A stretch of 64,000 nt of DNA from Verrucomicrobiia bacterium (GTDB taxonomy: Bacteria; Verrucomicrobiota; Verrucomicrobiia; JABWAM01): NCBI GenBank assembly GCA_028687435.1, contig JAQUAF010000019.1:1-64000 (forward strand), read 5' to 3'. The notes under the pieces were generated by a model, which was given only the letters and a program-made list of their open reading frames with translations, searched no databases and was not told where the DNA came from. The translations under genes and the position numbers were made by a program. Shown here piece by piece: positions 1-64,000 of the stretch (position 1 is its first letter; every line of letters begins with the position of its first letter).

Positions 1-161
1 TCCGCCAAATGCCGCAAACTCGATCCCATCCCTTTGCTTGTAAAACTCTTGTTGAACGGTTCCCAACCCGTCTCAAAAATTCTTTTCGCCGATTCGGCGT
101 GAGTAAAAAAATGGGCTAAACTGTTACTCAGCCTTTTGTCACAGCACAACCTGCGAAAAAG

Positions 162-2186
162 TCACTTCCCCCTCGCCTTGGCAATACGCGCCAGCAACTC
201 GCCGGCCTGCTCCTGCCTGGGATTTTTGGCCAGCGCCTGCGCCACCTCTTTTTCCGCCTCGTCATACCGGCGCAAATGAATCAGAACCGCCGCAGCTTCC
301 AGCCGCGGCTCGGGAAAATCCGGGGCATGTTTGCTCGCCAACCGGAATGAAAGCAATGCCTCCTCGTACTCGCCCAACGCCGCCAGCGTCCGTCCCCGAT
401 TGTGATGAACCAGCACATCCGCCGGATTTCCGCGCAATGCCTGGTTGTAAGCTTTCAACGCTTCCATCTGCAATCCCAGCTTGCCGAGCACCGTGCCGTA
501 TTTCGCAAAAAGTTGCGGCGCCTCCCGCCCCAGTTTGATGGCCTCCTGATAATGCTGCCTGGCAGCCACCGGATTCTCCAGGCGGATGTAAAGATCCCCC
601 GCCGCTTCAAAAACCTCGGGTTCCTCCGGGTAATCCCTCATCAGGGCGCGGTAAAGAGGCAAAGCCTCCTTCAACCGGAAACTGCGGGCCACATCATTGG
701 CGCTCTCAAACCGCTTCAAAAACGCCAGGCGCCCCATCGCCGTCTGGGCTGCCGCGTCAATCGCAGCCAGCCGGGGGCCAAAAATCTGCCGGTAAACCGC
801 CGGCTGCTTTTCCAGCCGTTCCACAGCCCGGGCGGCCACCTCATGCGCCTCGTCAAACCGCCCGGAACGCAACAAGGCGTCCGCCAGCGGCCCCTGAACC
901 GCCAGAGACCCCGGATGACTCCGTTCCGCCGACTGCCAGAGAGTGAGGTTGCTCCGCCAATCCGCCAACCGCAGCCAGACCAGGGCCAGCGCCGCAAGAC
1001 ATCCCATCACCGCCGCAGCCATTCCCACCCCGCGTTTTTGCATTGGAAACAGCGCCTCCACCCCCTTCCAACCGGCCAGAATCAGCGCCGGCGCAAAGAA
1101 AAGCGCCGCCGGATAGAGAAACCTCTCGCCAAAAACCGCCCCCACCGGCGTCAATAAATTCGACATGGGAAAAATGGCGGCCAGAAACCAGCCTGCCGCC
1201 GCCAAAAACCACGGCGCCTGCGCCCGGCGCCGCCAAACCAGCCACAACACCGCCAGCCAGCTCGCCGCCAAACCCGCAGTCATCCAGCCGCCGGGCAACG
1301 GATGCACATCATGATAAACACTCAATCGGAACGGCCACAGCCATACCCCCACATATTGCCACAGCAACCACAAGGCCGTCGTCACACGCGATGGAACGGA
1401 AACCACTCCGGTGAATGCCGACAGGGCCGGACGCCAGCCCACCACCATGGACCGCCCCCACCAGAAAAGGACCGCCACTCCCGCCGCCAAAATCCCCGCC
1501 GCCACCCAGAAACGCCAGGACCGCCCCCTCCAGCCGGCGCTCTTCTCCAGCCAGCCCGGGAAACTCACCACCAGCACCCCCGCCAGCGCCGGCAACATCA
1601 GCCAGTTCTCCTTGCAAAGCATGGACAGAATCCAAAAAACGCCGAAGAGCATCCCTCCCACCCCCGCCGAATACCGCGTCAAAACCAGCAACCCCGTCAA
1701 CCCAAAGGCCATCCCCATCAAATCCGCCCGCTGCGCCACCCACGCCACCGCCTCCGTACAGGCCGGATGCACCGCAAATAACATGGCCGACCAGAATCCC
1801 AGCCAGCGCCCCGCTCCCAACCGCCGGAGCAACAACAAAAACAGACAGGCATTCAGCGCATGCAACCCCATATTGGTCAGGTGAAACCCAAACGCCTCCC
1901 GCCCGCCCCCTCCCCAAACGGCATGATCCACCCGGAAACTCAGCGTCACCAGCGGACGATAAAGCCCCTGCTCCGGGTGCCCCGGCGAATAAGGCTCCGA
2001 AAAAATCCTCCCCAAATCCAGCGGCCCCGCAACCAGCGGATTCCTGACCACGTAAAACTCGTCGTCATAGACAAAACCATTGAACAACGACGGCCCGTAC
2101 GTCATCAAAGCCGTCAAAATCAGCACAAAAATCTCCACCCGTCTCCAAAGCGCGCTTTTCTCCACTTGCATGCGCCGATGTTGCAT
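162..2186 (-). CDS. TMTC-like polytopic membrane protein with C-terminal TPR repeats
   Basis: A 674-residue protein. Residues about 18-410 are strongly hydrophobic with roughly ten predicted membrane segments, and the first loop carries a YDDEFYVVRNP motif. This Asp-rich loop plus C-terminal tetratricopeptide repeats is the layout of TMTC/protein O-mannosyltransferase-like (GT-C fold) proteins, common in PVC and delta-proteobacterial genomes. The soluble part, about 420-674, holds tandem 34-residue TPRs (for example around LFAKYGTVLGKLGLQMEAL and VHHNRGRTLAALGEYEEA). By family it would transfer a lipid-linked sugar to an exported acceptor, but neither substrate nor activity can be read from the sequence. 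The start at 2186 is followed by a second possible ATG at 2171. It stands alone, with no obvious operon partner. Confidence 0.75.
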   Translation of the reverse strand: MQHRRMQVEKSALWRRVEIFVLILTALMTYGPSLFNGFVYDDEFYVVRNPLVAGPLDLGRIFSEPYSPGHPEQGLYRPLVTLSFRVDHAVWGGGGREAFGFHLTNMGLHALNACLFLLLLRRLGAGRWLGFWSAMLFAVHPACTEAVAWVAQRADLMGMAFGLTGLLVLTRYSAGVGGMLFGVFWILSMLCKENWLMLPALAGVLVVSFPGWLEKSAGWRGRSWRFWVAAGILAAGVAVLFWWGRSMVVGWRPALSAFTGVVSVPSRVTTALWLLWQYVGVWLWPFRLSVYHDVHPLPGGWMTAGLAASWLAVLWLVWRRRAQAPWFLAAAGWFLAAIFPMSNLLTPVGAVFGERFLYPAALFFAPALILAGWKGVEALFPMQKRGVGMAAAVMGCLAALALVWLRLADWRSNLTLWQSAERSHPGSLAVQGPLADALLRSGRFDEAHEVAARAVERLEKQPAVYRQIFGPRLAAIDAAAQTAMGRLAFLKRFESANDVARSFRLKEALPLYRALMRDYPEEPEVFEAAGDLYIRLENPVAARQHYQEAIKLGREAPQLFAKYGTVLGKLGLQMEALKAYNQALRGNPADVLVHHNRGRTLAALGEYEEALLSFRLASKHAPDFPEPRLEAAAVLIHLRRYDEAEKEVAQALAKNPRQEQAGELLARIAKARGK

Positions 2187-2471
2187 CCTCCCGCCCCGTC
2201 TGCAAGGAGAATCTCAGATGAAAAGTTACTGACATTGGGCGCTGCGGCCTCAGCCCCCGGCGGCGCCCGGATTCATGTTGACCAATAATTTTGGCAGCAG
2301 TTGCGCGCAGTAACCGCATTGGCGGCACCGGTGTTTGCACCGGCTGGTGACCTCAAACCAATCCGGGGGAAACCGGGTGTTGTCCAGAATACTGCTGGTT
2401 CATCGTCGCCTCCGTGGCCGCCTACGCCTTTGTCACCCCTTTCATGTGACCAAGGCGGCGCCTCGCCTCAA

Positions 2472-4529
2472 TTACCCTCTCTCATCCGCCACCCCGGACA
2501 GGGGCAGCCGGATTGTAAAGGCAGTTCCCTTCCCCGCCTTGCTTTCCACCTGAATATCGCCATGATGCTTTTTCACAATGCCATACGCGATCGAAAGCCC
2601 CAATCCGGTCCCTTTGCCAACCGGCTTGGTGGTGAAAAACGGGGTGAACAGCTTCGAAAGGTTCTCCTCCGGAATGCCTGCCCCCGTGTCGGCAATCCGA
2701 ATCACGATCTGGCCGTTCTCCACGCCGGTTTCAATGGTGATCGTCCCTTTTTCAGATATGGCGTGGGAGGCGTTGATCAGCAGATTCATGAACACCTGGT
2801 TCAATTGGCCCGGATGACAGCGAAGCGGGGGCAGCGTTCCCAGTTTTTTGCGGATCTCACACTTGTACTTCAGCTCGTTCCAAATCAATTTGAGCGTGGC
2901 CTCGATCCCCTCGTTGAGATTCGCCTCCTTGATATCCGCCTCGTCCAACCGCGCAAAACTCTTCAACCCCGTCACAATCTCCTTCACCCGGCGGGTTCCC
3001 TCCAGCGACTCGTTCACAAGCAAATCGACATCCTCCAGAATGAAGCTGACATCCTCCCTCTTCCTCAACTCGCCGATCTCCCTCAGGATCTTTTCCCCCT
3101 CCCCTCCCGCGCCGTCCCGCGAAACCTCCAGGTATCTTTCGTGAAGCGCCAGCAACTTTTTGAGCGTTTCAATGTAACCGCCCAAAGTCCCAAGGTTGCT
3201 GTTGATGAACCCCATCGGATTGTTGATCTCATGCGCCACGCCGGCGGCAAGCTGGCCCAGGGACGCCATCTTCTCGGACTGCAAAAGCTGAGACTGGCTG
3301 TCATGGAGATGACGGTTGGCTTCCGCGAGATCCCTCATGGTCTTGAGCAGTTCCCCTTCCGCCTTTTTCTGCGCGGTGACATCACGCACCGTTGACTGAA
3401 GAAACGGCCCCTGGCCGCCTTCGATTCGCGACAGCAAAACAGTGCACGGAAATTCGGTCCCGTCCTTCCGCACATGCGTCCACTCAAAGAATTGAGCCCC
3501 CGTTTCCATCGCCCTCTTGATCATCTCCCTCTCCTTGGCGGCGGACAGGACGCCTTCCGGCTGATATTCGGGCGATAAACGCGAAACCGATAGCATCGCA
3601 AATTCCCCTTCATCCCGGCAACCAAACATTTTGACCGTAGCCGGATTGCCGGCGATAAAAAAACCGTCGGACGACAACAACATGATGGCGTCCTTTGAGT
3701 CCATGTACAATGCCCGATAACGGCTCTCGCTCTCCCTCAACGCCCGCTCGATCCGCTTATGCTCCGTGATATCGGTATGCAAGCCGACCAGCCCCAAAAT
3801 CTTCCCGCTCGGATCCTTGATTGTGTATGCCCTCAACCAAATATCCAAAAGCCGGTTGTCCCCCCCCTTCATTTTCACCTGCCCAATCCATGGTTCTCCC
3901 CGCATGATTGTGGCAAAAACCTCCTTCCCCGCCTTCTCATCAGCATAAATGGTCGATGGAGGACCTTCGGCGCCATCAACCTGGCTGGCGGTCAGGCCAA
4001 ACAATTTGGTGAATGCCTCGTTCTGGTAATAGTGCCTCCCCTCGGGCGTTGACATCCCTATGGCGTCCGAGGAACTGTCAACCGCCTTCTTGAAATAAAG
4101 CAATTCCTCCTCCGCTTTTCTGCGCGCGGTGATGTCGCGGCACAGCGCGATGCTGCGCAACTTGCCGCCAATCCTTGCCGCCGTCGCATTGACATCGATT
4201 GGGATGATATGATGGTCGCGGTCAATGTAGCTGACCTCCAGATTTTTGGTCACCCCCTCCTTGAAACACCTTTTTATTTCCAGAAGATTGTTTTCCTTCT
4301 CCGGATCAGCCGTCCACTCGGCAACGCTCCGTCCAAGAATCTCGCCCAATTCGCGATGCCCGGACAACCGGACATAGGCCGTATTCGCATCCATCACCCG
4401 CCCCTCCATGTCGAGAACCACGTAGCCGGTCCCGGTCATCTCGATCAACGCGCGATAAAGCGCCTCTCTTTCCCTCAGGCCCGCTTCATCGCCCCCCTTT
4501 CCCGGTGGCGCGTCGGCATCTTTTTTCAT
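2472..4529 (-). CDS. Soluble PAS-PAS-PAS sensor histidine kinase
   Basis: A 685-residue kinase without membrane segments. Three PAS/PAC modules occupy about residues 20-135, 145-262 and 268-390, each ending in a PAC-type stretch ([47 protein letters not shown]). The dimerisation/phosphoacceptor motif [12 protein letters not shown] places the phosphorylated histidine at H433. The ATPase domain shows an N-box ([10 protein letters not shown]), a G1 box ([11 protein letters not shown]), an F-box (FTPFFTTKP) and a G2 box (GTGLGLS). All catalytic elements are present. The start codon overlaps the stop of the upstream transporter (ATGA), so translation is probably coupled. No response regulator is encoded nearby, so the output is unknown. 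The PAS ligands cannot be predicted. Confidence 0.9.
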
Positions 4530-5821
4530 TGTCCCCCCTCCTCCGGCGTCACCCGGGTCAGATGATCGGCGCGATCATGAATGAAAAACGACACCGCCAG
4601 CGAGATCACGGCCAGAATCACACAGATGACGAAAATCCCCCGGTATGCGGCCATGGGATAAATCACCGCCGCGGCCGTTGCCACCGTCTCGTTGCGGAAC
4701 AGATCCATCACGCCACCCGCCACGGTGACCAGCGCCGCGATCCCCACATAACAAACCCCGTTGAACAACCCGATGCTGGTGCCCATCGCCTCGTCGGAAC
4801 TCAAATCCCGCATGGCGGCGCAAAATACGATGTTCGACGCCGCCGAGAGCGCAAAAAACAGACAAGCCCATTGCGCAACCCGGTCATTCATCCCCGCAGA
4901 CAACCCGATCAGCATGGCCATGGATGCTAACAAAGTCAGGATCGTAGCGCAAACAAGAATGGGACGCCGCCGGTTTCCCAAAAAACGCGTCAGCAACCCG
5001 GCGCCAAACACCCCGCACATGCAGATCAGCATCATCGCAAAAGTCAACCCCGCCGCCTTCGCGGAAGTCAGATGAAAACAATCGGAAAGCAGCTTTTTCC
5101 CAATATTCGCCTGGATCAGAAAATAAAGGGAAAAGGTGATGGCGCCGGACACCATCACCGGAGCCGCCCGCCAGTTGGTCAAAACCGCCTTGAGAGGTCC
5201 CAGATTGAAGGAATCGGCCGGTCGGCGAAACAAGCCGCTTCCCCTCAACAACACAACCGCCGCCGCCAGCAACACCACCGACACACCGCTCAACACCCCA
5301 AGCGCCGTCCGCCAGCCCAGGCCGTTCACCAGACGTTCGAGCGGAAAAGTCCCCACCAGTCCGCCCGCGTACCCGACGAAAATGGCCGCCCCCAAAACCG
5401 GCGCAAAATCCTGTTCGTGAAACAACTCGTCCACCATCTTCACCACGCTGATGAAAATCAGGCTGCATCCCAATCCCACCAGTCCCCGGGCCGCGTACAA
5501 AAGCCACAGGGAATGCGACAGCGGAAAAACCACCCCGCCGATGTTCATCAACACCGCGCCTGCCAGGAAAACCCGGGCGCCTCCAAAATGATCCGCCATC
5601 ATCCCCACAAAAACCTGCATCCCCCCGTAGATGTAAAGATAAATGGCCCCCAGCAACGCCACCTGCCCGGCGGTCAGCTTCAAATCCGTCTGGATCTCGT
5701 CGAAAATCGTCCCCGGCACCGCCACCCGGTGAAAAAAGGCAAAAAAATACGACCCGCTCATCACCCCCAAAACAACCAGACCCTTGCGGTTCTTCCTCGC
5801 GAATTCAAGCAGTTGCCTCAC
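4526..5821 (-). CDS. MFS transporter
   Basis: A 431-residue protein with about 12 hydrophobic segments in two halves. It has an MFS signature between TM2 and TM3 (MMADHFGGARVFLAG, a variant of the GxxxDRxGRR loop). This makes it a major facilitator superfamily permease of the inner membrane. The N-terminal half (GSYFFAFFHRVAVPGTIFDEI) resembles the organic-anion/hexuronate-type MFS group, but the substrate is not determined. It is the first gene of a two-gene minus-strand unit. Its stop codon overlaps the start of the histidine kinase gene by four bases, which suggests the kinase may monitor something related to the transported compound. Confidence 0.85.
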   Translation of the reverse strand: MRQLLEFARKNRKGLVVLGVMSGSYFFAFFHRVAVPGTIFDEIQTDLKLTAGQVALLGAIYLYIYGGMQVFVGMMADHFGGARVFLAGAVLMNIGGVVFPLSHSLWLLYAARGLVGLGCSLIFISVVKMVDELFHEQDFAPVLGAAIFVGYAGGLVGTFPLERLVNGLGWRTALGVLSGVSVVLLAAAVVLLRGSGLFRRPADSFNLGPLKAVLTNWRAAPVMVSGAITFSLYFLIQANIGKKLLSDCFHLTSAKAAGLTFAMMLICMCGVFGAGLLTRFLGNRRRPILVCATILTLLASMAMLIGLSAGMNDRVAQWACLFFALSAASNIVFCAAMRDLSSDEAMGTSIGLFNGVCYVGIAALVTVAGGVMDLFRNETVATAAAVIYPMAAYRGIFVICVILAVISLAVSFFIHDRADHLTRVTPEEGGQ

Positions 5822-6184
5822 CGCAAAATCTTAGGAGAAAGGCCGATGAAAGCAACGGCGAAAACACCCCGCCTTTTTCCCATGGGCCGGTCCTCCATCC
5901 AATCTTGATGTTCAGAAATTTCAATGTTTGCTGGAAAAGGCGGTGCAGGAGCCCCGCCTGCGTGGCCAAAGCCACTTCCGCCTTCGCCCGAACGCTTCGG
6001 CGAGACAGGTCGGCGCGGCGACGGCCCGTCCTCCATTCATTTCGCGATAAATGGAGGGCGGGGCTCCCGCACCGCCTTGCCGGTTTTCTGCATCGTGCAC
6101 TTGTCTCGCCAGCTTGTGACGCCGAAGCGCTTGGGCGAAGGCGGATCGAGCAGTTGCCAAGCCCTGGGCCTGGCTTAATTTAAA
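5822..6184 (-). repeat. Composite palindromic repeat mosaic, no gene
   Basis: This gap contains no credible coding sequence. It is built from nested inverted repeats. Outer arms GGCGGTGCAGGAGCCCCGCC (near 5940) and GGCGGGGCTCCCGCACCGCC (near 6057) are complementary with one mismatch. A second pair, around CCGCCTTCGCCC and CGCTTCGGCG near 5977-6003, is repeated in inverse near 6115-6145. The centre holds CCTCCATT and AAATGGAGG arms near 6030-6052. The same modules recur at 25.8-25.95, 46.05 and 48.9-49.03 kb. Confidence 0.7.
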
Positions 6185-8179
6185 TCACTCCTCCACCAAC
6201 ACCACCTTGTATGTTTCCATCGGCCCAATCTTCAACGTTCCACCCTGGCGGCCAAACGCCCCGCTTCTTTCCCGTCCGCGCTCCGGCGAGTAAAGGGCGT
6301 ATCTCCTGTTTCCCGCAGCCGCGGCTGAAAATCTCACTGTCACGCCGCCTTTCATTTTCTGTTCATTCCTGTAATTGATCAGATGAAGCGCATGCCTCCC
6401 GCCAGGCAGCCGCCTCCAGTTGGCTATCACCCCTTGGGGGGCGGCGATCTCAAACGGCAGGTTCTCCGGCCCCAACAGTTTTTTAACGCCTCGCTCAACC
6501 CCGGCATGCGCTTTGGGCAATGAAACCGCAATGGTGTAAATCCAACTCTTCGCCTCATCGAGATCAACCTTCTCCGGCGAGTCAGGCCAGTGAATCACCC
6601 GGGGATGGCTCAAAATCTTTTGAAAGGCGTTGAATTCCCGTTCCAATCCATGCTCATTGAATACCCCGCTTTCGCCCGTCAGCAGCAGCGCCCCGCCGTT
6701 CTCCACATGTTTGATCACCCTCCGGACAACAACATCCGGCAGACATCCCTGCCCCGCAAGAATCAACAACCGGTAATTCCCGGCGCGCTCAAGATGTTCC
6801 GCGAAAACAATGTCGTACGGAATGTTCGCCCTCGTCAGAATCTGCTCCATGCCCGTCGCATGCATTGACGTTTCCTGGCTCCGATAGGCAAACGACTCGA
6901 ACGAATGCAGAAGGGCCGCCCGGGCTTCCGTGACGGCGCCTTCATAAAGCTCCCGGTGATTTTTCATGAAATCATTGTGTTCACGCAAAGGCCGCGCCAG
7001 TTTGGAATCGTCAATCACCAGTTGGTCGCCCCTCGTGGTCCGCATCGCCCAGTTGGTTCCCGCAATGCCGCCAAACGCCGCCGCCTCGGCCAGGCTCAAC
7101 GCCACCTCCTCCGGCCGCCCGGGACAGCGCAGTTCATCCTTCCTTCCGCGTTTCCATGTGGTGGGAACCACATGGTAACCGCAATTCTCCGCCTGCTTGA
7201 AACCGCTGATCTGGGTGATCAGCTTGTCCCCGTCAAAAGAGGGAAAATTGCCGTTTTCCGCAAACATCAGGTCGGTGTACCGTCCGCAGGACGCCGCATG
7301 AACGCTCAGATTATTCGCCCAACCCAGCGCTCTCGGATACGCAGGATTGGTCAACATGCACAAATCCGGATTGATGGACTTGATGAATAAATACAACTCT
7401 TTCCACGCGTTCGTCAGCGACTCCACCCGAAACCGGATCCATTCCTGATAAAGAGGATCGCTGATGCAAACATCGTCCCGGTTTTGAGGCGGAAGCTCGA
7501 CATGCGAAAAATCAACAAACCCCATGCGCCGTTCATCCCTCACCTCCCGGCGCAAAAACCCGCGAAAAAGCTCTTTGCACCGGTCGCAATAACAAGGATT
7601 GGCATAAGCGTTGTCGAAATGAAAACCATCCAGCCCCGCCCACTCCGCTCCATGACGGACAACCTTTTTCAGATAATCAATAAACTCTTTGCTGTTCACA
7701 CATGGCGACCATCGATAATAAGCGCCGCCCCAGTCATTCAGCGTCCCGTCCCGCCGCCGTTGAATCCAGCCGGCCGCGCGGGGTTCCTCGGCCAGAAAAG
7801 TCTCGTAATAAATCGAGCGAAACTGGGTGTAACCCAACACCCGGACGCCGTGTTCATGACATCGCGCCGCAAAATCGCGAATAATCTCCATTTCCTTTTG
7901 CTCGGCCTTCAATCCAAAACCCTTGAAAAAATGGGTGACCGCCAGATTGATCCCCAACCCCTTCATCTGCCGGATCGTTTTTTCCGCAAAAAGCCGGTCA
8001 TGCCACCGCGAGGCCCATTCCGAATCCCCCAGAAAAACGGGATGATGCCCCCCCAGCCGCCGCCGCGCGGCAAGAGGTTCCCACCCCCAAAAAGCCCAGC
8101 GCAAATTTTCCGGTTTGATCCATTCGGGACGCAACGCCAGAGGATCCATCATTGACAGTTTTTTGTTTTTCATAAGCAT
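6185..8179 (-). CDS. Glycosidase-like protein (GH42-type architecture)
   Basis: About 664 residues from the ATG at 8179. A TTG 63 bases upstream extends the frame, but those codons lie in a low-complexity repeat, so they were not used. The N-terminal half reads as a TIM barrel: a KTIRQMKGLGINLAVTHF strand, a DGFHFDNAYANPCYC strand end, and a Cys pair (CYCDRC) followed by a KELFRGFLRR helix, as in GH42 and related clan GH-A proteins. The segment around LLILAGQGCLPDVVVRRV resembles the glutamine-amidotransferase-like trimerisation domain of beta-galactosidases, and a beta-sandwich follows. No signal peptide is evident, so it probably acts in the cytoplasm on imported oligosaccharides. The catalytic acid could not be assigned. 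It lies downstream of the beta-propeller and IclR genes on the same strand. Confidence 0.6.
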   Translation of the reverse strand: MLMKNKKLSMMDPLALRPEWIKPENLRWAFWGWEPLAARRRLGGHHPVFLGDSEWASRWHDRLFAEKTIRQMKGLGINLAVTHFFKGFGLKAEQKEMEIIRDFAARCHEHGVRVLGYTQFRSIYYETFLAEEPRAAGWIQRRRDGTLNDWGGAYYRWSPCVNSKEFIDYLKKVVRHGAEWAGLDGFHFDNAYANPCYCDRCKELFRGFLRREVRDERRMGFVDFSHVELPPQNRDDVCISDPLYQEWIRFRVESLTNAWKELYLFIKSINPDLCMLTNPAYPRALGWANNLSVHAASCGRYTDLMFAENGNFPSFDGDKLITQISGFKQAENCGYHVVPTTWKRGRKDELRCPGRPEEVALSLAEAAAFGGIAGTNWAMRTTRGDQLVIDDSKLARPLREHNDFMKNHRELYEGAVTEARAALLHSFESFAYRSQETSMHATGMEQILTRANIPYDIVFAEHLERAGNYRLLILAGQGCLPDVVVRRVIKHVENGGALLLTGESGVFNEHGLEREFNAFQKILSHPRVIHWPDSPEKVDLDEAKSWIYTIAVSLPKAHAGVERGVKKLLGPENLPFEIAAPQGVIANWRRLPGGRHALHLINYRNEQKMKGGVTVRFSAAAAGNRRYALYSPERGRERSGAFGRQGGTLKIGPMETYKVVLVEE

Positions 8180-8194
8180 TTTGTTTTTTGATAG

Positions 8195-8402
8195 GCACAA
8201 AGGCGCTGAGGCACTCTGGGCACTAAGGAATGGGATTGGCAACCAAACATATATATTGATAGATGAAACGGATTTTTAAAATCGTTGATGATTTCAATCT
8301 TTGTTGGAAATCTTTCCTTAGTGCCTCAGTGCCCCGAGTGCCCCAGTGCCTCAGTACCTTAGTGCCTCAGTGCCTCAGTGCCTTAGTGTCTTAGCGCCTG
8401 CA
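8195..8402. repeat. Degenerate short tandem repeats (CTCAGTGCC/TTAGTGCC units)
   Basis: From about 8315 to 8400 units of the type CTCAGTGCC and TTAGTGCC repeat imperfectly about nine times. An inverse copy (AGGCGCTGAGGCACT, then GGGCACTAAGGAA) sits at 8201-8231, so the two blocks could pair across about 90 bases. The array ends just beyond the stop of the beta-propeller gene and separates it from the glycosidase-like gene. Confidence 0.7.
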
Positions 8403-8404
8403 TT

Positions 8405-9508
8405 TCAAAACGTGCACTCCCACAAATACCCCGCGCGATGGGCGGTGTCCGTCTCTCCGATTAAAAGGGTCCGTTCCCCGGCAAAACACATGTCGTGTCC
8501 GATGAACAACGGTTCGCCGGTGGCGGCGTCGCGAATCCATCCCAGATCCTCAAACCTCCCGCTCTTGCGATCATGGGCGAAAAGATGACAGTTCCCCTTG
8601 AACCCCGCGATGCCGTAAAGGCGCCCGTCCGGCCCCGGCGTGATCGCCGGAATGCGCGTGTCCTCGACCGGCTTGCCCAAATCCTCCACCTTTCCACTCA
8701 CCGGATCAAGCCGGTCCAGATTCCCAAAACTTTCCCCGATATAAAGATACCCGTCCCCGCCGTTCACCATCGAATCGATCGGCCCCGCTCCCGGATACAT
8801 CAGGTTGCACGACTCCTTGGTTCTCGGCAGGGCATGGTGATGATACTCGATTTTATCCTGATCAGGATCGTAACGGAATAAATTGTGGGAACGGCAATTC
8901 CATGTCGCCCAGTACCCGCCCCGGTCGTCCAGCGCGATGATGTGCGGAATGCTTCCCATATAATCGACCCGCCTGTTGCGCCGCGTCTTCAGATCGAAAA
9001 CAAAAAAATTGAAAACCGGATAAGTAAAACCGTAAACCAACCCGCGATCCTCATCCACCGTGATGGTCTGGATATAATCATGCGGAACCGGTATTCCCAA
9101 AAATTCGTACTGGCCGGTTTCGGGATCGACAATGAAAATCCGCCCCCCCGCGCCCTCCGCGCGCTGATCCTCCCGATGCAGGCAGGCGGTCGCCCCCATC
9201 ACCCGTCCGTCCCGCATGCGATGCAGCGAACGATGGATCTTGATCTCGAACTTCTCGCTCACCTCCGCGTATTTCAGACATCGAAACCGCTTCGTCTTGC
9301 AGTCAAACTCATACATCAAATCCGTGTCAAACGCGGTAAGACCGCAGACAACACTCCCCCTCGCCGGCATATGAGCCAGCGAGGTGAAGGAAATGAGGTT
9401 GTGATACCAGTCGGGATTCGACACGAAATCCCGGTAACCCAGCGTGGACAACGGCACGGCCACCGGCTGCTGGAGCTTGCGAAGTTGATATGCGGTTGTT
9501 TTCATCAT
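8405..9508 (-). CDS. SMP-30/NHL-like beta-propeller protein
   Basis: A 367-residue protein if it begins at the paired ATG codons at 9508/9505; the frame is open to a TTG at 9523. Repeated blade-like units are visible, each a D-x-x-T/R-G turn followed by a beta-rich stretch: IVDPETGQYEFLG, DEDRGLVYGFTYP, DLKTRRNRRVDYMG, GPDGRLYGIAGFKG and DRKSGRFEDLG. This is the look of a beta-propeller of the SMP-30/gluconolactonase or NHL type. There is no signal peptide. Function is not known, but its place between a glycosidase-like gene and an IclR regulator suggests carbohydrate metabolism. The C-terminus ends in GYLWECTF next to the tandem repeat array. Confidence 0.6.
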   Translation of the reverse strand: MMKTTAYQLRKLQQPVAVPLSTLGYRDFVSNPDWYHNLISFTSLAHMPARGSVVCGLTAFDTDLMYEFDCKTKRFRCLKYAEVSEKFEIKIHRSLHRMRDGRVMGATACLHREDQRAEGAGGRIFIVDPETGQYEFLGIPVPHDYIQTITVDEDRGLVYGFTYPVFNFFVFDLKTRRNRRVDYMGSIPHIIALDDRGGYWATWNCRSHNLFRYDPDQDKIEYHHHALPRTKESCNLMYPGAGPIDSMVNGGDGYLYIGESFGNLDRLDPVSGKVEDLGKPVEDTRIPAITPGPDGRLYGIAGFKGNCHLFAHDRKSGRFEDLGWIRDAATGEPLFIGHDMCFAGERTLLIGETDTAHRAGYLWECTF

Positions 9509-9569
9509 AAGTGGACAAACCAATCAGATACAGGGTTGTGCTGCTTTATATTGTATTTCCAGAGCCATC

Positions 9570-9745
9570 CCATAATTTTTCAGAGATTGCTCTCGCCTCG
9601 TCGAAGCCTTCGGCGCAGCACGGGTCCCTTTTTCCCAAACCTCGCAATGACCTCCAAAATGTCATTGCGAATCCCGCCACGGCGGGAGCAACAGGGGGTG
9701 AAGCCCTTCGACTTGTCGCTCAGGGTGGTGAGCGGAGTCGAACCA
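9570..9745. repeat. Dispersed palindromic repeats reaching into the IclR gene
   Basis: Three repeat modules follow each other. The first is GAGATTGCTCTCGCCTCG near 9584-9600, also found inside the tonB-like gene at 57.57 kb. The second is an inverted pair around CTCGCAATGACC and GTCATTGCGA near 9640-9670. The third, near 9700-9742, is a copy of the CTTCGACT...GAGTCGAA family. The third module covers the last codons of the IclR gene. Confidence 0.65.
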
Positions 9746-10532
9746 CAATCTCCGGATTCTTAATCTCAGCTTTTGGCATTTTGCGGGATTCCGCCTTGGA
9801 CAGCGATTGGACGGCGGCATTCACGCGCTTGATCCACGAATCCTTGTCATCCTTTTCCCTGACCGTTTCCATCGAAACCCCCAATGCGCCCATCAAATCA
9901 TGGCGGGGACTGAAAATCGGCGCAGCCATGCAGAAGGGACGACTCTCTGTGGGAAACAGCACAAATCCCTTGCGCCGGGATTGCTCCAGAAAATCATCCA
10001 GCCGCTTCAGCGTTTTCCAAAGATGGGCGCCAAACTCATCGAACGGATGCCGCTGGCGGTAGGCATTCCTTTCCGCCTCGGGCCAAAAGGCCTGAAAAAC
10101 CAGGCTGGCGGCGGTCGTGTAGGGATTCATGACCCGCCCCTGGGGTTGCTGCAGCATTCCCGGCAACTCCGGACTCATCCGCAACACGTTCAGAATCTCG
10201 CCATTCACGGATTCCGTGACAGTCACCGTGGCGCCCGGCAACCGTTCAAAAACATCCTTGACCACTCTCGCCAATTCCTGACGAAAAACCCGTTTTTGCT
10301 GGATTTCAACCAACTCGAAAAACGCCAGTCCCAACTCATAGCGGATGGGATGTATTTTCTTTTGCAAAAAACGGCCGTTCACAAGCGTCCGCGCCAGATT
10401 ATGCGCAGTGGACGGCTGGACTTCCAAACGCCGAGCCATCTCCTGGAGCGTCACCCCCGCCTCGGAACGCCCCACCATCTCCAGGATTTGCAAGCTTCTT
10501 GCAACCGATTGAACAAGATCACTGTTGGACAT
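9720..10532 (-). CDS. IclR family transcriptional regulator
   Basis: A 270-residue regulator. The N-terminal winged helix reads SLQILEMVGRSEAGVTLQEM, then ARRLEVQPSTAHNLARTL. An IclR-type effector domain follows (residues about 80-250), with the typical GRVMNPYTTAASLVFQAF segment and the R-KGFVLFPTESRPFC-AAPIF core. IclR proteins bind small organic acids or sugar derivatives and control catabolic genes, often the divergent neighbour. Here the divergent neighbour is the pectate-lyase-like gene at 10917, and an inverted repeat with CCAAC/GTTGG arms lies in between. The last eight residues, VVRLRSPP, are encoded by a dispersed repeat, so the natural C-terminus may have been replaced. Confidence 0.9.
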   Translation of the reverse strand: MSNSDLVQSVARSLQILEMVGRSEAGVTLQEMARRLEVQPSTAHNLARTLVNGRFLQKKIHPIRYELGLAFFELVEIQQKRVFRQELARVVKDVFERLPGATVTVTESVNGEILNVLRMSPELPGMLQQPQGRVMNPYTTAASLVFQAFWPEAERNAYRQRHPFDEFGAHLWKTLKRLDDFLEQSRRKGFVLFPTESRPFCMAAPIFSPRHDLMGALGVSMETVREKDDKDSWIKRVNAAVQSLSKAESRKMPKAEIKNPEIVVRLRSPP

Positions 10533-10599
10533 AATTTTGATGAATAAAAATTCTATTAAGATGAATATATTCCATCCCGTGAATTTGTCAAATTTTTTC

Positions 10600-10700
10600 G
10601 CCCGCCAAAAACTGGATTCCCGTTTTCACGGGAATGACGGAAAGATTGAGGACAACGGAAAACATCCGCAACTGCCTGGCCCCCCGTCATTCCCTCGGAC
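10600..10700. repeat. CTGGATTCCCG palindromic repeat
   Basis: Near 10611-10640 an inverted repeat with arms ATTCCCGT and ACGGGAAT begins with the family hallmark ACTGGATTCCCG and is followed by a partial second copy (GTCATTCCCTCGG near 10685). The same family recurs near 20925, 25625, 25680, 44450 and 44495. Together with the promoter described next it fills the 384-base gap between the divergent IclR and pectate-lyase-like genes. Confidence 0.75.
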
Positions 10701-10781
10701 ACGCATAGGCGTCAACCTATCCGGCCAAAAACAATCCGCCACACGTGTTGGGTTTTTCCTCTAAAAAATGCCCGCCGCCGG

Positions 10782-10829
10782 TTGACAATGCATGAAAACC
10801 GGACTACTTTATTCCAACTGACTGGTTGG
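10782..10829 (+). promoter_or_regulatory. Candidate promoter and operator for the polymer-degradation cluster
   Basis: TTGACA at 10782-10787 is followed after 17 bases by a weak -10 box, TACTTT, at 10805-10810. Just downstream lies an inverted repeat, CCAAC (10814-10818) and GTTGG (10825-10829) with a six-base spacer, in a position where a repressor would block initiation. The divergent IclR regulator is the natural candidate to bind it. The assignment is by eye only. Confidence 0.4.
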
Positions 10830-10916
10830 TGTTTTTGCAGCCTTGGATTCTGCATCAAACTTCAGCATTCTTGATGCAATTTGCGGGTAAAACATTCCAT
10901 CCCCTCACACTCATCC

Positions 10917-13235
10917 ATGAAAGAACTGCCTTTCCTGATATTGATTTCACTGGCTGCCCGGATCGCATTGGGCGCTGAAACCGGCACGCCGCCAGACAGA
11001 AAGCCAGGGGAGACCGTTCATCTCCGGGATTGCGGCGCGGCGGGCGATGGCAAGACCGATGACACCCCGGTCATGCACAAGGCATTGCAAATGGCCAGAT
11101 TGGGAAGCGGAACACTGTTGATTCCCCAAGGCGATTATCTGATCGGCGCCCTCACGATTCCCGATGAAATCACCCTCCAATTCGGCAGGGGAGGACGACT
11201 CATCGTCAAACCGGGAGAAAAACTCACCATGGACGGAACGATCTCCGCGGGGATCACTCCCATTTTCGAAGGCGAGGTGGCGGGGCGGTTGAAAAATCCG
11301 GCGGTTTATCCCCAATGGTTCGGCGCCAAAGGCGATGGGAACAACGACGACACCCTGGCCTTGCAGCGGGCCGCAAACCTGGCCATGAACTCGGCATCCA
11401 GAACCCTGCTGATCCCGGAGGGACGGTATTTCTGGCGGGGCAAACTGGAAATCCGATGCAACGTCCAATGCATGGGAACGCTGGTGAAAAAAATCGGACT
11501 GGATCCCTCAAAGACGAAAAAATCAACCATGAGCCATTTGACGTCTTACCACCCCATGACCAACGCATGCATCGAAGTCAAATCCGATGCCCCGGAGATC
11601 AAACTGGCGCCTCAATCATTTTACGGCATCAAGGAAAACGATTTCAAAGTTCCGAATCATGAAAATCTTCCCCTTGAAAACGATCCGAAAAAAACGGCAA
11701 CATTGGAAACCGGCGGCACCCTGAGTTTCAAAAGCACGGATTTTTTCACCTCGCGCAACAACAACAAAGGCGATGAGTGGTACGACAAGGTGGATATCTG
11801 CCAGGTGGTTTCAACCCGCGGCGACATTCATCCTGAATTTGTCTTTTCCTATGCCCCGCCTTCCCGCACCACCCCCTGGAACAAAGATCTCCTTTATAAA
11901 AAAGGCGATTACTGCGAATCAAAAGGCCTGATTTACAAGGCCACATGGCCCTCCGGCCCCGGGGCGCAGTACACCCATCCAAGCTTTGGAAAGGTGGAAA
12001 TCGGCCCCCGATCGCCAGAAAACTGCGAAGAGGAAAACGCCTCCCGGCTTTATGAATATCAATATTCCAATGGCGCCAGGGACAGCATCGTGTTATGGCG
12101 GAAAGTCCATCTGAGCGTGTCATACACCCTTCCCCAACGTCCGATTGAAATCAACGGGTTGCAGGTGGAAATATCCGGACCGCCTCCGGACGGCGAATAC
12201 AAACGCATTGAGAATTGCGGCGTCTTGTATGTGAAACGCAGCAATGCAACCTTCAACCGCGCCAGCATCGTTTCAAAGGATAAATTCATGATGCTCAACC
12301 AGATCTGCAGTGTCAGCGACTGTTGCAACACGACCTTCAATGACTGCATTTTTTCCGGCGCCACCTATCACGGCCTGGGATACAACATCACCAATTATAA
12401 CTGCGCCAACCTGTCCTACAACCGCTGCATCTCGACCAACTGCCGCGACGGCATGGCTGGCAGACACGGCAAGAACATCACCATCCAGGGAGGACAATTC
12501 AACCGGATTGACGACCATTACGGGCGGAACTACATCATTCGCGATGTGGACATGCATGCGGTTTCGACAATGGTTCCCGGGTACTGCACACCCGCCGCGG
12601 ATGTCAGAAAATGGCGGTTTGTTCCAACCATGGCCTTTGCGTTCAGCGGAAGCAACGTCCGGGTCGAAAACTGCCGGGTTTACAACTGCGCGGGATTGCT
12701 GGCGGGACGCGGAGACGGCGGTTTTTACGGAAATATCGTTATCAAGGACGTCGTCATTCAAAACCAAGGGGATGCCACCGTATTTTCCGATTATGTCGAT
12801 CCAAAATTCGACTATATCCACACGGTTCCGACCCCGGACCGGGTGATTTTGGAAAACATCCGCATCAATGAACCGCACAGGCTCACGCTGGGCGTCACCG
12901 GCTTTGAAAATCTCGGCTACGGCCCCATTGAGGCGCGGCATTGCGGCCCCATCGGCCAGGTTTTCGGACGAACACAAAACTTCTCCTTTGCCCATTGCCG
13001 CTTCAAGGACACGGCTTTCAAATGCCCGGCGGATCAAGGTTTTCTTTTCCAGAACTGCGTGTTTGACGGCGAAACAAAGGGAATCACCCCGATCCAAATG
13101 GAAAACGGCTCCGGAAATCGCATCTTGAAAAAAGACGGAGCAGCAACCAACATGGGACAGACAGGCGGACAGACGGAAACCTCAAGGCCGCCAGCCGCCG
13201 CAAAAGGCGGTCCGGCGGAAGACGGGAAAAAATAA
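10917..13235 (+). CDS. Secreted pectate-lyase-superfamily (right-handed beta-helix) protein
   Basis: 772 residues from the ATG at 10917; an upstream in-frame TTG at 10881 would bury the signal peptide. The N-terminus [19 protein letters not shown] is a signal peptide. Two copies of the Pectate_lyase_3 opening motif follow: [19 protein letters not shown] (about residues 40-58) and [19 protein letters not shown] (about 135-155). The rest alternates short beta strands and Cys/Asn-rich turns (for example [21 protein letters not shown]), as in a parallel beta-helix. Such proteins cleave or bind polyuronates or other acidic polysaccharides. Catalytic residues could not be assigned. The tail is low in complexity (Gly, Lys, Ala, Pro). 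Only one base separates its stop from the pseudopilin start, so the two are probably co-translated. Confidence 0.75.
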
Positions 13236-13236
13236 C

Positions 13237-13941
13237 ATGCCCATCCTCAATAAATGCCGCGCATTCACGCTCGTGGAGCTTTTGGTCGTCGTGGGAATTT
13301 TATCCCTTTTGGCCGCCCTGCTCATGCCCGCTCTGAAAAGCGCCCGGGAAAGCGCAAAACAGGCCGTCTGCATGAACAACCTCCGCCAGATCGGGCTGAC
13401 CTTCAACCAGTACGCCGCCGACAATGAGGGTGTTGCGGTGCTCATGATGCATCATCCGGGTTTCAGCCCCTCTTCATCCGGATGGGGCAATTATTTGTAT
13501 GGCAAATTGGGAAACGTCAAATATCTCAAGGATTACCGCATCGCCCATTGTCCCGCCGGCCCCCTCACCAACATCCAGACAAATCAGAATTGGGTTTCCT
13601 ACACCTATGGCTGCAAACAAAGGGTTGTAACCGACGAAAACAGCTTCATTCCCGATGACACTTATAACGCAAGCAACACGGCTTTTGTCAATCTGGCCAA
13701 TGTTCGCGCCCCGGCCGATTATCCCATGCTGGTTGATTCCTTGAATCCCGCCAACAACTATCAGACCTATATCGCCCGCATCACCCCCAATTCCACCTTG
13801 GGAGGGGTCCATCTCCGCCATGGCGCCTGCGCGATGACCCTTTTTGCGGACGGTCACGTGGAGCTTTGCGATCCGGCGCGTCTGAAAAGCATCGGATTCA
13901 ACAAAGGATTTGCAAAAGACGGAAACCTGGTGACGTTCTAG
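13237..13941 (+). CDS. Type II secretion-like pseudopilin, H-x9-DG type (copy 1)
   Basis: 234 residues. The short leader MPILNKCRA is followed by [19 protein letters not shown], the class III prepilin signature. A prepilin peptidase would cut after Ala9, leaving Phe as the N-methylated residue and Glu at +5. The helix continues with [18 protein letters not shown], and the globular part ends with [16 protein letters not shown], in which His, nine residues and Asp-Gly form the H-x9-DG motif typical of the large PVC pseudopilin family. It likely sits in the inner membrane or a periplasmic pseudopilus. Its tight linkage to a secreted lyase-like gene suggests a role in exporting or displaying that enzyme. 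This is inference. Its closest relative in the window is the copy at 24834. Confidence 0.88.
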
Positions 13942-14010
13942 CGAGGCTTTGCCTCAGACCGACCCGCCTTCATCCGACCGCGGCGAGGCGGGCAAAGCAA
14001 AACCTCGCAA
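13941..14010. repeat. Inverted-repeat hairpin after pseudopilin copy 1
   Basis: Starting at the stop codon, GCGAGGCTTTGC is matched by an interrupted inverse copy (GCAAAGC, then CCTCGC) at 13993-14008. A second nested pair, CCCGCC and GGCGGG, lies between. It could act as a transcription terminator or processing hairpin, but no clear U-run follows, and it also resembles the dispersed repeats of this chromosome. Confidence 0.45.
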
Positions 14011-14091
14011 TTCAAAAGTAAAAATTCAAAACACAGCCATCCCACAATTTTGCAAAAGACAACCTTCAACACCAAAAGAGAGAATCAATCC

Positions 14092-15000
14092 ATGATGAAT
14101 GAAAATCCATTCCAGGCAGAGGGCCAATGGCTCAAGGGAAACACCCACACGCACACCACTGTTTCCGACGGCGACTTGAGTCCAAAGGACATGGTCGAAA
14201 AATACAGGGAAGCCGGCTATGATTTTGTGTTCATCACGGACCATGACCGCCTGACGGATGTCTCCGGCCTGTCCTCCGGAAGCTGCCTGGCCCTGCCGGG
14301 CGAGGAAGTCACGTGCGATCGAGTGAAAACCGGCGGGCTCTACCATATTGTGGCGCTGGATATCAAACGCGAAATCCCCCTTGCCCACGCAAGAAAGGCG
14401 CAGGATGTGCTTGATGAGATCCGGGCGCAAGGCGGGGAGGCCATCATTGCCCATCCGCATTGGTCGGGAATGGTGCCCGAGGACATCACACGACTCAACG
14501 GATACATCGGCTTGGAGGTGTTCAACACCAGCTGCCATTATTGCATCGGCAAGGGACATTCCTCCGGTTACTGGGACCAGCTCCTGTTGCTGGGCAAAAA
14601 CCTCCTCGGCTTTGCGGCGGATGACGCCCATTACCACTTCAATGATCTCCGTCCCAACGACGCCTGCGGCTCATGGATCATGGTCAAGTCAAAAGCCCGG
14701 ACCAAGGAGGCCATCATGGAGGCCATCAAAAAAGGGTTGTTCTATTCCAGCAACGGCCCCGCCATCGAGAGGATCGAGATTCGCGATCAGACCGTTTTCG
14801 CGGACACCTCGCCCTCCAAAATCATCAATGTGATCGCCAACGGCCCCAAGGGCAGAAGTTACACCGCCAAAAAGGGCGGCGCGTTAACCCATGTCGAATA
14901 TAAGATCAGCGACGAAAAATATATCCGTGTCGAATGCCACGACGGACAAGGCGGAACCGCATGGAGCAATACCGTGGTGATGAAGGAACCATTCTCATGA
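14092..15000 (+). CDS. PHP-domain metal-dependent phosphoesterase
   Basis: 302 residues from the ATG pair at 14092; an upstream TTG at 14050 has little support. The PHP motifs are clear: motif I NTHTHTTVSDGDLSP (H-x-H, residues about 20-34), motif II FVFITDHDRLTD and motif III IIAHPHWSGM, with a later DDAHY. They form the trinuclear metal site of the polymerase-and-histidinol-phosphatase fold. A beta-rich tail follows. Related stand-alone PHP proteins hydrolyse phosphate esters, but the substrate here is unknown. The context, between a pseudopilin and a lyase, suggests a catabolic role. There is no signal peptide, so it is probably cytoplasmic. The stop overlaps the next start (ATGA). Confidence 0.85.
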   Translation: MMNENPFQAEGQWLKGNTHTHTTVSDGDLSPKDMVEKYREAGYDFVFITDHDRLTDVSGLSSGSCLALPGEEVTCDRVKTGGLYHIVALDIKREIPLAHARKAQDVLDEIRAQGGEAIIAHPHWSGMVPEDITRLNGYIGLEVFNTSCHYCIGKGHSSGYWDQLLLLGKNLLGFAADDAHYHFNDLRPNDACGSWIMVKSKARTKEAIMEAIKKGLFYSSNGPAIERIEIRDQTVFADTSPSKIINVIANGPKGRSYTAKKGGALTHVEYKISDEKYIRVECHDGQGGTAWSNTVVMKEPFS

Positions 15001-17369
15001 AAACCCTTCCCCGCACGGCGACTGGCTGCCGCCGCAACTCCGCCGTTTTCACGATCGCAAAATTGTGCGCGGCCGCGATCCTCATGACATGCGGCTGCAC
15101 AGACAGGAACGGCCATCCAAAAGCCCCTCAATCAACATCCCGGGTTGTCCCAAAAGAAAGCGCTCAAGAAGTCGCTCAAAATGCCTCCGCAGCCGCGCCG
15201 CAGCCCATCACGGACGCCCAAAAAACAGACGCAAACTGGCCGGAACGAATCCGGCGGGATCATCCGCGGCTGTTTTTCAACCGGGACACCTGGCCGGCCG
15301 TCAAGGCGCGGGCATTGAATGAAAAAGCGGCCGAATGGCAGAGGCTCAAGGAACGGGCGTCATCCCCCAAGCCGGAAAAACCGTGGTCAAACGTCCCCGC
15401 CCCCAAACAACGTGAGGGAAGCGAAGTGGCGCCGGGCGACTGGGGATACGCCGCCGCGCGGCTGGCGCTGGTCCAGCGTGTGGAGCCCGATCCCGCAAGG
15501 CTCAAAAAAATCAAGGACATGCTTTACGCCAGCCTGGATTATTACCGGGCCTGTTACGCGGACAATCAAGCCGCCAGTTGGTATGGCTGGACGGGCATCT
15601 GCTGGCTCTCGGCCATGGATTGGATTTGGGATGAATTGAGCGCGCAGGAACGAAATGAGTTGGGCAAGGGCATGCTGGAACATGTTGACGATATTCTGAA
15701 CAAACCCAATGTTCTGCGACGGCACAGCAGCAGTCCCAACACCGGATTTTATGGGGAAGGGACCATCGTTTGGTATGCGGGCCTGCTCCTTTCAAGAGAA
15801 GGGATCGACGATGAACGGGCGGCTGCGTTCCTGCAACGCGGATATCAGGATCATCAGAAGATGCTCAAATTCCGCGCCGAAATGGCCGGAAAGGATGGAG
15901 GCATGAGCACCCCGGTGGCGGGATATTGCATGGCCGCCTATCCTTACGCTGAATGGAACTTTTTTCACACCTGGCAATCGGCGTTGAATGAGGACTTTTC
16001 CGGACAGTGGCCCTATCCAGGATTGTTTCCAAATTATGTGTCCTGGAACTGGCTGCCGGACAATCATATCTTCGGCTATGGCGACGATCACCATGAAGCC
16101 AACAGCCTGAAGGGAACCCTCAATGACCTGTATGTCCACATGTCGCAGATCATCCACTTTTATCAAAAAAACAATCCGGAATGGGCTCAAATGGCGGTCA
16201 TGGTTCGGGAAAAAACCTCCGGCGCAAAACCATGGTTCATCTTTCCCGCTTATCCGTTCATTACAGACGATCCAAAGGCGGCAAGCTTTCCCCCATCCGC
16301 CCTCCGGCTTCCAACCGCGCGATATTTCAAAAACTTTGGCCATGTCATCATGCGTTCCGGACAGGGGCCGGACGACACTTACGCCTTGTTCGCCTGCGGC
16401 GGGCTCAATGCCACTCACCGGCACTACGACAACACGCATTTCACCATCTATCGGAAAGGTTTCCTGGCCCTGGACACCGGCACAAGGGATGGAAACACGG
16501 ACAACCTGCAAAATTATTACTCCCAAACCGTCGCTCATAATTGCGTGATGATCAGGATGCCGGGCGAACCGCCATCGCCCTATTGGAACGGGCAGGTTTA
16601 TGGACAGGATGGCGGTCAAAACAAAATTCTGGGGGGCAAAGTGACAGCGTTCGAAACCGGTCCGCATTACACTTATGTGGCGGGCGATGCCACCGGCGCA
16701 TACTGCCCGGAAAAATGCGGAAAAATGCTGAGACAGTTCATCTTCATTCCCCCATTCCATTTCGTGGCGCTGGACCGGGTGGCATCGACCAAGGCCGAAT
16801 ATCCCAAGCGCTGGCTGCTGCATCATGCCAATGAACCCGAATTGCTGGCTGAAAAGACATGGCGGAGCGACCAGGCGGAAGGCCGGATCTATTGCCGCAC
16901 CCTTCTGCCCGGAGACGCCACCCTGGAAAAAATCGGCGGTCCGGGAAAGGAATTTCTGGCGGATGGAGTCAACTATTCCATCGACGCTCCGCCATCCAAA
17001 CTTCTTATCGATCAAAAATACGTTTTAAAAACGTCAAGAAAACACAAAACCGGCGAGGTTCCCGAACTGGTGGGCCGGTGGCGGATGGAAATCAAACCGG
17101 GAACACCCCGGCAAACAGACCTGTTCCTTCACTTGATCCAAGTGGGCGATAAAAGCCTTGAAAAGATGAACGATGCGCAACTGACAAATGAAAATGGACG
17201 CATCAAATTGCAATTTGCGTCCGGGACAAGGGAGGTTTTCCTGGAATTCAACGCGTCGGATGAATCCGGGGATCGCATCAAGATCACCGAAACCGGCAAA
17301 ACCCTGGCGGACAAGGAACTGGCCCGGGACGTCATGCCCCAGGAAGGACTGGCTTCCCCGCAACCATGA
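14997..17369 (+). CDS. Heparinase II/III-like polysaccharide lyase, lipoprotein (copy 1)
   Basis: 790 residues from the ATG overlapping the PHP stop. The N-terminus has a signal peptide with a Cys-containing cleavage region (AAAILMTCGCTDRN), which suggests a lipoprotein. An (alpha/alpha) toroid follows (about 75-420, with DWGYAAARLALVQRVEPD and GWTGICWLSAMDWIWDEL). The heparinase II/III C-terminal domain is recognised by THRHYDNTHFTIYRKGFLAL and the later YYSQTVAHNCVMI, both conserved in the family. The His and Tyr candidates for beta-elimination are therefore present. It would cleave a uronic-acid-containing polysaccharide in the periplasm or at the outer membrane; the exact substrate is not known. 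A close paralogue lies at 22409. Both end in the same KELARDVMPQEGLASPQP tail. Confidence 0.82.
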   Translation: MKTLPRTATGCRRNSAVFTIAKLCAAAILMTCGCTDRNGHPKAPQSTSRVVPKESAQEVAQNASAAAPQPITDAQKTDANWPERIRRDHPRLFFNRDTWPAVKARALNEKAAEWQRLKERASSPKPEKPWSNVPAPKQREGSEVAPGDWGYAAARLALVQRVEPDPARLKKIKDMLYASLDYYRACYADNQAASWYGWTGICWLSAMDWIWDELSAQERNELGKGMLEHVDDILNKPNVLRRHSSSPNTGFYGEGTIVWYAGLLLSREGIDDERAAAFLQRGYQDHQKMLKFRAEMAGKDGGMSTPVAGYCMAAYPYAEWNFFHTWQSALNEDFSGQWPYPGLFPNYVSWNWLPDNHIFGYGDDHHEANSLKGTLNDLYVHMSQIIHFYQKNNPEWAQMAVMVREKTSGAKPWFIFPAYPFITDDPKAASFPPSALRLPTARYFKNFGHVIMRSGQGPDDTYALFACGGLNATHRHYDNTHFTIYRKGFLALDTGTRDGNTDNLQNYYSQTVAHNCVMIRMPGEPPSPYWNGQVYGQDGGQNKILGGKVTAFETGPHYTYVAGDATGAYCPEKCGKMLRQFIFIPPFHFVALDRVASTKAEYPKRWLLHHANEPELLAEKTWRSDQAEGRIYCRTLLPGDATLEKIGGPGKEFLADGVNYSIDAPPSKLLIDQKYVLKTSRKHKTGEVPELVGRWRMEIKPGTPRQTDLFLHLIQVGDKSLEKMNDAQLTNENGRIKLQFASGTREVFLEFNASDESGDRIKITETGKTLADKELARDVMPQEGLASPQP

Positions 17370-17387
17370 GATTTTCGAAAAACAACC

Positions 17388-19226
17388 ATGAACAACCGCT
17401 CTCCACGCTCCGCTGATCTTTCCACCCCAAAGCCCCCCTTTTCCCTGAACAGGTCTTTCACGGCCTCAACAGTCTGCCTTTTAAAGGGAAAACCATACGA
17501 AAACCCGGACCATCTCTTTTCCATTTTAAAGGATGTTCCGGAATCGGCAAAACTCGTGGTGTTGCCCCACATGCCGTTCCTCGAATGCGCCCCGGCAGGC
17601 ATGGCCAGGACGACAATCCCTTTCAAACAATTCGCGCGAAAAAGAAAAATCCACATGGCCCTGTCGCTCGTGGAACGAGCCGGCGGCGGAAAATACCACA
17701 CAGCCCTGTTGATCGACGACAAGGGCGGCATCCTGGGCGCGCAACGGAAAACCCACAGGCTGTTCAATGACGACATGAAAACCGGGGATGATTTGCCCGT
17801 GTTCGACACGAGTCTCGGAAAAATCGGCCTCACGATTGGCACGGATTTTTACTTTCCCGAGATTTACGAGGTCTTGAAAATGCGCGGGGCGGAAATCATC
17901 ACCTGGCACAGTTATCCCGAACCCTTCAGGGAACACAGCGCATGGATGCCGCTGCTTTCCGCCAGGTGCATCGACAGCCGCTGCCACTTGATCACCGCCA
18001 TGTACGCGGATGAAAAAACCTATCTGCCCAACCGTTACAAGGAAGGATGGCCGGGGTCGCCTTGGGGAAGAAGCATGGTGTTGAACCGCGTCGGAGTCCC
18101 CCTGGCGGACACCGGCTACGCGGAAGGATGCGCATCCGCCAGAATCTTTTTGGACAAACGGAAAAAAAATGTTTTTCCGGACGACCCCCGGGACGAGAAC
18201 ATTTTCATTGTCAGCTCCTATGGCGACCGGAAATCCCTGTCGCCCATCACCCGGACCCATCGCCAACTGAACGCTCCGGCCATCGCGCGCAGAAAACGCC
18301 AATGCCGGATTGCCGTGGCAACGGTTTTCCCCGAGAACGAAATAGGCAACGAAAAAATTCCGGAGGCGATCATCAACATCTTCAGGGAGGCGGAAAAAAT
18401 AAAACCCGACCTGCTGATTTTCACCGAGCAAAAGTGCAGGATCGTCAACAAAACAACCGATGATATTTTGAGAAGGATCGGGCAAACGGCCAAAAAGTTG
18501 AATTGTTACATTGCCATGGGCGGCATCACCAATTTTAATTGCACCAGCGTCTGCCACCTGTGGGACAGGAAAGGCCGTCTGGTTTACGAGCAGCCCATCT
18601 TCTGGCCTTATGAAGACCAAATCGATCTCAAGGTCTTTGACACGGACTTTGGCAGGATCGGCGCCCATACCTGCGGAGATTTATGGACCCCCCTGCTGGA
18701 CAGGATTCTTGCGCTCAAGGGGGCTGAAATCATCATTGATCCCAGCCACATGTGCGGACCGGACGGCGGCTGGAACGAAACCATGCTCCGCGCGCGAGCG
18801 ATCGACAGCTCAGCCTGGGTTGCGGTTTCCCATTCCAATTCATCCGATCCATCCCTCCGAAGCCTGATCATCGATCCTCATGGACAGGTCGTTTCCGCCT
18901 CCCAATTCAACCGGTGCGGCATCAATTATTGCGACATTCATCTGGACGACAAACGTTTTTATTATGAAGGCCTGGCAAAAAATCAGCCGTCAAATGGCGA
19001 ACTGGGAATGTCGGCCTATTTCGAGGGAACCCTTCCCCTTCAAAAGGAAGGGTGGAAAGACGCGGTCTTTTCAGCGCGCAGGCCCGAACTCTACGGCATC
19101 ATCCCCACCACCAACGAAGTCATTCTGCGGCACAGAGGCAGGGCCGGCCATGTCAAAACCATGCAAAAAAAGTCGAAAGTCATGATCAGGCCGAACCATC
19201 CCCTGTATTCCCAGCGCAAAACCTGA
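17388..19226 (+). CDS. Tandem double carbon-nitrogen hydrolase (nitrilase-like) protein
   Basis: 612 residues made of two nitrilase-superfamily domains, about 28-280 and 305-560. The Glu-Lys-Cys triad is split between them. Domain 1 keeps Lys (K121, in GAQRKTHRLF) but has His61 at the Glu position (VVLPHMPF) and Gly151 at the Cys position (GLTIGTDFYFPE). Domain 2 keeps Glu347 (LLIFTEQ) and Cys429 (GAHTCGDLW), while the usual Lys region (GRLVYEQPIFWPYE) has none. Typical members are single-domain enzymes of 260-330 residues that hydrolyse nitriles or amides. No signal peptide is seen. It follows the lyase gene by 18 bases. The first 28 codons have a partly decayed copy at 24742. Confidence 0.8.
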   Translation: MNNRSPRSADLSTPKPPFSLNRSFTASTVCLLKGKPYENPDHLFSILKDVPESAKLVVLPHMPFLECAPAGMARTTIPFKQFARKRKIHMALSLVERAGGGKYHTALLIDDKGGILGAQRKTHRLFNDDMKTGDDLPVFDTSLGKIGLTIGTDFYFPEIYEVLKMRGAEIITWHSYPEPFREHSAWMPLLSARCIDSRCHLITAMYADEKTYLPNRYKEGWPGSPWGRSMVLNRVGVPLADTGYAEGCASARIFLDKRKKNVFPDDPRDENIFIVSSYGDRKSLSPITRTHRQLNAPAIARRKRQCRIAVATVFPENEIGNEKIPEAIINIFREAEKIKPDLLIFTEQKCRIVNKTTDDILRRIGQTAKKLNCYIAMGGITNFNCTSVCHLWDRKGRLVYEQPIFWPYEDQIDLKVFDTDFGRIGAHTCGDLWTPLLDRILALKGAEIIIDPSHMCGPDGGWNETMLRARAIDSSAWVAVSHSNSSDPSLRSLIIDPHGQVVSASQFNRCGINYCDIHLDDKRFYYEGLAKNQPSNGELGMSAYFEGTLPLQKEGWKDAVFSARRPELYGIIPTTNEVILRHRGRAGHVKTMQKKSKVMIRPNHPLYSQRKT

Positions 19227-19280
19227 CATAAGGTTTTCCTTCAAATGCAAAAATAAAAATCATCAATCTAAAATCAAAAA

Positions 19281-20876
19281 ATGACCCGTCTTTACAAAAC
19301 ATTCACTTACGCGGAACTCACGGATTACCTGAAGGAAATCGAGCAAAAATATCCCAATCATGTCCGCCTGGAATCCATCGGCCAGACCGAGGGCGGCCGC
19401 CAGATCTGGCTTTGCTCCCTGGGCAACAAACAAATCCCCGACGAACGCAAAACCGGTTTTCTCATCACCGCCAACATGCATTCGGCGGAACTCTCGGGCT
19501 GTTCCTCCGCGCTTTGTTTCATGGAATATCTGCTGGCGAATCAGGCGGATCACCGTCAACTGCTGGATGAGGTGGTTTTTCATGTCGTGCCGCGGGTCAA
19601 TCCGGATGGCGCCGAGGATTACCTCAACAGCCGGAGGGACAACCGCAGCAAGCGGATCATGCTGGACCGTCCCAACGGGTTTGTGACAGGCGACGAGGAT
19701 GGCAACGGGCTGGTGCTGCAAATGCGCTGGCCGGATAAAAACGGGAAATGGAAGGAACATCCGAAAGATCCCCGTCTGATGATCGAACGGAAGCCGGAGG
19801 ACACGGACGGACCGTATTATGAGGTGGCCATGGAAGGGCATTTCGAGAATTGGGACGGCAAAACGCGGGATGTTTCCCGCCCCGGCTGCCGGAATGCCGA
19901 TTTCAACCGCAACTGGCCGGCCAACTGGCAGCCCAGCGAATGGGACGGCGGAACATCTGGCGATTATCCGCTTAGTTTTATCGAAACCAAGAGTCTGGCG
20001 GATTTCATCTTCCGGCAGCGGAATCTTTTCGCCTCATTCTCCATTCACAATGGGACCTTCGCTCTCTTCCGGGTTCCCGGATATAAAAAACCGGAGGCTT
20101 TTCCATCCTCCGACATGCGAATGATCGACAAACTGGCCAAGGAAGGGGAAAAACTCACCGGTTTCCCCGCCATGTCTTCCAGCCAATATGGCGTCAAAAA
20201 TTCCCCGCCCCATCTGATGCCCGGACTTTTCCCCGACTGGGCCTATGAATATCAGGGATTGCTGACATTTGAGATCGAAGTGGGATTTGGGTACATGTCT
20301 GCCGGCATCACGGCCGAGGAGATGTTTGCCGACCGGCCCGATCGGATGGGATACCTGAAATACAAGGTGGTGGAACATCAAAACAAGGGCGGACAAACGA
20401 TCTTCCATCCATGGAAAACCTTCCGCCATCCGCAACTGGGCGATATCGAAATCGGAGGCGAAAGCCATTTTGACTTGCAGCAAATCGAACCGAATCTGTA
20501 TCCGCAGATTGTGGAAAGCGTGCGCAGGATGGTTTTATACATGGCGGATTTGCGCCCGCGCATTGCGATTGAACTCAAAAAAAGCGATGCGGCGGAGAAT
20601 CTCCATTCAATCACGGCAACGGTTCGCAACACAGGGTATCTGGGAACCCGGATCACCGAACAATACAGTAAATTTTTTCCCCATAAAAAACCCCTGTGCC
20701 GCGCCACCTGCGGCACGGGATTGGAATTGACCGAAGGCCTGCCCTTTGAGGAAACCTGCCATATCCCCGGAAGGAGCTGTCTGGAAAAACATTATCTGGT
20801 CAGGGGACGGGGCGAATTCAAATTTGCCTTTGAAAGCGACAAGGCCGGCAAATACGAAGCCCTAATCAAAATTTAG
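19281..20876 (+). CDS. M14 zinc carboxypeptidase-like protein (copy 1)
   Basis: 531 residues. The M14 zinc site is visible: His67 and Glu70 in ITANMHSAELSG, the third ligand probably in FSIHNG (about residue 255), and a catalytic Glu in LLTFEIEVGFG (about residue 333). The N-terminal YKTFTYAELTDYL and GQTEGGRQIWLCSLGN also match the family. The C-terminal 130 residues form a beta-rich domain. M14 enzymes remove C-terminal residues or cleave amide bonds in peptidoglycan or modified peptides. With no signal peptide, it may act on imported products. The gene follows the double nitrilase and has a close paralogue at 25982. Confidence 0.85.
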   Translation: MTRLYKTFTYAELTDYLKEIEQKYPNHVRLESIGQTEGGRQIWLCSLGNKQIPDERKTGFLITANMHSAELSGCSSALCFMEYLLANQADHRQLLDEVVFHVVPRVNPDGAEDYLNSRRDNRSKRIMLDRPNGFVTGDEDGNGLVLQMRWPDKNGKWKEHPKDPRLMIERKPEDTDGPYYEVAMEGHFENWDGKTRDVSRPGCRNADFNRNWPANWQPSEWDGGTSGDYPLSFIETKSLADFIFRQRNLFASFSIHNGTFALFRVPGYKKPEAFPSSDMRMIDKLAKEGEKLTGFPAMSSSQYGVKNSPPHLMPGLFPDWAYEYQGLLTFEIEVGFGYMSAGITAEEMFADRPDRMGYLKYKVVEHQNKGGQTIFHPWKTFRHPQLGDIEIGGESHFDLQQIEPNLYPQIVESVRRMVLYMADLRPRIAIELKKSDAAENLHSITATVRNTGYLGTRITEQYSKFFPHKKPLCRATCGTGLELTEGLPFEETCHIPGRSCLEKHYLVRGRGEFKFAFESDKAGKYEALIKI

Positions 20877-20879
20877 AAC

Positions 20880-20955
20880 GATATTCGAGCCGTGCCGGAG
20901 CGCAGCGGCTCGACGCAAAGACAACTGGATTTCCGCAGTTGCGGGAATCCGGAAA
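20880..20955. repeat. GCTCGACGC and CTGGATTCCCG-type repeats
   Basis: CGGCTCGACGCAAAGACAAC at 20905-20924 is followed by a degenerate palindrome (TGGATTTCCGCAGTTGCGGG). The same pairing of a CTCGACGC stretch with a CTGGATTCCCG palindrome recurs at 25.6 kb. The ceramidase-like gene could be read from a start inside this repeat, but the ATG at 21003 beyond it is preferred. Confidence 0.6.
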
Positions 20956-21002
20956 CAATCAACAAATTCCCCTTGAGATTTCATTTTAATCACAAAAATA
21001 TA

Positions 21003-22385
21003 ATGAAAAGAAAACCCGCCAAAAATCCATCCCCCAAAATCAATACAACACGCAAGCTTCCCGGAAATATTCCCCCGCCCCCGCAAATGCAAGCCGGCTT
21101 TGCAAAGGTGTGCGTCAATCCGCCGTTGGGAATGGCCATGGAAGGGCTGGGACAGCCTGAAGGCTGCAAAACAATCCATGACGATCTGCATGTTTACGCC
21201 CTGTATTTAACCCATTCCAGCGGAACCGCGCTCATTCTTGGCGCTGATCTTCTCTTTTTTGAACGAAGCCATGTGGATCGTTTCAAAGGCGCGATTGGAC
21301 GGCGCTGGGATTTGAGTCCGCGACAGATTTTACTGAACACATCCCACAATCACGCCGGCCCGCGTCTTACTCATTGGAATTACAGCAATGGGGTGGAAAC
21401 ACACTACCTTGACCAAATCGAAGCCGCAATACTGCAGGCAGTCAAAATGTCCATCGAAAATGTCCGGGAGGTGGCTGTCTGGGGTGGAAAAACGCAAACC
21501 AAAATTCCGGTCTGCCGCCGAAAACCGGATGGAACCGGCAAAGTCAAATGGGCGCCCCATCATGACGGGGTCATTTGCGGCACGTTGCCTTTCTGTCTGC
21601 TCAAGGATCAGGGCCATCAAGTGGTATCACTGCTCTATTCTGTTTCGTGTCATCCATCCATGATTCGCGGCCTGGATATTTCAGCCGAGTATCCCGGCGC
21701 GGCAAACCGGCAACTGAACGCGCGATTTCACACGGAGGGAAGCCTGTTTCTCCAAGGCGCGGGTGGCGACGCCAAACCCCGGCAGGTTGCGATGGGCGAA
21801 GAACGCTGGCGATCCGGAACCTGGGATGAAATGGAAGAGGTTGGCATGGAAATCGCCGACGCCATTGAGGCAGCGGCCCAACACGAACTTGTTCCCATCG
21901 CGCCCGATTTAAAAACGGCCTATATGGAAACCCAATGGCCCATGCAGGATATCCCACCCCGGTCCGCCTTTGAGAGAATCCTGAATAATCCGGAAACAAA
22001 AAAAGAACAGCGTCTTTGGGCCGCCGACATCATTCAACGATTGGACCGTTTGGGGAATCTGCCTCGTCATATGCCGGTGGGCTTGCACGCGTTGCAGATT
22101 GGAAAAGGCCTGCGCTTGATCGGATTTGAGGGCGAACTGGTCGGGGAACTGGGCAATTTGATTCTCAAGTCTTACAATCAGGGCATCACCTTTCCCCTGG
22201 GGTACACGGACGGGGCCATGATCTATCTGCCGTCCTCGCGAATGATTGAGGAGGAGGGATATGAAGTTTCAAGCTACTGGGAGTATCATCATCCGGCGCC
22301 ATTGGCGGCGCAATGCGATGCGGTTGTCAAAACCGCTCTTGATCACCTGAAAAAAAACGGCCCCATTCAAAACACGCAGGATTAA
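21003..22385 (+). CDS. Neutral/alkaline ceramidase-like hydrolase
   Basis: 460 residues from the ATG at 21003. The N-terminal half matches the neutral/alkaline non-lysosomal ceramidase N-terminal domain: AGFAKVCVNPPLGMAMEG opening, ALILGADLLFF, and the zinc-binding LLNTSHNHAGP. Where true ceramidases have G-D-V-S-P with a catalytic Ser, this protein has GAGGDAKPRQ, so the Ser is missing. Many such proteins in PVC and Planctomycetes-type genomes share this variation, and their substrates are not established. It is probably an amide- or sugar-active hydrolase of the polymer-degradation cluster. No clear signal peptide is visible. Confidence 0.75.
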   Translation: MKRKPAKNPSPKINTTRKLPGNIPPPPQMQAGFAKVCVNPPLGMAMEGLGQPEGCKTIHDDLHVYALYLTHSSGTALILGADLLFFERSHVDRFKGAIGRRWDLSPRQILLNTSHNHAGPRLTHWNYSNGVETHYLDQIEAAILQAVKMSIENVREVAVWGGKTQTKIPVCRRKPDGTGKVKWAPHHDGVICGTLPFCLLKDQGHQVVSLLYSVSCHPSMIRGLDISAEYPGAANRQLNARFHTEGSLFLQGAGGDAKPRQVAMGEERWRSGTWDEMEEVGMEIADAIEAAAQHELVPIAPDLKTAYMETQWPMQDIPPRSAFERILNNPETKKEQRLWAADIIQRLDRLGNLPRHMPVGLHALQIGKGLRLIGFEGELVGELGNLILKSYNQGITFPLGYTDGAMIYLPSSRMIEEEGYEVSSYWEYHHPAPLAAQCDAVVKTALDHLKKNGPIQNTQD

Positions 22386-22408
22386 AAACAGCCGAATAAT
22401 CAAAAGCC

Positions 22409-24712
22409 ATGAAAAATACCCCTTTCACAAATCCCTCCGCCAAACTTCCGGGATGGATTTTGGCGGGTTTTGTCATGACCATCATGACTTCCGGTTGCGC
22501 ACGCAAGGAAACCCCGCGGAAAGCCGCGCATTCCGCGCCGCCACCAACAGTCAAGGAAATCAAATCCATGGACTCGGACTGGCCGGAGCAAATTCGGCGG
22601 GATCATCCGCGGCTGTTTTTCAACCGGGATACCTGGCCGGACGTCAAGGCGCGGGCATTGGGGGAAAAAGCGAATGAGTGGCAAAACTTGAAAAAACAGG
22701 CCGGCTCTCCAAAACCGGAGCGGCCATGGTCAAACATTGCCACCCTGAAACAACGCGAGGGAAGCGAAACGGCGCCGGGCGACTGGGGATATGCCGCCGC
22801 TCGGCTGGCGCTTGTCCAACGCGTCGAACCCGATGCGACAAGACTGGGAAAAATCAAGGCCATGCTTTATGCCAGCCTGGATTATTACCGGGCCTGTTAC
22901 GCGGATAACCAAGCCGCCGGCTGGTTCGGCTGGACAGGCATCTGCTGGCTGTCGGCCATGGATTGGATTTGGGATGATCTGAGCGCCCAGGAACGGACCG
23001 AACTGGGCAAGGGAATGCTGGAACATATCGACGAAATCTTAAACAAACCCAACATCCTCCGGCGAAACGCAAATGGTCCCAGCACTGGATTTTATGGGGA
23101 AAGCACCATGGCTTGGTATGCGGGATTGCTGTTTTTCAGGGAAGGAATCAATGACGAACAGGCCAAGGCGTTTCTCCTGCGGGGATACCAGGATCACCTG
23201 GAAACATTCAAATTCCGCGCCGAAATGGCCGGCAAGGATGGAGGCATGAGCACCCCCGTTCCGGGATATTGCATGGATGCCTATCCATACGCCGAATGGA
23301 ACTTTTTCCACACCTGGCAATCCGCGCTGAACGGGGATGTTTCCGGACAGTGGCTGTATCCAGCCATGTTTCCAAATTATGTATTATGGAACTGGCTGCC
23401 GGACCATCACACCTTTGGCTATGGCGATGATCATCACGAAGCCAACACCCTGGCGGGCTATAAAGACAGCCTGAATGTGCACATGTCACAAATCATCCAT
23501 TTTTACCGGAAATCCCATCCCGAATGGGCTCTAATGGCGGCCGTGGCGCAAAAAAAAACAGAGCCGTCCAATCCATGGTTTATTTTTCCGGTTTACCCGT
23601 TCATCACCATCGCCCCAAAGGAACCGCATCCTTCCCCTGCCGAGCCCAGTCTTCCTCCCTCGAGGCATTTCAAAAACTTTGGCCATGTCATCATGCGTTC
23701 CGGACAGGGGCCGGACGACACTTACGCCCTGTTTTCCTGCGGCGCAAAAAGCGGCGGCCACCGGCACTATGACAATACACATTTCACAATCTATCGGAGA
23801 GGCTTTCTGGCCCTGGACTCCGGCACCCGCGCGGGAGATACGGACAATGTGCAAAACTACTACGCGCAAACCGTGGCTCATAACTGTGTGCTGATCAAGA
23901 TGCCTGGCGAACCGCCGGTGTCCCATTGGGGGTGGGCGGCAGATGGACAGGATGGCGGCCAAAACAATAAAGTGGGAGGAAAGATTGAGGCGTTCGAAAC
24001 CGGAATCCACTATACCTATGCGGCGGGTAATGCCACCGGATCATACCATTCGCAAAAATGCGAAAAAATGCTGCGGCAGTTCATCTTCATTCCACCCTTC
24101 CATTTTGTGGTGCTGGACCGGGTAAAAACAACCAAAGCCGAATATCCCAAACGCTGGTTGTTGCACCATGCCAACGAACCGGAATTGCTGGCGGACAAGA
24201 CATGGCGAAGCGACCAATCAAAAGGCCGGATTTATTGCCGGACGCTTCTGCCCGAAGACGCCGTTCTGGAAAAAATCGGCGGCCCGGGAAAGGAATTTTT
24301 GGCAGACGGGGTCAACTATCCCATTGACGCGGGACCGAACAAATTCATCATCAAAAATAAATATGTCCTGCCTCCGGGAAAAAAACACAAGCCCGGAGAG
24401 ATGTCCGAATTATTGGGGCAATGGCGGATGGAAATAAAACCGGGGGCAGCCCGGCAGTCGGACCTTTTCCTTCATTTGATCCAGGTGGGCGATAAAAACC
24501 TGGAAAAAATGGATGCTGCCCGGCTGTCAAACAAAAACGGTCGAATCAAACTGGAGTTCGCGTCCGGAATAAAGGAAGTCGCCTTGGAATTCAATGTATC
24601 CGATGAATCCGGGGATCGCATCAAAATCACCGAGGCCGGAAAAATCCTGGCGGACAAGGAACTGGCCCGGGACGTCATGCCGCAGGAAGGGCTGGCTTCC
24701 CCGCAACCATGA
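22409..24712 (+). CDS. Heparinase II/III-like polysaccharide lyase, lipoprotein (copy 2)
   Basis: 767 residues, paralogue of the protein at 14997. Most residues are identical through the toroid (DWGYAAARLALVQRVEPD) and the C-terminal sheet domain (GHRHYDNTHFTIYRRGFLAL, YYAQTVAHNCVLI). The signal sequence ends in MTIMTSGCARKE, a good lipobox, so it should be an outer- or inner-membrane lipoprotein. Predicted activity is eliminative cleavage of an acidic polysaccharide. Differences cluster in the leader, in surface loops (KSGGHRHY against LNATHRHY) and in the linker, so the two copies may differ in specificity. It begins 23 bases after the ceramidase-like gene. Confidence 0.82.
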   Translation: MKNTPFTNPSAKLPGWILAGFVMTIMTSGCARKETPRKAAHSAPPPTVKEIKSMDSDWPEQIRRDHPRLFFNRDTWPDVKARALGEKANEWQNLKKQAGSPKPERPWSNIATLKQREGSETAPGDWGYAAARLALVQRVEPDATRLGKIKAMLYASLDYYRACYADNQAAGWFGWTGICWLSAMDWIWDDLSAQERTELGKGMLEHIDEILNKPNILRRNANGPSTGFYGESTMAWYAGLLFFREGINDEQAKAFLLRGYQDHLETFKFRAEMAGKDGGMSTPVPGYCMDAYPYAEWNFFHTWQSALNGDVSGQWLYPAMFPNYVLWNWLPDHHTFGYGDDHHEANTLAGYKDSLNVHMSQIIHFYRKSHPEWALMAAVAQKKTEPSNPWFIFPVYPFITIAPKEPHPSPAEPSLPPSRHFKNFGHVIMRSGQGPDDTYALFSCGAKSGGHRHYDNTHFTIYRRGFLALDSGTRAGDTDNVQNYYAQTVAHNCVLIKMPGEPPVSHWGWAADGQDGGQNNKVGGKIEAFETGIHYTYAAGNATGSYHSQKCEKMLRQFIFIPPFHFVVLDRVKTTKAEYPKRWLLHHANEPELLADKTWRSDQSKGRIYCRTLLPEDAVLEKIGGPGKEFLADGVNYPIDAGPNKFIIKNKYVLPPGKKHKPGEMSELLGQWRMEIKPGAARQSDLFLHLIQVGDKNLEKMDAARLSNKNGRIKLEFASGIKEVALEFNVSDESGDRIKITEAGKILADKELARDVMPQEGLASPQP

Positions 24713-24741
24713 GATTTTCTTTTGAAAAACAGCAAACAACC

Positions 24742-24828
24742 ATGAACAATCACTCTCCGCGCGCCGTTGGATTTTCCGCCGCCCCCCCTGCTTCTTTGAA
24801 CAGGTCTTTCATGGCCGCAACAGCCTGA
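24742..24828 (+). pseudogene. 28-codon remnant of the double nitrilase gene
   Basis: ATG at 24742 opens a 28-residue frame ([11 protein letters not shown]...[11 protein letters not shown]). It lines up with the first 28 residues of the nitrilase at 17388 (MNNRSPRSADL...SLNRSFTAST), and the upstream spacing after a heparinase gene is also conserved. After this point similarity stops and the pseudopilin copy 2 begins six bases downstream. It is a deletion scar of the duplicated block. It could still be translated as a leader peptide. Confidence 0.8.
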
Positions 24829-24833
24829 CTGCC

Positions 24834-25541
24834 ATGTCCATCCAACATCAAAAATCAGCCGGTTTCACACTCGTGGAGTTATTGGTCGTTCTTGGAATTT
24901 TATCCATTTTGGCCACCCTGCTCATGCCCGCTCTGAAAAACGCCAGGGAAAGCGCGAAACAGGCCGTCTGCATGAACAACCTCCGCCAGATCGGGCTGGC
25001 CCTGAACCAATATGCGGCCGACAACGAAGGCGTTGTGGTGCTTATGATGTATCATCCGGGATTCAGCCCGCCTTCTTCCGGATGGGGAAACTATCTGTAT
25101 GGAAGATATGGCCCCTCAAAATATCTCAAGGATTTGCGCATCGCCCATTGTCCATCCGGCCCCCTCACCAATGTCTCGTCAAACTCTCTGTCCATCTCAT
25201 GGACCTATGGCTGCCGCAGCAGGCCGTCCACCGACGAAAACAGCTTTGTGCCGGATGAAACTTATCATGCGAACAATACGGTTTTCGTCAATCTGGGAAA
25301 TGTTCAAAATCCCGCCGATTATCCCATGCTGGCCGATTGTGTCAAGCCGGCTGAAAACGTTCAAATCTATATCATCTACAATCCGCCTTCCGGTTCCAAC
25401 AGCGGAATTCATCTCCGCCACAATGGCGGCGCCATGGTTCTTTTCGCGGATGGGCATGTGGAACTCTGCGATTCGGCAAGGTTGAAAACCATTGGATTCA
25501 GCAAAGGTTATTCAAAACTTCAAAATCTGGTGACTTTTTAA
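24834..25541 (+). CDS. Type II secretion-like pseudopilin, H-x9-DG type (copy 2)
   Basis: 235 residues. Leader [10 protein letters not shown] precedes [19 protein letters not shown]; cleavage after Gly10 would leave Phe1 and Glu5. The helix [18 protein letters not shown] is identical to copy 1. The C-terminal motif [16 protein letters not shown] again shows H-x9-DG. The two proteins are alike over the whole length, so copy 2 arose with the lyase duplication. It sits directly behind the nitrilase remnant, and no other gene of a secretion apparatus (GspD, GspE, GspF or prepilin peptidase) is in this window. It must therefore use machinery encoded elsewhere. Confidence 0.88.
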
Positions 25542-25981
25542 AAAAACGGCGAAATAAATTAAGCCGGGCCCAAGGCCCGGCAACTGCTCGACGAAACATG
25601 CTCGATGCTCGACGCAGAAACAACTGGATTCCCGCTTTTGCGGGAATGACGATGGTGAAATAAGCATACTCCCCTTCCGTCATTCCCGCGGATGCGGGAA
25701 TCCAGAGACGGTTGAAATCTCGTTTCCATCCGAAAACTTTGAATTTCCTAAACATTAAATTAAGTCCCGCTCCCGCCGTGGCGGGACGGGACGGCTTGAC
25801 GCTCAACGCACGATCCGCCTTCGCTCTGCGAGCTATGGCGAGACAAGCACACGACGCAAAAACAATCACTCAAAGGCGGGTTACGACAGGCCGGGAGGTT
25901 CACCACGTTTCACGTGGCCGGCCCTCCACCATTTCGCAGCACCTGGACGCCCGCTTTCGCGGAATTGACAGAAATCAAAAA
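25542..25981. repeat. Repeat mosaic between pseudopilin 2 and carboxypeptidase 2
   Basis: This 440-base gap has no gene of its own; the carboxypeptidase frame is open upstream, but those codons come from repeats. Modules in order: CTCGATGCTCGACGCA near 25600, CTGGATTCCCGC...GCGGGAATGACG near 25626-25650, its inverse near 25679-25705, CTCCCGCCGTGGCGGGA near 25770, CCGCCTTCGCTCTGCGAGC...GCGAGACAAG near 25819-25848, and GGCCGGCCCTCCACCATTTCG near 25917. It is the densest repeat cluster in the window. Confidence 0.7.
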
Positions 25982-27571
25982 ATGAACCGTCTTTACAAAA
26001 CTTTCACTTACGAAGAACTGACCCATCACCTGAAGGAAACCGAAAAACGTTTTCCCGGCCATTTTCGCCTGGAATCCCTGGGCCAGACCGAGGACGGCCG
26101 CCAGATCTGGCTTTGCTCCCTGGGCAACAGGCAAATCCCCGACGAACGCAAAACCGGCTTTCTCATCACCGCCAACATGCATTCGGCGGAACTCTCGGGC
26201 TGTTCCTCCGCGCTTTGTTTCATGGAATATCTGCTGGCGAATCAGGCGGATCACCGCCAACTGCTGGATGAGGTGGTTTTTCACGTCGTGCCGCGGGTCA
26301 ATCCGGATGGCGCCGAGGATTGCATCGTCACCCGGCGGGACAACCGCAGCAAGCGAATCATGCTGGACCGTCCCAACGGTTTTGTGACGGGCGACGAGGA
26401 CGGCAACGGGCTGGTGCTGCAAATGCGCTGGCCGGATAAAAACGGAAAATGGAAGGAACATCCGAAAGATCCCCGTCTGATGATCGAACGGAAGCCGGAG
26501 GACACGGACGGACCGTATTATGAGGTGGCCATGGAAGGGCATTTCGAGAATTGGGACGGCAAAACGCGGGATTTCTCGCGCCCGGGCTGCCAGCACGCCG
26601 ATTTCAACCGCAACTGGCCGGCCAACTGGCAGCCCAGCGAATGGGATGGCAGAACGTTTGGCGATCATCCGCTCAGTTTTTTGGAGACCAAAAGCCTGGC
26701 GGATTTCATCTTCCGGCAGCGAAATATCTTTGCCTCTTTTTCAATTCACAACGGCCCCTTCGCTCTTTTCCGGGTTCCCGGCTACAAAACGCCGGATGCC
26801 TTTCCATCCGCGGACATGAGGATGTTCGACGCGCTGGCGAAGGAAGGGGAAAAACTCACCGGGTTTCCGGCAATGCCCATCAGCCAGTATGTTTACAAGG
26901 GCGCCAATCCAGTCCGATTACCGGGACACTTTCCCGACTGGGCCTATGAATATCAGGGACTGCTGACGTTTGAGATTGAACTGGGCAATGGCGAAACGTC
27001 CGCGGGCCTCTCGACAGACGAAATTTTTTCCAGATCCGCTGAAGATGTGAAATGCAAGGTGGCGGAATACCAAAACAAGTGCGGACACGTGATTTTCCAT
27101 CCTTGGAAAACCTTCCGCCATCCCCAATTGGGCGAAATTGAGATCGGGGGCGAAAGCCTTTTCGATTTATTCCAGATCGGGCAGGAACTGTATCCGCAGA
27201 TCACGGAAAGCACACGAAAGATGGTTTTATACATGGCGGATTTGCGCCCGCGCATTGCGATTGAACTCAAAAAAAGCGCCATGGCGGAGAATCTCCATTC
27301 AATCACGGCAACGGTTCGCAACACAGGGTATCTGGGAACCCGGATCACCGAACAATACAGTAAATTTTTCCCCCATAAAAAACCCCTGTGCCGCGCCACC
27401 TGCGGCAAGGGATTGGAGTTGGCCGAAGGCCTGCCCTTTGAGGAAACCTGCCATATCCCCGGAAGAAGCTATCTGGAAAAACATTATCTGGTCAGGGGAC
27501 GGGGTGAATTCAAATTTGCCTTTGAAAGCGACAAGACCGGCAAACAGGAGGCGTGTTGTCCGGTTTTATGA
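25982..27571 (+). CDS. M14 zinc carboxypeptidase-like protein (copy 2)
   Basis: 529 residues from the ATG at 25982, chosen because it aligns with the start of copy 1 and avoids repeat-derived codons upstream. Zinc ligands His67 and Glu70 (TANMHSAELSG), FSIHNG and FEIELGNG are kept. Long stretches, such as the part after MEGHFENWDGKTRDFSRPGC and the segment around LYMADLRPRIAIELKKS, are nearly identical to copy 1 at the DNA level, while the part between them has drifted more. The last residues (KQEACCPVL) differ from copy 1 (KYEALIKI) exactly where homology ends near 27552, just before the transposase region. The C-terminus was therefore replaced at a rearrangement breakpoint. Confidence 0.82.
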   Translation: MNRLYKTFTYEELTHHLKETEKRFPGHFRLESLGQTEDGRQIWLCSLGNRQIPDERKTGFLITANMHSAELSGCSSALCFMEYLLANQADHRQLLDEVVFHVVPRVNPDGAEDCIVTRRDNRSKRIMLDRPNGFVTGDEDGNGLVLQMRWPDKNGKWKEHPKDPRLMIERKPEDTDGPYYEVAMEGHFENWDGKTRDFSRPGCQHADFNRNWPANWQPSEWDGRTFGDHPLSFLETKSLADFIFRQRNIFASFSIHNGPFALFRVPGYKTPDAFPSADMRMFDALAKEGEKLTGFPAMPISQYVYKGANPVRLPGHFPDWAYEYQGLLTFEIELGNGETSAGLSTDEIFSRSAEDVKCKVAEYQNKCGHVIFHPWKTFRHPQLGEIEIGGESLFDLFQIGQELYPQITESTRKMVLYMADLRPRIAIELKKSAMAENLHSITATVRNTGYLGTRITEQYSKFFPHKKPLCRATCGKGLELAEGLPFEETCHIPGRSYLEKHYLVRGRGEFKFAFESDKTGKQEACCPVL

Positions 27572-27803
27572 ATCAGAACTGATCGAAGAAGACATGCTTG
27601 ATCCGCCTTTGTCCCACTGCGGCGGAAAAATTTTCGCCGGGACGCAGGTCAGAAACACTCCCAGCGATTTCGGAACGATTTTTTCCCAGATTGCTAACAT
27701 CCGGTCTATCAGGGGGATAAAGGGGTTTGGAGAAGATTCGTTTTGGCGGGACAGATTCTTTTTTGTTGCATTTTTTGGATTTTGCGATATCTTCTGGATA
27801 TCT

Positions 27804-28172
27804 ATGGCGAAGGATCACCAACTCCAGACGCTTTCCACCCTTGCGTTGCGTAAACGCAAGCTCTTCCTGCTCAAAAAGCTGCGGTTTTCTCCGCAACTGA
27901 TCCGGGCATCGGTGGTGGAAAGGTTCACCAAGTGCGGAAAACCCAATTGCCGGTGTTTGCAGGGCCATTTGCACGGCCCCTTCCATTACCTGACCCAGTG
28001 TCTGGGGGTGGGACGGATGCGCAAATTCCTGCTCAAAACCCCGGAGGCCCAACTGCAGGCCCGCGAGGCGGTCAAAGCTTTCAATGAGTATTACGATCAA
28101 CTGGAGTTGCTCTCCCAGATCAACACCGAACTCTTGGCGCGGGGTGAAAACTTGGGTGTCCCCCCCTCATGA
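27804..28172 (+). CDS. DUF6788-like small protein of an insertion element
   Basis: 122 residues from ATG 27804. The Cys-rich core VVERFTKCGKPNCRCLQGH, followed by GPFHYLT, matches the hallmark (RCGKPGCRC...HGPYYYL) of the small DUF6788 proteins found beside transposases. A leading Leu/Lys-rich helix and a C-terminal Glu/Ala/Leu-rich helix flank it. The Cys spacing suggests a zinc-binding DNA contact, but the function is not established. The end overlaps the following transposase frame. Confidence 0.65.
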   Translation: MAKDHQLQTLSTLALRKRKLFLLKKLRFSPQLIRASVVERFTKCGKPNCRCLQGHLHGPFHYLTQCLGVGRMRKFLLKTPEAQLQAREAVKAFNEYYDQLELLSQINTELLARGENLGVPPS

Positions 28173-28794
28173 ACCTCATCAAGGGTTTTTTCACTATGTC
28201 GGGAAGGTTTACGGCCTGCACCGCAGGTTGAAGGCTGTCCGGGATGATCGCCCCCAGGCTAAAATTCCCACCGAAATGGTTTCTGCCACGTTGTTTCTTG
28301 GGGTGTTGCTGCGCATAGGCTCCTTTCTGCAATTGGAGAAGGAGAGCCAACGCCGGGGATTTCAACGACTCACCGGGTATGGCAAAATCGTGCATGACGA
28401 TTTGCTGGACTACGTTTGCGAGCGTTACCGGGTGGAGGGCCGCCTCCAACGCAAAGAAGAGCAAAGCCACTGGCGCTGGGTGGCCACGCGGGAATTGGAC
28501 GGGTATGGGGCCGAAGTGGTCTGGCGCATCGGTCATCGGTGCTGGGGGGTGGAAAATGACGCCTTCAACGAATTGACCCAGCACTATCACCTCAGCCATT
28601 GTCCGCATCACCATCCCGTGGCCATTTTGGCCTGCCTTCTGATCAAGGTGCTGGTGTTCAATCTTTTTGAGTTTTACGTCAAGCTCAACGGCAAACTCTG
28701 GCGGATGGGCCGAACCACCCTCCTGGAGATTGCACGCCAGATGGATTTGTCCATGGAACAATGGGAGCAATTGGATCCCATCTGGAGCGGCTGA
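28144..28794 (+). pseudogene. Transposase with central DDE region deleted
   Basis: About 216 residues. The start is uncertain (GTG at 28144 or 28156; the frame is open from an ATG at 28084 that lies inside the preceding gene). The N-terminal part (GFFHYVGKVYGLHRRL, IVHDDLLDYVCERYRVEGRL) jumps directly to a C-terminal part (RKEEQSHWRWVATRELDGYG, then HRCWGVENDAFNELTQHYHL). In full-length relatives of about 400 residues the two Asp residues of the catalytic triad lie between these parts; only the final Glu region (RCWGVEN) remains. It is therefore read as a pseudogene. The remaining frame is intact, so the deletion was in frame and the product could still bind DNA. Confidence 0.7.
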
Positions 28795-29012
28795 GACGAC
28801 TTTCGAGGGAGTGTGTTATGGGTAAACTGTTCTTTGAAAGTCAATTTGAGTTTTTGCGGTTATCCGCCACAGGTGAGGTGTCTTCACGACAATCGGGGGG
28901 GGCGGCCCGGATCAGGAGTTGATTCGCCGGACGCCCCTAAAAAAATGATGCCGGCCCGAAAGATGGCAAAAACAGGCAACGTTCCGAAATCGCTGAATTT
29001 GGGCTGGTAAAT

Positions 29013-29053
29013 TTGACAATCATTAAGTTATCATTTATACTAAAGTGATATTT
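29013..29053 (+). promoter_or_regulatory. Strong sigma70-like promoter of the GntR/pseudopilin gene
   Basis: TTGACA at 29013-29018 and TATACT at 29036-29041 are 17 bases apart, close to consensus. The sequence GTGATATTT at 29045-29053, right after the -10 box, recurs at 61340-61348 in the promoter of the last gene of the window. A looser inverse, TTATCATTT, overlaps the -10 region. This suggests an operator, possibly for autoregulation by the GntR protein. Confidence 0.7.
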
Positions 29054-29064
29054 AGAGTAACCCA

Positions 29065-30957
29065 ATGGAGCTGCAAATCCAAAAAAGCGATCCGCCGGAT
29101 GTTCAGATCGAGCGCTACTTGCGCCAACAGATCGCCCAAGGGGAACTACGCTCCAACGAACAGCTCCCCCCAACCGCAGAGTTGGTTCGGCGCTGGCATG
29201 TGAGTCGGACGGCCATTCACCGGGCCATGACGCGTCTGGTCGCGGACGGGGTTATCATCCGTAAACGGAAATGCGGAACGTTCGTCAACTCCGCCACAGC
29301 CAAAGCGAACATTGCCATATTGATCGGGCCCAGTCTCATGGACGAAACCTCGTACTTTCATCGCGCGCTTTGCAAATGCCTCCGCGCCGAAATTGTCGAA
29401 AGCGAAAATCGGCACTGGGCCTGTCGCGTTTATGACGGCTTTTACGAGTTCCAAGGCAAGCCAGGCGCCTCGGAACTCCCCCCGGATCATCCCGTGCTCA
29501 GCGATCTGCGCAATCATCCCTTCAAAGGGGTCGTTCAAGTCCTCGCCGGTCTCGACGCCATGCAGTCCGCCAAACTGGAATTCAACCTCCCCACCGTCCG
29601 GCTCGGTCCCGTTGCTCCGGGTCTGCAAGCGGACGTCCTCCTCGACTACCGCAGCTTCGGCCGAGATGCGGTGACCTCCCTAGCGCAACGCGGAATGCAC
29701 CGCATCGTCTACGTCCGCGCCATTTACAGCACCATCGACACCCAAGAAGACCTACGTGGCATTCGCGAAGCCGTCAAGCTCAACCAACTCCCGGAAGTGG
29801 AGGTCCACGGTCTGAAATCCACCACGATCCGCGGTCGCTCCATGGAACAAGCCGCATACGAAAAGACCTTGGAGCTTATCGCCAAATGGCAAGGCCGGCA
29901 TGGCTTTCCGGACGCAATCTTGATTTCCGACGATATCGCGACCAGAGGCGTGGCGCTCGCCCTCGTACAGAGCCCGAAGGCTGCCGCACGCCAACCACTC
30001 ACCCTGCTGACACTCGCGAACGAAGGCATCGAACATCACTATGGTCTGCCAGTCGAACGTTACGACTTTTCCCCCCGCCTCCTCGCGCAAACGATGCTCA
30101 AAATTCTCCACAAGCGCATGCTGGACGAACAGTTGCCCGAACTCCCCGTTCGAGTCACCAACCACCCGATCCAGCTTGGGTCCGCCACTCGAAATTTAAA
30201 AACCAATGATTCCGCCATCCCTGGCCACCCTTCGTCTTCAGCCTGCCTTCCTATGTTTCAAGCCCTTGCTCGCTTTCGGCCACTCCGCCTCAATCGCCAA
30301 GTCTCTTCCGCGATGACACTCATTGAGCTTTTGGTCGTCATGTGCCTTTTGAGCATCCTCATGTGCCTGCTAATGCCCGGACTGAAAGCCGCCAAAGAGA
30401 GCGCCAAATCCATGAACTGCCTGAACAACCTTCGCCAGCTCGGTTTGGCCGTAAGATCCTACGTTGAGGAAAACAACGGTTTTTTTCCGCCATCCTCCAT
30501 CAGCAGTCCTGTGCGCCACTGGCCGGACATTCTCGCCCCGTACGTTCAATACACCTGCGCCGCAGGGGCCTTTTACATTAAGAAAGATGTCTATTATTGC
30601 CCATCAACGGACTACAAAAAATTTTACTATTGGTACCTTACCTACGGCTACAATTATTACGGCTGCGGTTGCGCGGACAACTATGCCACGCGCCCCTGGC
30701 CGAATATTTTCATGCTCAGCCGGCCAGCGGAAATGCTGATGCTTTGCGATACTTATTCCACTTACCAACCCAATACCTCGTACAATAACGCCTATCCGGG
30801 CACCACCGGCGTTGTGGGCGGAAATGGCGTCGCCCTCGGACGTCACCTCGGCAACGTGAATATCGCTTACGTCGATGGCCATGTTGGTTGTCTGCCTCAA
30901 AACGATGTCATCAACGCGGATTCCAATGGCCCGCTTTGGAATATGAGCTACAAATAG
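29065..30957 (+). CDS. GntR-type regulator in frame with a pseudopilin (630-residue ORF)
   Basis: Residues 1-75 are a GntR winged helix (VQIERYLRQQIAQGELRSNE, then ELVRRWHVSRTAIHRAMTRL). Residues about 80-370 form a LacI/periplasmic-binding-like sensor (AKANIAILIGPSLMDETSYF, DAILISDDIATRGVALALVQ). That layout fits GntR regulators with a sugar-sensing domain. No stop codon follows. The frame runs through Ser/Pro-rich codons to Met397, then SSAMTLIELLVVMCLLSIL and a complete pseudopilin ending in the H-x9-DG motif HLGNVNIAYVDGHVG. Either the stop was lost and the two are fused, or the pseudopilin is also translated from ATG 30253. A TAA lies one frame away just after residue 376, so a single-base change could explain it. 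It probably controls the following genes. Confidence 0.75.
   Translation: MELQIQKSDPPDVQIERYLRQQIAQGELRSNEQLPPTAELVRRWHVSRTAIHRAMTRLVADGVIIRKRKCGTFVNSATAKANIAILIGPSLMDETSYFHRALCKCLRAEIVESENRHWACRVYDGFYEFQGKPGASELPPDHPVLSDLRNHPFKGVVQVLAGLDAMQSAKLEFNLPTVRLGPVAPGLQADVLLDYRSFGRDAVTSLAQRGMHRIVYVRAIYSTIDTQEDLRGIREAVKLNQLPEVEVHGLKSTTIRGRSMEQAAYEKTLELIAKWQGRHGFPDAILISDDIATRGVALALVQSPKAAARQPLTLLTLANEGIEHHYGLPVERYDFSPRLLAQTMLKILHKRMLDEQLPELPVRVTNHPIQLGSATRNLKTNDSAIPGHPSSSACLPMFQALARFRPLRLNRQVSSAMTLIELLVVMCLLSILMCLLMPGLKAAKESAKSMNCLNNLRQLGLAVRSYVEENNGFFPPSSISSPVRHWPDILAPYVQYTCAAGAFYIKKDVYYCPSTDYKKFYYWYLTYGYNYYGCGCADNYATRPWPNIFMLSRPAEMLMLCDTYSTYQPNTSYNNAYPGTTGVVGGNGVALGRHLGNVNIAYVDGHVGCLPQNDVINADSNGPLWNMSYK
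30253..30957 (+). CDS. Pseudopilin reading from an internal start (copy 3)
   Basis: If translated separately from ATG 30253, the product has 234 residues, like copies 1 and 2 (234 and 235). The leader MFQALARFRPLRLNRQVSSA has 20 residues and four Arg, a good class III leader. Cleavage after Ala would give MTLIELLVV with Glu at +5. The helix motif AKESAKSMNCLNNLRQLGL and the C-terminal H-x9-DG match the other copies. No clear Shine-Dalgarno sequence precedes it, but few genes here have one. The normal length and leader favour an originally separate gene. Confidence 0.65.
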   Translation: MFQALARFRPLRLNRQVSSAMTLIELLVVMCLLSILMCLLMPGLKAAKESAKSMNCLNNLRQLGLAVRSYVEENNGFFPPSSISSPVRHWPDILAPYVQYTCAAGAFYIKKDVYYCPSTDYKKFYYWYLTYGYNYYGCGCADNYATRPWPNIFMLSRPAEMLMLCDTYSTYQPNTSYNNAYPGTTGVVGGNGVALGRHLGNVNIAYVDGHVGCLPQNDVINADSNGPLWNMSYK

Positions 30958-30967
30958 CCTTCTTGTT

Positions 30968-33900
30968 ATGCCCCCAACACAAACGCTCCCGCTCAATCGG
31001 CTTCGGCTCTTCGCGATCGCCGTCATTCTCAGCTGGGCCATCCCTCACGTCCTACAGGCCGCCGAGAGTCAAAAATGCCAGATCCAACAGACGGACAACG
31101 GGTGCGTGCTCGAAAACGCCTTCGTAAAAGTCACGGTCAATCGTTTGAAAGGAGGGCGAATCACCTCGCTGATCCACACTGCCAGTGGCAAGGAATTCAC
31201 GGCCGATCTCCCCGTGGGGGGCGCGTTCAAAGACATGATTTTAAAGCGCGGCTTCGACGCGGAATTCTGGGAAACTTCTTACGAGCTCAATATCAAGCAA
31301 AACACGCCCGAACGCGCATCCGTTGAGTTGAGCGCCGCGACTCCCAAGCTTCCCTTTTTAAAGCTAACCAAAACTTATTCCCTCTCAAAAGATCGAAGCG
31401 ACCTGGCCGTGGCCTACCAAATCGACAATCTCCCTGCCGCGATGGTCGCCACCCCCATTACCTTCCGTAATCATAATTACCTCAAGGTCAACGGCGAAAA
31501 GAACCTTTATTTTTACCCCTATAACCAAGGAACTCAGACAGTCAAGGAAGGCGACGGCCTTCAGGCCTGGCATCGCAATCTGGTTCGAAGCTGGGCCGCC
31601 TTCGTGGGCGAAAAAAGCCGAGTTGGCTTGGCCTGCAACCTTGATTACCCTTATCTGGATTGCTTTTATAACTGGTTCGGACAAGAGATTAATCTCGAAT
31701 GGTTCTTCCGAACCGTAAAAGTCGAAGCGGGCGACTCCTTTAAAACCCGGATCGACCTGGTCCCCTTCCGAGAGATCGGTGCGATTGACGGCGCGAAAGC
31801 GGGTTTCGTGGCCGGCTTCAACGGATTGAAAGAGCGCTACGCCCGAGGTGAAGAAATCGCGTTTTCACTGGATTTGGCCAGCGCCCGAACAGCCAACATC
31901 GATCTGGAAGTGGACTCCTGCGCGTTGCCATCCGACACTTATGCGCCCGTCGAACGCAAATCCGCCAACCTCAAACCGGATTCGACCAACCACTGGAACT
32001 TGAAACTGAAACCGTCCGCCGAAGGAACACTCGTCCTGCGCTGTCGCCTTCGGGAAGAAGGCAAGGACCTTCTGACGCTTCAGCGGCCCGTGGTCGTCGG
32101 AAAAGCGAGCGGAACATTCGTTCAATTGCCCGCGGAAGCCAAATCGCCCCTCGTGGAGAACGCCCTGAAAGCTCCGGTGCTCACGCGCCAAATCGAAACG
32201 CCGCACATTCCGTGGGCGCGCCCGTGGTACCAGGGACGAGGGCGCGTTTTATTCATCGCCAACCAATATGTTGGACGGGAAATCATCGAACTCGCCCAAC
32301 GCTTGGACATGGATTTCGAAACAGCTTTGCTGGACACCACAGGCGGGTACGGAACAGCGCGCTATTATCTTAACCTCTCCTTGACCGACTGCAACCAGTG
32401 GCTGAAGGAACTGTTAAAGAAGGAATACGACACACTCGTGATTGCGGGAAGCCAGTGGCCCCTCATCGACGAAACGAATCGGAACCGGATCATTGAGAAA
32501 GTAAAACAAGGCACCGGCCTCGTCATGATCTGTCCAACCGAAGATCCCGCCTGGCAAGGCATTCTTCCCCTTCAACTCACCGCCAAAGCAAACTGGACAG
32601 TCGGCAAGACCAAAAGGGAAAAAACGCACTATATTGTGGACGGAATTCCGTGGGAAACCCTTCCAGCGATTCCAGTCATGGAGGCCAAAGCCGCGCCTGC
32701 GGAGACCCTCTTGACGGTCGGAGGACGCCCGGTGCTGACCTGCCGCCAGGACGAAAAGAACCGCCGCGTCGTGGCATTGAACTACAATTCGAAATGTCTG
32801 ACTCCCATTCCAAATAACTGTTTCGAAGTCTCGTTCGGACCCCAAGGATCTTACCCATCTTGGGAATATTTTCACGCCCTGCTTGCCAAAGCGATCCTCT
32901 GGACCTCCCATAAGGAGGGCGACCTGGGACTCGTTCTCGAACCAGGTCCCACGGGGGTGGCGCTCTCGATTCGGACGCCTGCGGAAACCGGTGAATTCGA
33001 AGTGGATTGGGATTTCCGCGATAGTCAAAACCGGCCGATCGAAAAAAGCCGCCGCAGTTTCCGATATCGGAAGGAACAGCCGCTCGCGGTTCTGCCCTTC
33101 CCGCCCGATCTGCCAAGGGGAGTTTCCCATCTCAATCTGCGGATCCTGGAAAAGGGAAAAGTGAGGAATTTCGGCGCTTGCCCCATTCAAAAAGAAACTC
33201 CCGTCAAAATTTCCCTGGAACCCTGTACGCTTGAGAAGCAAGGGAACCTGGCCAAAGTAAGCGGCAAGCTCATATTCGAAGCCGCCCCACCACTCGGAGC
33301 TTCGCTTCTTATCGAGATCGCCGACGCCCACCAACGAATTGTTTCCAAACGCGAAATGGAAACGACGGCGTCCGAAAAGGCCTATCCTTTCGAGATGGCC
33401 TTTCTCCCTTTGACGCGGAGTCACTCCCTGCGAGCCGAGGCCCGATCGAAAAATACTCGTCTAGGGGAAGCGTGCCAACGGTTCTGCTTCAAGATTGGAC
33501 GCGCCACATTCGACGATTTCCATGAGGCACTCGTTCAATTGCCGGGTTTCATGACCTCCCAGCCCCCCTATCTGCAGGATCTCTTTTGGAACGAAATCGT
33601 GAAACACGGATTTCGAACCGTTGATCTATGGAACACGGGCAAAACAGGCGCCGCGTATTCGAGCCGCTTCGGCTTAGAAGTCGCGGAGCACAACCTTGCC
33701 CCGCTCTTTATCGGCGAAAAATGGTTTAATGATAATGCCAAATCCTATGCCGTACAGAAAGACCTGCAATATCTCATCCGAAGACCTTGCCTAAATGACC
33801 CTGCTTATCTTGAAGAAGGCAAGAAAAGGATCGAACAGTTGGTTGCCGCCGTTCGCGATTTCGAGCCGAAGGATTATATTTTTGGGGATGAAAACTCGCT

Positions 33901-35803
33901 AACCCTTTGGACAGCCGCCTTCGATTTTTGCTTTTGTCCGCATTGCCTTCGCGGATTTCGGACGTTCCTGAAAGCCCAGTACGGAAACATCGAGCAACTC
34001 AATACGGCCTACCAAAGTCAGCACAAAACATTCGACGAAGTGGTGCCATTGACAGCGCAGCAAGCCAAAGAAAGACGCAGCTTCGCTCCGTGGATGGACC
34101 ATCGTCGATTCATGGAACATACCCTCGCCAAATTCTACACCGACAAAAAAAACTTGATCCAACAACTCGATCCCGGCGCACGCGTGGGAATCTCCGGGAC
34201 GCAGCTTCCGACCGCCTTTAATGGCATGAACTGGGAACTCGTGATAGGCGCCCTGGCCGACGATGGCGTTTTTCTTTCCTATAACGGCCCTAAAGAATAC
34301 CTCCGATCATTTTCAACAAGCAAGACCCATTTCGCGCCGTGGGTCGGGTATGCGAACACAGGTCCGCAAGTTGGCTACTGGCAGTGGTGGAACGCCCTCG
34401 CCTATCGCGGGGGTGGATACACCTATTTTACCCAAAGCATGGTTCTGAATGAAGATTTTACCCCAAGCCAACAACTCCAGGACCTCTTGAACTCCAGCCA
34501 AGATCTCCGAAATGGGGTTGGAAAACTGCTAGGCGCCGCAGAACAACTTCACGACGGCATTGCTCTGCTCTACTCTCAAAACAGTCTCCGCCTCGCAACA
34601 ATTCTGGATGAGGAGGCGCGTTATACTCGCGATCATGAGGGCTGGTGCGAATTACTGAACGAAGCGGGCCGCCAGTGGAATTATGTCCGGCCGGCCAACT
34701 TAAAAACACTTAGCGAGCAGGGCTACCGCATGCTCATCCTCTCTTGTTGCCTCTCCCTTTCCCAAGGCGAAATTGGCTTGCTTCGCGAGTTCGTGGCCAA
34801 AGGCGGCGTCGTAATCGCGGATATGCTGACGGGGCTATTCGACGATCATGGCGTGCCGTACAAAGAAGAAATGTTGGCGGACCTTTTCGGGCTGCGCAGG
34901 CCTTCTGGGAAAACGTACCTGGATAACAAACCCCTGCCCTTCAAGGCCAAGCTCAAGCGTGAGCAATGGCTGGAAGGCACTGGCCCAAACGCGCAGCCCT
35001 GGAGCATCCCCATCACCGTCACCGAAAACGCCACGCCTGAAAACGGCGGGAAAGCCGTCAAAGCGTTTGGTCGAAATGTCTTCTTCAGCCGATCCTTGGG
35101 CAAGGGAAAGGGCGTTTTCCTGAATTTCGGGATGGAGAGTTACCCCGATCAGCGACGCGAGGGTTCGCGCAATCAATGCTACTTAGGTTTCGCCCGGGAT
35201 CTCTTCGAGCAGACCGGCGTTCCGCGCCTGGTTTCGCCCGCGCTTCGCCAAAAAGATGGCGCGCCCGCCCAACACTGCAGGATTTTCTCCTATCGCACCG
35301 CGCCGGACGCGCGCTACTACGGCGTGCTGCGCGACTTCAAATGCCCAATTCCCGAGAAAGAGCAAACCGTAGAAGTAGTTTTCGGGGAAAAACGCCATCT
35401 CTATGACGTTCGCAAAAAGCAATATCTCGGATTGCGCGACCGAACCGAAGTTAGCCTGGCCGAATGTGAAGCCGCCTTGCTGGCGGCCTTACCTTACGAA
35501 ATAAAGGGGCTTGCCCTGAAACCGAATAACGCCGAGCTGCGCCCCGCCGAGTTGGTGTCCTGCACGATCACCGTTCAGGCTAAGACGGGCACTCCCACCC
35601 CGCACGTCGTCCGCCTCGAGGTCTTCAATCCCAAAGGTAAACTCGTCAACTGCTACGGGAAAAATATCTTGGTTCCGGCCGAAGGCGCCTCGCATTCCTT
35701 TCCGCTAGCCTGGAATGATCCGGTTGGGAAATGGACCATCAAAGCCACGGACATAATCAGCGGCCGCGAGGCGACGACCGAATTCAAACTTCATCACCCC
35801 TGA
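30968..35803 (+). CDS. Large secreted GH42-like multidomain protein
   Basis: 1611 residues with an N-terminal signal segment (LRLFAIAVILSWAIPHVLQA). Order of domains: a beta-supersandwich like those of mutarotase folds (about 45-290), an amidotransferase-like domain (about 410-560, around RVLFIANQYVGREIIELAQR), beta-sandwich linkers (to about 830), a TIM barrel (about 860-1180), and a trimerisation-like domain (about 1220-1330, MLILSCCLSLSQGEIGLLRE). In the barrel, IFGDENSLTLW puts a candidate acid/base at E975, followed by a CFCPHCLRGFRTFLK zinc-knuckle-like segment. Both recur in the gene at 61462 (GDECSF; E576). It is probably a glycosidase on a complex glycan, but far longer than the usual 650-800-residue GH42 enzyme. 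It starts 10 bases after the GntR/pseudopilin frame. Confidence 0.7.
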   Translation: MPPTQTLPLNRLRLFAIAVILSWAIPHVLQAAESQKCQIQQTDNGCVLENAFVKVTVNRLKGGRITSLIHTASGKEFTADLPVGGAFKDMILKRGFDAEFWETSYELNIKQNTPERASVELSAATPKLPFLKLTKTYSLSKDRSDLAVAYQIDNLPAAMVATPITFRNHNYLKVNGEKNLYFYPYNQGTQTVKEGDGLQAWHRNLVRSWAAFVGEKSRVGLACNLDYPYLDCFYNWFGQEINLEWFFRTVKVEAGDSFKTRIDLVPFREIGAIDGAKAGFVAGFNGLKERYARGEEIAFSLDLASARTANIDLEVDSCALPSDTYAPVERKSANLKPDSTNHWNLKLKPSAEGTLVLRCRLREEGKDLLTLQRPVVVGKASGTFVQLPAEAKSPLVENALKAPVLTRQIETPHIPWARPWYQGRGRVLFIANQYVGREIIELAQRLDMDFETALLDTTGGYGTARYYLNLSLTDCNQWLKELLKKEYDTLVIAGSQWPLIDETNRNRIIEKVKQGTGLVMICPTEDPAWQGILPLQLTAKANWTVGKTKREKTHYIVDGIPWETLPAIPVMEAKAAPAETLLTVGGRPVLTCRQDEKNRRVVALNYNSKCLTPIPNNCFEVSFGPQGSYPSWEYFHALLAKAILWTSHKEGDLGLVLEPGPTGVALSIRTPAETGEFEVDWDFRDSQNRPIEKSRRSFRYRKEQPLAVLPFPPDLPRGVSHLNLRILEKGKVRNFGACPIQKETPVKISLEPCTLEKQGNLAKVSGKLIFEAAPPLGASLLIEIADAHQRIVSKREMETTASEKAYPFEMAFLPLTRSHSLRAEARSKNTRLGEACQRFCFKIGRATFDDFHEALVQLPGFMTSQPPYLQDLFWNEIVKHGFRTVDLWNTGKTGAAYSSRFGLEVAEHNLAPLFIGEKWFNDNAKSYAVQKDLQYLIRRPCLNDPAYLEEGKKRIEQLVAAVRDFEPKDYIFGDENSLTLWTAAFDFCFCPHCLRGFRTFLKAQYGNIEQLNTAYQSQHKTFDEVVPLTAQQAKERRSFAPWMDHRRFMEHTLAKFYTDKKNLIQQLDPGARVGISGTQLPTAFNGMNWELVIGALADDGVFLSYNGPKEYLRSFSTSKTHFAPWVGYANTGPQVGYWQWWNALAYRGGGYTYFTQSMVLNEDFTPSQQLQDLLNSSQDLRNGVGKLLGAAEQLHDGIALLYSQNSLRLATILDEEARYTRDHEGWCELLNEAGRQWNYVRPANLKTLSEQGYRMLILSCCLSLSQGEIGLLREFVAKGGVVIADMLTGLFDDHGVPYKEEMLADLFGLRRPSGKTYLDNKPLPFKAKLKREQWLEGTGPNAQPWSIPITVTENATPENGGKAVKAFGRNVFFSRSLGKGKGVFLNFGMESYPDQRREGSRNQCYLGFARDLFEQTGVPRLVSPALRQKDGAPAQHCRIFSYRTAPDARYYGVLRDFKCPIPEKEQTVEVVFGEKRHLYDVRKKQYLGLRDRTEVSLAECEAALLAALPYEIKGLALKPNNAELRPAELVSCTITVQAKTGTPTPHVVRLEVFNPKGKLVNCYGKNILVPAEGASHSFPLAWNDPVGKWTIKATDIISGREATTEFKLHHP

Positions 35804-35806
35804 AAC

Positions 35807-36583
35807 GTGAACCGAGCCCTTACCACCATTGGCATCCTGCTTATCTTGCTTCCGCTCCAAGCCGCGGAGCTAAAAAGGGAGGCGGGACTCGTAAACTACT
35901 GCGAGTTTTACAAAGGCCGGACTGCTGAATCAAGCTATCGCGAGGCCGCCAACTGTTTGCTTGAGGCGCTTCAAGTCATCCATTGTCCCACCGAATGGGT
36001 TAGCCCCCTCATTTTCACGCCCGAAAAGGCCAAGGACCGAGCTCAATTCAAGCGCCTTATCCTTCCGGCCGGCGCGGATTGGTTCAGTCTCGCGCTGTAT
36101 CAGGGGATGCATGAATACGTGCTGAACGGCGGCTTGCTGATCACCAACTCGTCGCTTGCGCTGGCCGATGAGAATGAGAATCAAATTATCGACAAAGAAG
36201 ACGGTACTACGCCTTTTCCGCGCGAAAAATTCATTGGGGCCTGGGGCGGCGCCTGGTGCTCGATGGGCGAGGTGAAAGTCGCGCAGGAATGCCCCCTGAG
36301 CCAGGGCTTGCCCGTAGGCCAATGGATTCGCCTTGCGGCGCCCCTTGCCGGAAGATGCACCTCGCTCGTCACTGCGGAGGCCGCTCTGATCTCCAATCAG
36401 ATCCGCAAAGACCATAAGCCCGCCGAGCAACCCTTTCTCATGTACCGCCAAGTCGGCAAAGGGGCCTGCATTTATCTAGCCGGCGAAATCACCTCAAAAC
36501 ACATCAATGACCCAACGATCGCGCAAATTCTGAAGAACATTTTTTCCAGCGAAACCCTCGAGTGGCTTTGCGAGTGGAAATAG
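35807..36583 (+). CDS. Secreted protein with amidotransferase-like fold, function unknown
   Basis: 258 residues from GTG 35807, four bases after the large GH42-like gene. The N-terminus ALTTIGILLILLPLQAAE is a signal peptide. The body (VIHCPTEWVSPLIFTP, FKRLILPAGADWFSLALYQG, HEYVLNGGLLITNSSLAL) resembles the glutamine-amidotransferase-like domains found in trimerising beta-galactosidases and ThuA-type proteins, but lacks an obvious Cys nucleophile. The end reads GKGACIYLAGEITSKHIND. It may be an accessory to the neighbouring glycosidase. The assignment to a fold is by eye and uncertain. Confidence 0.5.
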   Translation: MNRALTTIGILLILLPLQAAELKREAGLVNYCEFYKGRTAESSYREAANCLLEALQVIHCPTEWVSPLIFTPEKAKDRAQFKRLILPAGADWFSLALYQGMHEYVLNGGLLITNSSLALADENENQIIDKEDGTTPFPREKFIGAWGGAWCSMGEVKVAQECPLSQGLPVGQWIRLAAPLAGRCTSLVTAEAALISNQIRKDHKPAEQPFLMYRQVGKGACIYLAGEITSKHINDPTIAQILKNIFSSETLEWLCEWK

Positions 36584-36626
36584 CAGCGCCTCGATCGGCT
36601 CCTTTCAAACTACTGTTCGTTTTAAC

Positions 36627-37175
36627 ATGATCAATCCTCAGAAGCTTGGCGTGGCAATTGTAGGTGGCGGATCTGGAATTTCCGGCGCGCATTTGGAGGC
36701 TTACCGCACCCTCGGACGCAGCCGGCTCGTCGCCGTTTGCGACAAAAATGTCGAACTCGGATCAAAGGTAGCCAAGGAGCACAGAGCGACGTTTTTTCCG
36801 GATTATGACCAAATGCTCGATTCGCCTGGGATCGACATGGTGGATATCTGCTCGCCGGACTTCTGCCACGGCGAACACGCCGTGAAGGCCGCGGCCAAAA
36901 ACGGCTTTTTCCTCTGCTTCACGAATTTCGGAGGCGAGGAGGTCATGGCCGAAGACGTAACCTTGGCGCAGATCAAACGCGGCTACCTCAAACAAATCCT
37001 GCTCTCGAATGACTTCGCTTATTTTGTCCGCAAAAATCGCCTCGAGCCGCATTTCCCCGTCCCCTGCGATCATCTCTCGAAAAAGGTCTTGGCCAAGCTG
37101 GTCCGCTTGGGTGTGAAGGCCTCTCAGATCGAAACCATCATGACCGAGAACGCCAGACGTTCGATTGCATTCTGA
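36627..37175 (+). CDS. Chimeric ORF: Gfo/Idh/MocA N-terminus joined to a phosphotriesterase-like C-terminus
   Basis: 182 residues. Residues 1 to about 93 are the Rossmann half of a Gfo/Idh/MocA oxidoreductase (KLGVAIVGGGSGISGAHLEA, VDICSPDFCHGEHAVKAAAK). From about residue 94 the sequence no longer fits: the expected catalytic EKP and the C-terminal barrel are absent. It instead resembles the end of a phosphotriesterase/amidohydrolase: YLKQILLSNDFAYF (family: ILLSxDxx), and SQIETIMTENARRSIAF (family: I..ml.xNPRRll.F). Normal oxidoreductases have 330-400 residues. It is most simply a recombination product and probably inactive, though the frame is open and the surrounding genes are tightly spaced. 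Confidence 0.6.
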   Translation: MINPQKLGVAIVGGGSGISGAHLEAYRTLGRSRLVAVCDKNVELGSKVAKEHRATFFPDYDQMLDSPGIDMVDICSPDFCHGEHAVKAAAKNGFFLCFTNFGGEEVMAEDVTLAQIKRGYLKQILLSNDFAYFVRKNRLEPHFPVPCDHLSKKVLAKLVRLGVKASQIETIMTENARRSIAF

Positions 37176-37179
37176 ATTT

Positions 37180-38199
37180 ATGCCTTTCGATTCACCATTA
37201 CAGTTAGAGATTTTGAATGCCTGGTGGCACAGAACGAATAAGAAACCCCTCATGCGCTATGTTAAGGAGCGCGTTGGCCCAGGCTCGAAGGTCGACCTGA
37301 ACGAGTTCTGGCCCGATCCGAAGTGCGCACCGGATTGGATTCAATACGGTCGGGGGTTGAAGCGGCAGATGACTGCGGTGGAAGGGGTCGGCGCGGGGAT
37401 CCCGACGGCTTTTCACATGTATGGGAACCGTGGCACCCCCATGACCCTCGCCTACTATTTAGGCGGCGATGTCCATTTTGGTTCGGACACGGTTTGGGTT
37501 GAACCGGTCATCCAAGACTGGCGAAAGTTTAGCATCAAATTTTCGGATGACAACGTCTGGTGGCAGCGGAGCCTTCAGTTGCTGGAGACAAGCTTGCAGG
37601 TGGCAGGTGGTCGGTTTTTGGTCGCGCTTCCCGATTTCGGGGACGCTTTGACGGTGTTCTCGCTTTTGCGCGGGACGGAAAACTTGCTGCTCGATCTGGT
37701 GGAGGATAAACAGGCCGTGCTCGAGACGCGGGACCGTTTCGTTGAAGTGTGGCCGCAGTACCATCAGGCTTGTTGGGATCTGTACCGAAAGCATTTCCCC
37801 GGCGATACGAGCTGGCTCATCTGGGCGCCCGGCAAGACCTACGCCTGCCAGTGCGATTTTAGCGTCATGATTTCGCCCAAGCTGTTTGAAGAATTTGTAG
37901 TTCCAGAGATCGAACGGCTCGGGAAATATCTCGAATACATTGCTTGGCATCTCGACGGCCCTGGCGAACTTAAGCATCTGGACATTCTTCTGGATCTGCC
38001 CCAAATCAAGGCTTTTCAGTGGTACCAGGGCGCGGGGCAGCCCTCCGTCGCCAATTGGCTGCCGGTCCTCAAAAAGATCCAGGCGAAGAATAAGAGCATT
38101 ATTAGTTACGCCGACGACGAACGCGATGTGGAGGTGCTAACCCGTGAACTGGCACCCGCGGGACTGATGATCGTGCCGTTGTGGCTGAATGTGATGTGA
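37180..38199 (+). CDS. URO-D family protein (methyltransferase-like)
   Basis: 339 residues from the ATG at 37180, only four bases after the previous stop. It matches the uroporphyrinogen decarboxylase superfamily of catabolic clusters, which includes MtaA-type methylcorrinoid methyltransferases, rather than true HemE. Landmarks are the DALTVFSLLRGTENLLLDLV segment, the helix FVVPEIERLGKYLEY, AWHLDGPGELKHLDILLDLP and the final strand around FQWYQGAGQP. The H-x-D-G and central Cys residues (CQCDF) could bind a metal. It may move a methyl group from a methylated sugar or amine; this is inference. The downstream dehydrogenase and sugar isomerase suggest one pathway. Confidence 0.75.
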   Translation: MPFDSPLQLEILNAWWHRTNKKPLMRYVKERVGPGSKVDLNEFWPDPKCAPDWIQYGRGLKRQMTAVEGVGAGIPTAFHMYGNRGTPMTLAYYLGGDVHFGSDTVWVEPVIQDWRKFSIKFSDDNVWWQRSLQLLETSLQVAGGRFLVALPDFGDALTVFSLLRGTENLLLDLVEDKQAVLETRDRFVEVWPQYHQACWDLYRKHFPGDTSWLIWAPGKTYACQCDFSVMISPKLFEEFVVPEIERLGKYLEYIAWHLDGPGELKHLDILLDLPQIKAFQWYQGAGQPSVANWLPVLKKIQAKNKSIISYADDERDVEVLTRELAPAGLMIVPLWLNVM

Positions 38200-38271
38200 G
38201 GCTGCTTCGCAGCCGCTCGGGGCTCGATGCGCGCCGATCCCCGCTAATTTTCCAGCAGCTTTTCGAAAACT

Positions 38272-38811
38272 ATGAAACTAGAATTATTGAAATCACGAGA
38301 TTCCTTCGTAATCCACAGCGAGTGCTGGGCGATGTGCCATGACTTGCTCCCCCACTGCGGCTTCGCCAACGCGACGCCGCGCTTTATCTGTCCAGGAATC
38401 GCGGGCAATTCCCCAAATCCAAAGAAAGCTCTTCGCCAATTGATCGCCGCATCGCTCCCGACGGGGCATTTCCCGTACGGATCCGACGTCTTGTACAAGA
38501 CCTTTTCACAACACGATCTGTCGCAATATGTCTTCTTGGATTATCGGCACGGTTTGATCAATCCGCAAACGCAACACGTAAAAGGGGCCGTTTTCGTGGG
38601 AGCTAAAGACGCGATCGTCGTCTTGGCCAATCTCTCGGATAAGCCCCAGCATTTCCGTTGGAGAGTTACCGAAATAGCCCCGAAGAGCGAAATGCCAGCG
38701 TTCTGGGCATTAGAAGACGGTTGTGTCAGGAAGGTTCTAAGACAAATTCATGGCTGCCAAAGACCAGAAACTTTACAGCCGCACGGCTATCTTCTTCGGA
38801 GGATTTCCTAA
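38272..38811 (+). CDS. Hypothetical protein, possible glycosidase C-terminal fragment
   Basis: 179 residues, not recognised. The first part contains several His/Cys residues (SECWAMCHDLLPHCGF). The second half is beta-rich (GAVFVGAKDAIVVLANLSDK) and ends in PHGYLLRRIS, a type of ending often seen in the C-terminal beta-sandwich of glycoside hydrolases. It may be a stand-alone binding domain or the remnant of a larger enzyme. A small hairpin (GGCTGC/GCAGCC, 38200-38214) lies between it and the URO-D gene. It precedes the dehydrogenase by 26 bases. Confidence 0.45.
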   Translation: MKLELLKSRDSFVIHSECWAMCHDLLPHCGFANATPRFICPGIAGNSPNPKKALRQLIAASLPTGHFPYGSDVLYKTFSQHDLSQYVFLDYRHGLINPQTQHVKGAVFVGAKDAIVVLANLSDKPQHFRWRVTEIAPKSEMPAFWALEDGCVRKVLRQIHGCQRPETLQPHGYLLRRIS

Positions 38812-38837
38812 CTGCCTTCAGCCGACAGTCTAATTAC

Positions 38838-39836
38838 ATGAAAATTGCTTATTTAGCGGGACCCCGAAAGATCGCCACGCGCGAAATCGATTTGCCGAAG
38901 CTGACCACCGGCACATGTCTGGTCAAAATTGCCGCTTGCGCCATCTGCGGCTCGGAAAAAGAGGTTTGGGAGAAAGGTTTCCATGCGGATTTTCCGAACG
39001 ATCCGGATTGCGCTTGGTTCGGACATGAGGCGACCGGAACCATTGAGGAAGTTGGCCCCGCGGTGTCGGACTGGAAAGTCGGAGACCGGGTTGCGTTGTA
39101 CAACATCGTTGGCTGTGGAACCTGCCGTTGGTGTCGAGATGGAATCGAGACTTACTGCGGCACGAGCCAAACGGTCGGCCAGGGGTTTCGCGAGCATGCC
39201 GTGGTTCCCGCGGCAGGCCTGCTACCGTTGCCACGGGAGGTGCCCTTTGAGATTGGCACGCTGCTGACCGACACCCTGGGAACCGCGCTCCGGGCGATAC
39301 GCCAGGCGGGACCCATTCAGGGTGAGACCGTTTGCGTTTGGGGGTTGGGGCCGATTGGACTGCTGATCGCCCAAGCGGCGAAACACTTCGGCGCCAAACG
39401 CGTTTTTGCGGTCGAGCCCGTCGCGAGTCGCCTCGAATTGGCGCGCGAGTTTGGCGTGAACGAAATGCTTGCGCCTGACCAGGCGCTTGGACAACGCCTT
39501 AAAGATCTCGCCGAAGGCGGTCCGACGGTTTGTTTCAATACCGTCGCCAATCAGGGGGTATGTCAATCTGCGTACGACGGCCTCATGCCGGGTGGGCGGC
39601 TCGTAACCATCGTCGCGGTCCCGAAGGCGATGGATTGGTTTTCGGAAAGGCGCGTCATTGGCTGTGCGTACTTCTTAAGAAAGGAATACGCGGGGAACTT
39701 GGAACTTTTCCACCAGGGTATCTTTTCGGTCGCCAAATTGCTGACACATCGATTTTCGCTCGCGGAGGTTGACGAGGCATTTCGGATGCGCTTTGCGCGG
39801 CCGGCGGACGCTTTGAAAGTGGTGGTTGAGGAATAG
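38838..39836 (+). CDS. Zinc-dependent medium-chain alcohol/polyol dehydrogenase
   Basis: 332 residues from ATG 38838 (the frame is open upstream but out of family). The catalytic zinc site is formed by Cys in ACAICGSEKE and His in WFGHEATG. The structural zinc is bound by four Cys in CGTCRWCRDGIETYC. The Rossmann motif is VWGLGPIGLLIAQAAKHFG, followed by VFAVEPVASRLELA. This is a class MDR dehydrogenase, likely NAD(P)-dependent, of the sorbitol/threonine dehydrogenase type. The substrate is not known. Its place between a URO-D family gene and a sugar isomerase suggests oxidation of a sugar or polyol released by the large glycosidase. Confidence 0.85.
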   Translation: MKIAYLAGPRKIATREIDLPKLTTGTCLVKIAACAICGSEKEVWEKGFHADFPNDPDCAWFGHEATGTIEEVGPAVSDWKVGDRVALYNIVGCGTCRWCRDGIETYCGTSQTVGQGFREHAVVPAAGLLPLPREVPFEIGTLLTDTLGTALRAIRQAGPIQGETVCVWGLGPIGLLIAQAAKHFGAKRVFAVEPVASRLELAREFGVNEMLAPDQALGQRLKDLAEGGPTVCFNTVANQGVCQSAYDGLMPGGRLVTIVAVPKAMDWFSERRVIGCAYFLRKEYAGNLELFHQGIFSVAKLLTHRFSLAEVDEAFRMRFARPADALKVVVEE

Positions 39837-39877
39837 CGTGCTTTTAACAGAAATTACAGGATTCACAGAATGAAGTT

Positions 39878-40630
39878 ATGATAAAAACAAATAATACGAC
39901 CAAGCTCGGAATACAAAGCTGGGCCTTGCGCTCGCTTAAGTCGAACCGGACGCTCGCCCAGCAGCTACGCCGCTGGGGCGTGGGGTATGTGGAATTGTGT
40001 GAAGTACACGTCGACTTCAAAGAACCGGCGGGATTCGACGAAGCGATTGCTATTTACCGCGAAGCCGGGGTTCAGATCGCAAGTATCGGCGTGCAAGTTT
40101 TTCACAATGAACCAACAATCGAACGGAACTACTTCGAATTTGCCCGTCGGGCGGGTGCGACCTTGATCAGCGCTGACTTCGCCGTGAGCACAACGCCCGA
40201 TTGCTTCCGAATGGTCGAAAAATTGGCAGAGGAGTACGATCTGCGGCTTGCGATCCACAATCATGGCGGCCACCACTGGCTAGGGAACGCGCAAATGCTC
40301 GAGCATGTGTTTGCCACCACGTCCGAACGCATCGGCCTTTGTCTCGATACCGCCTGGGCGCTCGATGCCGGGGAAAATCCTATTGGGATGGCCTTAAAAT
40401 TCCGCGAGCGGCTCTACAGCCTGCATTTAAAGGATTTTACGTTTGACTCCGCAGGACAACCGCAAGACGTCGTCTTGGGATCTGGCAATCTCAAGCTCCG
40501 CGAGCTTTTCACTGCGCTCCGAAAAGCCGATTTTCGCGGTTTCGCCTTCGTGGAATTTGAAGGGAGCGCCGGCGATCCCGTCGCGACAGTTGGGAAATGC
40601 GCAAAAATCGTTCGCGCAGAGTGGGACTGA
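39878..40630 (+). CDS. Sugar phosphate isomerase/epimerase-like TIM-barrel protein
   Basis: 250 residues of the AP endonuclease 2/xylose isomerase-like family. Typical motifs are LGIQSWALRSL at the start, YVELCEVHVDF, LRLAIHNHGGHHW (H-N-H), IGLCLDTAWALDAG (metal ligand Asp), LYSLHLKDFTF (H-x-K-D) and FVEFEGSAGD (final Glu). All expected metal ligands (Glu, His, Asp, His, Glu) are present. Members isomerise or epimerise keto-sugars or act on inosose-type compounds. It ends the plus-strand series that begins with the GntR/pseudopilin gene. Confidence 0.85.
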   Translation: MIKTNNTTKLGIQSWALRSLKSNRTLAQQLRRWGVGYVELCEVHVDFKEPAGFDEAIAIYREAGVQIASIGVQVFHNEPTIERNYFEFARRAGATLISADFAVSTTPDCFRMVEKLAEEYDLRLAIHNHGGHHWLGNAQMLEHVFATTSERIGLCLDTAWALDAGENPIGMALKFRERLYSLHLKDFTFDSAGQPQDVVLGSGNLKLRELFTALRKADFRGFAFVEFEGSAGDPVATVGKCAKIVRAEWD

Positions 40631-40782
40631 GCGCCAAAGTGACCGGCAAGCGAAAGCAAAGACAACTATGAATTCTCCGCGGAAGACTACCGTGATGAAC
40701 GTCGATTTTTTCGACCAAAAAAAGGTCCGAGTTTTGATGCAAATTGCCTGGCAAGGTGAGGAGGAAAAGACGGGATGGTGTC

Positions 40783-41076
40783 ATGCCACGCGCCCCCCGA
40801 ATACAATTTGTCGGAGCGATCCGCCTTCGCTGAAGCTGTGGCGGGACAAGTCTGACACGTGATGAACCGCGGAGATCATCTGGAGCCGATTTTCAAGGAT
40901 GAGACGGACGGGAGATGTGGTTGAGGTGGGAGAGGGTGTACGAGGAATTGGGGGCGTCGGAACCGTGGTGAATATGTGGAATACCTGGCGCAGCGAATGG
41001 AGGAAACGTTGAAGGAGAGGCGGCGCGGAGCGCAGCAGCGGTGGGGAGGGGTTCCAACTTGGCCAAAGGTCGCCAC
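40783..41076 (+). pseudogene. Decayed REP-associated tyrosine transposase (TnpA_REP), split by a short repeat
   Basis: ATG 40783 opens MPRAPRIQFVGAI, the typical start of the family. The next expected residues, HVMNRGDHLEPIFKDETD, appear only from 40856. In between, about 35 bases (40821-40855: CCGCCTTCGCTGAAGC, then GGCGGGACAAG) belong to a dispersed repeat family of this chromosome and bring an in-frame stop. Later fragments (WERVYEELGASEPW; EETLKERRRGAQQR near 41000-41035) look like the C-terminal region in other frames, so more damage followed. The gene is dead. The region 40631-41815 holds no intact gene. Confidence 0.6.
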
Positions 41077-41135
41077 TACACGGGAGTTTTGTGGGGAGGG
41101 ATTAATTCACCTTTGGAGGAGATTTTGGGTGGAGG

Positions 41136-41521
41136 TTGGGGTGGCAGTTGAAGTTTGAGGCGTTCGAGGCTACAGAAATCCATCACCGCCGCAACGGCGA
41201 GTACATTGAGCGGTTTGAATTTAAACTCAAAGCCCAAGCCTTGAAAAAAGCCTATCGCCAAGATGGCATTTACATTATCCGCACCAATCTGAATCAAAAA
41301 ATCCGAGTCAACTCTGGGAAATCTATGTCCAATTGACGGAAGTTGAGGCGGCTTTTCGAAATTTTAAGACTGATCTTGGTTTGCGTCCCATTTTTCACTG
41401 GGTTCCCCCTCGAGTTGAAGCCCACGTCATGGTGGCCCGGCTAGGTAGAGCTTGTCCACAAAAAGCGCTTTTTCCGGAAAGCCTGAAAGTCGAGGGCGAA
41501 AAAATTCTGATTTCACAATAA
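41136..41521 (+). pseudogene. Fragment of an IS4/IS1634-type transposase, frameshifted
   Basis: Two overlapping frames together resemble the C-terminal third of an IS1634-like DDE transposase. The first (41136-41336) contains DGIYIIRTNL. The second (41333-41521) contains LTEVEAAFRNFKTDLGLRPI, then FHWVPPRVEAHV; the family reads YIRTNL...VE.AFR..KTDL..RPIFHW...VEGHV. The frame changes near 41325, the catalytic Glu region survives, and the rest of the gene is absent. It forms the right edge of the island-like block. From 41522 to 41815 no gene or repeat was recognised. Confidence 0.6.
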
Positions 41522-41815
41522 ATTGGCGGAGGCACGCTGGTTTTTGTCCGCGGGATTGGCTTTCTTATTAAAACACCTCTCTATTCGTTTTATTTGGGCA
41601 TGGCGCCTCCTTGTTTGCCTTCACCCTTGCGAAACAATGGTGTTTTTTCACGCTGCGATTTTTAATTCTTTTTTGGTTAATTTGTCCGCTTTGTTCGGTT
41701 GGCGTGCCAGCACCCACAAATCCAGCGACAGCGAGGCGAAATTTTTCCGGTTTGCTTGACAATCCCCATAGCAGGAGCGCCTTTGCCAAAATGTGAAGTT
41801 ATTTTTGCGCAAGCC

Positions 41816-43039
41816 CTATGGGGTGAGGCCGGCGGCGGTGTTGGAGGCGCCAAGAAATCCGGCCAGAAAAAGGGGCGTGCGATTTCTTTCCGGATGCAAA
41901 ATGTCGGCGAGCGCCATCTTGCGTTCCGCGGTAAAATCCTTGAATTGCCTCATTCCCTTGCCCCGTCCGCCGACCTCGAACACCCATGGCCCGTTTTCAT
42001 TCAAAAGATAATCCGGGGTTTTGGCGCCCCGGGGGCTTTTGAGATAGGAAATCGAACGCCCGGATTGAAAGATTGCCGACACAAAGAAATCCTCGCGCAA
42101 TCCCCCGATGGCATCGCCAAATTCACGGTAAAGCAGCCGGCAGGGGGGCGAGAGAAGAATCTTGGGTTCGCGCAAGACATTGGTTCCCGCGGGGAAAACC
42201 TGCTGGAGAACAAAGGCTTTTTGCAAACACTGGCAATACTGTTCGGCCTTGTACTTTGTGATGCCAAGATTGCGCGACAGACAGGAATAATTGATGTCTT
42301 CGACCGCGGATTTTCCGATGAAGCGAACCAGTTTTTGAATGGTCTCCAACTCATCGACATGAAATCGCATGACCGATGGCAGATCCCGGGCAATGATCCT
42401 TTCAAGGATGTTTTCCAAAAGCGGCAGGGGCTCCGCCTCATCCAGCGCAAAAGGAAGGATCCCTCCTTTGAGAAAGGCTTCAAAGTAAATTCCGGTTCGC
42501 AGGTGCCCGGCCAGTTCTCCGGGTTTTTCAAGATCAGCCAGCCCAAGACATGGAAGGTTGATTTTGGCTTTGAATCGAAGGTATTCACGAAAAGAAAAAT
42601 TCCGGAGTTCATTCAGAATCACTCTCCGGGAAAGATCCTGAGCCGGGGCATGCATGGCCAACGCAACCGAACTGGTAAAAATCACACGAGGACCAAGAAA
42701 ATCGTACAATTGCTTGAGCAAACCGGAGGAGTCTGGCAGGAAATGAATTTCATCGAGCAAAAACCGCTGAAAATGAAACTTCTGTGAAAGTGTCTGGATG
42801 AGCGCGAAAGAATCCTGGTCTTTTCCAAGAACATCCATTGATAGATAAAAGGAATCCTGATCCTGCGCCGCCAATTGCTTGAGCAAAACGCTTTTTCCAG
42901 ATCCACGCGGACCTGTGATGCCAACAAAATGGCGCCCCGATGAATTGGCAATGACAGAGAAAATATCCCTTTTTTCCGGGAATTTTTCCCCTTCCTTTTT
43001 CGCCAACTCATGCAACTCAATCAACCGGCTTATGTTCAT
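41816..43039 (-). CDS. AAA_14/DUF4143 family ATPase
   Basis: 407 residues. Walker A GITGPRGSGKSVLLK (about residues 40-54), Walker B RFLLDEIHFLPD and a sensor-like VIFTSSVAL define the AAA_14 P-loop domain. The C-terminal half, with YSCLSRNLGITKYKAEQYCQ and ALQKAFVLQQVFP-like helices and a nuclease-fold-like end (SPRGAKTPDYLL), corresponds to DUF4143. These proteins are common, often scattered by transfer, and their cellular role is not established. It stands next to decayed transposase genes. The promoter lies so close that the transcript should have a very short leader. Confidence 0.8.
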   Translation of the reverse strand: MNISRLIELHELAKKEGEKFPEKRDIFSVIANSSGRHFVGITGPRGSGKSVLLKQLAAQDQDSFYLSMDVLGKDQDSFALIQTLSQKFHFQRFLLDEIHFLPDSSGLLKQLYDFLGPRVIFTSSVALAMHAPAQDLSRRVILNELRNFSFREYLRFKAKINLPCLGLADLEKPGELAGHLRTGIYFEAFLKGGILPFALDEAEPLPLLENILERIIARDLPSVMRFHVDELETIQKLVRFIGKSAVEDINYSCLSRNLGITKYKAEQYCQCLQKAFVLQQVFPAGTNVLREPKILLSPPCRLLYREFGDAIGGLREDFFVSAIFQSGRSISYLKSPRGAKTPDYLLNENGPWVFEVGGRGKGMRQFKDFTAERKMALADILHPERNRTPLFLAGFLGASNTAAGLTP

Positions 43040-43050
43040 TACGTCAAATA

Positions 43051-43079
43051 GTTTTACAGAATGCAGTGATTCTTGTCAA
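43051..43079 (-). promoter_or_regulatory. Promoter of the DUF4143 ATPase gene
   Basis: On the minus strand TTGACA (43079-43074) is followed after 17 bases by TAAAAC (43056-43051). The -35 box is perfect, the -10 box is moderate. Transcription would begin only a few bases before the start codon at 43039, so the message may be almost leaderless. Confidence 0.4.
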
Positions 43080-43139
43080 ATAATTAAACGTTAAACACTT
43101 TTTCATCCCTTTACAAGAGCTACGGGCGAAAGCGAAATG

Positions 43140-44420
43140 TCACCCCAAGAGAGACCGCAATCCATGAATTGTTCGTTCCATGGCGCCGCGTTTGGCCTGG
43201 ACCACCGCCCTGGCGTTTTCGCCGAGACGCTGCCGGGCTGCGGGATCGTCCAGCAGCCGGGCGGTTTCCCGTTCCAATCCGGCCGCATCGGACACTTGGA
43301 TGGCGGCGCCGGCTTCCAAAAAATCGGCTGTCACCACGGGAAAATTCTCCATGTGCGGCCCAAAGACGATGGGTTTGCCCAAGACCGCGGGTTCGATGAT
43401 GTTCTGTCCGCCCTGCCCCAAGAGGCTCTTGCCCATGAAAATCACATCGGCCCTTTCGTAGAGATATTTCAGCTCGCCGGTGGTATCGAGCACCATGCCG
43501 TCCATTTCCCCTCCCGCCTCGGAGAGTTTTGACCGGCGCGCCATGCGCAATCCCCGTTCGCGGGTCATGGTCAGGATCTGCCCCGCCCGCTCGGCATGAC
43601 GCGGCGCCAGAGCCAGGACCAGCGAGGGACGTTTTTCCCTCAGCCGGTGGTAAATATCCACCGCCAGTTCCTCCTCGCCTGGATGGGTGCTGCCGGCCAG
43701 CCAGACGGGACGTTTCTCGAAAAATCCGAAATCATTCAGGAGCCGTTCCCGCCGCGCCGCATCCACGCCATGGGCGGTGTCGTATTTCAGACAGCCGGCG
43801 ACCTGAAGGGCTGAGCCGGGGAAGCCCAGACCTCCCAATCGTTCCCGGTCGGCCTGGCACTGCAGAGTCACCAGCTTGAACCCTGCAAATCCCGGCTCCA
43901 GAAACCAGCGAAACCTCCGGTAACGGGGCAAACAACGGTTGGAAAGACGCGCATTGATCAACGCCATGGGCACGCCCCTTTGCGCGCAAAAACGCAGATG
44001 TCCCGGCCAAAGTTCCGCCTCCACCAGGACAAATGCGCGCGGTTGGAGCAGACGATGAACCCGGCCAAAACAAAACCGGCTGTCCAAGGGATAATAAAAG
44101 AGCGGCACATTCGGCGGCAATTTTTTGGCCGCCATGGCGTGACCGGTGGAGGTGGTGGTGGAAAGAGCCAGGGGCGGACAATCCGGACGCGAGCGGAGCT
44201 GTTCGATCAGTTGCAAGGCCAGGTCCACCTCCCCCACGCTGACCGCATGAAGCCACACGGGCTTGAGATCGCGCAACCGCCCCGCTTTTTCCCGGGAAAA
44301 AACCCCGAATCGCTCCATGAAATCCCGCGCGTACCCGCCGCGCCGCCGCATGCGCAGGAGGTAAAATGGCGCGGCCAGCGCCAATCCCATCCAAAAAAGA
44401 ATTTCGTAGATCCAAATCAT
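43140..44420 (-). CDS. waaA: 3-deoxy-D-manno-octulosonic acid (Kdo) transferase
   Basis: 426 residues from ATG 44420. An upstream ATG at 44477 was rejected because the extra codons come from a palindromic repeat. An N-terminal membrane anchor (YEILFWMGLALAAPFYLL) is followed by RGGYARDFMERFG and the GT30 motifs WLHAVSVGEVDLA, STTTSTGHAMA, YYPLDS and LVEAELWPGHL, then the donor-binding domain with AVLGKPIVFGPHMENF. It transfers Kdo to lipid A precursor at the inner face of the inner membrane. It shows that the organism makes Kdo-containing LPS, in line with the gmhA gene nearby. Confidence 0.93.
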   Translation of the reverse strand: MIWIYEILFWMGLALAAPFYLLRMRRRGGYARDFMERFGVFSREKAGRLRDLKPVWLHAVSVGEVDLALQLIEQLRSRPDCPPLALSTTTSTGHAMAAKKLPPNVPLFYYPLDSRFCFGRVHRLLQPRAFVLVEAELWPGHLRFCAQRGVPMALINARLSNRCLPRYRRFRWFLEPGFAGFKLVTLQCQADRERLGGLGFPGSALQVAGCLKYDTAHGVDAARRERLLNDFGFFEKRPVWLAGSTHPGEEELAVDIYHRLREKRPSLVLALAPRHAERAGQILTMTRERGLRMARRSKLSEAGGEMDGMVLDTTGELKYLYERADVIFMGKSLLGQGGQNIIEPAVLGKPIVFGPHMENFPVVTADFLEAGAAIQVSDAAGLERETARLLDDPAARQRLGENARAVVQAKRGAMERTIHGLRSLLG

Positions 44421-44436
44421 GCAAATACCCGTTTTC

Positions 44437-44525
44437 TGCAAATCACTGGATTCCCGCATCCGCGGGAATGACGGCAAAATTGGCTTCCCCCTGTCATTCC
44501 CTCGAATGAGGGAATCCAGACATCC
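44437..44525. repeat. Pair of CTGGATTCCCG palindromes upstream of waaA
   Basis: Two copies of the palindromic family: CTGGATTCCCGC...GCGGGAATGACG at 44448-44474 and, inverted, GTCATTCCCTCG...GAGGGAATCCAG at 44495-44519. The pair itself can fold into one large hairpin. It lies between the TPR gene and waaA and could separate their transcripts. Confidence 0.8.
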
Positions 44526-44553
44526 CTTCGGTCTTCAGCCCAAACAACCAACC

Positions 44554-46023
44554 CTAGGCCTGTCCGGCCTTTTTCTTGTAATAGGCCTCTATTTTCTGTC
44601 CCACATCCTTGAAAGTCACATCCACGTCATAAAGGGACTTGTACTGCTCCATGGCCTCCTCCTCCTTGCTCATCTGCTCATAGACCATGCCCAAATTGTA
44701 AACGATCTCCTTCTTCACACCGTCCCACATCACGCATTCGGCCACGGCGGCCTTGAACCGCTGCACCGCAAGATCCAGCAACCCTTTTTTCCAGAAACAT
44801 TTGCCCAGCCAGTTGACGCAACTGACGCTGGTGCGGGGATTGTTGACCGCCATTTGAAACTCGGCGATCGCCTTGTCCACCATGCCATTGCGGAAAAATA
44901 ATGTTCCCAACTCATAGCGAATGTCGAGATCGTTGGGATAACGTTTGGCGCGCGACTCGCATTCCTCGAGAAGAACCCTTTCCTTGTCCTGCTTCAGCGC
45001 GCCGATGGCCTGCCGGATTTCGGCGTTTTGCGGTTCGGCGGCCAGCCTTGCCTCCTCCTGGCTGATCTGGAAATCCAGTTTCTTCATCATGGTCTGGGCC
45101 GCGAGTTTCTCCAGATTGAGGTCGGCCTTGCCTGTCAATTCATAGGCATGCCGGTACATCTGGGCGGCGTAATCGAACTGGCCGGCCTGCGCCGCCAGAT
45201 CGCCCAACTGCTTCCACAACGACACATTGTTCGGCTCGGCCTGGGCCTGTTTATAAACGGACTCCATTTGCGACTGCAAAATATCCTTGTCCTTGAAGAT
45301 GCGCGCCTTGTCCGCCAGATCCCTGGCCTCATCCCGATCCTTCATGACATCCTTGGAACTCTCGGCGTCCTCCCATCCGCCCTGCTTGAGGGCGGCCATG
45401 GCGGTTGAATCCTTGACTCCCTGGTAAGCCTCGGAATTTGCGGGTTCGAGTTTCAGCACCTTGTCATAAATGCCCTGGGCCTTGCCCGGCTGTCCGATGT
45501 CCAGATAAAGCCTGGCCAGCCGCAGCAAAGTGGAAACATTTTCAGCGTCGCCTTCCACCGCGGTTTCGAGCGAAAAGACCGCTGTTTGAGGCAGGTCCAT
45601 GGACATCGCGGCCTCGGCCAGGGTGCAATGCGCCTGGTTATTGTAAGGATTGCCCGCCAGCACCTTTTCAGCGGCCTCCATGGCCTTGCCGGGATCTTTG
45701 TGAACATTGGCCATGGCCTGCGCAAGGGCCGGGGAGGAACCCACCGCGGAAAATAACTTGCCGAACATCCCTCCCCCCTTGTTCTCCTTGTACTTCATGA
45801 CCTGGGCGCCTCGCAAAACCTGCCGGGCCTTGAGAAAACCAGGTTCGATCTCCAGCGCACTGGTCATGTAGCCGATACAGGCGTCAGCGCTGTTGCGCTG
45901 CAAGGCCGACACCCCCTTGTTGTAAAGTTCCCGTGCTTGGCGGGAGACATCGTTGATATCTTTTTCTGGCACGATCCTTATGTCTAAACGAAGAAAGTCC
46001 GCGTGTCGAGTTTCAAGATTCAC
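44554..46023 (-). CDS. Tetratricopeptide repeat protein
   Basis: About 489 residues if the GTG at 46023 is used; this start is adjacent to a repeat, and a GTG at 45972 with a close AAGGA is an alternative. The sequence is helical, with TPR units at about 30-65, 115-150, 155-220, 265-300 and 350-450 (for example ARELYNKGVSALQRNSADAC, SLWKQLGDLAAQAGQFDYAA, DIRYELGTLFFRNGMVDKAI). No signal peptide or catalytic motif is visible, so it is probably a cytoplasmic scaffold. It lies between rlmN and waaA on the same strand. A precise role cannot be given. Confidence 0.75.
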   Translation of the reverse strand: MNLETRHADFLRLDIRIVPEKDINDVSRQARELYNKGVSALQRNSADACIGYMTSALEIEPGFLKARQVLRGAQVMKYKENKGGGMFGKLFSAVGSSPALAQAMANVHKDPGKAMEAAEKVLAGNPYNNQAHCTLAEAAMSMDLPQTAVFSLETAVEGDAENVSTLLRLARLYLDIGQPGKAQGIYDKVLKLEPANSEAYQGVKDSTAMAALKQGGWEDAESSKDVMKDRDEARDLADKARIFKDKDILQSQMESVYKQAQAEPNNVSLWKQLGDLAAQAGQFDYAAQMYRHAYELTGKADLNLEKLAAQTMMKKLDFQISQEEARLAAEPQNAEIRQAIGALKQDKERVLLEECESRAKRYPNDLDIRYELGTLFFRNGMVDKAIAEFQMAVNNPRTSVSCVNWLGKCFWKKGLLDLAVQRFKAAVAECVMWDGVKKEIVYNLGMVYEQMSKEEEAMEQYKSLYDVDVTFKDVGQKIEAYYKKKAGQA

Positions 46024-46095
46024 TCAAACAGGTTGTGCGGGAGCCCAACCCTCCATTCATTTCGCGACAAATGGAGGGCGGGGCGCCGCATTAGC
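46024..46095. repeat. GGAGGGCGGGG palindrome overlapping the rlmN 3' end
   Basis: CCCTCCATT...AAATGGAGGG with a TCATTTCGCGAC loop lies at 46049-46078, the same module as at 6030-6052 and, degenerate, at 48995-49025. It covers the last codons and stop of rlmN (46057). Confidence 0.75.
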
Positions 46096-47208
46096 CCTTG
46101 TCCCTTGGTTTGGGAAGGTCATTCGTTGAAGGCGGAGCTGGCCGCAGGCGGCATCGATATCGCCCCCCTTTTCCAGGCGAAGGGTCGCGCCGACCCCGGC
46201 GGCGGCCAGATCATCACAAAACTTCTGGCATGCCTCGTCGGAGGGACGGTCAAATCCGGCGCCCCGGACCTTGTTGAAGGGGATCAGATTGATCTTCGCC
46301 CTCAGGCACCTGGCCAATGCCGACAATTTCACGGCATCCTGCCGGCTGTCGTTGATGCCAGCCACCAAAACGTATTCAAATGTAATGAGCCGCTTGCGCA
46401 CTTGCAAATACTCCTCGCAGGCGGGAATCAGGGCGGAAAGGGGATACCGGCGGTTGACAGGCATCAGGCGGTTGCGAATCTCATCGGTGGCGCCGTGCAA
46501 TGAAATGGCCAGCCGCACCTGCAGGGGTTCCCTCGCCATGCGTTTGATCTCCGGCGCCAGGCCGCAGGTGGAAAGGGTCATCCGCCGGGCGCCGATGGTC
46601 AATCCCCATTCGCCATTAAAAATGCGGATGGCGCGCCAGACCTCGTCATAGTTGGCCAGCGGCTCGCCCATTCCCATGAAAACGATGTTGTTGACCTTGT
46701 CGCCGGTTTCCTTTTCCACGGTCAGAAGCTGCCCCACGATTTCGCCGGCGCTGAGATTGCGGCGGAAACCGTTGCGGCAACTGGCGCAGAAGGCGCATCC
46801 ATAGGCGCACCCCACCTGGGTCGAAACGCAAAGCGTATGCCGGTCGGAAAGATCCCCGTACAACCCCAGCGACGCCGGCACCAGCACGGTTTCGATGAAC
46901 TCGCCGTCGCGCAACCGCAGCAGAAATTTCCGGGTGGTGTCGGCGGCTCCCTGGATTTTATCCACCTTCAGATCCCCCAACTCGAATTCGCCCGCCAGCT
47001 GTTCGCGCATGGACTTGGAAAGATTGGTCATCTGTTCCCAGGAGGAAACGCGTTTTTTATAAAGCCAGTCCAAAAGCTGCGTTGCCCGGAATTTTGGCTC
47101 TCCATAACGGAGGCACACCTCCTGCGCCTCCGTGTCCAAAAGACCGCGGATATCGCGACGTTTGTCCTTTTCGGCAGGATGAACAGAGTTTTCAGGATGA
47201 TTAACCAT
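46057..47208 (-). CDS. rlmN: 23S rRNA (adenine2503-C2)-methyltransferase
   Basis: 383 residues. The radical SAM cluster motif is CAYGCAFCAS (C-x3-C-x2-C). Further landmarks are FRATQLLDWLYKKRV near the N-terminus, NIVFMGMGEPLANYDEV, LSTCGLAPEIKRMA, LAISLHGATDEIRNRLMPVN and FEYVLVAGINDS, all typical of RlmN. It methylates A2503 in 23S rRNA and possibly A37 in some tRNAs. The family normally ends soon after the GGDIDAACGQLR segment; here about 19 more residues (with NAAPRPPFVAK) are added, most of them encoded by a palindromic repeat, so the native stop was lost or displaced. This should be harmless at the C-terminus. Confidence 0.95.
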   Translation of the reverse strand: MVNHPENSVHPAEKDKRRDIRGLLDTEAQEVCLRYGEPKFRATQLLDWLYKKRVSSWEQMTNLSKSMREQLAGEFELGDLKVDKIQGAADTTRKFLLRLRDGEFIETVLVPASLGLYGDLSDRHTLCVSTQVGCAYGCAFCASCRNGFRRNLSAGEIVGQLLTVEKETGDKVNNIVFMGMGEPLANYDEVWRAIRIFNGEWGLTIGARRMTLSTCGLAPEIKRMAREPLQVRLAISLHGATDEIRNRLMPVNRRYPLSALIPACEEYLQVRKRLITFEYVLVAGINDSRQDAVKLSALARCLRAKINLIPFNKVRGAGFDRPSDEACQKFCDDLAAAGVGATLRLEKGGDIDAACGQLRLQRMTFPNQGTRANAAPRPPFVAK

Positions 47209-47265
47209 GCGGACAATCCTTTGTCTTGCGCCTTATATCTTGCACCTTAAACCTTCCCCTTCCTC

Positions 47266-47904
47266 TCATTCCCTGAAAAATCCGGCCTCCACCAGATAGC
47301 AGAGCGCATGATAGATCGGCAGATGGTATTCCTGGATGACAAAGGTTTCCGACGATGGCGCGCACAGGGTGACATCGCACATCCGTTTGAGCGCACCCCC
47401 TGAAGCGCCCGTCATGGCAATGGTTTCGATTCCCATGACTTTGGCGATTTTGCAGGCATTGACCACATTCCGGGAGTTGCCCGAGGTGGAGAGGGCAATC
47501 AGCACATCCCCCTGCCGCCCCAACCCGAGCAATTGCTGGGCAAAGGTGAATTCCGGATTGACGTCGTTGTTGAAAGCGGTGGAGAGCGCCACATGGGAAG
47601 TCAGGGCAATGGCCGTCAAGGGAGTCTGCAGACTGGCGCAGATTCCCGCGCCTTCGCCCGGGAAACACGCCTCGATCTTTTCCCGAAAAGCAGCCGATAT
47701 GGGACGTTTGCGCAGGAATCCCTTCATCAGTTCTCCCACGATATGCTCCGCATCGGCCGCACTCCCCCCGTTGCCGCAGGCCAGCGCCTTGCCGCCGCGC
47801 CGGTAACACTGAATCATCATTTCAACCGCCCGCTCAATATCCCCGCGCAAGGGCAAAAGAGCCGGATACCGTTCGAAAAGAGAGGCCAAAGTGCAATCAG
47901 TCAT
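47266..47904 (-). CDS. gmhA: Phosphoheptose isomerase
   Basis: 212 residues with the SIS fold. Motifs GKALACGNGGSAADAEHIVGE (sugar-phosphate loop), DVLIALSTSGNSRNVV and MTGASGGAL match GmhA. It converts sedoheptulose 7-phosphate to D-glycero-D-manno-heptose 7-phosphate, the first step of ADP-heptose synthesis for the LPS inner core. The gene lies next to rlmN, in the same direction, 57 bases upstream. With WaaA it supports a heptose-containing LPS. No other heptose gene lies in the window. Confidence 0.9.
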   Translation of the reverse strand: MTDCTLASLFERYPALLPLRGDIERAVEMMIQCYRRGGKALACGNGGSAADAEHIVGELMKGFLRKRPISAAFREKIEACFPGEGAGICASLQTPLTAIALTSHVALSTAFNNDVNPEFTFAQQLLGLGRQGDVLIALSTSGNSRNVVNACKIAKVMGIETIAMTGASGGALKRMCDVTLCAPSSETFVIQEYHLPIYHALCYLVEAGFFRE

Positions 47905-48063
47905 GGCGCCACTTTATCGCGCGGACAGGAGGGTGGCAATCTTCATTAGGTGTTGGCTGAAGCTGAAGACCGAAGACCAGGGGGGCGCTTGACAATTTTC
48001 GTTTTCATCCCATTTGGAACACAACAAGCTTTTATCGACCGACCCAATCCCCCTCCCAAAACC

Positions 48064-48870
48064 ATGAAACAAAAGTCCATCCCACGGCGCATTGGTTGTA
48101 TTGGCGGTTTTTTGCTCATGATCCTTTCCTGTGCCGCCCATGGCGCCTACCCGGCGACCCCGCCGGATTCATGGCTGACCCCTTCCGGAACCAAAACGTC
48201 ACTTGTCCCGCCCTTTCCTTCGGTTGGTGTGGCAAATTACGGGTCATGGTCAATCGTCAATTATCGATGGTATTGGAGTTCAACCTGCTCGCTCAACTGG
48301 CCATCGACATACCCCAGCCCACCCTACGTCATTGAACAGGCCACCATCGAAAATCTTTTCAATTCCTACGACCTGATCACCATCGTCAACTACGCCTACA
48401 ACCGTTCCCCGGCCTCAAGCAATCCGTTTTCAATGTCCTACCGGGTGCAGATTCCCAATTGGGGCCTCGACATGAATGAAACATGGAGCGCAGTCGGAAC
48501 CGCCGGCGACCCCAGAGCCTATGAATACGATGTCTTTCGAATCTATAAAGACCCTTACAATTCAAAAAACATGTGGGTCTCGACCTATAAGCACGGAATC
48601 GGCTATGTCTATGAATACGGTCCCATTTCAAATGTTCAGTTTTGGAGCGGCGTGACTATATCTGGAACGTATCATGTGCTGAGTGGTGGTGGTGGTATTG
48701 GTGGCTCTCCCATTCCAAGTATTTATGTGGCAATCTATATTTTTTTCTATGGCCACAAGTTGTCCGCACCCCCCGCCATTGAAACCCCTGTTCCAAGCGG
48801 AACGCTGACTGTCAATAAAACGACCCAACGGAAAGGCGCCCGGGTGCTCTTGAAGTGGAACATGGAATAA
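48064..48870 (+). CDS. Secreted hypothetical protein
   Basis: 268 residues from ATG 48064. RIGCIGGFLLMILSCAAHGA is a signal peptide, perhaps a lipoprotein-like one (Cys in LMILSCAAHG). The mature part is rich in Tyr, Trp, Ser and Pro (NYRWYWSSTCSLNWPSTYPS) and beta-strand forming, with a Gly-rich stretch (LSGGGGIGGSPIPS). No family was recognised. It stands alone between the gmhA gene and repeats, and is probably an exported or surface protein. Confidence 0.6.
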   Translation: MKQKSIPRRIGCIGGFLLMILSCAAHGAYPATPPDSWLTPSGTKTSLVPPFPSVGVANYGSWSIVNYRWYWSSTCSLNWPSTYPSPPYVIEQATIENLFNSYDLITIVNYAYNRSPASSNPFSMSYRVQIPNWGLDMNETWSAVGTAGDPRAYEYDVFRIYKDPYNSKNMWVSTYKHGIGYVYEYGPISNVQFWSGVTISGTYHVLSGGGGIGGSPIPSIYVAIYIFFYGHKLSAPPAIETPVPSGTLTVNKTTQRKGARVLLKWNME

Positions 48871-48880
48871 ACAGACCAGC

Positions 48881-49040
48881 GGCTTGATGCTCGATGCCAG
48901 ACGCTCGACGACCCAAAGGCGGGATATGACCGTCCGGAGCCGTTCCGTCTTCGTCTCTCATCGGACTACGGCGGGACAAGCCGGGAGGGCCCGGCCCTCC
49001 GTCATTTTTCGACAAAGGAAGGGCGGGCTCCCTCGCCGCC
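48881..49040. repeat. Repeat mosaic between the secreted protein and the porin
   Basis: A GCTTGATGCTCGATGC / ACGCTCGACG stretch at 48882-48912 is followed by TTCCGTCTTCGTCTCTCATC...GGCGGGACAAG near 48942-48982 and GGCCCTCCGTCATTTTTCG...GGAAGGGCGGG near 48991-49027. The order of modules matches the 25.6-25.9 kb mosaic in part. Confidence 0.65.
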
Positions 49041-49077
49041 TCTTCCAGAAAACTTGAATCTCTTGAACAAAAACAGA

Positions 49078-49116
49078 AAACCCCGGTCTGATTGCTCAGA
49101 CCGGGGTTTCTTTAAC
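49078..49116 (-). terminator. Rho-independent terminator of the porin gene
   Basis: AAACCCCGGTCTG (49078-49090) and CAGACCGGGGTTT (49097-49109) form a perfect 13-pair stem with a six-base loop. On the minus strand the stem is followed by T-rich sequence. It lies 21 bases beyond the porin stop, and it could act in both directions. Confidence 0.9.
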
Positions 49117-49136
49117 TTTGCGTTAACTCGCTTTGA

Positions 49137-50483
49137 TTAGAAGGAGTACACAACGTTGACGGCAATGGTATCCTGCGAATTGCGGATATCGTTGCTGTTG
49201 CCGGTCGCAGCTCGGCCGAAACCAACACTATCACAGGATGTCCAGTCATGCCGCCACTCCAAGCGAACCAACGTGTCTTTCCACACATTGAAGCCCTGGG
49301 TGAGGGTGAAGCTGTAAATATCCTGAGGCGACTGCAGAGGCGAATTGTTCCTAGCCGTCAGCGGACACAGATAACCCATATAATTGTTGGCTTGGCCATT
49401 AGGATAGCAATCGTAGATGGTATAGCTCATACGATAGCTGGTGCTGAGCCATTTATTCCAGTCCCACTTGCCATATTGGCTGAACGCATTTGCCTCAACG
49501 GTGGCAGTCTGAGTTCCAGCCGCAGCCAGATCATTCGCACGGCGCAGATAATCCAAGCCCAACGCGAGTTCCTTGACCTCGAACGGCTTGGTCCAAGTCA
49601 AACCGGCGTTGATGATGTTCATGTTCTCGGAGGAGCTCACAACGTTCGCGTCGTTATAAACGCAGTTGTCGTTGCCAACCAAACCAGCGGCGAACAGATT
49701 GAAGTCGCCAGCGCCGGTCTTGGGGAAGGACAGATCCATGCGGGCCACGCCGGACAGATCGCGGTTGAAGTTGATCGAACCCTGGTTGCCATTCAAGCCG
49801 TCCATGCCATTGACCACGCCCGCGGTGGTGGTGATGGTGTCATTCCACTGATAGGCGAAGGTCACACCCGTCTGGGTGAAGGGCGACAGGCGGAAGGCAT
49901 CCGAGCGGCTGAACTGCCAGTTGGCAGGGCTCTCGATGACTTCGTAGCCGATGAGGCTGACCATTTTGCCCATTTTGACATCAATGCCGTTGCCAATGGG
50001 AACGCCGAGGTTCACATAAGCCTGCTCCAGAACGATATCGCTATCGTTGCCGTTAGCATTGGCGAGTTTGTTGTTCTTGATCACAGCGGCATCCTCGCCC
50101 ATGATGGTGTCCACGCGGAAACCAGCGGGGAATTTGCTGCTGTCCTTGTCCTTTTGGATGGTCAATTTGAAAGCGTTCAGGTTGAACGAATCAAACTGAT
50201 TGTCGAACACGCGGCCATTGTTTTGGTTGCTGGAACCAGCGATGGGACCGCTGTTGGCGCGATCGGCGAGATTCACGAGATAGCTGGTATCGACATAGCC
50301 GCTGATCTTGATGCCGGAGCCCTTGACACCGCCACCAACGCCAGCATCTTTCAATTTCTCTTCGAGTTCCTTGATGCGTTGCTCAAGGGACTTCTTGCTC
50401 GAACCGACCCTGGCATCATCCGCGAAGGAGGTGAACGCCAGACCCAGCACGAACACAACAAACAAGCTGAGGAGTTTCTTCAT
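49137..50483 (-). CDS. BBP2-type (OmpL-like) outer membrane porin
   Basis: 448 residues. A signal peptide (KKLLSLFVVFVLGLAFTSFA) is followed by a short coiled coil (SLEQRIKELEEKLKDAG), then a beta-barrel starting ISGYVDTSYLVNLADRA. The protein ends in Phe (VVYSF), the usual recognition signal for outer membrane insertion. The EVIESPANWQFSRSDAF and GLDYLRRAND segments fit the putative beta-barrel porin 2 family seen in Verrucomicrobia and relatives. It would form a general or sugar-specific channel. It has its own promoter with a leader of about 100 bases and a strong terminator, and probably is abundantly expressed. Confidence 0.85.
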   Translation of the reverse strand: MKKLLSLFVVFVLGLAFTSFADDARVGSSKKSLEQRIKELEEKLKDAGVGGGVKGSGIKISGYVDTSYLVNLADRANSGPIAGSSNQNNGRVFDNQFDSFNLNAFKLTIQKDKDSSKFPAGFRVDTIMGEDAAVIKNNKLANANGNDSDIVLEQAYVNLGVPIGNGIDVKMGKMVSLIGYEVIESPANWQFSRSDAFRLSPFTQTGVTFAYQWNDTITTTAGVVNGMDGLNGNQGSINFNRDLSGVARMDLSFPKTGAGDFNLFAAGLVGNDNCVYNDANVVSSSENMNIINAGLTWTKPFEVKELALGLDYLRRANDLAAAGTQTATVEANAFSQYGKWDWNKWLSTSYRMSYTIYDCYPNGQANNYMGYLCPLTARNNSPLQSPQDIYSFTLTQGFNVWKDTLVRLEWRHDWTSCDSVGFGRAATGNSNDIRNSQDTIAVNVVYSF

Positions 50484-50587
50484 TTTGATTTTTTGTTTTC
50501 CTACTCAGGGCCAGCCCATCCTTGGTTTGGTCTGGCAGGCACGCCCCACGTCGAGGCACACCCGGTCCTTTTTGGAATGTTTCGGTA

Positions 50588-50615
50588 AAAATATCAGAAA
50601 TCTGAAGTTGGTCAA
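50588..50615 (-). promoter_or_regulatory. Promoter of the porin gene
   Basis: On the minus strand TTGACC (50615-50610) and TATTTT (50593-50588) are separated by 16 bases. Long A/T tracts lie just upstream (50616-50660), like an UP element. The remaining part of the 299-base gap up to the HtrA gene holds a degenerate repeat near 50700-50765 and no gene. Confidence 0.6.
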
Positions 50616-50782
50616 CAAAAAAGTTAATTTTTTTTGAACGAAATGCTTTTTTTGTTGTCCAAGGGGGGGGTAAAACCCCATTTTTGACCCTGGCAGGCAC
50701 TGCGATCCTTGTTAAAATGAAGCTCCAAGGCCCCTCCCGTATCGCAGGAATGACAGCAGGGGAAGAAAAACCTTGAATCAAT

Positions 50783-52300
50783 TCAGGGACGCTGTCCGCC
50801 GCGCCCCTCGGACATCGGGCGGAAGAAAATGTAGGTGCGAAACCGGTCCCTGGAAACAATCATCAACGCGCCTTTTTTGGGGTCCGCCTGCCCAAGCGCC
50901 TCTTTCAACGCCTGTCCGCTGGTAACCTTCCTGCCGTCCACCTCGATAATAATCATTCCAGGCTGAACTCCACTTTGGGCGGCGGCAGCCCCTTCATCCA
51001 CATCTGTGACCAATACCCCCTGTTTTTCACCAAAACCCAATTGTTCGCTCAGTTCACGGGTCAGGGGCTGAACAGTCATCCCAAAAGAATTGCTTGACAA
51101 ATTTGGCTGCCTCATATGCGGCATTCCTGCCATTTGCTGCATGGAAGGCTGCAATCCTGTGGTCATGGCAACAACCATGGAACGCCCCCGCCGAATAATC
51201 GTAAGATTCACCTGTTGCCCGATTTTTTTCTTCAGCACCTGTTTTTGCAATTCACGGGGGGCGCCAACCGCCACTCCATCGATGGCGGTAATGACATCCG
51301 CCGGTTTCAAGCCTGAATCGTAGGCGGGGGTATCGGGACGGATTCCCCTCACCACCACCCCTTTTTCCACTCCCACAGCTCCAATCTGGCTGCGGTCGCG
51401 GCATTCAGCCAGATCCTCGATGTCAATGCCCAGCCATGGACGTTCGATTTTGCCCTTGGTCATGAGCAATTGACCTATTTTCTGGGCCAGATTGATGGGA
51501 ATGGCAAACCCCACGTTGGCATTGTAAAAATTAAATCCCTGGCGGGTCCGGATCAGGGTGTTGACGCCGATGACCCTGCCGTCGATATCCAGCAACGGGC
51601 CGCCGCTGTTTCCGGGGTTGATGGTGGCCTGGGTTTGCAAATATTCCTCATAAATCGTGGCGCCCAGCCGGTCGCGAACCTTGCCGCTGAGAACTCCGAC
51701 CGTCACGCTATAGTCCAGATTGAACGGGGCGCCAATGGCGATGGTCCATTCCCCCGGACGAATGGTTTCGGAATTTCCCATCTCCACCACAGGCAGGTTT
51801 TGAGCCTTGATCCTGATGACCGCCACATCGGTTTTGTCGTCGGGCGTTCCCACGACCTGGGCGTCGAAAATGCGGCCGTCCTTCAAGCGAACCTTCAAAC
51901 TTTCGGCGCCTTGGATGACATGGTTGTTGGTGAAAATGTATCCATCGGACCGCACGATAAAGCCGGAACCCTGTCCTTCTCCCGGATCGTAAGGCATGGG
52001 CCCCGGTTTGCGGGGATTGCGGCGATAGTATTCATTCGGATCGCCGCTTTCATCTCCCGGACCGGCGCCGCCTTCCACCCCGGAAGCGCTGCGGGTGACG
52101 GTGATGACCACCACGGCGGCGCTGACTTTTTCAACCACATCCGCAAAACGCCTGCCCAACGCCCTGGCCACATCCACCGAATCGGGCGTTCCCGCCGGCA
52201 ACGGGGGCGCCGCGGTTGCGGGAACGGCATGAACACGACCGCCGGGCACAGTCAAAAAAAACAATAAAATGCACAGGCAAAAGCCTGAATATCTTTTCAT
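50783..52300 (-). CDS. HtrA/DegP-family periplasmic serine protease
   Basis: 505 residues from ATG 52300, preceded by a GAGG six bases away; the frame is open further upstream to a TTG. A signal peptide (SGFCLCILLFFLTVPGGRVHA) leads to a trypsin-like domain with His in IFTNNHVIQGAE, Asp in DKTDVAVIRIK and Ser in NPGNSGGPLLDI. Two PDZ domains follow (about 300-385, starting ERPWLGIDIEDL, and about 415-490, with GVLVTDVDEGAAAAQSG). The domain order is that of DegP/DegQ, a protease and chaperone for misfolded envelope proteins. Next to the porin gene, it could handle its folding. Confidence 0.92.
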   Translation of the reverse strand: MKRYSGFCLCILLFFLTVPGGRVHAVPATAAPPLPAGTPDSVDVARALGRRFADVVEKVSAAVVVITVTRSASGVEGGAGPGDESGDPNEYYRRNPRKPGPMPYDPGEGQGSGFIVRSDGYIFTNNHVIQGAESLKVRLKDGRIFDAQVVGTPDDKTDVAVIRIKAQNLPVVEMGNSETIRPGEWTIAIGAPFNLDYSVTVGVLSGKVRDRLGATIYEEYLQTQATINPGNSGGPLLDIDGRVIGVNTLIRTRQGFNFYNANVGFAIPINLAQKIGQLLMTKGKIERPWLGIDIEDLAECRDRSQIGAVGVEKGVVVRGIRPDTPAYDSGLKPADVITAIDGVAVGAPRELQKQVLKKKIGQQVNLTIIRRGRSMVVAMTTGLQPSMQQMAGMPHMRQPNLSSNSFGMTVQPLTRELSEQLGFGEKQGVLVTDVDEGAAAAQSGVQPGMIIIEVDGRKVTSGQALKEALGQADPKKGALMIVSRDRFRTYIFFRPMSEGRGGQRP

Positions 52301-52332
52301 GAAAAACCTCGGAGTTTGAATTTCTGCCGGGA

Positions 52333-52866
52333 ATGTGGTTGTGTGTGTCCACTGTGAAGCCAATCATTCCAGAAATCAAGGCTCTATGGGACAAGCTGAT
52401 CCATGAAAAAGCCTCCCCCAACCATATTGCGACCGGTTTTGCCCTGGGATTTCTGGTCAGTTTTCTGCCTGTGCCGGGCCAGACCCTCCTGGCCGTCCTG
52501 CTTTCCATTGTCTGTCAAACCAACAAAGTGGCCTGTCTGGCGGGCGTCCATTTCCATCTCATGGTCTTTCCCCTCATTCCAATTGTTTTTTATCTTGAAC
52601 TGCGAACCGGCTTCGCCCTGCTGCATCCGAACAACACCCTGCCACTGGCATGGAACCATTTTACCATGCACAACATCCTTCATTACGGCCCCATCTATTA
52701 TCGCGCCATGCTTCTGGGATTTGTGATCATCGGCGTTCCCTCCGCCATCCTTTCCTTCTTCGTCATCCGCCAGGCCGCCGCCCGCTGGCAACGGGCAAGG
52801 CGCGCGTCCTTTCCGACCCGGATGCCGGATTCCCACTGCCAACCCGCACCGCCGGAAACGCAATGA
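52333..52866 (+). CDS. DUF2062 family membrane protein
   Basis: 177 residues. The sequence KASPNHIATGFALGFLVSFL, then PVPGQTLLAVLLS, is the DUF2062 signature (xxPxxIAxGFAxGxFxxxxP). Three to four membrane segments are visible, the last in LLGFVIIGVPSAILSFFVI. Function is not established. The start is uncertain among ATG 52333 and nearby GTG codons. The gene is divergent from HtrA and overlaps the amidase start by four bases (ATGA), so the two are likely co-translated. Confidence 0.8.
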   Translation: MWLCVSTVKPIIPEIKALWDKLIHEKASPNHIATGFALGFLVSFLPVPGQTLLAVLLSIVCQTNKVACLAGVHFHLMVFPLIPIVFYLELRTGFALLHPNNTLPLAWNHFTMHNILHYGPIYYRAMLLGFVIIGVPSAILSFFVIRQAAARWQRARRASFPTRMPDSHCQPAPPETQ

Positions 52867-53885
52867 TCCGCCTCCCGCCGCGCGTCATCTGGTTTTTGCT
52901 GATTCCCCTTTCGAGGCTGGCTTCCGCCGAGCCGGTTTTCAACACCGTGACGGTCAACGGACGCAACTACGTGAACCTGGCCGACTTTGTCCGTTTCTAT
53001 CAATTCGACCGCAAATGGCGCCAAAACGGCCCAAATCTGAACCTGGTTTCAAAATACCGCCATTTGCAACTGCGCCTGAACAGCCGGGAATGCTTTTGCA
53101 ACGGCATCAAGCTCTGGCTCAACGATCCCCCGCTCGAAAGCCGTTCCAGCATCCTGATGCCGGAGGTGGACATCCGCCGGACACTCGATCCCATTTTGCG
53201 GGCATGGGCGGTGCCCCGGCGGCCTGTCCGCACCATCATGATCGATCCCGGACACGGGGGGGAAGACCGCGGCGCCAGCAGCCGGAACGGCACCCATGAA
53301 AAAAACCTCACGCTCGATCTGGCCAATCGCGTCAAGCGGCTCCTCAAGGAAGCTCATTTCCGCATTCTCATGACGAGGCGTTCCGACGATTATGTCTCGC
53401 TCGAAGACCGGGCTGAAATGTTCAACTCCAGCAAAGCCGATCTGTTCGTGAGCCTGCACATGAATTCGGCAAAGCCCAACCCAACCCCCCGCGGAATCGA
53501 AACCTATTGCCTCACCCCGGCGGGGCTCAGTTCCACCGGCGCCATCCGCCGGCGCTGGGGCATCGGGCGGTTCGATGAGGAGAAAGGAAACCGTTTTGAC
53601 ACGCAAAACATGCTTCTCGCCTACCTGGTGCAACAAAAGGCTGTCTCCGGCATCAGCGAGGCGGAGGATCGCGGCATCAAACGCGCGCGTTATCTGGTGC
53701 TGAAAAACGCCGGCAAACCTGCGGTGCTGATCGAGGCCGGGTTTTTATCCAATTCCACCGAGGAAAAACGCCTTCTTGACCCAAAATACCGTCAGAAGCT
53801 GGCCGCCTCCATTGTTGAAGGGTTGAAACTGTACGCAGCCATCATGAACCGGCAGGGATTCAAGCAGAAGGTGAAAAGGAAGTGA
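52863..53885 (+). CDS. N-acetylmuramoyl-L-alanine amidase (AmiC type)
   Basis: 340 residues. After a signal peptide (VIWFLLIPLSRLASA) comes a region resembling the copper-amine-oxidase-like N-terminal domain (FNTVTVNGRNYVNLADFVRF). The amidase_3 domain begins with MIDPGHGGEDRGASS (zinc His), THEKNLTLDLANRVKRLL (zinc Glu), LFVSLHMNSA (zinc His), and ends with VLIEAGFLSN, the catalytic Glu. It cleaves the amide bond between muramic acid and the peptide stem, usually in cell separation. It ends 33 bases before the convergent MBL gene. Confidence 0.92.
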   Translation: MIRLPPRVIWFLLIPLSRLASAEPVFNTVTVNGRNYVNLADFVRFYQFDRKWRQNGPNLNLVSKYRHLQLRLNSRECFCNGIKLWLNDPPLESRSSILMPEVDIRRTLDPILRAWAVPRRPVRTIMIDPGHGGEDRGASSRNGTHEKNLTLDLANRVKRLLKEAHFRILMTRRSDDYVSLEDRAEMFNSSKADLFVSLHMNSAKPNPTPRGIETYCLTPAGLSSTGAIRRRWGIGRFDEEKGNRFDTQNMLLAYLVQQKAVSGISEAEDRGIKRARYLVLKNAGKPAVLIEAGFLSNSTEEKRLLDPKYRQKLAASIVEGLKLYAAIMNRQGFKQKVKRK

Positions 53886-53918
53886 AGAAACCGGTTCAGG
53901 AGTTCACGGGTCAACCCC

Positions 53919-54809
53919 TCATCTCCGCCAAACCCTGTCCGCAACGAATTCCTCCCTGGGATCGGACTTGACTGTGGCGGCATAAAAATCGGGATCATGA
54001 TCAAACAACAACCAGCCCTTTTTTTCCGCCAGGCGCGGCAACCAAGCCAGTTTCCAAGCCCGCGTGTCGAGCGGATAAGTGTCATACGCGCATTGAAAGA
54101 CCAGACGCAGATGATGATGCGAAAAGCAAGTGTCCCCCGCATGAACCGCCAGTTCCAGGCGTTCCACCCGCTCATGATCGGGATGGCGCAACACCATCTC
54201 CCGCCCCTCGAGCAAAATCATCGCCTGACCCCGGGTATGCCCGCCAATCCGGACCAACCGGATCCCCGGCAGAATCTCCTCCTCATCCCGCTCCACCAGG
54301 CGAAAAGACGGTTTGGCCTGTTCAAGGATTCCCTTCACATTGGGAGGATAGGATTTGTAGAGCCGCGGATCGCCGGAGAAGGCATCCTCCCACTCCTGGG
54401 CCATCGCCCAGCAAGCCGCGCGGGGAAAGGAAGGTTTCCATTGTCCATCCACCGTCCGGGCCAGCCCGCCGGCATGATCCCAATGCAGGTGTGAGAAAAT
54501 CACAAACTCAATGGCCCCGGGCTCGATGCCGAGGCGGGCCAGATTTTCCATCAAAGGCCAGCCTTTTCCCATGCCATGAATGTTCCTTTCCTTTTCTGAA
54601 TAGGCGTCCGCAGGACCGCTGCCCGTCTCGATCAATCCACGCCGTCCGTCCTCCAATTCCACCAGAAACACATTGTCGGTCTGGCATATCAGATTACGTT
54701 CATCCGCAGGCATTCGCTTGTTCCAGATGGCCTTGGGGACCAGGCCAAACAATGTGCCACCGTCGGACAAACGCGTCGAGGCAACCAATGGCACGATTTG
54801 AATGGGCAT
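53919..54809 (-). CDS. Metallo-beta-lactamase fold hydrolase
   Basis: 296 residues. The motif HLHWDHAGG (H-x-H-x-D-H) is the MBL zinc site. Further ligands are in RIGGHTRGQA and LAVHAGDTCFSHHHLRL. The N-terminus (TDNVFLVELEDGRRGLIETG) matches the AttM/lactonase-like branch, whose members hydrolyse lactones or thioesters. The substrate is not known. It is transcribed towards the amidase gene, and its start is divergent from the cobalamin riboswitch. Confidence 0.85.
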   Translation of the reverse strand: MPIQIVPLVASTRLSDGGTLFGLVPKAIWNKRMPADERNLICQTDNVFLVELEDGRRGLIETGSGPADAYSEKERNIHGMGKGWPLMENLARLGIEPGAIEFVIFSHLHWDHAGGLARTVDGQWKPSFPRAACWAMAQEWEDAFSGDPRLYKSYPPNVKGILEQAKPSFRLVERDEEEILPGIRLVRIGGHTRGQAMILLEGREMVLRHPDHERVERLELAVHAGDTCFSHHHLRLVFQCAYDTYPLDTRAWKLAWLPRLAEKKGWLLFDHDPDFYAATVKSDPREEFVADRVWRR

Positions 54810-54910
54810 AGGATTGCGGCAACATGCCAGAAAGCCGCCACCGACTCAATCCCTCATCTTTTGACGAAACGATTCCCAAAAATCTTCGCTCCCAGAATTC
54901 ATCATTCCAC

Positions 54911-54938
54911 TTGACCAACGAAAAACCCGTTGTATGGT
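54911..54938 (+). promoter_or_regulatory. Promoter of the B12 uptake operon
   Basis: TTGACC (54911-54916), 16 bases, then TATGGT (54933-54938). The boxes lie at the right distance before the riboswitch core, giving a transcript start near 54945. Confidence 0.5.
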
Positions 54939-54944
54939 ACAGGC

Positions 54945-55160
54945 ATGTTGTTTTCCGGTCCTGCCGCAGAAGGCGGGCCGGATTTGTTCTTTGCCACGCA
55001 TCACGGCGCAGGGAATCCCGTGCAAATCGGGAACGGTAGCGCCACTGTAACGGGTTACGAATTTCCAAAAAGCCAATCCCTCCAAACAACCCGGGATGAA
55101 GGCGGAAATGAGGTTGTCGCGTTGTTCGCGGCAGAAAATCCGAAGTCAGGATAACGGCCG
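54945..55160 (+). ncRNA. Cobalamin riboswitch
   Basis: The leader contains the landmarks of the cobalamin class: CAGGGAATCCCGTGCAAATC at 55009-55028, GGGAACGGTAGCGCCACTGT at 55029-55048, and the late box ATCCGAAGTCAGGATAACGG at 55138-55157. The GAATCC..GTGCAAATC..GGAAC..GCCACTG and GAAGTCAGGA elements are those of Rfam-type AdoCbl/B12 elements. The downstream genes form a B12 uptake operon, which agrees with repression by intracellular cobalamin. The exact 5' and 3' limits are estimates. Confidence 0.9.
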
Positions 55161-55249
55161 GGATGCTCTCAATGCGGTCCGCCTCGGGGCGGATCGAAAA
55201 ACCTTGTTCGCACAAAACAAGATTGGGGGATTGGTTCGTTGTCCAGGTC

Positions 55250-55286
55250 GCTCCTGTCCATCGGCTGGTCTCTCAGCCAAAGGAGC
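55250..55286 (+). promoter_or_regulatory. Hairpin that can hide the ribosome-binding site of the B12 receptor
   Basis: GCTCCT (55250-55255) is complementary to AGGAGC (55281-55286), the Shine-Dalgarno region four bases before ATG 55291. An inner stem, GGCTG (55263-55267) and CAGCC (55274-55278), can extend it. With no U-run after it, it would block translation rather than end transcription, a usual output of cobalamin riboswitches. Confidence 0.6.
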
Positions 55287-55290
55287 AGAT

Positions 55291-57246
55291 ATGAAGCGCA
55301 GTTTCGCGACCGCCTTGGCGGTCTGTTCAGCGTGGGGCGCCCACCTGGCTTGGGCCGGGGCAGCCAACACCAACAGTATTCACGAGGCTTGGGGCGGATC
55401 GTCCGTCACCAACAGCAACCACGATCTGGCGATGAGCGAAATCGTGGTTTCCGCCACAAAATTCGGGGAGGAATTCTGGAAATCCGGTTCCAGCATCTCC
55501 GTGGTTCCCGAAAGCGACATCCAATTGCGGCGCGCCACCACCACCGGAACGCTGGCGCTGGGACAACCCGGTGTCACCGTTTTCAGCACCACTGGAATTC
55601 CCGGCGGAGGCGAAACCATCGCCTTGCGGGGATTTCGTCCCAGTGAAACTCTTATCACGGTGGATGGCCTGCGTTACAATCGTCCCGTGGATGGCGAAGC
55701 CAACCTGAACACCCTGCCGCCCCTGCTTTTGGGAAACATGGAATTCCTGCGCGGTCCCCAGAGTTCGCTCTACGGATCGGATTCCATCGGCGGCGTGGTT
55801 TCCCTTTCCACTCCCGCCGGACGCGGAAAGCCCGTCTTCGGAACCAGCTTCGAGGGAGGCACCTACGACTACCGCCGCGAACGGGTTTTCAGCCAGGGCA
55901 AGGTGAAGGCGTTCGATTGGAACGTGGGATACAGCCGTCTCGACACCGACAATGACCGTCCCAACAGCGCGTTCCGCCAGGATGCCGCCGCCATGCGTCT
56001 GGGCTATGACATCTATGAACCGGTGCGCGCGGATCTGATCGCCCGTTTCACCGATGAAACCGCCGGCGCCCCATCCAGTATCGGCGCCTTTGGAAACGAT
56101 CCCTCCTCGCGCCTGATGCAACGGATGGCGATGGTTTCCCCCCAGTTGACCGTCACCCCCTTTGAGGCATACGAAAGCAAGCTTGTGCTTGGCTACATCG
56201 GGGTGGGCCAGAAATTCGACACCCCGTCCTATCCCACTTTGGGATGGAGCAACCGGGGATGCCCATCGTCGGTGGATCACACCGAAAGTTACCAGCTCAA
56301 CTGGCAGAACACCGTGAAGCTCGCCGATTGGAACACGCTCGTGGCCGGGCTCGAAGCCCGCCGGGAACGGGTGACCACGGCGGAGGACAACGGCAACAAC
56401 GTATTTGAGCGGGCCGCCCAAGGATATTTTCTTTCCGATAGCATTCGGTTGGAAGACCAGTGGGGGCTCACCCTTTCCTCGCGGTTCGACGACAACGAAC
56501 GTTACGCGGACGTGTGGACCTACCGGGCAAGCCAGTTTGTGAAAATCCCGGTCACTGAATCCCGGCTGCACGCCTCCTTCGGCACCGGTTCGCGCGTTCC
56601 CACCATGCAGGAACTCTGCCCCATGTATTCGTTGCTGGATTATTCGGTCTGGCCCCCCCAGCCCTACTTCACCAACAATGCCAACCTCACTCCCGAACGT
56701 TCCGAGGGATGCGACGCCGGCGTGACCCAGCCGTTTCTCGACGGCGAACTGGAGTTCGACTCGACCTATTTCTACAACACCATCGTCAACATCATCATGT
56801 CCGACGCCCGATGGGTGAGCCAGAACTTTCCGGAAGCGAGGACGGAGGGCGTCGAAAACTCATTGAAATGGAATGCCTCCAGGACGTTGAGCCTGAGGGC
56901 GGCCTTTACGCTGATGTCCACCACCATCAAGGACCCCCTGTATGCGGGGCGCGATTTCGCGCGGACACCAACCGAAAGCGCCTCGCTTCAAATCAACTGG
57001 AGCCCGATTGAAAAATGGAACGCCCTTCTGTCCTACAGCGCGGTCGGCCCCCGTTTTGACACCGTGACCAACCAACAGGAATTGTCCTCCTATCACCGGG
57101 TGGATCTTGCCACCGGTTATGAAATCTGCCGGTTCTGCTCGATCTTCGGTCGGATCGAGAACCTGGTGGGATACCGTTACCAGACCGCCGCGGGTTATCC
57201 CGCCTTGGGGCGGACCTTTTACGGAGGACTGGAACTGAAATACTGA
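55291..57246 (+). CDS. btuB: TonB-dependent outer membrane receptor, probably for vitamin B12
   Basis: 651 residues from ATG 55291, which has a good AAAGGAG at optimal distance. After a signal peptide (SFATALAVCSAWGAHLAWA), a TonB-box-like segment MSEIVVSATKFGEE leads into the plug domain (SISVVPESDIQLRRATTTG, RGFRPSETLITVDGLRYNRP, LRGPQSSLYGSDSIGGVVSL). The C-terminal barrel ends in GYRYQTAAGYPALGRTFYGG and a final aromatic residue (ELKY). Size and layout fit BtuB (about 600-650 residues). The cobalamin riboswitch upstream and the BtuF/BtuCD genes downstream support B12 as the substrate. The ligand is inferred from context. Confidence 0.85.
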   Translation: MKRSFATALAVCSAWGAHLAWAGAANTNSIHEAWGGSSVTNSNHDLAMSEIVVSATKFGEEFWKSGSSISVVPESDIQLRRATTTGTLALGQPGVTVFSTTGIPGGGETIALRGFRPSETLITVDGLRYNRPVDGEANLNTLPPLLLGNMEFLRGPQSSLYGSDSIGGVVSLSTPAGRGKPVFGTSFEGGTYDYRRERVFSQGKVKAFDWNVGYSRLDTDNDRPNSAFRQDAAAMRLGYDIYEPVRADLIARFTDETAGAPSSIGAFGNDPSSRLMQRMAMVSPQLTVTPFEAYESKLVLGYIGVGQKFDTPSYPTLGWSNRGCPSSVDHTESYQLNWQNTVKLADWNTLVAGLEARRERVTTAEDNGNNVFERAAQGYFLSDSIRLEDQWGLTLSSRFDDNERYADVWTYRASQFVKIPVTESRLHASFGTGSRVPTMQELCPMYSLLDYSVWPPQPYFTNNANLTPERSEGCDAGVTQPFLDGELEFDSTYFYNTIVNIIMSDARWVSQNFPEARTEGVENSLKWNASRTLSLRAAFTLMSTTIKDPLYAGRDFARTPTESASLQINWSPIEKWNALLSYSAVGPRFDTVTNQQELSSYHRVDLATGYEICRFCSIFGRIENLVGYRYQTAAGYPALGRTFYGGLELKY

Positions 57247-57248
57247 CC

Positions 57249-58088
57249 ATGAACACTTACTTTCCATTCCTCATATTGTCCCTGTCCTTCCATCTGGGCG
57301 TCGCCGGACTGGTGGGAGGATGGGGTGGATGGTTCCATCAAAAAGAGCGGATGCCCATGGCTTCAGTGGCCGGCAACTCCCATCCATCCACGCTGGTTCT
57401 GGTGGGGGCGTCCCGCCCCTCCTCTCCGTCCCGGCAACACAAAGCCCGCCCATCCGGGGAAAAATCTTCTCCCAACGAGTCCCTTGTCCGTTCGGAGGAC
57501 ATGATCGTTCACCCTTCTGACATCGCGGAAAGTCACGGCTCCGCAGGCGATGAAGCCAACCCCGACGCGAGATTGCTCTCGCCTCGCCGAAGCCTCCGGC
57601 GTAGCGCGGGCCTTCGCCACGCTGAAGTGGCTTCGTCCACGCAGGCGGGTCGTCATCCGCCACAGCGGATTCCTCGCAATGACACGGAAGAGGAACATGA
57701 AAGCCCGTCAGAAACTGGCGCCGTCAGCGAAAAATCCCCGCCGGGCGCATCCGCATCCCTGCCCGGCAACAGCGGCACCCATGCGGAAACAGGCAGTCAT
57801 GGAATTTTTGACGCTTATCTGGCCCACATCCGGACAAGAATCGAAAAATACAAGCAATATCCCTCCATTTCCCGAAGGATCGGGGAGGAAGGCGTGATGG
57901 TTTTCAAACTCCGGCTCGACGCCTCGGGACGGATTCGCGATCTTGAACTGGCTGAACGGCAGGCCAGCGAACGTCTGCTGGAAGCCGGACGGCGGGCCGT
58001 GGAAAAAGCCGCACCCTTTCATCCTCCCCCCTCGGATTGGGACTGGCAACGAACCATTCGCGTGCCCATCCGTTTTCAAACAATGTGA
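57249..58088 (+). CDS. TonB-like energy transducer with a repeat-derived linker
   Basis: 279 residues, starting two bases after the receptor gene. One N-terminal membrane segment (LILSLSFHLGVAGLVGGWGG) is followed by a long linker and a TonB C-terminal domain (about 185-279: FDAYLAHIRTRIEKYKQYPS, EEGVMVFKLRLDASGRIRDL, ending VPIRFQTM). It should couple the inner-membrane proton gradient to the receptor. Residues about 107-145 (with SPRRSLRRSAGLRHAEV) are encoded by a dispersed DNA repeat also present near 9584. The frame stays open, so the repeat lengthened the flexible linker without harm. ExbB/ExbD are not encoded here. Confidence 0.82.
   Translation: MNTYFPFLILSLSFHLGVAGLVGGWGGWFHQKERMPMASVAGNSHPSTLVLVGASRPSSPSRQHKARPSGEKSSPNESLVRSEDMIVHPSDIAESHGSAGDEANPDARLLSPRRSLRRSAGLRHAEVASSTQAGRHPPQRIPRNDTEEEHESPSETGAVSEKSPPGASASLPGNSGTHAETGSHGIFDAYLAHIRTRIEKYKQYPSISRRIGEEGVMVFKLRLDASGRIRDLELAERQASERLLEAGRRAVEKAAPFHPPPSDWDWQRTIRVPIRFQTM
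57569..57683 (+). repeat. Dispersed repeat inside the tonB-like gene
   Basis: About 115 bases beginning GAGATTGCTCTCGCCTCGCC and ending CCTCGCAATGAC. The same beginning and end occur in the non-coding gap at 9584-9652. Inside are short inverted arms (GCCTCCGGCG; CACTT/AAGTG near 57620-57630). Confidence 0.7.
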
Positions 58089-58243
58089 AACGCTCGACGC
58101 TCAAGGCTTGATGCACGACGCAAAACACCCCACCTTGATCCTCCCCCCGTTAAGGAAAGTCCATCATCACACCTCTTCTTGACAAAAAGGGTTGGGAAGA
58201 CTGGCATTGAAGGATGCCTGCATTTTGCAATCATCAATCAAAA

Positions 58244-59158
58244 ATGAACCGGCGCTTCATCTCTCCTTTTTGCGTCTTGATATGCGTCGTGGCATTGGGC
58301 GCCTGTCTGCTGACCTGGTGGCTCGACCGGCTTTTGCCAAAATCATCGATTCATTCCCCGTCAGGACCATCCCGGGTGGTCAGCATCGCCCCCCATGTCA
58401 CTGCCATTCTGTTTGCCATGGACGCGGGAGATTGCGTTGCGGGCGTGTCGGATTACTGTCTTCTCCCTCCCAATGTGAACCGGCCCCGTTGCGGAGGAGT
58501 GGTCAATCCTAACTTCGAACGGATCATCGCCTTGCGGCCGCAATGGTTGTTCCTGATGGGTGAAATGGATCGCCTTCGCCGTTTCGCCATGGCGCGGGGC
58601 ATCGAACCGGAGGCCATCAATGTCCAACGTTACGCCGATCTGGTGAGGGAAACCCGGCGGATGGGACGGCGGTTGCACCGGGAAGCCACCGCAGAAAAGT
58701 TGATCCGCCAGATGGAATCACGGCTGGAAACCGTGCGGCGGAACGCGCGGGACCTGCCCACCTGCCGCACCCTGCTGTTGATCGAACGCGAAAACGGCTC
58801 TTTGCGGCACATGATCGCCGTGGGCGGCGCCTCCTTTCTCAGCGAAATGCTCGAATTGGCCGGGGGACAAAACATCTTCCAGGACAACAAACAAGCCTAC
58901 TTTCAGCTCTCCCGCGAATCGCTTCTGGTTGCCCGTCCGGATATCATCTTTGAATTGCGTTTTCACCAAGCCACGGGGGACGACTTGAAAAAACAACTCC
59001 GCGAAGACTGGCAGGCGGAACCCTCCCTCCCGGCGGTAAAAAACCATCGTCTCGTCGCCGGCGTCAACCCGGCCTTCACCATCCCGGGGCCGGGAATGAT
59101 CGACACCGCGGAATGGTTCCAAAAAACCTTGAAAGACTTCTTTCCCCCTTGCCCCTAA
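58244..59158 (+). CDS. btuF: Periplasmic B12-binding protein of an ABC transporter (BtuF-like)
   Basis: 304 residues from ATG 58244. An N-terminal hydrophobic segment (ISPFCVLICVVALGACLLTW) could be an anchor or signal peptide. The helical-backbone binding-protein fold follows: RVVSIAPHVTAILFAMDAG, VAGVSDYCLLPP, CGGVVNPNFERIIALRPQWL and a long helix (VRETRRMGRRLHREATAEK), then ISFLSEMLELAGGQNIF-like and ARPDIIFEL segments. This is the FecB/BtuF (class III) family. Position between tonB and the ATPase/permease gene under a cobalamin riboswitch supports B12 binding. Confidence 0.85.
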   Translation: MNRRFISPFCVLICVVALGACLLTWWLDRLLPKSSIHSPSGPSRVVSIAPHVTAILFAMDAGDCVAGVSDYCLLPPNVNRPRCGGVVNPNFERIIALRPQWLFLMGEMDRLRRFAMARGIEPEAINVQRYADLVRETRRMGRRLHREATAEKLIRQMESRLETVRRNARDLPTCRTLLLIERENGSLRHMIAVGGASFLSEMLELAGGQNIFQDNKQAYFQLSRESLLVARPDIIFELRFHQATGDDLKKQLREDWQAEPSLPAVKNHRLVAGVNPAFTIPGPGMIDTAEWFQKTLKDFFPPCP

Positions 59159-59182
59159 AACCTTAAACCTTGATCCGTTTTC

Positions 59183-61186
59183 ATGAATTTCGAACTTGCC
59201 GCCCGTGACATCCAATTCCGCTACCATCAGGACGGAAACGCGTTCCGGCTGGAGGTCAGCCAACTGGTTTTGCGCCCGGGTGAAATCCACGCGCTGATCG
59301 GTCCCAACGGAAGCGGCAAAAGCACTTTTCTGCGATTGATGGCGGGACTTCGCCGTCCGTCGGCGGGAACCATCGAATTGAACGGACGCCCCTTGCATTC
59401 CCATGCCGCCGGTGAAATTGCGCAAACGGTGGCGTTTCTCCCGCAACAAGTGGCGCCGGTATTCTCCCTTCCCGTGGAAGAGGTGATCCTGGCGGGACGG
59501 CATCCCTGGCAAACCGGCATGGGGCTGGCGCGTCCGGAAGATCGCCATCTGGTCGCGGAAATCATCGAGCGGCTGGATCTGTCCCATTTGAGGAATCGGA
59601 TTTTCGATACGCTTTCGGGGGGGGAACGTCAAAAAGTCCTCATCGCCTCCATTCTGGCGCAGACGCCGCGGCTGATCCTGCTCGACGAACCCACCAACGC
59701 CCTGGACATCCACCATCAAGTGGAGGTCTTCCATTTGTTGCGCCAGGAAGCGGCGCGCGGCGCGGGCATCCTGGCGGCCACCCACGATCTCACCCTGGCC
59801 GGTCATTTCGCCGACCGCTTGACCCTCATGCAGGGCGGAAGATTGATCTGCTCAGGAACCGGAAACGAGGTATTGGAAGAAAACCGGCTGCGGAAAGTTT
59901 ACGGTCCGCATCTGCGGGTGGCGCCCGATCCCCTTTCCGGCAATCCCTGCATCCTTCCCGCCATCGCAATCGGAGAAATCCCCATCCATCTTCGCCCGGC
60001 AAACCATGGCGAACAGCTCTCTGCGGCAAAACCCCTCCCAACCTCCCCTTGCCAAGGGGAGACTTTAAACAAGCCCCTCCTTGCCAAGGAGGGGATGGGG
60101 AGGTCCGAGCCTGATCCGTTGTCCAAACTCATCAATCAAAAATCTCCAACCGAAAATCCCGTGTTGTCCGGCGGTTCCTTTTTCCGGACGATGTTTCTTT
60201 TTGGTCTTGCGGCCCTGGCGATAACCGCGCTGGCGCCCTGGCTGGGCGGCGAAAAGCTGGCCGTGGGCGAGTCCTTGAGGGAGATGTTCCAGGTTTCGCC
60301 CGACAACTGGAGCGTTGGAACCCGCATTCTGGCCCTGCGCCTGCCGCGCGTGGCGATGGGATTCCTGGCCGGCATGACGCTCGCCTGCGTGGGCGCATCC
60401 TTTCAATGCCTTTTGCGCAACCCCCTGGCGGAACCCTACACCCTCGGCATTGCCAGCGCCGCGGCATTGGGCGCTGTGCTGGCCATCACATGGCCGGCCC
60501 TATCTCTGGCTGTGGGTCCCTTCACCAGCGTCCAGGTCATGGCTTTTCTTTTCGCCCTTGCCATTGTTTTTCTCCTGCGCCGGGCGCTGGCCAGCCAGCG
60601 CTGGCGGAGCGGAATGACCGGACTGCTCCTGATCGGCATTGCCCTGAGTCTGGTTTGCTCATCCCTGATTCTTCTGATCCGTTACCTGGCCAACCCGCTT
60701 GCCGCGCATGCCATGGACCAATGGATGATTGGCAGCATCGAAGTCTCGGGGTGGCGCGAACCGCTTCCCTGCCTGCCCTTCCTGATCGTGGGACTGACCC
60801 TGGTGCTGGCCGCCGCGAGAAGCCTCAACCAGATCGCCTTGGGAGAGGAACTGGCCGGGGCTCGCGGGGTGGATGTAAAAAAAGTCCAAAAACAGGTTTT
60901 GATTGGCGGATCGCTTGCGACGGCGGCGGTGGTTTCCATCACGGGTCCCATTGCTTTTTTGGGCCTGCTGACTCCCCATCTGGTCCGGGGCCTCGTCGGC
61001 GCGGATCAGCGCGTCGTCCTGCCGGCTTCCCTCCTGGCCGGCGGCGCTCTCATGGTCGCCGCCGATACCGCCACCCGCATGCTGACCTTCGGCGGCCGCG
61101 GCGCCGAACTCCCGTCCGGCATCCTCACCGGCCTTGTCGGCGGCCTGTTCTTCATCATCCTCCTCTGCCGCCGCCAGCCGTTCTGA
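59183..61186 (+). CDS. Fused ABC importer: ATPase (BtuD-like) plus permease (BtuC-like)
   Basis: 667 residues carrying two proteins that are usually separate. Residues 1-255 are the ATPase: Walker A GPNGSGKST (40-48), signature LSGGERQK (144-151), Walker B LILLDEP (164-170) and the switch region ILAATHDLTLAGH. Residues about 330-667 are a FecCD/BtuC permease with around ten membrane segments (ASFQCLLRNPLAEPYTLGIA, GPIAFLGLLTPHLVRGLVG). The link, residues about 284-307, is encoded by a double palindromic repeat (60032-60103). In B12 importers the permease gene normally comes first. The order ATPase-permease in one polypeptide is unusual. It is possible that the permease also starts separately at an ATG near 60190. 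Confidence 0.85.
   Translation: MNFELAARDIQFRYHQDGNAFRLEVSQLVLRPGEIHALIGPNGSGKSTFLRLMAGLRRPSAGTIELNGRPLHSHAAGEIAQTVAFLPQQVAPVFSLPVEEVILAGRHPWQTGMGLARPEDRHLVAEIIERLDLSHLRNRIFDTLSGGERQKVLIASILAQTPRLILLDEPTNALDIHHQVEVFHLLRQEAARGAGILAATHDLTLAGHFADRLTLMQGGRLICSGTGNEVLEENRLRKVYGPHLRVAPDPLSGNPCILPAIAIGEIPIHLRPANHGEQLSAAKPLPTSPCQGETLNKPLLAKEGMGRSEPDPLSKLINQKSPTENPVLSGGSFFRTMFLFGLAALAITALAPWLGGEKLAVGESLREMFQVSPDNWSVGTRILALRLPRVAMGFLAGMTLACVGASFQCLLRNPLAEPYTLGIASAAALGAVLAITWPALSLAVGPFTSVQVMAFLFALAIVFLLRRALASQRWRSGMTGLLLIGIALSLVCSSLILLIRYLANPLAAHAMDQWMIGSIEVSGWREPLPCLPFLIVGLTLVLAAARSLNQIALGEELAGARGVDVKKVQKQVLIGGSLATAAVVSITGPIAFLGLLTPHLVRGLVGADQRVVLPASLLAGGALMVAADTATRMLTFGGRGAELPSGILTGLVGGLFFIILLCRRQPF
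60032..60103 (+). repeat. Double palindrome at the ATPase-permease junction
   Basis: Two hairpins in a row: CCTCCCCTTGCCAAGGGGAG and CCCCTCCTTGCCAAGGAGGGG (the latter 21 bases, near 60073-60094), flanked by CCCCTCCC and GGGGAGG arms. This is the form of an intergenic mobile palindrome. Here it is read through in frame. Confidence 0.85.
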
Positions 61187-61293
61187 CCTGAGTTTCGCAG
61201 ATTACGCGAAAAACACCCACTGCCGGGGATCCATCTGCATCACGACTGGCATAGGATGGAGGTGGTGATTCGCTGGCGATATCAGACTGTAAC

Positions 61294-61349
61294 AAAATAT
61301 CACATTTTAAAACAGTTTGTTTGACTTCTCTCAAAAACTGTGATATTTT
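61294..61349 (+). promoter_or_regulatory. Promoter with operator-like inverted repeat before the last gene
   Basis: TTGACT (61321-61326) and TATTTT (61344-61349) are 17 bases apart. AAAATATCACA (61294-61304) and TGTGATATTTT (61339-61349) form a perfect 11-base inverted repeat, one arm upstream of the -35 box, the other covering the -10 box. The core GTGATATTT also follows the -10 box of the GntR gene (29045-29053). The 275-base gap holds no other gene. Confidence 0.65.
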
Positions 61350-61461
61350 CTGTCCGTTGCCATGCCTCCCGCCTTCATCACCAAAGGATTGCCTTCGGGA
61401 ATAGGCAACGATCTTATCCAACGACCACCATCCCCTCAAAAGGAAGTTTCCGGAGAAAAAA

Positions 61462-64000
61462 ATGATGAAAATAATTGCATTTTATGTGATGGCAATAGTA
61501 ACGGCGGTGACAACATGGGCAGCAGGGGTCGATTATGGTCCCAAATACTGGGCACCCACAGAAGAAGTGGTAACGCCGCACATTAAATGGGCAAAACCAG
61601 ACGCACAAGGACCGATAAAAGCCCTTTTCATCGTGGCCAGATCAGGGATGCGCGAAGTGGTGGAACTGGCCCAGCGGATGGGCTTTCAATATAGGGTCTT
61701 TGCAGTCGGCAGCGAAGCCCGTAATGGAGATTTTTGCGGGCCATCCCCTCAAAATTACGATCCATATCGCGCGCAAGACACGGATGAAATGACGAGCGAT
61801 CTCATGGAAAAACTTGATGGCTCTTACGATATCATTGTATTGGGAAATGTAAACTGGAGTTCCTTTCCCCTGATCGTGCGTTACCGCTTGTTAAAGAAAG
61901 TAAACGAGGGAACACCAATGGTTGGCTTTATGGTTGGCGCTGATGATTATTTCAAGCGGGCGGCGGCAAAAAAGGAAAAATTCAACCTGCCGGCTTTGGT
62001 GCCTTACAAGGGCCTTCCGGCTTTTTCCAAATACAAGGACACAGCGTCCTGGCTTGACGCGACGGTGGAATGCGCGGCATTCGGCAAGGGGAAGATCTTG
62101 ACATTAAAGGGATTTCAGGTCCCGAAACTTCAGGCGCTGACACCCGGCATAATCGGGAATCTTTTGGAACCGAAGCTGTTGGAATATGATTATTATCTGG
62201 CGTGGATAGGCCATTTAATGCGATTTGCGTGCGGCAGAACGGCCGTAGTCGTGACAGGTAAAGATTACGTATTCACTAATCGTTGTGACCTTGCCCATTT
62301 GGAATATGTCGTGTCAGGCCCGGAGGGAAAGACCGCAACCTGCGTTTTCACCCTGCGCAATGATGAAAACCAGGAGATCAACAATCAGGAAACAAGCGTC
62401 AAGCTTGCCACCGCCGGGACAGCCGTCCGTTTTAATATTCCGCACGTGCCCGCCGGACGGTATTTTGCGGATGTCTGGATCAAACAGGAAGAAAAAGCAT
62501 GGGCTTACGGATCGTCTTTTATTGAGTTAACCGGTGATCCCTCAATTGAAACAGTTGAATTAAAAACGGAATATCGACGGGAACAAAAAGTATCGGGAAA
62601 AGTCAGGGTCGCCGCCCGAAAATCGGCAGTGGATGGACTCGCGCTTGTTCTGCAACAGAAGGACACATATGACCGGGTAACGGCCCGATCGCGCATCGAC
62701 GTTCCAACACTTCAGGCCCATTCGGCACAAGAAATAAATTTTGAGATTTCGGGCGCCAATGCCCTGACCATTGTGCAGCATTTGGAGGTGGAATTACAGA
62801 AGGGCAATGAGGTCTTGGACCGAAAAGAGAAAGCCTTTTCAATCTCAAACCTGCCTCCCAAAGATGACATTCGGATGCTTGGCTGGCTTGATGGGTGGCA
62901 ATCATATTCCGCGTATCATATGCTGGCCGAACTGGCCAAGGCCGGTTTTGACACCCAGTACGGTACGCAACCGGGCAAGTTTTCCGAGATCCCGCCGTTC
63001 CTCAACATCCGGCACATGCCTTATGCAACCCGCTTGAAAGATCGCAAGGCTGATCGGAAAAAAGATGATCATGTGCGTCAGCCATGCCTGTCGGATCCAA
63101 CCTACCGCAAAGAGTTGGCCGATTGCTTAACAAAAACCGCGGAAAAGGAACGGAAGTTTTCCGCAACGGAATTTTCCATGGGCGACGAGTGTTCATTTGC
63201 GCCCCCCGGCTCCGGTTCTTGCTATGAACTATGTTTTTGTTCCGCTTGTGTGGCTGTATTTCACAAGTTTCTGGCCAATGAGTATCAAACCGTTGAAGCC
63301 ATGAACCGGGAATATGGCACGCCATACAAATCGTTTGATGAAGTTCGACCGGTTACACTGGAAGAAGCAAAGAAAAAACAGCTTGAACCGCTTTGGGTGG
63401 ATTTCCGGCGGCATTGCGAAAACACATGGGCGGAAATATATGCGTATGGCGCGGACGCGGTCAACAAAATCGTGCCGGAAGCAAAAACAGGCTATGAGGG
63501 AAGCGATCAATGGATTGACAGTTATGGCGCCGCCGATTTTTACAAGCTGATGAAGGCCATGCGGATGAACGGAACTTATGACGGCGCATTTGTACCATAT
63601 GCAGTAATGAGTTTTGCCCGGCCCGGCACGCTTTTGGGACTTGGATGGTACGGTGGATATAATAACACACGCTGCTCTGAGTACCACCGCTATATTGCCT
63701 GGCGGCATCTTTTCCGTGGAGCAAACTCATATTGGGTGTGGACCTCCGATCCGTGCAACATCGGCAGTGTCATGGCACCGGATTTGTCCTTGTATGATTT
63801 TTTTAAGACAAATGCGGCAGAGGTGCGGGAGATTAAAAGAGGGATTGGCAAGCTTTTGATGATGTCAAAACGAGCCCATGACGGTATTGCCATATTATAT
63901 TCAGCATCCAGCGTGCATGCGTCAACCCTGACGGAAAGATTGCCAAAAATGGAAAAAGTGCTGAATGCGCTGCCGCCGTTATTTGAGGCCGCCGGCCGCC
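61462..64000 (+). CDS. Secreted GH42-like protein, cut by the window end
   Basis: 846 residues visible, without a stop. ATG 61462 is preceded at six bases by GGAG, one of the clearest ribosome-binding sites here. A signal peptide (KIIAFYVMAIVTAVTTWAAG) is followed by an amidotransferase-like domain (PIKALFIVARSGMREVVELA, then GSYDIIVLGNVNWSSFPLIV), beta-sandwiches (about 270-450), and a TIM barrel (about 460-790). In the barrel FSMGDECSF puts a candidate acid/base at E576, and CFCSACVAVFHKFLANEYQT corresponds to the segment after the same motif in the 30968 gene. VKRGIGKLL-like and AHDGIAILYSASSVHASTL at the end mark the start of the trimerisation domain, also shared. It is the same family as the 30968 product, without the first beta-supersandwich. 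Confidence 0.75.
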   Translation, partial: MMKIIAFYVMAIVTAVTTWAAGVDYGPKYWAPTEEVVTPHIKWAKPDAQGPIKALFIVARSGMREVVELAQRMGFQYRVFAVGSEARNGDFCGPSPQNYDPYRAQDTDEMTSDLMEKLDGSYDIIVLGNVNWSSFPLIVRYRLLKKVNEGTPMVGFMVGADDYFKRAAAKKEKFNLPALVPYKGLPAFSKYKDTASWLDATVECAAFGKGKILTLKGFQVPKLQALTPGIIGNLLEPKLLEYDYYLAWIGHLMRFACGRTAVVVTGKDYVFTNRCDLAHLEYVVSGPEGKTATCVFTLRNDENQEINNQETSVKLATAGTAVRFNIPHVPAGRYFADVWIKQEEKAWAYGSSFIELTGDPSIETVELKTEYRREQKVSGKVRVAARKSAVDGLALVLQQKDTYDRVTARSRIDVPTLQAHSAQEINFEISGANALTIVQHLEVELQKGNEVLDRKEKAFSISNLPPKDDIRMLGWLDGWQSYSAYHMLAELAKAGFDTQYGTQPGKFSEIPPFLNIRHMPYATRLKDRKADRKKDDHVRQPCLSDPTYRKELADCLTKTAEKERKFSATEFSMGDECSFAPPGSGSCYELCFCSACVAVFHKFLANEYQTVEAMNREYGTPYKSFDEVRPVTLEEAKKKQLEPLWVDFRRHCENTWAEIYAYGADAVNKIVPEAKTGYEGSDQWIDSYGAADFYKLMKAMRMNGTYDGAFVPYAVMSFARPGTLLGLGWYGGYNNTRCSEYHRYIAWRHLFRGANSYWVWTSDPCNIGSVMAPDLSLYDFFKTNAAEVREIKRGIGKLLMMSKRAHDGIAILYSASSVHASTLTERLPKMEKVLNALPPLFEAAGR

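Follow-up and report, generated by a model that had tools for sequence, protein, structure and literature searches.

A GntR-type regulator and a DUF1559 pseudopilin in one open reading frame, and recurrent regulator–pseudopilin fusions in Verrucomicrobiota

CadC, ToxR and TcpP are membrane-tethered one-component regulators, with a cytoplasmic DNA-binding domain, a single membrane helix and a periplasmic domain. GntR regulators with a LacI-type sensor, such as Bacillus subtilis AraR, combine a winged helix with a LacI/CcpA-like sensor, and the known members end after the sensor. Prepilins carry a cytoplasmic leader of variable length, which prepilin peptidase removes on the cytoplasmic side, very close to the membrane, behind a −1 residue that is invariably Gly or Ala (PMC10191384). 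Even the long leaders of type 4b and Streptococcus sanguinis pilins are short peptides without a known independent function (PMC10191384), and those of the DUF1559/H-x9-DG pseudopilins of Planctomycetes–Verrucomicrobia relatives span roughly 10–60 residues. A gene in the 64,000-nucleotide stretch of a Verrucomicrobiia bacterium genome analysed here (the window) combines features of all these systems. Its product has the winged helix and sensor of an AraR-type regulator but continues into a pseudopilin; the pseudopilin shows the leader, Ala or Gly at −1, Glu at +5, long helix and H-x9-DG motif of its DUF1559 relatives, but its leader is a complete transcription factor. The predicted order of domains matches that of CadC, ToxR and TcpP, whereas here a prepilin with a peptidase site forms the membrane part and the sensor is cytoplasmic. 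The earlier note on this DNA knew of no precedent for activation of a regulator through release by prepilin peptidase, and the papers we searched hold none for regulator–pilin fusions.

The fused gene (positions 29065–30957, + strand) runs from ATG to TAG as one open frame of 630 codons. As the earlier note described, the regulator frame passes without a stop into a full pseudopilin with its leader, Ala416/Met417 and H-x9-DG motif. Residues 14–74 (29104–29286) form a GntR winged helix-turn-helix (Pfam PF00392, 1.4e-15; 57.1 bits against a curated cut-off of 27). Residues 81–366 (29305–30162) have no Pfam match, and a LacI/CcpA-like ligand sensor is recognised here by predicted fold: in a Foldseek search of the PDB with an AlphaFold2 model, the best solved matches of the part behind the helix-turn-helix are the CcpA, Cra and LacI sensors (E-values down to 3e-12; TM-score, by target, about 0.7). 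By sequence, the AraR DNA-binding domain matches weakly, and by fold the LacI-family sensors match best; in other regulator–pilin fusions the sensor is matched by Pfam as Peripla_BP_3. The model of the 630-residue product has a mean pLDDT of 80 and a regulator folded to residue 366. It is followed by a linker (residues 371–415; 30175–30309) that is modelled as disordered (pLDDT below 50), lacks coding periodicity and resembles former intergenic sequence. The linkers of the fusions as a group likewise give no codon periodicity signal, as expected of recent read-through.

The pilin half has the elements of a class III signal, namely Ala or Gly at −1, a hydrophobic stretch and Glu at +5. The predicted prepilin peptidase site, Ala416/Met417, lies at 30310–30315 and the hydrophobic N-terminal segment and long helix at 30313–30471, with Glu421 at +5. 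In the model the helix covers residues 419–469 (51 residues) and leads into the pilin head. NCBIfam pilin models match the leader region (residues 415–475; TIGR02532 at 20.2 bits against a cut-off of 16.3), DUF1559 (PF07596) is found at residues 442–485 (1.2e-7), and the H-x9-DG motif, from H594 to D604-G605 (30844–30879), is intact. Taken with the model, the sequence order thus predicts a DNA-binding part, a membrane helix and a periplasmic-type domain in a single protein.

A damaged gene pair, or an assembly or sequencing error that removed a stop, could yield such a frame, and the window genome is indeed a fragmented assembly (5.97 Mb in 154 contigs). Against this, both halves of the gene are complete and match their families well, and a near-consensus sigma-70-like operon promoter (TTGACA-17-TATACT, 11/12 consensus; 29013–29041, + strand) stands before it. 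The window gene is also one of a series. Each regulator/pilin neighbourhood was classified from the DNA around regulator and pilin matches, and this gave 18 in-frame fusions in four genomes, a minimum, as are the genome-wide counts, since both come from matches above thresholds and among the matches listed. Eight are in the window genome, eight in a second genus (G001), one in a third genus of the family (G002) and one elsewhere in the phylum. By the same homology search the window genome holds at least about 45 related GntR regulators and more than 120 pseudopilins.

The regulators so fused are of LacI type, GntR with LacI-like sensors, GntR-FCD and GntR with a solute-binding domain. The window genome contributes four GntR fusions of the window type (C129, C152, C121, C74), one other GntR fusion (C77) and three LacI fusions (C27, C89, C39). 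The second genus has two LacI fusions (L197, L201), four GntR fusions with LacI-type sensors (L198, L199, L200, L202), one GntR-FCD fusion (L207) and one GntR fusion with a solute-binding domain (L205); the third genus has a LacI fusion (L210). The GntR-like fusion from another class of the phylum (G550) has lost its N-terminal part to a contig end. L205 (2802–4943) is a 714-residue frame in which a GntR helix-turn-helix, an extracellular-type solute-binding domain and a pseudopilin follow one another, and L207 (1600–3009; 470 residues) joins a FadR-type GntR-FCD regulator to a pseudopilin with Ser at −1.

Other GntR–pseudopilin frames, which the earlier note had proposed to look for, are among the 17 further fusions. 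These cannot all be errors, and with seven more fusions of the same layout in the window genome and eight in the second genus, chance alone is no explanation. Chance in-frame read-through into a pilin does also occur: on contig C46 a 672-residue open frame (L078, 3068–5083) leads from a transposase-like frame into a complete pseudopilin with no stop. That frame, and the C77 fusion, whose pilin has lost its end, speak for decay or error, which at the window locus we nevertheless hold to be very improbable. The gene probably encodes a real protein, since the same kind of join arose many separate times in the family. The earlier suggestion that a stop was merely lost is partly right, as the mutational route, while an isolated accident or error is unlikely given 17 further fusions with unrelated regulators and pilins.

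Fused genes are scattered on both trees. Among 54 regulators, 7 of them fused, the tree needs 6 changes (mean 6.7 with shuffled labels), and among 159 pilins, 17 of them fused, it needs 17; many branches are weakly supported, and the starred branches alone force only 5 changes in the regulator tree and 4 in the pilin tree. This scatter means that fusion was repeated, or that pilin bodies were exchanged behind regulators. Two regulators of the second genus are 55% identical, while their pilins are only 35% identical and each has other pilins as best matches. A single ancestral fusion followed by duplication was considered and rejected, because neither tree groups the fused genes together and the pilins behind sister regulators differ. 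No orthologue of the window locus was found. In the closest regulator–pilin match of the second genus, 37% identical over both halves, regulator and pilin gene share a frame and are separated by two stops. The earlier note's view that a regulator and a pseudopilin travel together needs correcting, since the two regulators closest to that of the window, on contigs C154 and C71 (46–51% identity), lack a downstream pilin.

Among 26 close split pairs, 7 overlap as ATGA, and in 12 more the pilin ATG lies within 25 bases of the regulator stop. These overlaps and short spacings indicate that the unfused regulator and pilin genes are probably translationally coupled, as a tightly linked two-gene operon. 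With the fused genes included, regulator and pilin share a frame in 12 of 34 close pairs, a chance-like proportion of about one third. The stop is missing in 8 of the 12 in-frame pairs and in 0 of 22 out-of-frame pairs (p = 3e-5), a contrast that we do not take as proof of selection, because the stretch ahead of a pilin leader is open in frame by necessity and because, by our own estimate, neutral stop loss with about 20 codons that have to be open would be expected in roughly a third. The frame data thus speak against selection to hold the two genes separate and are no proof of selection for fusion. Outside the family, where the best three or four places were scored per genome, nearly all in-frame LacI–pilin and GntR–pilin pairs among the matches listed keep at least one stop.

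Several other features of these junctions were recorded. In the second genus, similar 'HHSIIPS'-like strings are encoded just ahead of several pilin leaders (L041, L212, L213), which suggests that intergenic repeats are dispersed over such regulator/pilin junctions and might favour in-frame joins. On contig C115 a group II intron (RF00029; L098, 2926–3022) lies between a GntR regulator and a pilin, just upstream of the leader, and on contig C100 (L086) another pilin is preceded by an almost identical stretch, suggesting that the element inserts at conserved leader DNA. On contig C134 (L069, bases 3500–11200) two overlapping frames in front of a pilin together make up a broken GntR regulator from this family, possibly a decaying pair or a frameshift. 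Stop-codon recoding was rejected as an account of the fusions: the fused frames have no stops, and split pairs of the same genome end in TAA or TGA.

The fusions could reflect translational economy only, in which the stop was lost neutrally, both parts still work, and the window pilin is made also or mainly from an internal start. The chance-like in-frame share fits this reading, as does the resemblance of the linkers to former spacer. At the window junction the sole in-frame ATG between sensor and pilin leader is at residue 397 (30253–30255, + strand); it has no Shine-Dalgarno match, which is also true of several pilins in split pairs, and separate synthesis of the pilin from it is possible. 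Neither a promoter-like site (+ strand) nor a terminator-like site is present at the junction. An ATG is present in all split pairs, as it must be, but it is absent between regulator end and pilin leader in 12 of the 18 fusions, the window gene being among the 6 that have one (in L205 and L207, where the domain end was not modelled, a fixed stretch of 60 residues before the leader was scanned). In three fusions (C27, L198, L199) this interval has no ATG, GTG or TTG at all. At the 12 loci without ATG the pilin could hardly be made outside the long protein, as its separate synthesis would have to begin at a less common start codon. An in-frame stop has been regained at none of the 18 loci, against nearly all of the listed in-frame pairs outside the family that keep theirs. 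On balance we regard economy alone as unlikely.

We prefer, at slightly better than an even chance, to read the product as a polyprotein in which the regulator is a leader of about 416 residues, freed as the pilin matures. Two normally translationally coupled genes, for a sugar-responsive regulator and a pseudopilin, would thereby give one polypeptide. If expressed, the long protein would insert like any prepilin, with the regulator remaining cytoplasmic as a very large leader, the hydrophobic helix entering the inner membrane and the pilin head facing the periplasm. Prepilin peptidase would then cut after Ala416 on the cytoplasmic side, yielding soluble regulator and mature pseudopilin one to one. 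The known topology of prepilins agrees: as leader and cutting are both cytoplasmic (PMC10191384), a regulator ahead of a prepilin stays in its own compartment and can be released by the peptidase, and the cut at Ala416/Met417 that the earlier note had envisaged falls at a predicted site. The linker, modelled as disordered, would be within reach of the protease.

Conservation of the signal points the same way. Of 17 fusions, 15 have Ala or Gly at −1 and two have Ser, compared with Ala or Gly in 125 of 129 unfused pilins, and +5 is Glu in all 17 and all 129. The window genome encodes one detected prepilin peptidase (contig C149), its gene intact, with the CxxC pairs (methylase cysteines), the first, early catalytic Asp and GFGD, alongside many ATPases of type II secretion and type IV pilus systems. 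Weighing against a polyprotein are the known leaders, far shorter than a folded 40-kDa regulator, which the peptidase and the Sec/SRP route might not accept, the two fusions with Ser at −1, the ATG kept at residue 397 in the window gene and the linkers' lack of codon periodicity.

The same topology, with a cytoplasmic DNA-binding domain, one membrane helix and a periplasmic domain in the model, would suit a membrane-tethered regulator. The long protein would then stay whole or be cut on a signal only, its periplasmic pilin head would report extracellular polysaccharide, and the DNA-binding part would act at the membrane or after release, as in CadC or ToxR. Recurrence of the fusions across many regulator types accords with this, and Ser at −1 in two of them might slow cutting. 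But the cleavage site is kept in the other 15, the regulator half already has its own cytoplasmic sugar sensor, and the same genome also has unfused pairs, whose two proteins work separately. For tethered sensing with regulated release we found no positive evidence, and none supports the activation route by peptidase release that the earlier note had raised. Since processing by prepilin peptidase is generally seen as constitutive, simple separation of the two products is more likely than regulated release. We judge a tethered regulator to be distinctly unlikely.

In the polyprotein reading the freed regulator would probably control polysaccharide genes nearby as well as its own operon, and the pilin would probably serve secretion or capture of that polysaccharide substrate; an inverted-repeat search found no clear operator. 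The next gene (30968–35803, + strand), 11 bases downstream of the fused gene and likely in the same operon, encodes a large secreted-looking protein with a GH42-like domain. In the window, pilin genes have two heparinase-like lyases, a pectate-lyase-like protein and GH42-like proteins as neighbours, which is consistent with a role in polysaccharide utilisation. The window also contains a duplicated block (14934–27571) with similar heparinase-like proteins (14934–17369 and 22409–24712), very similar M14 carboxypeptidases (19281–20876 and 25712–27571) and a pseudopilin (24726–25538). The best lead to the role of the pilins comes from another organism: in the verrucomicrobial isolate Verruconatronum alginivorum, few proteins are induced on alginate, one of them a pseudopilin, and a PulG-like pseudopilin of its alginate cluster has 67 homologues (PMC13274419).

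If the polyprotein reading is right, these bacteria use prepilin peptidase to split a polyprotein whose leader is a whole transcription factor, and the large pseudopilin sets, with more than 120 copies here, would be tied directly to sugar regulation. A further step, a class of regulators in which assembly of a substrate-specific pseudopilin is coupled to release of the regulator for the matching polysaccharide genes, is improbable for now; should the peptidase step couple the two, assembly of a secretion filament would report directly to transcription. The vague role of DUF1559 pseudopilins becomes testable: many have a regulator of their own as partner, and some are joined to it in one chain.
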